Assembly: GCA_902573735.1 (NCBI GenBank)
Contig: CACGLH010000012.1
Span: 1 to 40,453 of the forward strand
Reading direction: 5' to 3'
DNA length: 40,453 nt
DNA from: an uncultured Alphaproteobacteria bacterium
GTDB taxonomy: Bacteria > Pseudomonadota > Alphaproteobacteria > Rhodobacterales > Rhodobacteraceae
Of this stretch, positions 1 through 40,453 are shown piece after piece. Each line of letters opens with the position of its first letter. The stretch's first letter is position 1. Both the position numbers and the translations under genes were made by a program. The notes under the pieces are model-generated. The model saw nothing but the letters and a program-made list of their open reading frames with translations, did not search any database and was not told where the DNA came from.

Positions 1-660
1 CAGATAGAATTTTTCAACAATATTCTAAAACAAGAAAAGTTATTTAATTCAACTTTTAGCGACTTAAGAAAAACATTTGCAGGTTTAAGTTTGAAAGATT
101 CTTCAATAGCAGGTCTTGCAAAGTCTCTTATAAACTGGAAATCAGAAAATAAATTTTGTACCAAATGCGGAAAAAAATTTGAAAGTTTTTCTAATAACTT
201 TTGGGAAATAAGATGTGAACATTGTCATAAAGTTTATTTTCCAAGAATAGATCCTGTTATTATTGTAATAATTATAAAAAATAATGAAACTCTTATTGGA
301 AGATCACATCACTTTCCTGTCAAACTTTATTCTTGTTTGGCGGGTTTTGTGGAGCTTGGAGAGACATTAGAAAATGCGGCAATACGCGAAATAAAAGAGG
401 AAGTTGGTTTAAATATTTATGACATAAAATTTATTACTAACCAGCCCTGGCCATTTCCTTCATCATTAATGATTGGATTATCAGCAAAAACAAAAGATAG
501 AAAATTAATTATAGATAATAATGAAATAGAAGATGCTTTTTGGGTTTCTAAAAAAGATCTCAAATTAGTATTAAAAGGTAAAACTGATAATTTTATTCCT
601 GCCAGAAAAGGAACAATAGCAAGGTATCTATTAGAGAAATGGGTAAATGACGAAATTTAA
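1..660 (+). CDS. nudC: NADH pyrophosphatase NudC, 5'-truncated by the window edge
   Basis: Frame 1 is open from the first base, so the gene runs in from outside the window. A TTG at 91 is only an internal leucine. A four-cysteine zinc ribbon (CTKC, then CEHC) precedes a complete Nudix box (GFVELGETLENAAIREIKEE, then VG). The family signature for NADH diphosphatases (SQPWPFPxS) appears as NQPWPFPSS, with Ser changed to Asn. Members hydrolyse NAD(H) to NMN(H) and AMP and can remove NAD caps from RNA. The gene converges on pheA with only 4 bases between the stop codons. The N-terminal domain is mostly missing because of the window edge, not because of gene decay. Confidence 0.92.
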   Translation, partial: QIEFFNNILKQEKLFNSTFSDLRKTFAGLSLKDSSIAGLAKSLINWKSENKFCTKCGKKFESFSNNFWEIRCEHCHKVYFPRIDPVIIVIIIKNNETLIGRSHHFPVKLYSCLAGFVELGETLENAAIREIKEEVGLNIYDIKFITNQPWPFPSSLMIGLSAKTKDRKLIIDNNEIEDAFWVSKKDLKLVLKGKTDNFIPARKGTIARYLLEKWVNDEI

Positions 661-664
661 AATC

Positions 665-1504
665 TTATGAATTAAATTTTCTAAAATTATGACACTCATA
701 TACACCTAATATTTTAAAAACACTCGTAAAAAAAACTAACTCATCAAGAGCCCTTTTTACCTTTTCTTCATCTGGATGTCCCTCTATGTCAGCATAAAAT
801 TGAGTAGATGTAAAAGTTCCTGAAACCATATAACTTTCTAATTTTACCATATTAACATTATTGGTTGCAAAACCACCCATAGCTTTATAGAGTGCGGCTG
901 GAATATTTTTTACCTGAAAAACAATAGTAGTCATAAATTTCTTATTTTTTTCAAAAAGAACATTTTTTTTCTTTTTTGACATAATTAAAAATCGAGTTGT
1001 ATTATTTTTCATATCTTCAATCTCGACACCAAGTGAATCTAAACCATAAATCTCCCCAGCAAGAGGAGAAGCTAAAGCTGATTTAGATCTATCATTACTC
1101 TCTGACACGATCTTTGCAGATCCAGCTGTGTCAATACCTGATAATGACTTAATTTTATGTTTATTTAAAAATCTCCTACATTGTCCCAGTAAAACAGAGT
1201 GACTCATAGCTGTTTTAATCTCACTTAGAGATACTCCTGGTAATGCAAGAAGATTTATATGAACTCTTAAAAAATGCTCTTTGATAATGAATAAACCTGA
1301 ATGAGGTAGTAAATAATAAGCATCTGCAACTCTTCCATAGGTTGAGTTCTCAACTGGAATAATAGCGTATTCTGAATTTCCTTCTTTCACTTGATCCATT
1401 GCTGTTTCAAAAGTAGAACAAGGTAATGGAACGGCATCTGGAAAAGCCTCACTGCAAGCTTGATGTGAATATGATCCGAGTTCACCTTGAAATGATATTT
1501 GCAA
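665..1504 (-). CDS. pheA: Prephenate dehydratase
   Basis: 279 aa, the usual size of a monofunctional prephenate dehydratase, which converts prephenate to phenylpyruvate in phenylalanine synthesis. The N-terminal catalytic domain starts with FQGELGSYSHQA and carries the STYGR and TTRF motifs; the Thr of TTRF belongs to the catalytic T-R-F element of the family. A C-terminal ACT domain (about residues 192-272) holds KLESYMV, matching the phenylalanine-binding ESRP region, so feedback inhibition by Phe is likely. The start is TTG, chosen because AGGA lies 7 bases upstream and the conserved FQG begins three codons later. It is divergent from the cytochrome gene; pheA beside cycM is a familiar alphaproteobacterial arrangement. 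Confidence 0.93.
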   Translation of the reverse strand: MQISFQGELGSYSHQACSEAFPDAVPLPCSTFETAMDQVKEGNSEYAIIPVENSTYGRVADAYYLLPHSGLFIIKEHFLRVHINLLALPGVSLSEIKTAMSHSVLLGQCRRFLNKHKIKSLSGIDTAGSAKIVSESNDRSKSALASPLAGEIYGLDSLGVEIEDMKNNTTRFLIMSKKKKNVLFEKNKKFMTTIVFQVKNIPAALYKAMGGFATNNVNMVKLESYMVSGTFTSTQFYADIEGHPDEEKVKRALDELVFFTSVFKILGVYECHNFRKFNS

Positions 1505-1620
1505 GAAATAATCCTTATTGATCTATTTGTCGCGTAAACAACACCTTGAAAACTATATATATAAGTAGTTAAAGTACAATAGAAAATAAATTTAATATAT
1601 TTAAGAAGAAGGATATTTTT

Positions 1621-2136
1621 ATGGATACAATGACATGGACGAAAATTATTGGTGCCAGTTGTGGTTCCCTTTTAATATTATTACTTATTCAATGGGTAGC
1701 AGAAGAAGTTTACCATAGTAGTCATTACAAATATAAAGAGGTCGCATATCTTTTAGAGATAGATGAAGATGTTACTTTACCAAATCAAGAAGAAGAGAAA
1801 GAAATTCCATTCATGGAATTACTTGCAAATGCAGATTTATCCAAAGGAAAAAAAGTTTTTGGTAAATGCAAAGCCTGTCATAAATTAGGAGATGGTGAAA
1901 ATGGAACTGGCCCCCATCTTTACAATATAATAGATAGAGAGATTGCTGTTATTTCAGATTTTAAATATTCATCTAGTTTTAAAGGTCTTAATGGAAATTG
2001 GACATATGACGAATTAAATCAATTTCTAACAAAACCATCTAGTTATGTAAAAGGAACAGCTATGAATTTTGCAGGATTAGGTAAAGTTTCTGATAGAGCG
2101 AATTTAATTGCATACTTAGAAGATAGCACAAAATAA
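1621..2136 (+). CDS. cycM: Membrane-anchored cytochrome c (CycM-like, c552 type)
   Basis: 171 aa. An uncleaved N-terminal membrane segment (about residues 8-26) anchors a single class I cytochrome c domain in the periplasm. The haem site is CKACH (Cys83, Cys86, His87), followed by the family pattern GTGPHLYNI. The distal haem ligand is probably the Met in KGTAMNFAGLG. CycM-type cytochromes carry electrons from the bc1 complex to aa3-type oxidase. An acidic linker (residues 47-65) separates anchor and haem domain, as in other CycM proteins. An AAGGA ribosome-binding site lies about 8 bases before the ATG. The gene is divergent from pheA; the 116 bases between them hold no clear consensus promoter. 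Confidence 0.88.
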   Translation: MDTMTWTKIIGASCGSLLILLLIQWVAEEVYHSSHYKYKEVAYLLEIDEDVTLPNQEEEKEIPFMELLANADLSKGKKVFGKCKACHKLGDGENGTGPHLYNIIDREIAVISDFKYSSSFKGLNGNWTYDELNQFLTKPSSYVKGTAMNFAGLGKVSDRANLIAYLEDSTK

Positions 2137-2148
2137 AATTTACATAGT

Positions 2149-2176
2149 TTGTCTTTAGTTGTTCTTCATGTATAAT
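2149..2176 (+). promoter_or_regulatory. Sigma-70-type promoter for the yejABEF operon
   Basis: TTGTCT (2149-2154) and a perfect TATAAT (2171-2176) are separated by 16 bases. They lie in the 99-base gap between cycM and yejA, about 60 bases before the yejA start. The spacing and match to consensus fit the housekeeping sigma factor, but AT-rich DNA yields such matches by chance, so this is a prediction. Confidence 0.5.
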
Positions 2177-2235
2177 ATTTTTTCTATTGAAGTAATAATT
2201 CATATCAAATAATTTGAGTACTTATAGGTTTTATA

Positions 2236-4071
2236 ATGAAAAAATTTTTCTATATCATATTTTTTAATTTAATACTTATCATCAAAAGTTTATTATTTTC
2301 AGGCCTTGGGTATTCCGAGACGCTTATAAAGTCCCATGGAATTTCAAGTTTTGGAAATTTAAAATATTCTAAAGACTTTTCTAATTTAGAATACGTAAAT
2401 CCAAACGCACCAAAAGGTGGAGAGATTTCTACATGGGCTTTTGGAACTTTTGACTCTTTAAATAGATATATTGTCAAAGGAAATGCAGCTGGTTCTGGTA
2501 ATATTTTTATAGAAACATTAATGACAGAAACCGCAGATGAACCTGACTCAATGTATGGATTATTAGCTGAGAGCATCGAATATCCTGAAGATAAATCATT
2601 TGCCATCTTTAATCTAAGACCTGAAGCTCAATTTTCTGATGGTTCCCAAGTAACTGCATCTGATGTAGTATTTAGCCATAACATTTTATTGGAAAAAGGT
2701 ATACCTTCACTTAAACAACTTTTTGCCGATATAATAAGCGTTGAAGCATTATCACCTACGAAGGTTAAGTTTAGTTTTAAAAATTCTTCGGATAATAATG
2801 AAATGCTGATTTTAGCAGCTTCTTCTAGCGTATTTTCAAAAAAATTTTTTTCTTCGAGAGACTTTGCTGAGAGTAGTCTTGAACCCATGCTAGGAAGTGG
2901 TCCATATGTTTTAGATGAAATAGAAGTTGGAAAAAGACTGGTCTATAAGCTTAACGAAAATTATTGGGGTAAGAACTTACCAATAAACAAAGGTAGGAAT
3001 AATTTTAAAAAAATCAGGTATGAATATTATGCAGATACTACTGCAGCTTTTGAAGGGTTTAAAGCAGGTGAATATACTTTTCGTTCAGAAAACTCATCTC
3101 AAAAGTGGGCACAAGATTATAATTTTCCTGCAATTGATAAAGGAATAATTAAAAAAGAAACGCTTCCTGATGGGAATCTAGGCTCTGCTCAAGCGTTTTT
3201 CTTTAATCTTCGATTGGACAAATATAAAGATCCAAAAATAAGAGAAGCCATAGGACTTATGTTTAATTTTGAATGGTCAAATAAAACCCTCTTTTTTGGT
3301 CTTTATGATAGAGTGACAAGTTTTTGGGAAAATAGCGCCATGCAAGCGTCTGGTAGAATTTCAAAAGAAGAGCTTGCTATTCTAAACCCCTTGAAGAAAT
3401 ATTTACCTGAAAGTATTTTTAGTGATCCAGTTTTCATACCACCCAAATCAAAACCTGATAAAGTAGATAGAAAGAATAGAAGAAAAGCTATTAAATTGTT
3501 TAAAGATGCCGGTTGGGATTTAGTAGATGGAAAGCTCAAAAATAAAAAAGGAGATATTTTTTCATTGGAGATCTTAAATTATTCTCCTGCTTTTGATAGA
3601 ATAATTAATCCATTTATAGAAAATCTTAAATTATTGGGAATAGAGGCAAAACATACTAGAATAGACAGTACTCAATATACAGAAAGAGTAAGAAATTTTG
3701 AATGGGAAATTATAACTTCAACTTATGGTAATTCCCTAACTCCTGGAATAGAACTTGTCCAACAATACTCTTCTAAAACTGCTGATGTTCCCTCCAGAAA
3801 TTTAGTAGGTTTAAAAAATGAAGGAATCGATATTCTTATAAATTTAGCAGCTAATGCAGAAACAAGAAAAGAACTTAACGAAATAATCAGATCTTTAGAT
3901 AGATCACTTAGATCTCTTCATATATGGGTTCCACAATGGTACAAAAAAGTACATACAGTAGCATACAGAAATCACTATTCCTATCCAAAAAATCTTCCAC
4001 CGTTTGATTTAGGAGAATTTGACTTTTGGTGGTTTGATAATGAAAAAGCAGAAATTTTAAATAATAAATAA
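2236..4071 (+). CDS. yejA: Peptide ABC transporter, periplasmic substrate-binding protein (YejA-like)
   Basis: 611 aa, an SBP family 5 (SBP_bac_5) extracytoplasmic solute-binding protein. A signal peptide covers about residues 1-27 (MKK, then a long hydrophobic stretch ending near LGYSE). After it come the YejA-typical SHGISSFGNLKY and NPNAPKGGEIS motifs that open the mature protein. It should bind oligopeptides in the periplasm and deliver them to the permeases encoded just downstream. In enterobacteria the YejABEF system also imports the peptide-nucleotide antibiotic microcin C. It is first in a four-gene operon with its own promoter; only 6 bases separate it from yejB. Length and order match the standard operon. 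Confidence 0.9.
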   Translation: MKKFFYIIFFNLILIIKSLLFSGLGYSETLIKSHGISSFGNLKYSKDFSNLEYVNPNAPKGGEISTWAFGTFDSLNRYIVKGNAAGSGNIFIETLMTETADEPDSMYGLLAESIEYPEDKSFAIFNLRPEAQFSDGSQVTASDVVFSHNILLEKGIPSLKQLFADIISVEALSPTKVKFSFKNSSDNNEMLILAASSSVFSKKFFSSRDFAESSLEPMLGSGPYVLDEIEVGKRLVYKLNENYWGKNLPINKGRNNFKKIRYEYYADTTAAFEGFKAGEYTFRSENSSQKWAQDYNFPAIDKGIIKKETLPDGNLGSAQAFFFNLRLDKYKDPKIREAIGLMFNFEWSNKTLFFGLYDRVTSFWENSAMQASGRISKEELAILNPLKKYLPESIFSDPVFIPPKSKPDKVDRKNRRKAIKLFKDAGWDLVDGKLKNKKGDIFSLEILNYSPAFDRIINPFIENLKLLGIEAKHTRIDSTQYTERVRNFEWEIITSTYGNSLTPGIELVQQYSSKTADVPSRNLVGLKNEGIDILINLAANAETRKELNEIIRSLDRSLRSLHIWVPQWYKKVHTVAYRNHYSYPKNLPPFDLGEFDFWWFDNEKAEILNNK

Positions 4072-4077
4072 ATACAC

Positions 4078-5175
4078 ATGCTGGATTATATCATTCGCAG
4101 AGTTTTATTTATAATACCAACATTATTGGGAATAATGTTTCTAAATTTTCTATTGGTTCAATTTGTACCAGGAGGTCCAGTTGAGCAAATGATATACCAA
4201 TTTGAAAATGGATCAAATTTAGATTTAGTAGGAGGAGGGGGTAATGATGCTGGACAAGAAAATAATTCAAACCAGTCATTATCAAATGATTCAAAATATA
4301 GAGGTGCACAGGGCTTACCAGAAGAATTTATTAAAGATTTAGAAAAACAATTTGGCTTTGACAAATCACCAAGTGAGCGTTTTTTAATAATGGTAAAAAA
4401 TTATTTAACATTTGATTTTGGCGAAAGTTATTTTAGATCAATTTCAGTTATTGATTTAGTAATAGAAAAAATGCCTGTCTCTATTACTCTTGGTTTGTGG
4501 TCAACTCTAATCGCTTATCTTGTTTCTATACCACTTGGTATTAGAAAAGCAGTAAATGACGGCTCTTCTTTTGATACAATTTCCTCAGGCATAATAATTA
4601 TTTGTTATTCTTTACCTGGGTTTTTATTTGCTATTATTCTACTAGTTTTTTTCGCAGGAGGAAGTTACTATCAAATTTTTCCAATGAGAGGATTAACTTC
4701 AGATAGTTGGTCTGATCTGTCTTTTTTTGGTAAAATTTTTGATTATCTCTGGCACATAACTCTTCCTGTTTTAGCCTCAACGATAGGATCATTTGCAACA
4801 CTTACTTTGCTAACAAAAAATTCGTTCGTTGATGAAATAAAAAAACAGTACGTAATCACTGCTAAAGCAAAAGGTCTCCCAAGTAATAGTATCTTATATG
4901 GACATGTATTTAGAAATGCTATGCTAATTATTATCGCAGGTTTCCCTGGATTATTTATTGGTGTATTTTTTGGTGGGTCTTTAATAATAGAAACGATTTT
5001 TTCTTTGGACGGGTTAGGACGATTAGGGTTTGAAGCTGCTCTTACTCGAGATTACCCTGTAATGTTTGGTACTTTATATTTTTTTGGATTATTGGGATTA
5101 ATAATTGGTCTAGTGTCAGACCTTGTATATGTAATGGTAGATCCAAGAATTGACTTTGAAAGTAGAAATACATGA
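4078..5175 (+). CDS. yejB: Peptide ABC transporter permease (YejB-like)
   Basis: 365 aa inner-membrane permease of the BPD_transp_1 family. The first membrane helix (MLDYIIRRVLFIIPTLLGIM) is followed by a periplasmic insertion of about 60-70 residues rich in Gly, Asn and Asp (near VGGGGNDAGQ), which distinguishes YejB from ordinary DppB. At least five more hydrophobic helices follow. The cytoplasmic EAA loop that contacts the ATPase is YVITAKAKGLPSNSILYGHV. It overlaps yejE by 4 bases (ATGA), implying translational coupling. Confidence 0.92.
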   Translation: MLDYIIRRVLFIIPTLLGIMFLNFLLVQFVPGGPVEQMIYQFENGSNLDLVGGGGNDAGQENNSNQSLSNDSKYRGAQGLPEEFIKDLEKQFGFDKSPSERFLIMVKNYLTFDFGESYFRSISVIDLVIEKMPVSITLGLWSTLIAYLVSIPLGIRKAVNDGSSFDTISSGIIIICYSLPGFLFAIILLVFFAGGSYYQIFPMRGLTSDSWSDLSFFGKIFDYLWHITLPVLASTIGSFATLTLLTKNSFVDEIKKQYVITAKAKGLPSNSILYGHVFRNAMLIIIAGFPGLFIGVFFGGSLIIETIFSLDGLGRLGFEAALTRDYPVMFGTLYFFGLLGLIIGLVSDLVYVMVDPRIDFESRNT

Positions 5176-6257
5176 GCCCATTAAACAAAAGACGTTGGGA
5201 AAATTTTAAAAAAAATAAAAGAGCTTATTTTAGCCTATTTATTTTTTGTACAGTATTTCTTATATCCATTTTTGCAGAATTTATAGCAAATGATAAACCA
5301 TTATTGATTTATCATAATAATGAATTTTATTCACCAATATTTAAAAAATATAGTGAGCGTGAGTTTGGTGGAGAATTTGAAACAGAAGCTGAATATAAAA
5401 CAATTGAAGTTAAATGTTTAATATTAAGTGGTGGCATGCTAGATGAATGTTTAGATAATCCAGAACAAACAATAAAAAAATTTGAAAAATCTGATTTGAA
5501 GAATTGGATATTATGGCCAATAATCAATTCATCTTTTGATACTGTAAATTATGATGTTGAAGTAGCCCCCAGCCCTCCAGATAATAATCACTTACTTGGA
5601 ACCGATGATCAAACCCGAGATGTTGTGGCTAGAATAATTTATGGTTTTAGACTATCTGTTTTTTTTGCATTCTTAGTCACTTTTTTTTCAACAATAATTG
5701 GTATAGGCGCGGGAGCAGTTCAAGGCTTTTTTGGGGGATGGACTGATTTAATTTTTCAAAGATTTATAGAAATTTGGACTTCACTTCCCTACCTATATGT
5801 AATCATAATATTAGCAGCAGTTTTTCCAATGAATTTTTGGTTACTTACTTTTATAGTAATTCTATTTAGTTGGACAGCACTTGTTGGTGTAGTAAGAGCT
5901 GAGTTCCTAAGAGTAAGAAATTTTGAATATATAATGGCTGCTAGGGCTCTTGGAATTTCTAATTTAAAAATAATAATTCGTCATATTATTCCTAATGCTA
6001 TGGTCGCTAGTATTACTTTACTTCCATTTTTTATAACTGGTTCAATCGGTACTCTTGCTACTCTTGATTTTCTTGGGTTCGGATTACCAGCTAACTACCC
6101 TTCTTTAGGTGAGCTTGCTCTTCAAGCCAAAAATCAACTTAATGCTCCTTGGCTAGGTATATCAGCTTTTGTTACTTTTACAGTAATGTTATCACTTCAA
6201 GTATTTATTTTTGAGGGAATAAGAGATGCTTTTGACCCTAGAAAAGTTTTTGTATGA
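5172..6257 (+). CDS. yejE: Peptide ABC transporter permease (YejE-like)
   Basis: 361 aa partner permease of the same BPD_transp_1/DppC family. After an N-terminal helix (about residues 18-37) comes a long periplasmic segment including HLLGTDDQTRDVVARIIYGF, the characteristic DppC/YejE entry motif. The EAA loop is FEYIMAARALGISNLKIIIR. The protein ends with FEGIRDAFDPRKVF, typical for this subunit. It is coupled at both ends by ATGA overlaps with yejB and yejF, so the subunits are probably made in fixed proportion. Confidence 0.92.
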   Translation: MSPLNKRRWENFKKNKRAYFSLFIFCTVFLISIFAEFIANDKPLLIYHNNEFYSPIFKKYSEREFGGEFETEAEYKTIEVKCLILSGGMLDECLDNPEQTIKKFEKSDLKNWILWPIINSSFDTVNYDVEVAPSPPDNNHLLGTDDQTRDVVARIIYGFRLSVFFAFLVTFFSTIIGIGAGAVQGFFGGWTDLIFQRFIEIWTSLPYLYVIIILAAVFPMNFWLLTFIVILFSWTALVGVVRAEFLRVRNFEYIMAARALGISNLKIIIRHIIPNAMVASITLLPFFITGSIGTLATLDFLGFGLPANYPSLGELALQAKNQLNAPWLGISAFVTFTVMLSLQVFIFEGIRDAFDPRKVFV

Positions 6258-7843
6258 AAAAAAAAATATTAGAATTCCAAAATTTATCTGTTTCATTTCA
6301 AAAAAATCAAAAAGTGGTTAATAATTTATCTTTTTCACTTTACGAAAAAGAAACCCTGGCACTTGTTGGAGAAAGTGGTTCTGGTAAATCTGTCACAGCC
6401 CTAGCTAGTATGAAGCTTTTACCAAGTAACGCCAAAACAGAAGGTTTAATCATTTTTGAAAATAAAAACTTACTATCACAACAGGAACAAGAAATTCAAA
6501 AGATTCGAGGTAATAAAGTATCGTTTATTTTTCAAGAACCTATGACCTCTCTTAATCCTCTACAAACTATACAAAACCAAATAAAAGAAAGTATTATTCT
6601 TCATCAAAATCTAAATCAAAATGAAGCTTTAGCAAAAGTTTTTTGGCTTTTAAGAATGGTTGGTTTATCCAATATTGATGAGAAAATCCCTAGATATCCA
6701 CACCAATTATCAGGTGGTCAAAGACAAAGGGCAATGATTGCAATGGCATTAAGTAATGACCCAAAAGTTTTGATTGCAGACGAGCCAACTACATCACTAG
6801 ATGTTTCTGTAGAAAATAAAATTCTACATCTTTTAGAAGATTTAAAAAAAAGTTTTGGAATGAGTATATTATTTATTACCCATGATCTTAATGTTGTGAA
6901 GAGAATGGCTGATAAAGTTGTAGTTATGCAATCTGGAAAAATTATTGAAACTGGGTTGACCAAAAATATCATAAATAATCCTAAGATGGATTACACTCGA
7001 AAACTTTTTTCAGAACCAGAAAAAATAATTAAAAAAAAGAAGACTACAAATTCTCCTCTTGTAGAGGTTAAAAATATCGTTGTTGATTATCCTATAAGAA
7101 CAAGTATCTTTAGGAGATCCAAAAAAAAATATAGAGCTGTAAATGAAGTTAACTTTAGAATAGCTCCCGGAGAAACCTTAGGAATAGTTGGAGAAAGTGG
7201 GTCCGGTAAAAGTAGTTTAGCTTTAGGAATTCTTAGATTAATACATTCAGAAGGAGATATTCTTCTTGAAAAAAAATCTATTAGAAATCTGAGGGGAAAC
7301 AGTCTCACAGAGATTAGAAAAGATATTCAAATTGTTTTTCAAGACCCTTATGGATCATTATCTCCGAGAATGTGTATATCTGAAATTATTTCTGAAGGTC
7401 TTCATGAGCATTATCCAAATTTATCAAAATCTGAAGTAATGGAAAAAGTAAAAGAAAGCATTGAGAATGTTGAATTACCCAACAACATTTTAACTAGATA
7501 TCCTCACGAATTCTCTGGTGGACAACGACAAAGGATTGCAATTGCAAGAGCAATAATACTAAAACCAAAATTTTTGATACTAGATGAGCCTACTTCAGCT
7601 TTAGATAGAACTATCCAAATTCAAATTTTGAGACTATTAAACAAACTACAAAACAAATATAATATGGCCTATCTATTTATAAGTCACAACTTAAGATTGA
7701 TGAAATTTTTTGCTGACCGACTCTTGGTTATGAACAAAGGATCTATTGTCGAAGAAGGTTCAACTTCAGAAATCTTTAAAAAACCAAAAAGTAAGTACTC
7801 CAAACTGTTATTTGAAGCAGCATTTAATAAAAATTATAGTTAA
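6254..7843 (+). CDS. yejF: Peptide ABC transporter, double ATP-binding protein (YejF-like)
   Basis: 529 aa with two complete ABC ATPase domains in one chain, as in YejF/DppD-DppF fusions. First half: Walker A GESGSGKS, signature LSGGQRQR, Walker B VLIADEP. Second half: Walker A GESGSGKS, signature FSGGQRQR, Walker B FLILDEP. Both halves keep the switch histidine (THDLN, SHNLR). It powers import through YejB/YejE. The stop codon lies 4 bases from the end of the convergent 5-oxoprolinase gene. Confidence 0.93.
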   Translation: MKKKILEFQNLSVSFQKNQKVVNNLSFSLYEKETLALVGESGSGKSVTALASMKLLPSNAKTEGLIIFENKNLLSQQEQEIQKIRGNKVSFIFQEPMTSLNPLQTIQNQIKESIILHQNLNQNEALAKVFWLLRMVGLSNIDEKIPRYPHQLSGGQRQRAMIAMALSNDPKVLIADEPTTSLDVSVENKILHLLEDLKKSFGMSILFITHDLNVVKRMADKVVVMQSGKIIETGLTKNIINNPKMDYTRKLFSEPEKIIKKKKTTNSPLVEVKNIVVDYPIRTSIFRRSKKKYRAVNEVNFRIAPGETLGIVGESGSGKSSLALGILRLIHSEGDILLEKKSIRNLRGNSLTEIRKDIQIVFQDPYGSLSPRMCISEIISEGLHEHYPNLSKSEVMEKVKESIENVELPNNILTRYPHEFSGGQRQRIAIARAIILKPKFLILDEPTSALDRTIQIQILRLLNKLQNKYNMAYLFISHNLRLMKFFADRLLVMNKGSIVEEGSTSEIFKKPKSKYSKLLFEAAFNKNYS

Positions 7844-7847
7844 ATTT

Positions 7848-10800
7848 CTAAATTAAACCATATCCGCCACCACCAGGAGTTTTTATATGTAAAATATCAT
7901 TTACATCTACAGAAATTTTATCACACGGTTTTAAAACAATTTTTTTCCCATTGTTCCGAAATATGATTGATTTTCCAACTTTTCCAGCTTTTCCTCCTTT
8001 AATACCTGGTGGAGAAACTTCACGGTGCCCTGAAATAATTGACACATTCATTTTCTGGAGAAATCTAATATTTCTAATAACACCATCTCCACCTTTAGCA
8101 ATACCTTTTCCTCCAGAATTTTTTCTTATTGAAAATTTTTCTAATACTACAGGAAATCTAGTTTCTAATATTTCAGGGTCAGTCAACCTACTATTTGTCA
8201 TATTGCTATGCACCCCAGATGTACCATTATATAGTTTTCCATTGGCTAGAATACCTGCACCCGTTCCACCACATATAGTTTCATAATACTGATATTTACT
8301 ATTACCCCAAGTAACATTATTCATAGTAGATTGAGATGCAGCTTGTATTCCAAATGCTAATAACAAAGCAGATGTAACTGCTTGACTAGTTTCAACATTA
8401 CCAGCAATTACAGCTGCTGGATAAGTTGGAGAAAGAATTGTAGATCTTGGTAATACTAACACAACATTTTCCATTAAACCTGCATTCATTGGTATTTTTC
8501 CACCAACTAAAATTCTTATTGCATATAATACCGCAGCACGAGTTACAGGTTCAGGTGCATTAAAATTGGTATATGTCTGAGATGAGGTACCTGAAAAATC
8601 TATTTTTATTTTTTTGGGACTTTTAGTAGTACTAACAGAAACCTTTATCATTCTATTATTATTATCGATATCATTGTCCATATGATAGGTATAAGAAGCG
8701 GGTTTAATTGATTTCAAAATAGATTTCACCATTTCTGATGCATTATTATGAACAAATTTAGTGTATTTTTTTACTACAGAAATACCATATTCTGTAAGTA
8801 AATTTCTTAATTCCATTTCACCCTTTTCACATGCTGCAACTTGAGCTCTAAGATCTGCAAGATTTTTTGACAATGCCCTTACAGGATACTTAGCACCTAA
8901 TAAAAGACTTGAAATCTCTTTCTTTTTAAAAACACCATTTTCTACTAATTTAAAATTATCTATATAAACACCTTCGTCTTCAATTACTCTACTGTCTGGA
9001 GGCATTGACCCAGGAGTTAGTCCTCCAACATCCGTATGATGCCCCCTAGCTGCAACAAAAAACAATATTTCATCATTTAATTTATTAAAAATGGGCTTTA
9101 TGACAGTTATGTCGGGAAGATGTGTCCCACCATCATAAGGTGCATTTAGAGCAAAGACGTCTCCCTTTTTAATAATCCTATTCTTATTAATAACTGCCTT
9201 TACTGATGCATCCATTGATCCTAAATGAACTGGCATGTGAGGTGCATTTGCTATCAAATCACCATTATTATCAAATACCGCACAAGAAAAATCTAAACGT
9301 TCTTTTATTGTGACAGACTGTGCTGTGTTTTCTAAAACGACCCCCATTTGTTCTGCAATTGACATAAATATATTATTAAATACTTCTAAAAGCATTGGGT
9401 TAGGTTTTAATTTATTAAACTTTTCTACTTTATGCTTTTTTTGGCTTATTTTATTTAAAATAATGTCACCTTGCCCCACTTTTTTAAGCTCCCAATTTGG
9501 TCTAACTAAAATAGATGTAAAATCATCAATTATTATCGCTGGACCAAGAATATGATTATCTTGTTGAAGGTCTTTTTTTGAAATAAATTTACATTTTTGC
9601 CATCTTCCATCTATAAAAATCTTGTCAAATAAAAAATCTTTTTTCTGGTGATTTTTATTTAAAATTTGAAGATCAAAGTTGTTATTTTTTATTATTTTTG
9701 ATTCATAAGCTTCAACTGAGATTGAATCTATTTGAATTGGATCATCCGAACTTTTAAAGCCATACCTTTTTTCAAAAGCTAAATAAAAATCTTTTTGCAT
9801 TTTATTAAAGGAATTCAGCTTTATCTGGAAAGTGTTATCAGAATTTTGAAGCCTTAGAAAAACCATCGCTTCAACTTTGATGTTATTCTTTACTATTTTT
9901 TGTTTTAAAAGTTCATTTTTTAATTCTGTGGATAATTTATTTAAAGATATACTTAAATATTTCATATTTTCTTTAGAAAAAATTTTTTCAATTGTCTCCT
10001 TTTTCAGACTACTTACGTTAGCTAAACCAATACCAAATGCTGATAATAGAGAAGCTTTAGAATGAATGTAACATTTATTCATATTGAGGTTTTCAGCTAC
10101 CGAACAAGCAAATTGTCCACCTGCACCGCCAAAAACCGTAAGACAATACTTATTAATATCATATCCTTTTTGTACAGAAATTTTTTTAATAGCATTTGCC
10201 ATATTCTGTGATGCTATATTTAGCCAATCCTCTGCTAAACTTTCATGAGATTTATTAAGTTCCTTAGCTATGGGACTTATACATTTCCAAGGAGCCTTTG
10301 TATCTAATGGCTTTTTGCCATTTCTTCCAAAAATGGAAGGAAAAAATTCAGGCTTTAATCTCCCAGTTATGATGTTAGCATCTGTTACAGTTAAGGGGCC
10401 CCCATTCCCATAAGATGATGGACCTGGTAAAGAGCCTGCACTTTCAGGACCAACTTGTAACCTACCCAACCTATAAGAAAGAATACTTCCCCCTCCTGCT
10501 GCCACAGTATTAATATTCATCATTGGGGAGGACAGCCGAACTCCAGAAATTTGACTTTTATAAGTTCGTTCATAACTCCCAGAAAAATGGGAAACATCCG
10601 TAGATGTACCTCCCATATCAAAGCCTATTATCTTATTTTCTCCAATTTTTTTACTGACTTCAACTGCCCCAACAACTCCTCCTGCTGGACCAGATAAAAC
10701 CGCATCTTTTCCTTTGAATAAATCTTTAGATATCAATCCCCCATTTGATTGCATAAACTTTAGTTTATGACCTAAATTTCCTGAAAAGTTCTGTACTAAT

Positions 10801-11471
10801 TGTTCGATATAAATTTTTAATATGGGTGTTAAATATGCATCTAAAATTGTTGTATCACCTCTTTCTACAAATCTTATTTGAGGAGAAATTTCATGACTAG
10901 CAGAAACTTGGTCAAAACCCAAAGATTGAGCCAATTTGGAAATTTTTTTTTCATGATTATTATACTTGTAACCATGCATCAACAAAATTGCACAAGAGGT
11001 AATCTCATTTTTTAAACATTTTAATAATTCAATTTTTAATTTGAAATTATCCAGTTCTGTTATAATTTTACCATCTGAACTTATTCTCTCATCAACACCT
11101 ATTACTTTTTCGTAAAGCTGATTAGGTAAAGTTATTTTTCTAGAAAAAATATCTGGACGATTTTGATAGCCTATTCTGAGCTGGTCTTCAAAGCCTTTAG
11201 TAACCACTAGAACAGTCTTGGCCCCTTTTCCTTCTAATAATGCATTTGTTGCTACTGTAGTACCAACTTTAATTTCAGAAATTAAAGATGTTGGGATTTT
11301 TTTACTTGGTGGTATATTTAAGAATTGTTTTATGGAATGAATAGTAGCATCATTATACTTGCTTGGATTAATTGAAAGATGTTTGGAAGTTAATAACTTT
11401 CCATATGGATCTATTGCTATTGAATCCGTAAAAGTCCCACCCCTGTCTATCCAAAAGCTCCATTTTGACAT
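7848..11471 (-). CDS. 5-oxoprolinase / hydantoinase, HyuA-HyuB fusion
   Basis: 1207 aa, the length of the fused ATP-dependent 5-oxoprolinases. Residues 1 to about 680 are the HyuA half with an actin-like ATPase fold: DRGGTFTDSIA at the N-terminus, TTVATNALLEG, and a second phosphate loop GFDMGGTSTDVS. From about 690 to the end is the HyuB half, with DFSCAVFD, HMPVHLGSM, GTHLPDITV, ARGHHTDVGG and the C-terminal TPGGGGYG. The family opens 5-oxoproline (pyroglutamate) to glutamate with ATP, or hydrolyses related hydantoins; the substrate cannot be fixed from sequence. It would fit downstream of peptide uptake, since pyroglutamate arises from N-terminal glutamine. A TTAGGA ribosome-binding site precedes the ATG. 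It is divergent from the DnaJ-type gene. Confidence 0.88.
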   Translation of the reverse strand: MSKWSFWIDRGGTFTDSIAIDPYGKLLTSKHLSINPSKYNDATIHSIKQFLNIPPSKKIPTSLISEIKVGTTVATNALLEGKGAKTVLVVTKGFEDQLRIGYQNRPDIFSRKITLPNQLYEKVIGVDERISSDGKIITELDNFKLKIELLKCLKNEITSCAILLMHGYKYNNHEKKISKLAQSLGFDQVSASHEISPQIRFVERGDTTILDAYLTPILKIYIEQLVQNFSGNLGHKLKFMQSNGGLISKDLFKGKDAVLSGPAGGVVGAVEVSKKIGENKIIGFDMGGTSTDVSHFSGSYERTYKSQISGVRLSSPMMNINTVAAGGGSILSYRLGRLQVGPESAGSLPGPSSYGNGGPLTVTDANIITGRLKPEFFPSIFGRNGKKPLDTKAPWKCISPIAKELNKSHESLAEDWLNIASQNMANAIKKISVQKGYDINKYCLTVFGGAGGQFACSVAENLNMNKCYIHSKASLLSAFGIGLANVSSLKKETIEKIFSKENMKYLSISLNKLSTELKNELLKQKIVKNNIKVEAMVFLRLQNSDNTFQIKLNSFNKMQKDFYLAFEKRYGFKSSDDPIQIDSISVEAYESKIIKNNNFDLQILNKNHQKKDFLFDKIFIDGRWQKCKFISKKDLQQDNHILGPAIIIDDFTSILVRPNWELKKVGQGDIILNKISQKKHKVEKFNKLKPNPMLLEVFNNIFMSIAEQMGVVLENTAQSVTIKERLDFSCAVFDNNGDLIANAPHMPVHLGSMDASVKAVINKNRIIKKGDVFALNAPYDGGTHLPDITVIKPIFNKLNDEILFFVAARGHHTDVGGLTPGSMPPDSRVIEDEGVYIDNFKLVENGVFKKKEISSLLLGAKYPVRALSKNLADLRAQVAACEKGEMELRNLLTEYGISVVKKYTKFVHNNASEMVKSILKSIKPASYTYHMDNDIDNNNRMIKVSVSTTKSPKKIKIDFSGTSSQTYTNFNAPEPVTRAAVLYAIRILVGGKIPMNAGLMENVVLVLPRSTILSPTYPAAVIAGNVETSQAVTSALLLAFGIQAASQSTMNNVTWGNSKYQYYETICGGTGAGILANGKLYNGTSGVHSNMTNSRLTDPEILETRFPVVLEKFSIRKNSGGKGIAKGGDGVIRNIRFLQKMNVSIISGHREVSPPGIKGGKAGKVGKSIIFRNNGKKIVLKPCDKISVDVNDILHIKTPGGGGYGLI

Positions 11472-11495
11472 AAAGTTTCCTAAATTATTTTTTAA

Positions 11496-11523
11496 ATGAC
11501 TAAATAAATTTTATTTTTATAAT
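11496..11523 (+). promoter_or_regulatory. Possible promoter for the TerB-DnaJ gene
   Basis: ATGACT (11496-11501) and TATAAT (11518-11523) are spaced by 16 bases in the 83-base divergent gap. The -10 is perfect and the -35 weak (4 of 6). This is a prediction only. Confidence 0.3.
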
Positions 11524-11554
11524 ACATAAAAATTATAAAGAAAGTATAATTAAA

Positions 11555-12238
11555 ATGTCAATTTGGTCCACAATATCAAAACTAATTGCAACTATTGCAA
11601 AAAAAGGTGAACAACTAAACAACATTTTTCAAAAGCTAAAAACTCCTCCCCAAAAAACTGTTGGGTTTACTATTGCAGTAATTGCACTCAGCGCAAAAAT
11701 GGCAAAAGCTGATGGTATTGTAATGAATGAAGAGATAAGGGCATTCAGACAAGTTTTTTTTATACCGAAAAATGAAGAAAAAAATGCATCTATGGTTTTC
11801 AATTTGGCAAGAAAAGATGTTGCTGGGTTTGAAATTTATGCTAACAAAATCAACAAAATGCTTTATTCAAATACTAAAGTTCTAGAACAATTATTAGAAG
11901 GTCTACTACATATTGCAACATCTGATGGGAAATACCATCCAGCAGAAAACCAGTTTATTGAAACTGTAGCAAAAATTTTCAAGATCAATGACCCTAAATT
12001 AAATGTTTTAAAATCAAGATATTTACCCAGTGAAATAATTAATCCTTTTTTGGTTTTAGGTGCTAATCCAAATTGGGATATTTCACTCATTAAAAAAAAA
12101 TGGAAAGAACTTGTTCGTGAATGTCATCCAGATAAATATTTGATAAGAGGATTGCCTTCAGAAGCAGTAGTTTTGGCAAATAATCGGCTTTTAAAAATAA
12201 ATGAAGCTTGGGAAATGATAAAAAAAATGAAAAGTTAA
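11555..12238 (+). CDS. djlA: DjlA-like TerB/DnaJ-domain protein
   Basis: 227 aa. Residues about 35-150 form a TerB-like helical domain (IAVIALSAKMAKADGIVMNE, a metal-binding-type acidic motif, repeated as HIATSDGKYHPAE). The C-terminus (about 165-227) is a J-domain with the diagnostic HPD in VRECHPDKY, which stimulates DnaK. The arrangement matches the DjlA co-chaperone family, but the N-terminal membrane anchor of E. coli DjlA is absent or very weak here, so it may be cytoplasmic. It lies 25 bases before oligoendopeptidase F and is likely co-transcribed with it; rpoH lies just beyond. Confidence 0.82.
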   Translation: MSIWSTISKLIATIAKKGEQLNNIFQKLKTPPQKTVGFTIAVIALSAKMAKADGIVMNEEIRAFRQVFFIPKNEEKNASMVFNLARKDVAGFEIYANKINKMLYSNTKVLEQLLEGLLHIATSDGKYHPAENQFIETVAKIFKINDPKLNVLKSRYLPSEIINPFLVLGANPNWDISLIKKKWKELVRECHPDKYLIRGLPSEAVVLANNRLLKINEAWEMIKKMKS

Positions 12239-12263
12239 AAAAAATTTTAATAAGAGGATTATA

Positions 12264-14048
12264 ATGAACAATACAATACCACTTAAAACTGAACTCCCAT
12301 CGTGGGATCTATCAGACTTGTACAAATCTACTCAAAGTCGTGCAATTAATTTTGATTTAAGAAAATTAAAAAAATTAACAATAAATTTTAACAAAAAATA
12401 TAAGGGTAAAGTGCATAAACTTACTGACAAAAAGTTTTATGATTTATTTAATAGTCTGGAAAATATAGAGAAATTGAGTGGTAGGTTAATTTCATATTCT
12501 TATTTAAATTATTGTGAAAATGTATCTTGTGAAGAAAAAAATAAATTTCTATCAAATATTCAAGAAAAACTAGTAAAGTTTGAGTCTAATATGCTTTTTT
12601 TGTCATTAGAGATAAATTCTATAAGTGAAAAAAAATTCCAAAAATTAATCGCAAAAAAAAGTAGAGTGAAAAGATATGAAACTTTCTTTAACAAAATAAG
12701 ATTATATAAACCCTACCAACTTTCTGAATCTATGGAGAATTTGTTAAATGAATATAAATCTTCATCAAAATCATCTTGGTGTAAATTATTTGATGAAACA
12801 ATCTCAGAATTAAATATATCTATATCAAATAAAAAATATTCTTTTGAGGAAAGTTTGAACCTATTACTAAGTCCCAACTCTAAAATGAGAGCTACTGCAG
12901 GTATAAAACTCTCAGAGAGTTTAAAGGAAAAAATAAAATTATTTAGCAGAATTACAAATACCCTAGCTAAGGAAAAGCAAATAGAAGATGAAAAAAGAAA
13001 TTTTAGTGACCCTGCTGCTTCTAGACATTTAGCTAATAGTATTGATCCCAAAATAATTAAAAATCTAAGAGATACTATTGTGGACACTTATGAAAATACT
13101 TCTCATAGATACTATAAACTGAAAGCTAAAATTTTGAACAAAAAAAAATTAACGTTGTGGGATAGAAATGCACCAATAAGAGCAAGAAAAGAACCTCCAA
13201 TAGGTTGGGATAAGGCAAAAAATTTAGTCTTGGAAGCTTATTATGATTTTGATCCTAAGATAGCCAAAATAGGAAAAAGTTTTTTTGATCATAATTGGAT
13301 ACATGCTAAAACAGATCCCTTCAAGGCATCCGGAGCCTTTAGTCATCCAACTGTTACTAATGTTCATCCTTATATTCTAGTTAACTATTTTGGGACTAGT
13401 AGGGACGTAATGACCCTGGCACATGAATTAGGTCATGGAATACACCAAGTTCTTGCCTCAAAACAAGGAGAAATTTTATCAAGTACACCCCTAACATTCG
13501 CAGAAACAGCATCAGTTTTTGGAGAAATGCTTACATTTGAAAGGCTTTTAAATGCAGAAAAAAATATTACTAAGAGGAAGTATTTATTGTCTGGAAAGAT
13601 AGAAGATATTATAAATACAGTAGTAAGACAAATATCTTTTTATGAGTTTGAAACACAAGTACATAACCGTAGAAAAAATGGTGAGTTAACTTCAGATGAA
13701 ATATCCGACATATGGATGAATACTTCTAGAGAAAGCCTAGGTGATAGTTTTGATTATGATCCTAGATATAAATATTTTTGGTCATATATCCCACATTTTA
13801 TCCATTCACCCTTTTATGTTTATGCTTATGCTTTTGGTGATGGAATGGTTAATGCACTTTTTTCAAAATATAAAAATAAAGAAGCAGATTTTGAAAAAAA
13901 ATACATTAACTTATTAAAGGCTGGTGGATCAAAAAATTACAATGATCTACTTAAACCACTTAATCTAGATATAACTAAAAAAGATTTTTGGAAACAGAGT
14001 ATCAGTGTTGTTAATAATTTAATTGATGAATTAGAGAGTATTGTGTGA
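12264..14048 (+). CDS. pepF: Oligoendopeptidase F (M3 family zinc metallopeptidase)
   Basis: 594 aa, normal for M3B peptidases. The zinc motif HELGH occupies residues 387-391 in LAHELGHGIHQVL, and the third ligand is expected in the downstream TFAETASVFGE helix, a classic M3B sequence. The C-terminal substrate-binding region (FIHSPFYVYAYAFGDG) is also conserved. The enzyme cleaves short cytoplasmic peptides and would process peptides brought in by the Yej transporter. An AAGAGGA ribosome-binding site lies upstream of the ATG. The stop is one base from the stop of convergent rpoH, so the two transcripts probably overlap. Confidence 0.92.
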   Translation: MNNTIPLKTELPSWDLSDLYKSTQSRAINFDLRKLKKLTINFNKKYKGKVHKLTDKKFYDLFNSLENIEKLSGRLISYSYLNYCENVSCEEKNKFLSNIQEKLVKFESNMLFLSLEINSISEKKFQKLIAKKSRVKRYETFFNKIRLYKPYQLSESMENLLNEYKSSSKSSWCKLFDETISELNISISNKKYSFEESLNLLLSPNSKMRATAGIKLSESLKEKIKLFSRITNTLAKEKQIEDEKRNFSDPAASRHLANSIDPKIIKNLRDTIVDTYENTSHRYYKLKAKILNKKKLTLWDRNAPIRARKEPPIGWDKAKNLVLEAYYDFDPKIAKIGKSFFDHNWIHAKTDPFKASGAFSHPTVTNVHPYILVNYFGTSRDVMTLAHELGHGIHQVLASKQGEILSSTPLTFAETASVFGEMLTFERLLNAEKNITKRKYLLSGKIEDIINTVVRQISFYEFETQVHNRRKNGELTSDEISDIWMNTSRESLGDSFDYDPRYKYFWSYIPHFIHSPFYVYAYAFGDGMVNALFSKYKNKEADFEKKYINLLKAGGSKNYNDLLKPLNLDITKKDFWKQSISVVNNLIDELESIV

Positions 14049-14049
14049 A

Positions 14050-14922
14050 TTATGCAGGAACTTTCTGCGCCAATTCGAACATTTTCTTTTGAAGTTTTTC
14101 AAATGCCCTAACCTCAATCTGGCGAATACGTTCTCTACTTACATTATATTCGTTACTCAATTCTTCCAAAGTAAGAGGATCATCAATAAGTTTTCTTTTT
14201 GTTAAGATTTCACATTCTCTATGATTAAGAGTAGTAAGAGCTGACTTCAATAGTGTTCTTCTATTATCTAATTCCTGTTTATCAGCAAATTTAGACGCGT
14301 GATCAGAGTCTTCATCTTCTATCCAATCCTGCCATTCTAAAGTGCCTTCATTATTATTATTAACTAATACATTTAAAGAAGCGTCTCCACCACCCATTCG
14401 CCTATTCATGGATATAACTTCTTCTTGACTAACGTTAAGATTTTCAGCGATGCTTTTAACATTATCAGGGTGTAATTCACCATCTTCCATTACACCAATT
14501 CTATTTTTAGCTTTTCTAAGATTGAAAAAAAGTTTTTTCTGGGCACTTGTAGTACCCATCTTAACCAAACTCCAGCTTCTTAAAATATATTCTTGTATGC
14601 TAGCTTTGATCCACCACATTGCATAAGTTGCTAAACGAAAACCTTTGTCTGGATCAAATCGTTTAACAGCTTGCATTAACCCAACATTAGCTTCTGAAAC
14701 AACTTCATTGATTGGAAGCCCATATCCTCTGTAACCAAGAGCTATTTTAGCGGCTAAACGTAAATGAGAAGTAACTAGTCTGTGAGCGCTCTTTCTATCA
14801 TCATGATCCACCCATGCCTTGGCTAGCATAAACTCCTCTTCAGAAGTGAGCATAGGAAATTTTTTAATCTCATTCAGATAGTCTGATAAGCTTCCATCGG
14901 TTAATGCTGGTAAATTATTCAT
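14050..14922 (-). CDS. rpoH: RNA polymerase sigma-32 (heat-shock) factor
   Basis: 290 aa. Region 1.2 (LSDYLNEIKKFPMLTSEEEF) and region 2 (GYRGYGLPINEVVSEANVGL, FRLATYAMWWIKASIQEYIL) are intact, as is the C-terminal region 4.2 helix-turn-helix (LTLEELSNEYNVSRERIRQI). The RpoH box QKKLFFNLRKAKNR, which separates heat-shock sigma factors from other group 2/3 sigmas, is present. It directs transcription of chaperone and protease genes. It is upstream-adjacent to rluD on the same strand (56 bases apart). A weak AGG lies before the ATG. Control by mRNA structure or by DnaK, as in other RpoH systems, cannot be judged here. Confidence 0.95.
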   Translation of the reverse strand: MNNLPALTDGSLSDYLNEIKKFPMLTSEEEFMLAKAWVDHDDRKSAHRLVTSHLRLAAKIALGYRGYGLPINEVVSEANVGLMQAVKRFDPDKGFRLATYAMWWIKASIQEYILRSWSLVKMGTTSAQKKLFFNLRKAKNRIGVMEDGELHPDNVKSIAENLNVSQEEVISMNRRMGGGDASLNVLVNNNNEGTLEWQDWIEDEDSDHASKFADKQELDNRRTLLKSALTTLNHRECEILTKRKLIDDPLTLEELSNEYNVSRERIRQIEVRAFEKLQKKMFELAQKVPA

Positions 14923-14978
14923 TTAGACCTCGTTTTTTTTAGATTTATATAAACATTTTTGAAATAATTTCAATGTTT

Positions 14979-16040
14979 TTATTTAGATGCACTTAATTTT
15001 GAAAATGAATCTTTCAATTTTATAAAATCATTTGGTAATGTGATGTCAAAGTTTTTGAATTCGGATGTTATTGGATGGATAAAAGACAAATTTCTAGCGT
15101 GTAACGCTTGTCTTTTAAAATTAATAAATTCACCCCCCAAAGTTTTAATAAGGTTAGTATCTGTTTTTTTACCTGACCTATACACCGGATCTCCAACTAT
15201 TCCATGACTTAATGCATCCATATGAACCCTTATTTGATGAGTTCTACCAGTTTCAAGCCAACATTCAACTAAACATGCTACTATTTTATTTTTAAAAATA
15301 TATTTCTCAATTATTTTAAATCTCGTAATTGCATGCTTTCCATTATTATCATTCCTTATTGACATTTTTGTCCTTTCAAAAGGATGTCTGCCAATTTTAC
15401 CATTTATCCTATAGGTTTTATCTTTTTCTAAATAAAATTCTATTTTCTTCTTTTGAAAGTGAATATTTAATTCTGGATTCCCCCAAATCAAAGCTACATA
15501 ATTTCTTTTGGCTGAATGATTTGTAAATTGCTCTCTTAAACCTAGGTAAGCCTTATCCGATTTAGCAACAACTATAAGTCCCGAAGTATCCTTATCTAAT
15601 CTATGAACTATACCGGGCCTTAAATTTCCACCTAATTTAGACAAATGCTCACAATGAGCTAATAACCCATTTACTAAAGTGCCCTCATTTATTCCTGAAC
15701 CAGGGTGAACAACAATACCTGATTTTTTATTTATTACCAATAAATGCTCATCTTCAAAAATTATGTCTAAGTCCATTTTCTCTTTGACTAGTGTTTTATT
15801 TTTTTTTATTTCCAATTCAAATATGAGAGTCTCGTTATCTAAAAGATTATGATCCAGTTCAATTGGTTTTTTTGAAATTGAACTATATATCAGTTTCTTG
15901 GAAATTAAACTTTTGACACGAGTACGTGATATGCCTAAGTTTTTTGGTAAAGATTCAGTAATTACTTTTTCTAATCTGCCAAACTTTTTTTTTATTTTAA
16001 CCTTTAAGTATTTTTTATTCTGTATATTAGAGAAAGACAT
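14979..16040 (-). CDS. rluD: 23S rRNA pseudouridine synthase, RluD type
   Basis: 353 aa. An N-terminal S4 RNA-binding domain (GRLEKVITESLP, SRTRVKSLISKK) precedes the catalytic domain with HRLDKDTSGLIVVAK, whose Asp is the catalytic residue. GRTHQIRVHMDALSHGIVGD is the standard C-terminal motif. The family modifies uridines in helix 69 of 23S rRNA in the large subunit. The start ATG overlaps that of the divergent gene at 16039: one CATG (16038-16041) provides both. On the minus strand a weak AAAGG lies about 10 bases upstream. Confidence 0.93.
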   Translation of the reverse strand: MSFSNIQNKKYLKVKIKKKFGRLEKVITESLPKNLGISRTRVKSLISKKLIYSSISKKPIELDHNLLDNETLIFELEIKKNKTLVKEKMDLDIIFEDEHLLVINKKSGIVVHPGSGINEGTLVNGLLAHCEHLSKLGGNLRPGIVHRLDKDTSGLIVVAKSDKAYLGLREQFTNHSAKRNYVALIWGNPELNIHFQKKKIEFYLEKDKTYRINGKIGRHPFERTKMSIRNDNNGKHAITRFKIIEKYIFKNKIVACLVECWLETGRTHQIRVHMDALSHGIVGDPVYRSGKKTDTNLIKTLGGEFINFKRQALHARNLSFIHPITSEFKNFDITLPNDFIKLKDSFSKLSASK

Positions 16041-16386
16041 GAAACAAAAACCTTTGAATGGGGAAACTAATTCTCAATTAAAACTTAATTTTCTTACAAT
16101 TCTTGTTCATACACTGACCATTATTATGATTATTGGTATGATTATTATAGTGTTTGTTATTATTAAAGAGTTTTTTTATAAACCTGAAGAAAATTTCAAT
16201 AAACTTATATTACCAAAATCTATAAAAATTCCAGATAAATCAAAACTTGAAACAATCAACTTTAATAAAGATACTGTAAGTATGATTGTAACTCTAAAAG
16301 ATGGTACACAGCAAATAATTCTGTTAGATATTGAAAATGGAATAGAAAAATCTAGGAAATATGTAGCTATAAATAATCAAAAATAA
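16039..16386 (+). CDS. Small single-pass membrane protein (DUF6476-like)
   Basis: 115 aa from the ATG at 16039. The frame is open further upstream, but that stretch is antisense to rluD and the ATG has an AGAGAAAG ribosome-binding site. A short cytoplasmic N-terminus is followed by one membrane helix (about 19-45, very Ile-rich) and a C-terminal domain with a VTLKDGTQQIILLDIENG pattern. Position beside rluD, size and pattern match the alphaproteobacterial DUF6476 family of unknown function. It is head-to-head with rluD, with overlapping start codons, so its promoter must lie inside the rluD coding region. dnaG follows 17 bases downstream. Confidence 0.72.
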   Translation: MKQKPLNGETNSQLKLNFLTILVHTLTIIMIIGMIIIVFVIIKEFFYKPEENFNKLILPKSIKIPDKSKLETINFNKDTVSMIVTLKDGTQQIILLDIENGIEKSRKYVAINNQK

Positions 16387-16403
16387 ATTTAAGACATTAT
16401 TTT

Positions 16404-18380
16404 ATGACAAAATCCGATATATTTATTGATGAACTAAGAGAAAGACTTTCAATTGTTGATATAATAGGTAAGAAAGTCAATTGGGATTATAAAAAAACTA
16501 ATGTAAGATCTGGTACTTATTGGGCTTGTTGCCCCTTTCATAATGAAAAAACAGCTTCATTTAAGGTTGATGAGAATAAGGGGCTTTTTTACTGTTTTGG
16601 GTGTCATGAAAAAGGTGACACTATTACATTTGTTATGAAAAATGAAAATCTTGACTTTTTGAAATCTATAGAAAAGTTAGCTGGCGAAGTAGGGCTAATT
16701 TTGCCTAGTTATTTTGGAAAAAGTTCACAAATAAAAAGGTCAAAATCATATAATTCAATTTTAGATGTCAATGAAATAGCATCATTGTATTTTGCTGATT
16801 GTCTAAAAAACTCTCCCTCTAATAGTGCGAATCTATTTTTAAAAAATAGAATTTCTTCACCAGAAATTATAAATAATTTTATATTAGGATATGCTCCTAA
16901 CAACACCAAAGGACTTTTTAATTTTCTTATTAAAAAAGGATATAGCGAGGACCTAATAATAAGGAGTGGGCTTTGTAATAAAAATGAAAAAGGTGAAATT
17001 TATGATAGGTTTAGAGACCGTATAATCTTTCCAATCCATAATTCAACTCACGAAATAGTTGGTTTTGGTGGTAGAGCTTTAAGTGCTTCGGCTAACGCAA
17101 AATATCTAAATTCACCAGAAACTGAAGTTTTTCAAAAAGGCAAACTTTTATTTAATGAAAATAATTGTAAAAAAAATCTTAATGGAAAAGATGTTATAAT
17201 CGTTGAAGGTTATATGGATGTTATTGCTCTAAATAAAGTAAGCATAAAAAATTGCGTAGCACCTCTTGGAACAGCAGTGACTTTAGAGCAATTGAATAGA
17301 ATCTGGCGTATTTCAAAATCTCCTATTTTTGCATTTGATGGAGATATTTCAGGCTTAAAAGCACTAGAAAGACTAACTTATTTAGTTCTCCCGCATATCT
17401 CTTCTGAAAAAACAATTACAGCTTGTATTTTGCCCCAAAATCTAGATCCTGATGATTTAATCTCAAAATTTGGAAAAGATTCGATAAAAAAAATTCTACA
17501 AAAACCAATACCCCTTCTTAAAATATTGTGGGATAATGTTACCAGAGAAGTGGATATAACTACTCCTGAAAAACGTGTTCAACTTGAAAATAAATTAAAT
17601 TTTATTGTTAATCAAATTAATGAGAGAAGTCTTCGCTTTCATTATTCAGAAGCATTAAAAAGATTAAAATTAAAATTGTTCCATTATAATGAGAGAAAAA
17701 ATATAAAATATCCAAATAAAAATGATTTCAAATTTAACAATAAAATTGTTTCAAAAAGTTCTAAAGAAAATTCATTTCCAAGCTTAAATACAAGAAATTC
17801 ACTTATCGCAAATGCAATTGACCCAAACCTTGTAGAATCGCATTTACAAGAAACAGCAATTGTACTACTTCTAATAAATCATCCAAGCCTTTTAGACAGA
17901 TTTAGAACTAAATTAAATGAAATCAACTTCATTAATGAAGATATTGAAATTATATTCAAAAATTTGGTTGAACTACTTTCAAGCAATTTGACTAAATCTG
18001 ATGAAATGGTTGAAAAATTGAATAAAAAATTGGGTAAAGATATTTATAATAAGCTTTATTCAACTGGTCCTATAAGAATTCATCCACTTTTAAATAAAGT
18101 AATTTCAATTGAAGAAGCTGAGAGTGGCCTAAACGAAATTCTTAATAAGAAAATTGCTCGTCAATATATAGAGCAAGAACTAATTGAGGCAAAAGAAAAT
18201 ATTCTTAAAAACGATGATGAATCGTTTACATGGCGGATATCCCAAGCTAATAAATTTTTCAATGAGGCAATGAGTGGAAAAAATTATAAAGTAACTGATA
18301 AACAAAATGAATTAATTGATGATTTAAAAGCTATCAATGATTTGATTAAAAATAAAATCTGGATTAAAAAAAACTACTAA
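16404..18380 (+). CDS. dnaG: DNA primase
   Basis: 658 aa. An N-terminal CHC2 zinc finger uses Cys43, His46, Cys64 and Cys67 (CPFHNEKTASF, YCFGCHEKGD). The catalytic core follows (YDRFRDRIIFPI, GFGGRAL), and the TOPRIM metal site is IIVEGYMDVIAL with later FDGD. A C-terminal helicase-binding region (about 470-658) is divergent, as usual. It makes RNA primers for replication. dnaG followed directly by rpoD is the conserved macromolecular-synthesis arrangement; rpsU is absent, as is normal in alphaproteobacteria. The ribosome-binding site is weak. Confidence 0.95.
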   Translation: MTKSDIFIDELRERLSIVDIIGKKVNWDYKKTNVRSGTYWACCPFHNEKTASFKVDENKGLFYCFGCHEKGDTITFVMKNENLDFLKSIEKLAGEVGLILPSYFGKSSQIKRSKSYNSILDVNEIASLYFADCLKNSPSNSANLFLKNRISSPEIINNFILGYAPNNTKGLFNFLIKKGYSEDLIIRSGLCNKNEKGEIYDRFRDRIIFPIHNSTHEIVGFGGRALSASANAKYLNSPETEVFQKGKLLFNENNCKKNLNGKDVIIVEGYMDVIALNKVSIKNCVAPLGTAVTLEQLNRIWRISKSPIFAFDGDISGLKALERLTYLVLPHISSEKTITACILPQNLDPDDLISKFGKDSIKKILQKPIPLLKILWDNVTREVDITTPEKRVQLENKLNFIVNQINERSLRFHYSEALKRLKLKLFHYNERKNIKYPNKNDFKFNNKIVSKSSKENSFPSLNTRNSLIANAIDPNLVESHLQETAIVLLLINHPSLLDRFRTKLNEINFINEDIEIIFKNLVELLSSNLTKSDEMVEKLNKKLGKDIYNKLYSTGPIRIHPLLNKVISIEEAESGLNEILNKKIARQYIEQELIEAKENILKNDDESFTWRISQANKFFNEAMSGKNYKVTDKQNELIDDLKAINDLIKNKIWIKKNY

Positions 18381-18433
18381 AAATCGAATCAGGTATTACA
18401 TGTGACTCTCTAACTTTTTTAGGTAATTATTAA

Positions 18434-20474
18434 ATGAAAAGCGATAAAGAAAATACAAAAAATCAGAAAGAAGAAGATAACAGTGTACCATTACTTGATT
18501 TGAATCAAAGCTCTATAAAAAAACTAATTTCTCAAGCAAAAACAAAGGGTTACCTTACTTATTCTGAACTTAATGAGACTATGCCTCCTGGTGAAATGAG
18601 TTCAGAGCAGATCGAAGATATAATGACAGCTCTTTCGGAAATGGGTATTACTTTAATTGAGAGTGATGAAGAACAAGAAGAAAAGCAAGAAAGCGAATCA
18701 TTAGAATCAGAAGGTTCTAAAGAGTTAGTTGCAGCTTCCTCAGCTACAGATAATTTAGATAGAACAGATGATCCTGTTAGAATGTATCTTAGAGAAATGG
18801 GATCAGTAGAACTTTTATCAAGGGAAGGTGAAATTGCTATTGCCAAAAGAATTGAGGCTGGCAGAAACACTTATATTAATGGATTGTGTGAAAGTCCGTT
18901 AACTTTTCAAGCAATTACTATTTGGCGTAAAGAACTTCTAGATGAAAAAATTATGCTGAGAGATGTAATAGACCTTGATGCAACATTTGGAAGTATCTCT
19001 GGAGAAGAATTAAATACTGAAAATAATTTAGAAAAATTTGAAAATTCTAAATCAACTTCTGAATTAAATAAAAATAATTTGAGGGAAAATATACCCGGTG
19101 ACATAAAAAACTTAGGACATATTAATTCAATTGAAGAGGAAGATAAAGCCACTGAAACTTTAGAAGAAGACGAAAATGACGATTTTGAAGAAGATCAGGC
19201 AAACGTATCACTTGCTGCAATGGAGAATTCTCTTAAACCTCAAGTTTTAAATACTTTAAAAAAAATAGCGGACGCTTATTCTAAACTTTCCTCTCTGCAA
19301 AAAAACAGAATGCTTGCAGCATTAAAAGAAAAAAAACAGTTTTCTGGAAGTGAAGAAAAAAAATATCAAAATTTGAGAAATGATATTGTTGAATTAGTTA
19401 ACTCATTACACCTGCATAATAATAGAGTCGAAGCATTAATAGATCAATTATATGGAATAAATAGAAAAATTATGAGTCTTGATGGATCATTGGTAAAAAT
19501 GGCCGATAAGTCGAGGATTAATAGGAAAGAATTTATAGAAAAATATAAAGGGTCAGAACTTGATCCAATTTGGCTTGAAAATGTTTCAAAGCTGAAAACT
19601 AGAGGTTGGGAAAACTTTGTAGAAAATTTTGGTGACAAAATTGATGAAATAAGAAATGAAATAGCTGAGATTGGTCAATATATTGGTATTGATATTAGTG
19701 AATTTAGAAGAATAGTTCAACAAGTACAAAAAGGAGAAAAAGAAGCAAGGTCGGCAAAAAAAAGAGATGGTAGAAGCTAATCTGAGACTGGTAATATCAA
19801 TAGCAAAAAAATATACAAATAGAGGCCTTCAATTCCTCGATTTAATCCAGGAAGGAAATATTGGTTTAATGAAAGCTGTAGATAAGTTTGAGTATCGAAG
19901 AGGATATAAATTTTCCACATATGCAACATGGTGGATAAGGCAAGCAATCACTAGATCTATAGCAGATCAAGCTAGAACAATTAGAATCCCAGTCCATATG
20001 ATAGAAACTATCAATAAACTTGTAAGAACAGGAAGACAGATGCTGCACGAAATAGGAAGAGAGCCTACACCCGAAGAACTTTCTTCTAAATTACAAATGC
20101 CTTTAGAAAAAGTTCGTAAAGTTATGAAAATTGCAAAAGAACCAATAAGCCTTGAAACACCAATAGGAGATGAAGAAGACAGTCAACTAGGAGATTTTAT
20201 TGAAGATAAAAATGCTGTATTGCCATTAGAAAATGCAATACAAGGTAATCTTAAAGAAACTACAACCCGCGTACTTTCTAGCTTAACTCCAAGAGAAGAA
20301 AGAGTGCTTAGAATGCGGTTTGGTATTGGAGTAAATACTGACCATACCCTAGAAGAAGTAGGACAACAATTCAGTGTAACACGAGAGCGGATTCGGCAAA
20401 TTGAGGCTAAAGCCCTGAGAAAACTGAAACATCCAAGTCGTTCTAGAAAGTTAAGAAGCTTTCTTGATACATGA
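18434..20474 (+). CDS. rpoD: Primary sigma factor RpoD (sigma-70), with a +1 frameshift in an A8 tract
   Basis: Two abutting reading frames together encode a full RpoD of about 680 aa. The first (18434-19780) has region 1.1, region 1.2 ([20 protein letters not shown]), the long acidic non-conserved region, and [20 protein letters not shown] before running off into RDGRS and a stop. The second resumes at 19758-19767 with [20 protein letters not shown] and carries regions 2.2-4.2 intact, through [17 protein letters not shown] to RKLRSFLDT. Removing one A from the run at 19756-19763 restores the universally conserved [11 protein letters not shown]. RpoD is essential, so the break is either a homopolymer error or is corrected by polymerase slippage; decay is unlikely because both halves are otherwise perfect. 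Confidence 0.93.
19756..19763 (+). other. A8 homopolymer at the rpoD frameshift
   Basis: Eight consecutive A residues follow GC and precede GAGATGG. Seven would keep RpoD in frame (GCA AAA AAA GAG). The correction needed is loss of one A (or a +1 ribosomal shift), not the -1 shift usually produced at A AAA AAG slippery sites. Runs of this length are known both as sequencing-error sites and as transcriptional-slippage sites in AT-rich genomes. Confidence 0.85.
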
Positions 20475-20495
20475 GTTGATAATTAGGAGAATATC

Positions 20496-20954
20496 ATGAG
20501 ATGCCCCTTTTGTGGAAATGTTGATACTCAAGTTAAAGATAGTAGGCCGGCTGAAGACAATGTATCAATAAGAAGAAGAAGATCTTGTCCAGCATGTGCT
20601 GGAAGATTCACTACTTATGAAAGAGTGCAGCTTAGAGATTTAATTATTCTAAAAAAAAATAATAGAAGAGAGACATTTGATAGAGATAAATTAGAGAGAT
20701 CTGTACGAATTGCACTTCAAAAAAGACCTATTGATATAGATAGAATTGAACAAATGGTAACAGGTATTGTCAGAAGATTGGAAAGTTTAGGAGAAACTGA
20801 CATTCCCTCAGAGAAGGTTGGTGAGATTGTGATGGAGACTTTAGCTAGAATTGACACCGTTGCGTATGTAAGATTTGCTTCTGTATATAAAAATTTTCAA
20901 GCTGCTGATGACTTTGAGGATTTTGTATCTCAACTTAGACCAGATATTAAGTAA
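20496..20954 (+). CDS. nrdR: Transcriptional repressor NrdR
   Basis: 152 aa, standard length. An N-terminal zinc ribbon (MRCPFCGN ... [14 protein letters not shown]) binds DNA NrdR boxes, and an ATP-cone (residues about 49-139; [17 protein letters not shown]) senses ATP/dATP. It represses ribonucleotide reductase genes. A strong AGGAG precedes the ATG, 21 bases after rpoD. It sits at the head of the riboflavin genes, the normal alphaproteobacterial placement (often glyA-nrdR-ribD; here rpoD replaces glyA upstream). No NrdR box is evident in this window. Confidence 0.96.
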
Positions 20955-20968
20955 TAACTTTCTTATTA

Positions 20969-22096
20969 ATGAAAGATCATCAAAAAACTACAAAAATTGA
21001 TTATAGGTTTCTGAAAATTGCCATATCACTTGGTTACAGAAATCTAGGTGCCACGTGGCCTAATCCATCTGTTGGATGTGTAATAGTGAAAAATAACCAT
21101 ATAGTCGGGGTTGGAAATACTGCATGTAAAGGACGCCCACATGCTGAGAAAATAGCTCTAGAGCAAGCAAAATCTAATGCAAATGATTCCACTGTATATC
21201 TTACATTAGAGCCATGCTCCCACTTTGGTAAGACTAATCCATGCACTTCTGAACTTATAAAAGCAAAAGTAAAAAGAGTTGTTTGTCCTTTAAAAGACCC
21301 TAATCCTAGAGTAAATGGCAAAGGATTTGAGCTCCTAAGATCACATGGAATAGTAGTAGACAATACACCCTTATTATTGAAAGAAATTAAAGAACTTAAT
21401 GAGGGTTTTATAACCTCAATTGAAAAAAAAAGGCCTTACATTACCTTAAAATTAGCTATGAGCTTGAATGGAAAAATAGCAACTAAAGAAAATAAAAGCA
21501 GTTGGATTTCTGGTGATAAGTCGAGACTATTTGTTCAAATGCTAAGGTCGAAGCATGATGCTATAATGATTGGAACAAAAACTGCTTTTTGGGATAATCC
21601 TAGACTTAATTTACGTGATCAATTTAAAAACTTACCCCAACCAGTAAAAATTATTTTGGATAAAAATTTAAAATTATTTGAACAACTTGATATGAATAAA
21701 TCTATTACCAACCATAAAACATTTTTAGTTCATGATGTAAATTTAAAAAAGGAAAAGACTAAAAACTTGAAAGCAAAAGGAATAAATACTCTAGGTATTT
21801 CTACACTTAAAAATGGTAATTTAGATCTAAATGATCTATTTAAAAAACTTTCAAAGTTAGGGTTAACTAGAGTTTTAGTAGAAGGTGGAGGAACCCTTGC
21901 AACATCTCTATTAGAAAGTAATCTTGTGGACAAATTGATATTATTTACAGCTGGTATTATTTTAGACAAAGAAGGAATTGATGGTATTCATTTGAACTTA
22001 TCAAATGCAATAAATTTAGACATTTGTGATAGGTATACTCTAGATAATTCAAGAATTATAGGAAACGATGTTGCTCATTTTTGGAATATTAAGTAA
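20969..22096 (+). CDS. ribD: Bifunctional riboflavin deaminase/reductase
   Basis: 375 aa. The N-terminal cytidine-deaminase-like domain has zinc motifs PHAEKIAL and PCSHFGKTNPC (His, Cys, Cys ligands, Glu catalyst). The C-terminal RibD_C reductase domain begins near RPYITLKLAMSLNGKIAT and ends with VLVEGGGTLATSLLE. It converts the first pyrimidine product of GTP cyclohydrolase II by deamination and NADPH reduction. It lies 14 bases after nrdR and is likely co-transcribed. After it comes a 154-base gap before ribE, the only sizeable break in this operon. Confidence 0.95.
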   Translation: MKDHQKTTKIDYRFLKIAISLGYRNLGATWPNPSVGCVIVKNNHIVGVGNTACKGRPHAEKIALEQAKSNANDSTVYLTLEPCSHFGKTNPCTSELIKAKVKRVVCPLKDPNPRVNGKGFELLRSHGIVVDNTPLLLKEIKELNEGFITSIEKKRPYITLKLAMSLNGKIATKENKSSWISGDKSRLFVQMLRSKHDAIMIGTKTAFWDNPRLNLRDQFKNLPQPVKIILDKNLKLFEQLDMNKSITNHKTFLVHDVNLKKEKTKNLKAKGINTLGISTLKNGNLDLNDLFKKLSKLGLTRVLVEGGGTLATSLLESNLVDKLILFTAGIILDKEGIDGIHLNLSNAINLDICDRYTLDNSRIIGNDVAHFWNIK

Positions 22097-22250
22097 TAAT
22101 TTTTATTTGTTATTTAAATTAAATTCTAACTACACAATAATTTTTAAAAAATGTTTGAATAAAAATAGAATTAATATTAGTAATTTATAAAGTTTATTAC
22201 TCTTAAATTAGCCTTTATCAACAAAAAAATTATAAAAGATATATAAAAAG
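22097..22250. other. Gap between ribD and ribE
   Basis: 154 bases, extremely AT-rich, with stops in all frames. I see no conserved FMN-riboswitch core and no strong hairpin followed by a T-run. It may hold a secondary promoter for ribE-ribBA-ribH-nusB, but nothing convincing stands out. Confidence 0.5.
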
Positions 22251-22865
22251 ATGTTTACTGGTTTGATAACAGATGTTGGTAGATTAGTCAGTATTAAAAA
22301 ATCCAGCATTTTTAATGCAAGAATAATTTGTAATTTTAATTATGATGAGACTTTAGAAGGTGCCTCTATTTCTCATGATGGGGTGTGTTTAACTATATTT
22401 AATAAAAAAAAAGAAACAAATGGGTTTTCATATGAAGTAGAAGTTTCTAATGAAACAATCTCAAAAACAAACATTTTGAATTCTAAAACGCCTTGGAAAA
22501 TTGGAAGGAAAATAAATTTAGAAAAATCCCTTAAAATTGGTGATGAATTGGGAGGACACATAGTAACAGGACATATTGATGGTGTGGCAAAGCTAATAAA
22601 ATCTGAAAAAATAGACAAAAGTGATAAGCTTACTTTCGAATGTCCTGATGATCTTATTAAATTTATCGCAAAAAAAGGATCAATTGCTTTAAATGGTACA
22701 TCTTTAACTGTTAACAGTGTTAATCAAAACTTATTTACTGTAAATATAATTCCACACACAAAACAAGTGACCACATGGGGGGAAAGTATTATCGGAGACA
22801 TTTTTAATATAGAAATTGATTTACTAGCAAGATATTTAGATCGATTGCAACTAGCAAGGATTTGA
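22251..22865 (+). CDS. ribE: Riboflavin synthase, alpha subunit
   Basis: 204 aa made of two lumazine-binding repeats. The first starts MFTGLITDVGRL and ends with the ISHDGVCLTI strand; the second starts near GGHIVTGHIDGVAKL and includes SIALNGTSLTVNSVN and a C-terminal NIEIDLLARYLDRL. This is the trimeric synthase that dismutates 6,7-dimethyl-8-ribityllumazine to riboflavin. Length and motifs are complete. ribBA starts 1 base after its stop, so the two are tightly coupled. Confidence 0.95.
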   Translation: MFTGLITDVGRLVSIKKSSIFNARIICNFNYDETLEGASISHDGVCLTIFNKKKETNGFSYEVEVSNETISKTNILNSKTPWKIGRKINLEKSLKIGDELGGHIVTGHIDGVAKLIKSEKIDKSDKLTFECPDDLIKFIAKKGSIALNGTSLTVNSVNQNLFTVNIIPHTKQVTTWGESIIGDIFNIEIDLLARYLDRLQLARI

Positions 22866-22866
22866 A

Positions 22867-23991
22867 ATGTCTTTCACTAGCAAGGAAAAAATTATTAAAA
22901 ATAATAGGGAATATAATCCTATCTCTAAGATAACAGAAATTATTGATGAAGCTAGAAATGGTAGAATGTTTATTCTAGCGGATGATGAGGATAGAGAAAA
23001 TGAGGGAGATCTAATAATACCTGCGCAAATGGCTACGCCTGAAGCAATTAATTTTATGGCTACATATGGTCGCGGTTTAATTTGTTTGTCTTTAACTGAA
23101 GATCGCATAAATACATTGAATCTACCATTAATGTCAGCTTCCAATTCATCAAGGCATGAAACTGCATTTACAGTTTCTATTGAAGCTAAAGAAGGTGTAA
23201 CTACAGGTATATCAGCACATGATAGAGCTTTAACTATTTCAACAGCTATAAATCCATTATCAGGACCTAATGATCTAGCAACACCGGGACATGTATTTCC
23301 CTTGAAAGCAAAAGAAGGTGGAGTACTTGTAAGAGCTGGACATACGGAAGCCGCGGTTGATATATCGAGATTGGCTGGTTTAAATCCATCTTCCGTAATT
23401 TGCGAAATTATGAATAACGATGGAACAATGGCAAGAATGCCTGATTTAATTTCATTTGCAAAAGTACATAATCTAAAACTTGGCACTATTTCAGATTTAA
23501 TAGCATACAGAAGAAGATATGATAGTTTAGTTAAAGAAATAAAAAGTCAAAAAGTACATTCGATATTTGGCGGAGATTGGCAATTAAAAACTTTTAATGA
23601 TAAAATAAATCAGTCAACCCATTATACGCTTTCAAAAGGTAATATTTGCACAGATGAAGGAGTATTAGTAAGGATGCATGTTACAAATACCTTTCAAGAC
23701 CTACTAGGAATTGAGCCTAAGAGGCAAAATCAAATTAGTGACTCCATGTATCAAATTAATGAAAAGGGTAAGGGTGTTCTTGTACTTCTAAATTTTAACC
23801 AAGATACTACCGATAAAGATGACACTAATTCTAGTACGATACGACAATACGGTATTGGTGCTCAAATATTGAAGGCATTAGGAGTAAAAAACTTAAAATT
23901 ATTAACTAATTCTGGAACTCCTAAACTTATAGGATTAGAAGGTTATGGACTCAAGATATTAAAAACAATACCAATAAAAAACTTTACTTGA
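22867..23991 (+). CDS. ribBA: RibBA: DHBP synthase fused to a degenerate GTP cyclohydrolase II-like domain
   Basis: 374 aa. Residues about 17-220 are a complete 3,4-dihydroxy-2-butanone 4-phosphate synthase: DDEDRENEGDLIIPA, SRHETAFTVSIEA, GHTEAAVD. The C-terminal half keeps the outline of GTP cyclohydrolase II (RQYGIGAQIL, LLTN, GLEGYGLKI) but has lost the zinc cysteines (the C-TGD...CDC region reads VTNTFQDLLGI) and the QEGRGIGL motif. It therefore probably makes only the four-carbon unit; GTP opening must come from a separate RibA. Degenerate RibBA proteins are known in alphaproteobacteria. A long antisense open frame (22851-23486) is a shadow. Confidence 0.9.
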   Translation: MSFTSKEKIIKNNREYNPISKITEIIDEARNGRMFILADDEDRENEGDLIIPAQMATPEAINFMATYGRGLICLSLTEDRINTLNLPLMSASNSSRHETAFTVSIEAKEGVTTGISAHDRALTISTAINPLSGPNDLATPGHVFPLKAKEGGVLVRAGHTEAAVDISRLAGLNPSSVICEIMNNDGTMARMPDLISFAKVHNLKLGTISDLIAYRRRYDSLVKEIKSQKVHSIFGGDWQLKTFNDKINQSTHYTLSKGNICTDEGVLVRMHVTNTFQDLLGIEPKRQNQISDSMYQINEKGKGVLVLLNFNQDTTDKDDTNSSTIRQYGIGAQILKALGVKNLKLLTNSGTPKLIGLEGYGLKILKTIPIKNFT

Positions 23992-24005
23992 AATGAGAAA
24001 AATTT

Positions 24006-24458
24006 ATGAAAAAAATAGTAAAGAGTTTGAGCCCAAAGAGTAAAAGTAAAATTGCCATAGTTGCCTCACCATATTATAAATTAATTTACGAAAATCTATT
24101 AAAGGGAGCACTTGACGAATTATTAATACACAATATTGATTCAGATATAGTGAATGTATCGGGCGCTTTAGAAATACCAACTGCTATAAATCTTTTGAAA
24201 GGAAATTATTCAGGTTTTATTGCATTAGGGTGTGTAATAAGAGGAGAAACTAGCCATTATGATATTGTTGCAAATAATAGTGCTTTTGGAATTTCAAAAT
24301 TGGGGCTAGAGGGAATTTGCATCGGTAATGGAATTCTTACAGTAGATAATATCGAACAAGCAATTGAGAGATCTGATCCCAAAATAAAAAATAAGGGAAA
24401 GGATGCTGTAATGGCCTTAAGGTCATTATTATTTATTAAACAAGAGTACAGCATTTAA
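24006..24458 (+). CDS. ribH: 6,7-dimethyl-8-ribityllumazine synthase
   Basis: 150 aa. Lumazine synthase condenses the ribD product with the RibB product. The core motifs are VSGALEIPTAI (substrate loop), ALGCVIRGETSHYDIV (with the catalytic His in TSHYD; Tyr replaces the more common Phe) and GNGILTVDNIEQAIERS (GVLTxxT in most homologues, here GILTVDN). The C-terminus KGKDAVMALRSLL is typical of the icosahedral form. It lies 14 bases after ribBA. The next gene, nusB, starts about 42 bases on; ribH-nusB is a very widespread pair. Confidence 0.94.
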   Translation: MKKIVKSLSPKSKSKIAIVASPYYKLIYENLLKGALDELLIHNIDSDIVNVSGALEIPTAINLLKGNYSGFIALGCVIRGETSHYDIVANNSAFGISKLGLEGICIGNGILTVDNIEQAIERSDPKIKNKGKDAVMALRSLLFIKQEYSI

Positions 24459-24500
24459 ATTTAATTGAAAAATATCAATTACAATTAAGAAAGTTTTAAA

Positions 24501-24953
24501 ATTAATAATATTCAAAAAATAAAAGAAAAAAGTGTTTCAAGGCTATATGCTGTTCAGGCTCTTTTTCAAATGGAAGCTAATAATAATTCGATTCAAAAAG
24601 TTTTACTAGAATTTGAGAAACATAGAGATGTTGAAAACCAAGATATTGATTTTTATTCAAAAGCAGATTTAATTTTTCTTAGGAAGATTATTGAAACCAC
24701 TTTTAAAAACCAAGAGATCATAGATAAGAATATAACTCAGTCAATAAAAAAAGACTGGACTATGGATAGAATTGATCCAACTTTGAGAGCTATTTTTAGA
24801 GCTGCAGCAGCAGAATTTATGATACAAACTCCACCTAAAATTGTTATAAGTGAATTTTTAGAAATCGCAAAATCTTTCTTCCCAAATGGAAAAGAATGTA
24901 AACTAGCAAATGGTGTTTTAGATAAGTTGGCCACTCAAATCTTATCAACTTAA
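24501..24953 (+). CDS. nusB: Transcription antitermination factor NusB (probable ATT start)
   Basis: The first in-frame ATG (24570) lies after the conserved first helix. The frame upstream encodes SRLYAVQALFQMEAN, matching the ARxxAVQALYQME opening of NusB, and stays open back to a stop at 24486. There is no ATG, GTG or TTG in that stretch. ATT at 24501 (with AAGAAAG seven bases upstream) gives 150 aa, the normal length; ATT at 24510 is a second option. The C-terminal part has RIDPTLRAIFRAAAAEF and the I-VISEFLEIAKSF helix that forms the boxA-binding face with NusE/S10. The product acts in rRNA antitermination. Confidence 0.88.
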   Translation: MNNIQKIKEKSVSRLYAVQALFQMEANNNSIQKVLLEFEKHRDVENQDIDFYSKADLIFLRKIIETTFKNQEIIDKNITQSIKKDWTMDRIDPTLRAIFRAAAAEFMIQTPPKIVISEFLEIAKSFFPNGKECKLANGVLDKLATQILST

Positions 24954-25001
24954 ATAAGAAGGATTTAATTTATACTTGATAGAGAATATTATAAATTTCT
25001 A

Positions 25002-27242
25002 TTATTTCTGAATTGTATTGAACATATTATTTTTTGGAAAATTTTTAGGTGCTATTTTTCCTGATTGCGCCCTTTTCCCTAGCCAATTTTCAAAATTGTT
25101 CTCAACTTTTTTTCTACCTGATTTATCAAACCATGCAAGACCTAACTCTAATTCAAAACTTGTAATATCAGAAAGAGTTGCATCTTTAAATTTTTGCAAC
25201 CTTACCCCTTTACCTCTATTAAGAAGAGGTAATTCTTCTATTTTAAAAATAAGAAGTTTACGATTTGTACCAATTGAAGCAATTGCATCTCCCTCAATAT
25301 TTTTCAAGCAATTTGCAAAGACACCTGTTTTTAGATTGATTATTTTTTTCCCAGATCTTGTTTGCGCAAGCATGTCCTCGTGTTTTATAATAAAACCGTC
25401 TCCTACATTGGATGATACAATTGCACATAAATCTGAATTAAAAATTAAAACATTTACAATTTCTGTCTGATTGGGTAAATCTGTTAATAATCTTATTGGT
25501 TCTCCATTAGTGCGTCCACTAGGAAGTAAATTTACTAATAGTGTGTAAATAAGTCCGTTAGTTCCAAAAATCAAAAGTTTATCAGAGGTTTTTGCTTTGA
25601 TCAAAAATCGTTCATTATCTCCTTCTCTATATTTGATTTCCTCAGGATTAGTTATTTTTCCTTTAACAAATTTTATCCAACCTAATTGTGAAATAACAAC
25701 TGTAACTTCCTCATCCTCAATAACATCAGGAATTTGAATATTTTCAAATATTTCTTTTTCTTCAATTAAGGTTTTTCGGTTAAAAGTTTTGTCAGAACTT
25801 AATTTAAGTTTAAGTAATTCTAGTTCTTTAGATAATTTTTTCCATTGGCTTTTTTCATCTTCTAAAAGCACTTCTAAATTAAGACGCTCTTTCAAAAGTA
25901 AATCTTTTTCTTCTTCAAGTTGAAATTGTTCTAATTTCCTAAGTGACCTAAGCCTCATATTTAGAATTGCCTCTGCTTGAATTTCAGATAGATCAAATTC
26001 TTTTTGAAGATCAGATTTTGGTTTCTCATTGAACCTAATTATATTTATAACCCTATCGATATTTAAATAAGTTACTAAAAAACCTTCAATTAAATGCAAC
26101 CTTGTATCAATATTTTTCAATCTGTATTTGGATCGACGAATTAGAATGTTTCTGCCATGGTTAATATAGTTTTGTAATAAATCTTTCAGACTTGATACTC
26201 TTGGCATTTTACCATCTTGTAAAACATTCATATTTAATGAAAATCTATTTTCTAAATCAGTTTTTTTAAATAAATGTTCCATAAGTATCTCTGGAGGAAT
26301 GTTTTTGGATTTTGGTTCAAGAACTAACCTTATATCTTCAGCACTTTCATCTCTTAAATCAGACAAAAGATTTAATTTTTTTTCATTGATTAATTCAGCT
26401 AATTTTTCTACTAATTTTGACTTTTGTATTCCATATGGTATTTCTGTGACTACTATTTGCCATCTACCTCTAGTTAAAAATTCTTGTTCAAATTTAGCTC
26501 GAATTCTAAAACTACCTTTTCCCAAAGTATAATTTTCTAAAATAGTTTTTTTTGAATCAACTAAAACTCCTCCAGTTGGAAAATCAGGACCTTTAATTAT
26601 TTCTAAAAGAGACTCTTGATCTATTTTAGAATTTTGAATTAACTTTATTGAAGCATCTAATATTTCTTTAATATTATGGGGAGGTATACTTGTTGCCATT
26701 CCTACAGCAATCCCGTAGGCACCATTTGCCAAAAGTTGGGGAAAAAAAGCAGGCAAAAATTCAGGCTCTTTTTCTGAACCGTCATAGTTATCTTTAAAAT
26801 CTACAGCTGACTCATCAAGACCATCTAACATTATCACTGAAATTTCACTTAACCGAGCCTCTGTATATCTTTGTGCTGCAGCATTGTCGCCATCAATATT
26901 ACCAAAATTACCTTGGCCTTCTATAAGTGGATATCTTGTTGTAAATGACTGAGCCATTCTTACCAGTGAATCATATATGGCCTTATCACCATGGGGGTGA
27001 TAATTACCCATAACTTCACCAACAATTTTTGCACATTTTCTAAATGAACCTGTAGGAACTAATTTTAATTGCCTCATTGCATATAATATTCTTCTATGCA
27101 CCGGCTTTAATCCGTCTCTGCTATCAGGCAGTGCCCTATCAGTTATAGTGGAAAGTGCATATGCCAGATATCTTTGACCAAGTGCAACGTCAAGATTTTC
27201 ATTATAAATTGTTGCTTTATTTGTATCTTCTTTATTTGCCAT
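25002..27242 (-). CDS. parC: DNA topoisomerase IV subunit A
   Basis: 746 aa. N-terminal breakage-reunion domain: LSTITDRALPDSRDGLKPVH, GNYHPHGDKAIYDSLVRMAQ, and catalytic Tyr126 in AAAQRYTEAR. The C-terminal beta-pinwheel domain is shorter than in GyrA and lacks a clear GyrA box, supporting ParC over GyrA. It decatenates daughter chromosomes with ParE. In the quinolone pocket, Lys87 takes the place of E. coli Ser80 and Asp91 that of Glu84. It converges with nusB (49 bases between stops) and diverges from the SDR gene (49 bases), where promoters for both must fit. Confidence 0.93.
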   Translation of the reverse strand: MANKEDTNKATIYNENLDVALGQRYLAYALSTITDRALPDSRDGLKPVHRRILYAMRQLKLVPTGSFRKCAKIVGEVMGNYHPHGDKAIYDSLVRMAQSFTTRYPLIEGQGNFGNIDGDNAAAQRYTEARLSEISVIMLDGLDESAVDFKDNYDGSEKEPEFLPAFFPQLLANGAYGIAVGMATSIPPHNIKEILDASIKLIQNSKIDQESLLEIIKGPDFPTGGVLVDSKKTILENYTLGKGSFRIRAKFEQEFLTRGRWQIVVTEIPYGIQKSKLVEKLAELINEKKLNLLSDLRDESAEDIRLVLEPKSKNIPPEILMEHLFKKTDLENRFSLNMNVLQDGKMPRVSSLKDLLQNYINHGRNILIRRSKYRLKNIDTRLHLIEGFLVTYLNIDRVINIIRFNEKPKSDLQKEFDLSEIQAEAILNMRLRSLRKLEQFQLEEEKDLLLKERLNLEVLLEDEKSQWKKLSKELELLKLKLSSDKTFNRKTLIEEKEIFENIQIPDVIEDEEVTVVISQLGWIKFVKGKITNPEEIKYREGDNERFLIKAKTSDKLLIFGTNGLIYTLLVNLLPSGRTNGEPIRLLTDLPNQTEIVNVLIFNSDLCAIVSSNVGDGFIIKHEDMLAQTRSGKKIINLKTGVFANCLKNIEGDAIASIGTNRKLLIFKIEELPLLNRGKGVRLQKFKDATLSDITSFELELGLAWFDKSGRKKVENNFENWLGKRAQSGKIAPKNFPKNNMFNTIQK

Positions 27243-27291
27243 TAATAATCTATCATTTTAATTTTATACTTTTAGGTAAAAGGTTAAAAAA

Positions 27292-28128
27292 ATGGAACCA
27301 AAAAATATTCTAATAACTGGTTGTTCAAGCGGAATTGGTAAGAATGCTGCTATTACACTTCATAACAAAGGTTGGAGAGTATTTGCAACCTGTAGATCTA
27401 AAAATGATTGTAAATTTTTTAAAAAATTGGGAATTGAAAGTTTTGAACTGGATCTACAAAGTGAAGAATCAATAAATAATGCTGTAAAATTAATCCAAAA
27501 AAATACTAAATCTCAACTAGATGCTCTTTATAATAATGGGGCATATGCAATACCAGGTGCAATCCAGGATATGCCAAGGGATGCTTTAAGAGAAATCTTT
27601 GAAGTAAATGTATTTGGCCAAATTGATCTTATTAATAAATGTATTCCGTTAATGATGAGTTCGGAATCCCCAAAAATAATAAATTGTTCTTCTGTTTTGG
27701 GTTTCATATCTTTACCTTACAGAGGCGTTTATTCAGCTACCAAATTTTCAATTGAAGCTTTAACAGATGCTATGAGAAGAGAAAATTATCATGAAAAATT
27801 AAAATTTGTTTTGATACAACCTGGGCCAATTAATACATCCATTAAACAAAAATCTCTTAAACATTTTGAGAAATGGCTAGATTGGAAAAATTCAATTCAT
27901 AAAAAGACTTATGAAAATAAAGTACTGAAAAGATTATATAATAATAATTCAAAAAATTCACTTAGCTTTTTCGAACTACACCCCGAGGCAGTTACAAAAA
28001 TACTGATTAAAATTTTGAATTCCAAAAGACCAAAAGAAAGATATAAAATAACAATCCCAACTCTAATTGCTAAGATTATGATTAAATTTTTACCAACTAA
28101 TGTACTAGACTGGATCTTTAAAATCTGA
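27292..28128 (+). CDS. Short-chain dehydrogenase/reductase, substrate unknown
   Basis: 278 aa classical SDR. The NAD(P)-binding loop TGCSSGIGK is at residues 9-17, followed by YNNGAYAIPG (NNAG variant) and the active-site triad with INCSSVLGF (Ser) and YSATKF (Tyr-x-x-x-Lys). The basic residues CRSKNDC after the second strand suggest NADP(H) preference. The C-terminal KITIPTLIAKIMIKFLPTNV region resembles SDRs acting on lipids or steroid-like substrates, but the function cannot be set. It is divergent from parC and precedes the small HIG1 gene by 35 bases. Confidence 0.85.
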   Translation: MEPKNILITGCSSGIGKNAAITLHNKGWRVFATCRSKNDCKFFKKLGIESFELDLQSEESINNAVKLIQKNTKSQLDALYNNGAYAIPGAIQDMPRDALREIFEVNVFGQIDLINKCIPLMMSSESPKIINCSSVLGFISLPYRGVYSATKFSIEALTDAMRRENYHEKLKFVLIQPGPINTSIKQKSLKHFEKWLDWKNSIHKKTYENKVLKRLYNNNSKNSLSFFELHPEAVTKILIKILNSKRPKERYKITIPTLIAKIMIKFLPTNVLDWIFKI

Positions 28129-28163
28129 TAATTCGTAATTCACTTTTAAATGATGAAAAATTA

Positions 28164-28364
28164 ATGTCTTCAATCTTCTTAATTTTAGCAATTGTTACGT
28201 GCCTTATTGTTTTAATCATTTTAATGTTTGGAATTGGATCTTTTGCCAAAGGCGGTAATTTTGGTAGAAAATACTCTAATAAATTAATGAGATGGCGAAT
28301 TATAGCTCAGGCAGTAGCAGTTTTATTAATTATTGTCTTTGTTTATTTTGAAAAAAAGGGGTAA
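28164..28364 (+). CDS. HIG1-domain twin-transmembrane protein
   Basis: 66 aa. Two hydrophobic helices (about 4-27 and 44-62) flank a short basic loop with KGGNFGRKYSNKLMRWRIIAQA, the alphaproteobacterial HIG1/twin-TM signature. Related mitochondrial HIG1 proteins associate with cytochrome oxidase; in bacteria the role is not established. The stop is 1 base before the adenosyltransferase ATG, so the pair is translationally linked. The same order (HIG1, adenosyltransferase, etfB, etfA, hbdA) recurs in alphaproteobacteria. Confidence 0.8.
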   Translation: MSSIFLILAIVTCLIVLIILMFGIGSFAKGGNFGRKYSNKLMRWRIIAQAVAVLLIIVFVYFEKKG

Positions 28365-28365
28365 A

Positions 28366-28932
28366 ATGGTAGTTCTTAATAAAATATATACTAAAAAAGG
28401 AGATGATGGAAATACAGAATTAGGAAATGGAGAAAGAGTAAAAAAATTTTCCAAAAGAGTTGAGGCCTATGGAACGGTAGATGAGCTAAACTCATTGATT
28501 GGTATAGTTACTTCTTTAGACATCGAAAGAGATTTCAAAAATTCACTTCTTAAAATACAAAATGATCTATTTGATATTGGTGCAGATCTTTGTATTCCTG
28601 AAACAGAAAAAAAATACAATTTTGTACCATTTAGATTTCCAGGTGATTATGTCATAAGTTTAGAAAAAGAAATAGACCAAATGAATTTATCTATCGAACC
28701 CATAAAATCGTTTGTTCTTCCTGGGGGTAGTAAAGTTTCTTCTCAATTACATCTATGTAGAACGACTTGTAGAAGAGCGGAAAGATATGTGGTTGAGTTA
28801 ACTGAAAAAGAAAAAGTTAATCCAGAAATACTAAAATATTTAAATCGTCTTTCTGACTGGTTTTTTGTAAGTGCTAGAAAATTTAACAATAATGGGAAAA
28901 ATGATATTCTTTGGATCCCTTCAAAAAATTAG
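28366..28932 (+). CDS. PduO-type cob(I)alamin adenosyltransferase
   Basis: 188 aa from ATG 28366, chosen because a purine-rich AGGGG lies just before it; an in-frame TTG 33 bases upstream would start inside the HIG1 gene. The ATP-binding N-terminus is IYTKKGDDGNTELGNGERV, followed by VEAYGTVDELNSLIG, and the corrinoid-facing helix is CRTTCRRAERYVV. The enzyme transfers the adenosyl group from ATP to cob(I)alamin, making the cofactor for methylmalonyl- and ethylmalonyl-CoA mutases. The location beside etf and hbd and the presence of mcd downstream fit that use. It is followed by a likely terminator. Confidence 0.92.
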   Translation: MVVLNKIYTKKGDDGNTELGNGERVKKFSKRVEAYGTVDELNSLIGIVTSLDIERDFKNSLLKIQNDLFDIGADLCIPETEKKYNFVPFRFPGDYVISLEKEIDQMNLSIEPIKSFVLPGGSKVSSQLHLCRTTCRRAERYVVELTEKEKVNPEILKYLNRLSDWFFVSARKFNNNGKNDILWIPSKN

Positions 28933-28944
28933 AAAATGTGCGAC

Positions 28945-28974
28945 AAAAATTAATATTTTATTAATTTTTTTTTT
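28945..28974 (+). terminator. Candidate intrinsic terminator after the adenosyltransferase
   Basis: An 11-bp perfect stem made only of A and T (28945-28955 pairing with 28959-28969), a 3-base loop and a run of T to 28974. It lies 12 bases after the stop. The lack of GC makes it weaker than a textbook terminator. If active, etfBA-hbdA need their own promoter in the following 40 bases. Confidence 0.45.
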
Positions 28975-29016
28975 ATGAATTAATATTATTTAGCTATTAA
29001 AAAAATGGGGAAATAT

Positions 29017-29778
29017 ATGAAAATTTTGGTTCCAGTCAAAAGGGTGATTGACTACAATGTTAAAGTAAGAGTTAAGTCCGACGGTAGTGGTGTAGATCTC
29101 TCTAATATAAAAATGTCAATGAATCCTTTTGACGAAATAGCTCTTGAAGAAGCTATAAGAATGAAAGAGGCAAATAAAGCGGAAGAAATTATAGCTATAT
29201 CGATTGGGCCTCAGCAATCTCAAGAAACTTTAAGGACAGCTTTAGCTATGGGTGCTGATAGAGCTATTCTAATTGTTGCTACTGATGACGTAAATAGCGA
29301 TATTGAGCCACTTGATGTAGCAAAAATTTTACATGCTGTAGTTGTTAAAGAGAACATTGATCTTGTGCTTTGTGGTAAGCAAGCCATTGACAACGACATG
29401 AATGCAACAGGTCAAATGCTTTCAGCACTTTTAGGATGCTCTCAAGCAACTTATGCATCAAAAATAGATTTGAATAATAACAAGGCCTCTGTGACCAGGG
29501 AAGTAGACGGTGGTTTACAAGTAATTGAAGTATCACTACCTGCAGTTATTTCTGTAGATTTAAGATTAAATGAACCAAGATACGCCAGTCTTCCTAATAT
29601 TATGAAAGCTAAGAGAAAACCTTTGGAAGAAAAAACACCCCAAGACCTTAATATTCAAATAAAGAATAGACTAGAGATTTTAGAAACAAAGGAACCACCC
29701 GAACGACCATCTGGAATTAAAGTTTCATCTGTTGACGAACTTTTAGATAAATTAAAAAATGAAGTAGGAGTAATTTAA
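29017..29778 (+). CDS. etfB: Electron transfer flavoprotein, beta subunit
   Basis: 253 aa starting [17 protein letters not shown] 29017 is preferred to ATG 29005 because GGGGAAA sits 4-10 bases before it and homologues begin at MKILV. The AMP-binding motif region is [23 protein letters not shown], and the ETF-beta signature [31 protein letters not shown] is intact. With EtfA it carries electrons from acyl-CoA dehydrogenases (such as the methylsuccinyl-CoA dehydrogenase encoded downstream) to ETF-quinone oxidoreductase. etfA starts 1 base after the stop. Confidence 0.96.
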
Positions 29779-29779
29779 A

Positions 29780-30709
29780 ATGTCAGTATTAGTAATCGCA
29801 GACATAGTAAGCAACGAGCTCTCAATTGATCTAACAGGAAAAACTGTAAATGCAGTAACGCATTTAGGAGAGGTAACAATTCTATGTGCATCTGATGATG
29901 CAAAAAATGCTTCAATTGAAGCATCAAAAATTAATGGAGTTAATAGTGTACTAAATGTAAGTGATCCTCTTTTTAAAAACGGTTTAGCTGAACCTATGTC
30001 GGCACTTATAGTCGAATTATCGAAGGATTTTGAATTTATAGTTTCTCCTGCCAGTGCTTTTGGGAAAAATATCTTACCTAGAGTTGCAGCCTTAATCGAT
30101 GTTATGGTTATTACAGATATTTCTAAAATCATTGACTCCAACACTTTTGAAAGACCTATTTATGCAGGAAATGCTATTCAAACTGTAAAAAGTACAGATA
30201 ATAAAAAAGTTATAAGTGTTAGAACAGCTAACTTTGAGACACCTGAGATGTCTAATAGTGCAAATATACTCAATACAAATTGCTCAGTAGTTGAAAATAA
30301 AATGTCAGTATGGGTAGAAGATAAAATAGTAGAAAATGATAGACCAGAACTTACTTCTGCAAAAATAGTAGTGTCAGGAGGAAGAGGAATAGGGAGTGAA
30401 GAAAATTTTGATATAATTGAGAAATTAGCAAGTAAACTTGGTGCAGCAGTAGGCGCATCTAGAGCTGCAGTAGATTCTGGGTTTGCTCCTAATGATTGGC
30501 AAGTAGGTCAAACTGGAAAAGTAGTTGCACCAGAACTTTATGTAGCAGTTGGAATTTCAGGGGCAATACAACATTTAGCAGGAATGAAAGATAGTAAAGT
30601 AATAGTAGCAATTAACAAAGATGAAGAAGCACCTATTTTTCAAGTTGCAGATTTTGGTTTAGTTGGCGATTTATTTAATGTTGTCCCAGAATTAACTAAT
30701 AAAATTTAA
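29780..30709 (+). CDS. etfA: Electron transfer flavoprotein, alpha subunit
   Basis: 309 aa, full length. The N-terminal ETF domain runs to about residue 185. The C-terminal FAD domain has VVSGGRGIG, GAAVGASRAAVDSG, WQVGQTGKVVAPELYVAVGI, SGAIQHLAGM and INKDEEAPIFQVADFGLVGD, all standard FAD contacts. It forms the FAD-containing half of the ETF heterodimer. The gene is coupled to etfB, and hbdA follows 14 bases later. Confidence 0.97.
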   Translation: MSVLVIADIVSNELSIDLTGKTVNAVTHLGEVTILCASDDAKNASIEASKINGVNSVLNVSDPLFKNGLAEPMSALIVELSKDFEFIVSPASAFGKNILPRVAALIDVMVITDISKIIDSNTFERPIYAGNAIQTVKSTDNKKVISVRTANFETPEMSNSANILNTNCSVVENKMSVWVEDKIVENDRPELTSAKIVVSGGRGIGSEENFDIIEKLASKLGAAVGASRAAVDSGFAPNDWQVGQTGKVVAPELYVAVGISGAIQHLAGMKDSKVIVAINKDEEAPIFQVADFGLVGDLFNVVPELTNKI

Positions 30710-30723
30710 TTAATATAACTTTT

Positions 30724-31605
30724 ATGTCAGATGATATTAAACTTATAGGAATAGTTGGAGCAGGGCAAATGGGGCTTGGTATTGCCCAAGTATTGGCGAC
30801 TTCAGGTTTTAACGTTTTGATTAATGATAGAGATCAAATAACCCTAAATAACGCTTCTAACATAATTAAAGATAATATAAATAAAGCAATTAACAGAGGT
30901 AGGTTAGAAAAAGATATTGGTTCGTATTCTATTGATAGAATAAAAACAAAAAATAACATTGCTCAACTTGGTGGGTGCGATTTAATTATTGAAGCAGCAA
31001 CAGAAAATGAAAAAATTAAACATGAAATATTTCAAAAGTTAGTCCCACATCTCCAACCTCATACTATTCTTACATCTAATACATCTTCAATTTCAATAAC
31101 AAGATTAGCAGCTAGAACTGATAGACCAGAAAAATTTATGGGTTGTCATTTTATGAAGCCTGCCCCAGTCATGCAACTAGTTGAATTAGTAAGAGGTATA
31201 GCTACAAGTGAGGAAACTATCGATTGTTTAAAAGGACTGGTTAAAAAAATTGGCAAAATTTCTACTAATTCTGAAGATTTTCCAGCCTTTATTGTTAATA
31301 GAATACTAATGCCGATGATTAACGAAGGAATTTATGCCCTTTATGAAGGTGTTGGAACTGTTGAAAGTATTGATAATTCTATGAGATTAGGAGCAAATCA
31401 TCCTATGGGACCCCTAGAACTTGCCGATTTTATTGGACTTGATACTTGTTTAGCTATTATGAACACATTACATGATGGATTGGCTGATACTAAATATCGC
31501 CCTTGCCCATTATTAGTGAAATATGTTGAAGCAGATTGGTTAGGAAGAAAAAATAAAATTGGATTTTACAATTATAAAGGTGAAAAACCAGTACCTACCA
31601 GATAA
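30724..31605 (+). CDS. hbdA: 3-hydroxybutyryl-CoA dehydrogenase
   Basis: 293 aa. The NAD-binding fold starts GIVGAGQMGLGIAQVLA, with the ADP-ribose acid in INDRD. Catalytic His lies in MGCHFMKPAPVMQLVELV (HFMK where most homologues have HFxN), the paired Glu in LVELV, and the conserved Asn in NHPMGPLELADFIGLD. It oxidises or reduces acetoacetyl-CoA/3-hydroxybutyryl-CoA, part of polyhydroxybutyrate turnover or the ethylmalonyl-CoA pathway. The context with etfAB is conserved. It converges on ptsH, 6 bases between stops. Confidence 0.92.
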   Translation: MSDDIKLIGIVGAGQMGLGIAQVLATSGFNVLINDRDQITLNNASNIIKDNINKAINRGRLEKDIGSYSIDRIKTKNNIAQLGGCDLIIEAATENEKIKHEIFQKLVPHLQPHTILTSNTSSISITRLAARTDRPEKFMGCHFMKPAPVMQLVELVRGIATSEETIDCLKGLVKKIGKISTNSEDFPAFIVNRILMPMINEGIYALYEGVGTVESIDNSMRLGANHPMGPLELADFIGLDTCLAIMNTLHDGLADTKYRPCPLLVKYVEADWLGRKNKIGFYNYKGEKPVPTR

Positions 31606-31611
31606 GTTGGA

Positions 31612-31884
31612 CTAAGAACCTTCACCAAAAAAACTATTAACCAAATTTATGAGTTTTTCTTCAAGTTCTTTTTCATCTTCGCCAGTTATTTGTATTGATA
31701 TAATTGACCCTTGCTCAGCTGCAAGAGTAAGTAATCCCATAATCGAATTTCCAGGAACTACCAAATTTCCCCTAGTAACCTCTACTTTAGATTTAAAGCT
31801 GTCAACAATTGATGCAAATTTTGCTGAGGCCCGAGCATGCAAACCTCTTTTGTTAATAATTTTAAGTTTTACTTCCCTTGTAAT
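31612..31884 (-). CDS. ptsH: HPr phosphocarrier protein (probable ATT start)
   Basis: An in-frame TTG at 31842 would begin at HARAS and delete the first strand. The frame upstream encodes ITREVKLKIINKRGLHARAS, the standard HPr N-terminus, and reaches a stop at 31899 with no ATG, GTG or TTG before the TTG. ATT at 31884-31882 has AAGGA (31898-31894) 9 bases upstream and yields 90 aa, typical for HPr. His16 in GLHARAS is the phosphocarrier site; Ser47 in PGNSIMGLL is the HprK target. It is last in hprK-rapZ-ptsH, where alphaproteobacteria usually also have an EIIA gene. It probably regulates rather than transports sugars. Confidence 0.88.
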   Translation of the reverse strand: MTREVKLKIINKRGLHARASAKFASIVDSFKSKVEVTRGNLVVPGNSIMGLLTLAAEQGSIISIQITGEDEKELEEKLINLVNSFFGEGS

Positions 31885-31914
31885 ATTACCATATCCTTAA
31901 ATTATAAATAAAAA

Positions 31915-32769
31915 TCAACTAATTATATCTCTATGTTTTAATAGAATATTATAACCATCTTTTTTTAATTTCTGCATTATTTTGTTTACTAATACTACAG
32001 AACGGTGTTTACCACCAGTACAGCCAAAACCAACTGAAAATTGGTTTTTTCCTTCTTTTTGAACTTGTGGAATATAAAAATTTAAAAGGGATAATACTTT
32101 AGGAAAAAAGGAGTTAAACTCACTAGAATTACTTACAAAATCTTGTATTAGTTGAGAATTGCCATCTAAATCTCTTAATTCTGTATTCCAATATGGGTTT
32201 TTCAAAAATCTACAGTCAAATATTATGTCAATATTTCTAGGTAATCCTTTTTTATAGGAAAAAGACTGTAATAGTATACTGAACTTTTCTATTTCTGAAA
32301 TGGACATATAATTCAACAACTCTTGTCTGAGATCCGTAGGACTATAATCCGTAGTATCAATAACAAAATCAGAAAACTCTTTAATAGGATTTAAATATTC
32401 CATTTCTTCAACTAATGCTTCAGATAAAGATTTACTCCCAGACAAAGGATGAATTCTACGAGTTTCATTAAATCTTCCGAGGAGTTTATTTAAATCACAA
32501 TCTAAAAAAATTACCTTAATTTCAATTTTGTCAAATTTTGATACTAATTTTCTTAAACTTTTTGGTGAAAATTCTCTTGTTCTTATATCAACACCAAGTG
32601 CTAAATTTTTGTTTCTATTTTTAGCTAAAACTAAATTTTCGATCATAGATATTGGTATGTTATCTATAGACTCATAACCTATATCTTCAAATACGTTTAT
32701 TGCTGTGGTTCTTCCAGCTCCAGATGAGCCTGTAATTATAATCAATTTATTATAATGATCAGTTACCAA
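31915..32769 (-). CDS. rapZ: RapZ-family nucleotide-binding protein
   Basis: 284 aa. The P-loop is GSSGAGRTT (residues 14-22), with Arg in place of the usual Lys, a variant I recall from other alphaproteobacterial homologues. The second nucleotide motif is IKVIFLDCDLNKLLGRFNETRRIHPL; the C-terminal domain holds GFGCTGGKHRSV and NIDIIFDCRFLKNP. In E. coli RapZ guides RNase E to the sRNA GlmZ and so controls glucosamine-6-phosphate synthase; its role in alphaproteobacteria is less known. TTG is taken as start because GAGG lies 7 bases before it. It lies 9 bases after hprK and about 30 before ptsH. Confidence 0.9.
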   Translation of the reverse strand: MVTDHYNKLIIITGSSGAGRTTAINVFEDIGYESIDNIPISMIENLVLAKNRNKNLALGVDIRTREFSPKSLRKLVSKFDKIEIKVIFLDCDLNKLLGRFNETRRIHPLSGSKSLSEALVEEMEYLNPIKEFSDFVIDTTDYSPTDLRQELLNYMSISEIEKFSILLQSFSYKKGLPRNIDIIFDCRFLKNPYWNTELRDLDGNSQLIQDFVSNSSEFNSFFPKVLSLLNFYIPQVQKEGKNQFSVGFGCTGGKHRSVVLVNKIMQKLKKDGYNILLKHRDIIS

Positions 32770-32778
32770 GAGTTTTCC

Positions 32779-33222
32779 TCAAATTATATTTGTTTTTACT
32801 CCATATTTTAAACTCAAAAAAAGAGAGCTTTCATTATTATAATTAGGATTAAATTCTATCATTTTTATTTTTTTTCCAAAGCAGTTTTTTTGTTTTTTAT
32901 AAGGTAATCTCTTTAATTCGATTTCAGTCATCTTTACAAAACAAAATAATTCAGCTGAATTTTTTATAGGAACTTCAATTAATCCAATACCTCTTGCTTC
33001 AATTAAGTTAGGAGTACTATCAGGTTTTGTTAAAATTATTTTATTTTTTTTTAATTCTAACTGAGTTTGATCATCACTGATTAATTTTGCTCCAAATGAA
33101 ATTAGTTTAATTGCTAAGTTACTTTTTCCAGAACCAGATTTACCAAAAATAACAATTCCTTTACCGTTTATATAAACACTTGTGGCATGCATTATTTTGC
33201 AATTATTAGTAGATACTATCAT
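32779..33222 (-). CDS. hprK: HPr kinase/phosphorylase, short form
   Basis: 147 aa, the C-terminal catalytic domain only, as is usual in alphaproteobacteria (Gram-positive HprK is about 310 aa). The Walker A loop GKSGSGKS spans residues 27-34; LISDDQT gives the Asp pair near the active site; ARGIGLIEVP is the HprK family motif. It phosphorylates HPr on Ser47. The annotated ATG has AGG only one base upstream; an internal ATG 10 codons later (MHATSVYI, where homologues tend to start) is an alternative. The promoter lies in the 257-base divergent gap with pckA. Confidence 0.9.
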   Translation of the reverse strand: MIVSTNNCKIMHATSVYINGKGIVIFGKSGSGKSNLAIKLISFGAKLISDDQTQLELKKNKIILTKPDSTPNLIEARGIGLIEVPIKNSAELFCFVKMTEIELKRLPYKKQKNCFGKKIKMIEFNPNYNNESSLFLSLKYGVKTNII

Positions 33223-33350
33223 CCTAAATATTGACTCAATATATTTTTCATTATTGAATATTATATCATTTCAAAATCAAAAAAACATTTTTTACATAGA
33301 AGCATATATTAAATCGAAAGATTAAAAATCAGGCAAAAAAATTATTATTG

Positions 33351-33376
33351 TAAAGATTTTATATAATAAATCTTTA
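33351..33376. repeat. Perfect inverted repeat between hprK and pckA
   Basis: Arms TAAAGATTT (33351-33359) and AAATCTTTA (33368-33376) pair perfectly around an 8-base spacer, TATATAAT. It lies 104 bases before the pckA start and 128 from hprK, inside the shared 257-base control region. It could be an operator or a transcript hairpin. The rest of this gap shows no further clear signals. Confidence 0.55.
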
Positions 33377-33479
33377 AAAACTGGGGAACAATTATCAAAT
33401 CTAATATCAGGCATTTAAATATGTTTTAAGATTTATAACCGATCCCATATCTAAAGAATGTGAGGAATGAAGTATAATT

Positions 33480-34673
33480 ATGGCGAATATTAGTATAAAC
33501 ACAAATCCAACTGGACGCAGTCCAGATAAAAAGTTTTTCTTTGGAAGACAAACAAAAAGTTTAGACTTAACTAGACCAAAATATAATAAAATTGGCAAAG
33601 AAAAAGATTATAGAGATTTTTTAAAATTACTCAAAGACCAGAAATATTTATCACCTACTAATTTTGAAACAGTTGGGACTAACTTTACATTACATACTAA
33701 TGATGAACGCCATAAGCAATTTGTTTGGAATATGTTTAAAGTTACAGCTGAGGATCAGGTAGGTGATTGGACTATTTATCATAATACTGAGATCAAAATG
33801 GAACCAAAAATATATATACACTTGGACGAAAAAGTGTTGCTGATAGGTGGTACTACATTTCTTGGTGAAATAAAGAAAGGTGTTTTTGGCATTGTAAGTT
33901 TTGAATTACCTAAATATAAAATACTGCCAATGCATTGTGGGGCATTTACATATGGTGGTACTACAAATTTAATGTTTGGTTTGAGTGGTACTGGGAAAAC
34001 AACCCTAAGTAGCGATCCAGATTATAAACTTATAAGTGATGATGAAGTAGCATGGACAAGTATGGGAATAAGAATGATAGAAACTGGATGCTATGCCAAA
34101 AGTGAGGGACTTACTCCAGACACTCATAGAACAATTTTTGATGCTGTAGCTACTGCAAAGAAAAGGAATACTCTAGTAGAAGAAAATCCAGAAGCATTAA
34201 ATGCTAGATTAAGTTATCCAATAACTTGTGTAGAAAATGCATATCATAAACGAAGTAACTTTGATCACGCAGATAATATATTTTTTTTAACAATGGATGC
34301 AGAAGGCATTTTTCCTGCGATCAGTAGAATTAGCGGAAGTACAGTAAGACGTTTCTTTGAAACAGGTTATACTAGTCAAATGCCTGGAACAGAAGCCGGA
34401 TCTGATGAAATTAAGAGAACATTTTCACCATGTTATGGATCTCCGTTTATGCCCAGAAAAGTAAAAGAATACAGTGACATGTTAATGAAAAAAATTAAAA
34501 AACATAATTGCAATGTGTTTTTGGTAAATACAGGCATGGATAAGTCTGGAAAAAGATTTGATTTGGAATTTACTCGTAATACAATTAAACAGGCTATATT
34601 AACAGAGTATCCTTTAGAAGATAATAGTGAGGAAGTTTTAAAAAAATTAGAAAATATGATAGATCTAAATTAA
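33480..34673 (+). CDS. pckA: Compact ATP-type phosphoenolpyruvate carboxykinase
   Basis: 397 aa against about 540 in E. coli. The catalytic set is nevertheless present: TGRSP Arg13 (E. coli Arg65), Lys132/133 in GEIKKG, His152 in PMHCG, P-loop GLSGTGKTT with Lys173 (Lys254), Asp187/188 in ISDDE, and Arg243 in ARLSYPI (Arg333). Register differences from E. coli are near constant (80-81, then 90), so the shortening comes from about 52 missing N-terminal residues, about 28 lost before the metal site, and a shorter C-terminus. It decarboxylates and phosphorylates oxaloacetate for gluconeogenesis. A stop 12 bases upstream in frame rules out an N-terminal extension. GAGG lies 14 bases before the ATG, rather far. 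Confidence 0.85.
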   Translation: MANISINTNPTGRSPDKKFFFGRQTKSLDLTRPKYNKIGKEKDYRDFLKLLKDQKYLSPTNFETVGTNFTLHTNDERHKQFVWNMFKVTAEDQVGDWTIYHNTEIKMEPKIYIHLDEKVLLIGGTTFLGEIKKGVFGIVSFELPKYKILPMHCGAFTYGGTTNLMFGLSGTGKTTLSSDPDYKLISDDEVAWTSMGIRMIETGCYAKSEGLTPDTHRTIFDAVATAKKRNTLVEENPEALNARLSYPITCVENAYHKRSNFDHADNIFFLTMDAEGIFPAISRISGSTVRRFFETGYTSQMPGTEAGSDEIKRTFSPCYGSPFMPRKVKEYSDMLMKKIKKHNCNVFLVNTGMDKSGKRFDLEFTRNTIKQAILTEYPLEDNSEEVLKKLENMIDLN

Positions 34674-34723
34674 AGGTCTTTATAACTTTTATTCTGAAAA
34701 TAAGTTTTAAATAAATTTTATGT

Positions 34724-34752
34724 ATAGGAATGTTCTGCTAATCCTATTTTTA
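34724..34752 (+). terminator. Candidate terminator after pckA
   Basis: ATAGGA (34724-34729) pairs with TCCTAT (34742-34747), followed by T-rich sequence to 34752. The loop is 12 bases. It lies about 50 bases after the pckA stop, before the DUF429 gene. Confidence 0.4.
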
Positions 34753-34773
34753 TAAAAAAGTTTGGGGATAATC

Positions 34774-35466
34774 ATGTTCGCTGTTGGTATTGATGGATGT
34801 AGTAATGGCTGGTTAGCAAGTTTTTCTAAACCTTTTGATTTTAAAAAATGTTATTGCCTTTATTCAAAAAATCTTGAAGAACTAATACTTAAGTTACCTA
34901 AGAAAACATTTATTATTGCAGATATTCCAATAGGCCTTGATAAAAAAAAACACATAAGAGAGTGTGACGTTAAAGCTAGGGCTTTTATTGGACCAAGAAG
35001 ACATTCAATTTTTGCTCCTCCATGCAAAAAAGCATCTTTAGAAAGTAATTATGAATCAGCAAATATATTGAACAAGAAAATAACTAGCCATGGATTATCA
35101 AAACAAACATGGATGATAAATGATAAAATAAAAGAAACCCAAAAGCTTATTGAGAAAGGATATTCTTTAAAAGAAGGACACCCAGAATGTAGCTTTCGTG
35201 AACTAAAAGGCGATTTTTTAAGATTTGGAAAAAGTGGGCTTTTAGGTTTTTTTGAAAGGTTGGAATTACTCACTAATCTTGGGTTTACTCCGACATCATT
35301 GAGCAACCAATTGTCAGAGGAAATAAAAGCAAAACCTGACGATTTACTTGACTCCTTAGTATTATGTTGGAGTGCATCTAGACATATACATAAAAAAGGT
35401 ATTTATTTAGGCTTAAAAAATAGTTCTAAAACATTTAATGAAAGTGAAAGTTTTATTCATGTTTAG
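34774..35466 (+). CDS. DUF429 family protein, predicted RNase H-fold
   Basis: 230 aa from ATG 34774, preceded by GGGGA at optimal distance; an in-frame TTG 12 bases earlier overlaps that ribosome-binding site and is rejected. The N-terminus MFAVGIDGCSNGW matches the DUF429 motif VGIDGCxxGW, with further conserved acidic positions at IADIPIGLD and EGHPECSFREL, and DDLLDSLVLCWSA at the end. The family is predicted to have an RNase H-like fold, but its function is not established. It lies between pckA and mcd with no obvious link to either. Confidence 0.78.
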   Translation: MFAVGIDGCSNGWLASFSKPFDFKKCYCLYSKNLEELILKLPKKTFIIADIPIGLDKKKHIRECDVKARAFIGPRRHSIFAPPCKKASLESNYESANILNKKITSHGLSKQTWMINDKIKETQKLIEKGYSLKEGHPECSFRELKGDFLRFGKSGLLGFFERLELLTNLGFTPTSLSNQLSEEIKAKPDDLLDSLVLCWSASRHIHKKGIYLGLKNSSKTFNESESFIHV

Positions 35467-35511
35467 TATATAAACATAAGTAGATAGATTATAATTACGT
35501 AAATAATTAAT

Positions 35512-37194
35512 ATGTTAGATCAAATAAAAAATAATATAAGTAATTCTATTTCCTCAAAATATAATGAAATTCTTCTTGATTTAGAAAAGATTTTTGAAAA
35601 AATAAAAAAAGAACTCATTTCAAAAAAAAAGGAAAACCTAGATAATCTGAAAGTTTGGGAAATAGAAAATCAACATTTGATCCATGGATTTGCATGGATT
35701 GCGACTTATATAGAATCATTAAGACAAATTAATAAGTGGGCTCTAAAATTAGCTAAAAATAAAAACATAAGTGAATTTGAGCATCTAATTTTAGATATTG
35801 CTTTTATAGAATATGTTAGCCAAATCCTGAATGGTATACCGATGTCACAAACTGAATTTATTAAAGTTAATGACTATGAATGTATAATACCAAATGATTT
35901 ATATCCTTTAAATAAAAATTTAATAGAGAATTTTAGTATCAATGAGATAGCTAAATTAAAAGAGCGCTTAGTTAAAATTGCTGTCAAAAAAGAAACTACA
36001 ACTACCCTAGAGAATACTCAACTAGATCTTGAATTCGAACAAATAAGAGAACAATTTCAAAAGTTTAATGCTATAAATGTAAATAATGACTCAAACCAAT
36101 GGCACTTAAAAGACGAACTGATTCCTCAGAATGTAATCGATGAATTGTCAAAATTAGGGGTTTTTGGTTTAACCATTACAGAAAAATACGGCGGACTAGG
36201 TTTGAATAAACTTGCAATGTGTGTTGTATCTGAAGAGTTAGCAAGAGGCTATATTGGTGTTGGTAGTTTGGCAACCAGAACAGAAATAGCAAGTGAATTA
36301 ATTATTAATGATGGGACAAAAGCCCAAAAAGATCTTTGGTTACCTAAAATTGCTAATGGAGAAACCATTCCAGCTGCATGTTTTACTGAACCTGATTGTG
36401 GATCAGATTTAGGTTCAATAAAAACTAAAGCAAAAAAAGATGCTGATAATTATTTTTTATCAGGAAACAAAACTTGGATAACTCATGCATCCAGAGCAAA
36501 TTTATTTATTATTCTTGCACGTACTAATCCGGATATATCACAAAAAAATAAAGGTCTATCTATTTTTCTTGTTCCCAAAACTCCGGAAACCAAAAAAGAA
36601 TTTTTTCCTGATAAAAATATATCTGGAACTGAAATAAAAGTTTTGGGGTATAGAGGAATGAAAGAATTTGAATTAAGATTTGAAAATCTAGAAGTAGAAT
36701 GTCTTGGCCTTCTTGGAGAAGTCGAAAATAATGGATTTTCACAATTAATGAAAACCTTTGAAAGTGCCAGAATACAAACTGCTGCAAGATCTATTGGTGT
36801 CGCACAGAACGCATTAGACCTAGCATTATCTTATTCTCTAAACAGAAAACAATTTGGTAGGTCAATTATTAATTTTCAAAGAGTTTACAACAAAATAGCA
36901 ATGATGATTGTTGAAATTGCTATGGGAAGACAACTAACTTATTTTGCTGCAAAAAATAAGGATCTTGGGCATAGATGTGATTTAGAAGCTGGAATGGCTA
37001 AGTTATTATGTGCAAAAATAGCATGGTCATCTGCTGATAACTCTTTACAAATTCATGGTGGGAATGGCTATGCATTAGAATATGAAATAAGTAGAATACT
37101 TTGTGATGCCAGAGTATTGAATATATTTGAAGGATCAGCTGAAATTCAGGCACAAGTTATAGCCAATCGTATTATGGGAAAAATTCCAAATTAA
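35512..37194 (+). CDS. mcd: (2S)-methylsuccinyl-CoA dehydrogenase
   Basis: 560 aa acyl-CoA dehydrogenase with an N-terminal extension of about 170 residues not found in ordinary members. Within it, HGFAWIATYIESLRQINKWA (58-77) and GIPMSQTEFIKV match the methylsuccinyl-CoA dehydrogenase group. The core has FTEPDCGSDLGSI, GNKTWITHASRANL, YRGMKEFELRFENLEV, SARIQTAARSIGVAQNALDL, QIHGGNGYALEYEISR and ILNIFEGSAEIQAQVIA (catalytic Glu region). It oxidises methylsuccinyl-CoA to mesaconyl-CoA, passing electrons to ETF; this step is specific to the ethylmalonyl-CoA pathway for acetyl-CoA assimilation. The assignment rests on remembered family motifs. No clear ribosome-binding site precedes the ATG. Confidence 0.87.
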   Translation: MLDQIKNNISNSISSKYNEILLDLEKIFEKIKKELISKKKENLDNLKVWEIENQHLIHGFAWIATYIESLRQINKWALKLAKNKNISEFEHLILDIAFIEYVSQILNGIPMSQTEFIKVNDYECIIPNDLYPLNKNLIENFSINEIAKLKERLVKIAVKKETTTTLENTQLDLEFEQIREQFQKFNAINVNNDSNQWHLKDELIPQNVIDELSKLGVFGLTITEKYGGLGLNKLAMCVVSEELARGYIGVGSLATRTEIASELIINDGTKAQKDLWLPKIANGETIPAACFTEPDCGSDLGSIKTKAKKDADNYFLSGNKTWITHASRANLFIILARTNPDISQKNKGLSIFLVPKTPETKKEFFPDKNISGTEIKVLGYRGMKEFELRFENLEVECLGLLGEVENNGFSQLMKTFESARIQTAARSIGVAQNALDLALSYSLNRKQFGRSIINFQRVYNKIAMMIVEIAMGRQLTYFAAKNKDLGHRCDLEAGMAKLLCAKIAWSSADNSLQIHGGNGYALEYEISRILCDARVLNIFEGSAEIQAQVIANRIMGKIPN

Positions 37195-37213
37195 TTTTTT
37201 ATTAAAAATTTTT
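37193..37213 (+). terminator. Candidate AT-only terminator after mcd
   Basis: AATTTTT (37193-37199) pairs with AAAAATT (37204-37210) and is followed by more T. The stem overlaps the mcd stop codon. It is weak, since it contains no GC pair. Confidence 0.3.
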
Positions 37214-37560
37214 AAAATACTTTGTGAAAATTTCTACTAGTAAACTACCACGGATTAATCAATTTGTTAGATCAAATTATTATAACCCCTAGGATTCAGA
37301 TTTTATCAGTTTTTATTTTTTAAATAAAAATGTATTGACCCATCCATTTTTTTGGGTTTTTAGAATACTAATATTTTTTTACATCTATATAAAATATACT
37401 CCAATAAATAATATAATATCTGAACATTATATGACTTGGTACCATTATTAAGATTGATTTATACTTAGTCATGATTTAACTAAAAATTAAGTTTAAAATA
37501 CAAATTCTCAATCAATAATTTACAAAGAATCTATCCAAAATTAATAATGAAAGTTTTATA
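37195..37560. other. 366-base non-coding region upstream of the GcvT-like gene
   Basis: Stops occur in all frames. It contains an inverted repeat AATTTG-TTAGAT-CAAATT (37261-37278), a perfect 9-bp AT hairpin (37310-37318 with 37322-37330), and ACCCA/TGGGT arms (37338-37342, 37353-37357) followed by four T. TTGACC at 37335 resembles a -35 box but its best -10 (TAGAAT, 37361) is 20 bases away. This is the longest non-coding stretch in the window and may be a regulated leader. Confidence 0.5.
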
Positions 37561-38727
37561 ATGTCCTTGAAAAAAAATTATGGAGATTCACATGATTTAT
37601 TTGTTGTAAGTTCAAAACGTTTTGACATAAGCCCATACATTTCCAAATATTATGATAAAAAAATTGTTTTTGGAATTTCAGCAAATAGATTTTATCCTTT
37701 ATCTAACGGAAAAGATCCAATTGAATCTTATTGGAACTTAAGAAAAAAAGTGGTTTTATATGATGTGCCTGAGAAGCCACTAGAAATAAGTGGTTCTGAC
37801 TCATTAATATTATTAGAAAAAGTTTTCTCTAGGACCATATCCGATCTAAAAATTAACCGTGCAAGGTATGCAATTGCCTGTAATTATGATGGTGGAATTA
37901 TAATGGACGGAATATTGATAAGACTATCATCAAATAAATTCTGGTATATTCATGCTGATGGTAATTTCGAGACATGGTTATTAGCTCATAGTGAAGGTTT
38001 AAAAGTAAATATAAGAGACCCAAAATCTTGGGCAATTCAAATACAAGGACCCAGTGCCTTAAAAGTTTTGAAAAATTGTGTTACCAGTATTGATATAGAA
38101 AAATTCAAATATTTTCATTGTCGTAACCTAAATTTTGGTGGTCAAAATTTTTTAGTCTCTAGAACTGGATGGACAGGTGAACTTGGTTTTGAAATTTATA
38201 GCAATGGTCCTCAAGATGATCATCTTCATTTATGGGATTATATAATGGAAAGAGGTAAAGATTTTAACATAAAAACGTCAAGTTTAGATTCAATGGGCAT
38301 AAGAAGAATAGAAGCTGGAATTCTCGACTATGGTACTGATATGAATCGTTTTAATAATCCTTTTGAGGTAGGATTAGGTAAATTTATTGATCTTTCAAAA
38401 GGTTTTTTTATTGGGAAAGATAAACTATTAACAGTTAACAAAAAAACCAAACTTTTTGGTATAATTTGTCAAAACATAATTCCCTTTTCTGGATTAAAAA
38501 TTTTTTACAAAAATAAAATAGTTGGTCAAACTACTGTAGGGGCCTTTTCTCCATACTTTGGTAGAGGTATCGGATATGCATTATTTAATTACAATAACAA
38601 CTGGATAGAAAAAAAATTATATATTAAAGATCATGAAAATAATTTACATGACTGTCAAATAGTAACCTTACCCTTTTTTGATGAGTCCAAAAAAATACCA
38701 AAATTAGTAAATGCAAACTTATCTTAA
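37561..38727 (+). CDS. GcvT-family folate-dependent methyltransferase (DmdA-like)
   Basis: 388 aa. The GcvT fold is seen in EISGSDSLILLEKVFSRTISDL, DGGIIMDGILIRL, IQIQGPSALKVL, VSRTGWTGELGFEIY, GIRRIEAGILDYGTDMN and NNPFEVGLGKFIDL. The sequence around the second motif (xD-G/P-I/V-L) is closer to the DMSP demethylase DmdA and allied demethylases than to the glycine-cleavage T protein, while GWTGE is T-protein-like where SAR11 DmdA has GWSKQ. No gcvH or gcvP is nearby. It most likely moves a one-carbon group from an N- or S-methyl compound to tetrahydrofolate; the substrate cannot be named. It is a single-gene unit behind a long leader. Confidence 0.75.
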   Translation: MSLKKNYGDSHDLFVVSSKRFDISPYISKYYDKKIVFGISANRFYPLSNGKDPIESYWNLRKKVVLYDVPEKPLEISGSDSLILLEKVFSRTISDLKINRARYAIACNYDGGIIMDGILIRLSSNKFWYIHADGNFETWLLAHSEGLKVNIRDPKSWAIQIQGPSALKVLKNCVTSIDIEKFKYFHCRNLNFGGQNFLVSRTGWTGELGFEIYSNGPQDDHLHLWDYIMERGKDFNIKTSSLDSMGIRRIEAGILDYGTDMNRFNNPFEVGLGKFIDLSKGFFIGKDKLLTVNKKTKLFGIICQNIIPFSGLKIFYKNKIVGQTTVGAFSPYFGRGIGYALFNYNNNWIEKKLYIKDHENNLHDCQIVTLPFFDESKKIPKLVNANLS

Positions 38728-38808
38728 GTTTATAGTTCAATTGTTTTTTTTTCTTTTATAATTAAACTGACATTGGTATTAACATTTTATAAACTGTCTG
38801 GAGTTAAA

Positions 38809-39324
38809 ATGATTTTTAATTTAAAAAATTCTTATTTTCTTTTTTCTTTCATATTTTATTTATTAGTTTCTTGTTTTTATCTTATGGCTGAAACAAGAAC
38901 TACTATATATGAAAAAGATCACTGGAAAGTCTTTGCCTATAAGTATGATGATGGGGGACGTGCATGCATTGCAAGTGTATCAAATAGTGAAATGGAGCTT
39001 CAGATTTATAGATCTAAAGATTTTTATGAATTAGCAACTTTTTATGAGGATTTTACAAACAAAAAATATGATTTTTTTAAATTTCAAATTGATAATAATG
39101 ATCCATGGATAGATGATAGTCCCGAATATGATAACGGTTGGTTAATGAGTAATATCTCTAATTATACTGAGCAAGCTGCAAGCGAAATTGAAAAAGAAAT
39201 GAGAGCAGGAAGGAAATTTTATCATCTGGATAAAAATGATACTATAGCATGGTTTTCTTTAATTGGATCAAATAAAGCTTTTGATGCCTTTGATAAATGT
39301 GTTTTAAAAAATGGACTGTACTAA
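38809..39324 (+). CDS. Exported protein, IalB-like
   Basis: 171 aa from ATG 38809, which has GGAG 6-9 bases before it; an upstream in-frame ATG (38773) would put polar residues ahead of the signal. The N-terminus is a signal peptide (about 1-32, long hydrophobic core, LVSC near residue 23 could also be a lipobox). The mature part has HWKVFAYKYDDGGRACIASV and ends LIGSNKAFDAFDKCVL, with two cysteines that could form a disulfide. This outline resembles periplasmic proteins of the invasion-associated-locus-B type in alphaproteobacteria, but the match is weak and the function unknown. Confidence 0.62.
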   Translation: MIFNLKNSYFLFSFIFYLLVSCFYLMAETRTTIYEKDHWKVFAYKYDDGGRACIASVSNSEMELQIYRSKDFYELATFYEDFTNKKYDFFKFQIDNNDPWIDDSPEYDNGWLMSNISNYTEQAASEIEKEMRAGRKFYHLDKNDTIAWFSLIGSNKAFDAFDKCVLKNGLY

Positions 39325-39425
39325 ATTTAAAAAAAAAACTTAAAATATAAGACTTCAATAAATGGTGTTTAGCTGTTAACCTTATAAATATTATTATTAA
39401 ATTTAAAAAAATTCTGGAGACCAAG

Positions 39426-39827
39426 ATTAAGTATTTAATATATGTATCTACACCGTTTGGTTTTAATAAAAAAAATATAAATAGTATTTTAGAAATTTCT
39501 AACTTAAACAATAAAAAAAATAGCATTACTGGATGCTTAATTTATCGATCTGACCTATATCTCCAATATCTTGAAGGTCCATCTAAAGAATTAGAAAATA
39601 CTTATAATAAAATTTTAAATGATAAAAGACATTCAGACATAAAAAAATTGTCTGAAAACAATTCTAAAAGAAGATTATTTGCCAGCTGGGCTATGAGAGG
39701 CGATCCGTTGATTACATCAATGTGGAATAACAAAGATGTAATGGAAGGTACTGTAAAAAAATTAAATCCAGCAGAAGCCTTTAAAATATTCGAAACGGTT
39801 TCTCGAGAAATAGACCAATTTAATTAA
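39426..39827 (+). CDS. BLUF-domain blue-light photoreceptor, apparent ATT start
   Basis: 133 aa stand-alone BLUF protein. The FAD-site residues are all there: Tyr6 in YLIYVS, Asn28/29 in ISNLNNKKNSITG, Gln47 in LYLQYLEGP, and Trp88 and Met90 in FASWAM; DKRHSD is also typical. Their spacing matches Slr1694-type BLUF proteins within one residue. No ATG, GTG or TTG exists in frame before the domain (open back to a stop at 39348). ATT at 39426 has TGGAG ending 6 bases upstream and starts exactly where BLUF proteins start; CTG at 39414 is the other choice. The C-terminal 40 residues form a short helical cap with no output domain. It likely signals through a protein partner. Confidence 0.85.
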   Translation: MKYLIYVSTPFGFNKKNINSILEISNLNNKKNSITGCLIYRSDLYLQYLEGPSKELENTYNKILNDKRHSDIKKLSENNSKRRLFASWAMRGDPLITSMWNNKDVMEGTVKKLNPAEAFKIFETVSREIDQFN

Positions 39828-39872
39828 AAGTTATCACAAAAATTTTTAAATTTAAAAAAAGTATCTATAAAA

Positions 39873-40424
39873 TTATATCTTAGGACACGGAGCATTCTTA
39901 TTTCTAGAATCGCAAAGGAAAACTTTTGAAACTAACTTTGACCAATCTTGTATTTGGGAATTAGTAGGCTCATATCTCCATGCTTTTTGTATTAAATACA
40001 AAGCATCTTTTCCAGAAATAACCTTAATCATTGTATATTCTGGCTTTTTTGTGTTTGGATTTTTACCACAAATTGTCATGAAATAATTATACGAATATCC
40101 ATATTCTTCCCCACTAGAAATTTCCAAGCCTCTTCCTTCATCACAAAAATCTACTATAATACCAATAAAACGATCTACGAAATTTTTGAGGGTACTTTTT
40201 GTATTATAATTATATAAAACTTGCACAGTCATCATCCTTGACCAATCTTTTATCGTTTCCCCATTAGGTATCCATTCCTGTGTATATATCTCATTACTAC
40301 TATCAGTGAAACCAAGTTTATATCCATTAGGAGGTGAAAAAAGTAAGTTTTCTCCATATAGTTCATTAGAATGAAAAACATTTGGAAATAAAATGCTAAA
40401 AATAATTAATATTGTTTTAGCCAT
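39873..40424 (-). CDS. Exported protein of unknown function
   Basis: 183 aa. A signal peptide covers about residues 1-19 (MAKTILIIFSILFPNVFHSN). The mature chain begins with GENLLFSPPNGYKLGF and contains DWSRMMTVQVLYN, four cysteines (in FCDEG, TICG, LCDSR and APCPK), and YTMIKVISGKDALYLIQKAWR. The pattern resembles a conserved but unnamed periplasmic family in proteobacteria. I cannot assign a function. It converges with the BLUF gene (45 bases apart). Only 29 bases remain to the window end, so its promoter is not fully visible. Confidence 0.75.
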   Translation of the reverse strand: MAKTILIIFSILFPNVFHSNELYGENLLFSPPNGYKLGFTDSSNEIYTQEWIPNGETIKDWSRMMTVQVLYNYNTKSTLKNFVDRFIGIIVDFCDEGRGLEISSGEEYGYSYNYFMTICGKNPNTKKPEYTMIKVISGKDALYLIQKAWRYEPTNSQIQDWSKLVSKVFLCDSRNKNAPCPKI

Positions 40425-40453
40425 AGAAAAGATAAATAAATTAAGTTTTCGAT

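Follow-up and report, generated by a model that had tools for sequence, protein, structure and literature searches.

Background

BLUF domains adopt a ferredoxin-like fold supplemented by two helices, bind flavin and respond to blue light with a red shift of 10-15 nm. Short BLUF proteins, such as Tll0078 and Slr1694 of the PixD type, consist of a single domain with a short helical tail and act by binding a partner. Separately, starts other than ATG, GTG and TTG have been described for a few bacterial genes. According to excerpts of PMC5472188, infC starts with ATT in E. coli and with ATC in Streptomyces and is autoregulated by IF3; these are AUN starts with a mispaired third base, placed behind a Shine-Dalgarno (SD) sequence. 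The same excerpts describe sigR of Streptomyces (GTC), a sensory/regulatory gene repressed by IF3, whose non-canonical start is conserved in the genus, was missed by start prediction and was shown by experiment. The regulators cvfC1 (AUU) and ccpN (AUA) of Staphylococcus aureus have conserved AUU/AUA starts behind strong, extended SDs, mapped by Ribo-Ret, and in S. aureus reporters AUU/AUA starts gave about 10% of AUG, and up to 30% in one medium (excerpts of PMC13009471). IF3 demands Watson-Crick pairing at the first and second codon bases and tolerates some non-Watson-Crick pairing at the third, weak third-base pairs being excluded (excerpts of PMC10158994). BLUF domains and AUU starts are each of a known kind; our search of the open-licence literature found neither a BLUF gene with a non-canonical start nor a genus in which such starts have accumulated.

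The BLUF gene described here would resemble infC of E. coli and Streptomyces in having, behind an SD, an AUN codon whose third base is mispaired. Unlike infC, it encodes a predicted photoreceptor, for which there is little ground to assume infC-like autoregulation, and its start is assigned from sequence. It would be similar to cvfC1 and ccpN in the conserved AUU/AUA type of start, although these have extended SDs and starts mapped by Ribo-Ret, whereas the BLUF gene has GGAG and a sequence comparison only. Similarity to sigR would lie in a non-canonical start of a sensory or regulatory gene; the sigR start differs in that its first base is G and its third base is mispaired, as well as in its experimental proof.

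The BLUF gene and its product

The window (the whole stretch of 40,453 nucleotides that was analysed, from an uncultured bacterium of the Rhodobacteraceae) contains at positions 39426-39827 of the forward strand an open frame of 133 codons terminated by TAA, the candidate start codon being AUU at 39426-39428. Hereafter, G000 is the assembly from which the window was taken, and other G numbers denote comparison genomes. In the Pfam search, the protein matched PF04940 (BLUF) over profile positions 3-91 of 92 (E value, 4.4e-27; 94.5 bits against a cut-off of 25) and no family besides this one. The residues Tyr6, Asn29, Gln47, Trp88 and Met90, which we take to be those of the BLUF photocycle, are all present; the original prediction of a complete BLUF domain with these five residues, recognizable by PF04940, was thus borne out. 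The codon score of the frame was +36.7, versus -117 and -174 for the other two forward frames, and a chance origin of the frame is excluded. Sequence matches in the PDB were Tll0078 (1x0p; E value, 1.3e-11), Slr1694 (2hfn; E value, 3.5e-11), AppA and photoactivated adenylyl cyclases. An AlphaFold2 model built from 3 sequences had a mean pLDDT of 45.8, too low for the model to be relied on.

From these data we infer that the product is a short single-domain BLUF blue-light receptor, in which photoreception would be coupled to a separate partner protein; blue-light sensing with a remote partner is suggested by the domain. It shares with the PixD-type short proteins (Tll0078, Slr1694) the Pfam domain, the PDB sequence matches and the five photocycle residues. 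It differs from AppA and PixD in the lack of a canonical start and in the Tyr-Asn spacing, which is 23 here and presumably 24, one more, in AppA and PixD, the remaining spacings being equal.

Orthologues (54-100% identity) were present in 9 of the 12 genus genomes, G000 included, and a second BLUF paralogue (38-42% identical) was also present in 9 of the 12, both numbers being counted from the lists of protein matches. In the family, 32 of 198 genomes had BLUF matches at E values up to 1e-10. Seven loci from other genera were inspected: five, with a readable N-terminus near ATG or TTG, look ordinary, one was in the wrong frame and one had a long open leader. A search of viral contigs for a relative found none. 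In the G005 orthologue, the Trp before Ala-Met was lost (STSAMRG) and LERP replaced LEGP, so that its photochemistry may differ, judging from these residues.

Start region of the BLUF gene

Upstream of the gene, an in-frame stop lies at 39348, and the first in-frame ATG, GTG or TTG past this stop is the TTG at 39648, that is, codon 75. The same holds for G001 and G010, and thus the gene has no canonical start, as originally predicted. A putative SD, GGAG, is located at 39416-39419 with a six-base spacer to ATT 39426, and the arrangement TGGAG-N6-ATT is found in G000, G001, G010 and G011. The start region reads ATT CTG GAG ACC AAG ATT AAG in G000 and G001 (99% identical), ATT CTG GAG ATT AAG ATT AAG in G010 (92% identical) and AAT ATG GAG TTT GAA ATT AAA in G011 (66% identical); across these four species TGGAG is unchanged, but the spacer of six bases varies (ACCAAG, ATTAAG, TTTGAA).

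The orthologues of G006, G008 and G009 begin with ATG ATC AAG, where G000 has AAG ATT AAG, and are therefore extended by a single ATG codon. Those of G002 and G005 have a common eight-codon leader, their ATG lying eight codons before GTA AAG, and that of G011 has ATG four codons upstream with a four-codon leader unrelated to the former. Since the position of ATG varies in this way, the start has moved within the genus, and the comparison of homologous N-termini revealed no conserved extension that would place the start well upstream.

The stretch from the upstream gene to the start (the leader, 39325-39411) differs between G000 and G010 in 18 of its 83 aligned columns (39325-39404), a divergence of 22% as compared with 5% in the gene (20 of 399 bases). 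In G010, the A-run at 39405-39411 has one additional base. Because of this length difference, no start upstream of the A-run can be common to both species, and, together with the difference in divergence, it places the start close to the domain. The candidates left in the permitted interval were ATT 39411, CTG 39414 and ATT 39426, and an SD was found only before ATT 39426. The spacing of six bases was the commonest among SD-bearing ORFs (15 of 72) in a sample of 341 ORFs, in which an SD motif occurred in 72; a control stretch yielded 21 of 341. A search for the 3' end of the 16S rRNA found none in G000 and only a partial 16S in 1 of 12 genus genomes, and the anti-SD sequence is therefore assumed. 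In the predicted fold GGAG was partly paired, the stability of the fold being no better than that of shuffles (z = 0.23), and a promoter and terminator search at the locus gave nothing above chance.

On this evidence, translation probably starts at ATT 39426, which is favoured over CTG 39414, not decisively. The original prediction had regarded ATT behind TGGAG as the only sensible start. ATT with GGAG six bases away is indeed the best candidate, but CTG 39414 had not been weighed and is a live rival. With a start at CTG 39414-39416, which is in frame and inside the permitted interval, the protein would begin Leu/fMet-Glu-Thr-Lys-Ile-Lys-Tyr, and CTGGAG would be the start and second codons instead of containing a ribosome-binding site. 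The CTG is aligned with the ATG of G011 (ATG GAG TTT GAA ATT); as G011 has both an ATG at the CTG position and GGAG-N6-ATT, this genome cannot separate the two readings. On the other hand, an SD-like motif is absent upstream of the CTG, and the codons between CTG and ATT vary freely (ACC AAG, ATT AAG, TTT GAA). In G006, an in-frame TAA lies between the aligned TCTGGA (CTG GAT) and the ATG of the gene, and TCTGGA is therefore not a start there. Furthermore, in the presence of IF3 a first-base mispair is less tolerated than a third-base mispair (excerpts of PMC10158994). Initiation at the CTG is thus unlikely, yet it has to be kept in consideration.

Improbable, in our estimation, is a pseudogene that has lost its ATG and has not yet decayed. 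Canonical starts are missing from three closely related species (20 differences between G000 and G010), so that there was little time for decay, and the need for the gene could be relaxed by the paralogue that the genome also contains. Against this, stops and frameshifts are absent from all three copies, 18 of 83 leader columns changed as compared with 20 of 399 bases of the frame, and the five BLUF-site residues are kept. G000-G010 is the only comparison after the loss with enough changes: 8 of its 20 changes were synonymous, a synonymous excess with P = 0.027, and the dN/dS of 0.34 is taken as weak constraint estimated from few changes. The other dN/dS values were 0.095-0.10 against G006, G008 and G009, and 0.18 against G011.

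Another non-canonical codon in the interval, or a novel mode of initiation, is very improbable. ATT 39411-39413 is in frame and ends the A-run, and in nusB (see below) the candidate ATT likewise lacks a good SD; however, an SD is absent upstream of 39411, whereas ATT 39426 has GGAG at the commonest spacing. A sequencing or assembly error that masks an ATG can be dismissed, even with a probable error elsewhere in the assembly (rpoD, split here and whole in G001), because G001 carries the same ATT, and so does G010, whose protein is only 92% identical; one and the same error would have had to occur twice.

As for G001, its BLUF gene has 1 difference from that of G000 in 399 bases. Identity between the two genomes was about 88% at 17-22 kb of the window and, over 26000-40280, rose from 94-97% at 26-27 kb to 99-100%. 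This rise resembles a recent exchange between two lineages, by which the allele may be shared; G001 therefore verifies the bases, yet does not count as a separate case in evolutionary terms.

Other genes without a canonical start

The ATT start was presented as an oddity of one gene, which does not hold: infC, HPr, nusB and a class-IV aminotransferase of the genus also have no canonical start, nusB and HPr being in the same window. When the count covered all in-frame codons between the upstream stop and a conserved N-terminal block, ATG, GTG and TTG were absent before this block at 6 of 7 loci for infC, 7 of 9 for HPr, 4 of 10 for nusB and 8 of 9 for the aminotransferase. These four genes seem to begin at AUU, AUA or AUC. 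In infC, GGAG is located 8 bases before ATA (G000, G001, G010 and G011) or ATC (G002 and G005). In the aminotransferase, ATA precedes the conserved Ser-Ile-Thr-His at all nine loci; the motif ahead of this ATA is AGGA at a distance of 7 bases in G000, G001, G006, G008, G009 and G011, and GGAG at 8 bases in G002 and G005.

In the window, nusB (24489-24953, forward strand) has no ATG, GTG or TTG before codon 28, and TIGR01951 matched from codon 14. The candidate ATT at 24501 is common to G000, G001, G010, G006, G008 and G009, and no clear SD was found before it in these six genomes. In HPr (ptsH; 31612-31896, reverse strand) the first canonical start is codon 19, inside GLHAR, and the candidate ATT is codon 5 of the open frame; this ATT, followed by ACA or ACT and placed behind AAGG, is common to G000, G001, G010, G006 and G008. 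The ATG of G004 is two codons away from the ATT of the others and is not a clean one-codon swap. As a control, ATG, GTG or TTG was sought 5-18 codons before GLHAR in other genera (29 loci read of 38 matched outside G000). A canonical start was found at 28 of the 29 loci versus 1 of 9 in the genus (Fisher's test, P = 1.6e-6), a value to be read with the facts that the genus members are not independent and that the other genera are GC-rich (0.48-0.72). According to the NCBIfam profiles, the nusB, HPr and G005 pyrH proteins begin ahead of the first canonical codon.

Some further frames were noted. The pyrH gene of G005 (L103 7130-7870, minus strand) has no canonical start before codon 24, the profile starts from codon 11, and AGGAG is found six bases before ATC; in G000, pyrH has an in-frame TTG upstream and is a weak case. 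In the FecCD permease (L058 10947-11994, minus strand), the ATG of four orthologues is replaced in G000 by ATT, also a weak case as it concerns one genome only. An aroE-like frame (L059 1873-2473, minus strand; named by eye) has its N-terminal part missing and is apparently frameshifted.

Genome-wide comparison and IF3

SD-anchored ATT, ATA or ATC codons were counted in 22 of 377 ORFs of G000, 13 of 273 of G005, 10 of 131 of the control G053 and 5 of 130 of the control G056; G000 had no genome-wide excess over the GC-matched control G053. Thus, a changed code for the whole genome was rejected, and a handful of genes is concerned. A codon-usage scan (440 kb of G000) for ORFs with coding signal ahead of their first canonical start yielded strong cases in 12 of 377 ORFs of G000, 3 of 273 of G005, none of 130 of G056 and 3 of 131 of G053. 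By eye, seven were kept in G000 (BLUF, infC, nusB, HPr, aminotransferase, FecCD permease and sugar ABC ATPase), one in G005 (pyrH) and none of the three in G053; the others, which resembled leaders, antisense frames or pieces of frameshifted genes, were dropped. For 7 of 377 in G000 versus 0 of 261 in the controls, P was 0.045 under post hoc selection. An earlier, looser scan was swamped by antisense frames and was discarded. Among 93 reciprocal-best pairs of G000 and G005, infC and pyrH stood out on inspection.

IF3 matched a solved IF3 with an E value of 1.3e-60, and the stretches MDYGK and RFRGREMAHQ, which we assume to be important for the factor, are kept; from its sequence IF3 looks ordinary. 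A search of 400 kb for the initiator tRNA yielded three tRNA genes, none of them initiator.

Possible initiation mechanism and its meaning

Under the preferred reading, AUU 39426 would be selected by GGAG six bases upstream and by initiator fMet-tRNA. AUU would mispair at the third codon base, and because IF3 disfavours such pairing the BLUF protein would probably be made at a low, IF3-sensitive level, while the sister species would use ATG one, four or eight codons upstream instead. The similar situation in HPr, infC, nusB and the aminotransferase speaks for the AUU reading. The exclusion of weak third-base pairs by IF3 (excerpts of PMC10158994) counts against it, as do the missing genome-wide excess of ATT, ATA and ATC and the partial pairing of GGAG in the predicted fold. 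If the AUU start is true, this is a photoreceptor under start-codon-limited translation.

Tentatively, the genus as a whole may have drifted to AUU, AUA and AUC starts, a lost ATG being replaced by an AUN codon behind an SD and kept for the age of the genus (BLUF, HPr, nusB, aminotransferase, and perhaps FecCD and pyrH); we consider such a drift possible but rather doubtful. Since IF3 is apparently ordinary, the change would have to be in the IF3 level, the initiator tRNA or the tolerance of low expression. If drift did occur, the BLUF sensor and the housekeeping genes would form one IF3-sensitive expression class. The genus lends itself to studying how much the choice of start codons by IF3 can drift while IF3 itself stays unchanged. 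Several conserved genes of the genus, two of them tied to essential processes (nusB and HPr), appear unable to begin at ATG, GTG or TTG, and start prediction restricted to these codons could drop or truncate such genes.

Gene neighbourhood and the second BLUF gene

Upstream of the BLUF gene lies a gene for a GcvT/DmdA-like protein (37561-38727, forward strand; NF009133, 172.5 bits, below the cut-off of 410), with a homologue upstream at 5 of the 9 orthologous loci. The downstream gene (39873-40424, reverse strand) encodes a 183-aa protein that had no Pfam match at E values up to 1, with a homologue downstream at 6 of the 9. In the comparison over these nine loci, neither neighbour was an evident effector. 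Elsewhere in the window, rpoD (18434-20474) is broken up into overlapping frames of 448 and 235 aa, and G001 has a single frame of 678 codons; the split in G000 is probably an assembly error.

The second BLUF gene of the source assembly (G000:C10:49819-50196) is 42% identical and has a TTG start. In G000 and G005, the second BLUF gene (L041 9802-10206; L042 7926-8327) is preceded by a pterin-binding methyltransferase-like gene and a large ferredoxin-domain gene, the latter resembling a corrinoid-protein activator (names assigned by eye). Both BLUF genes are thus located near one-carbon genes.
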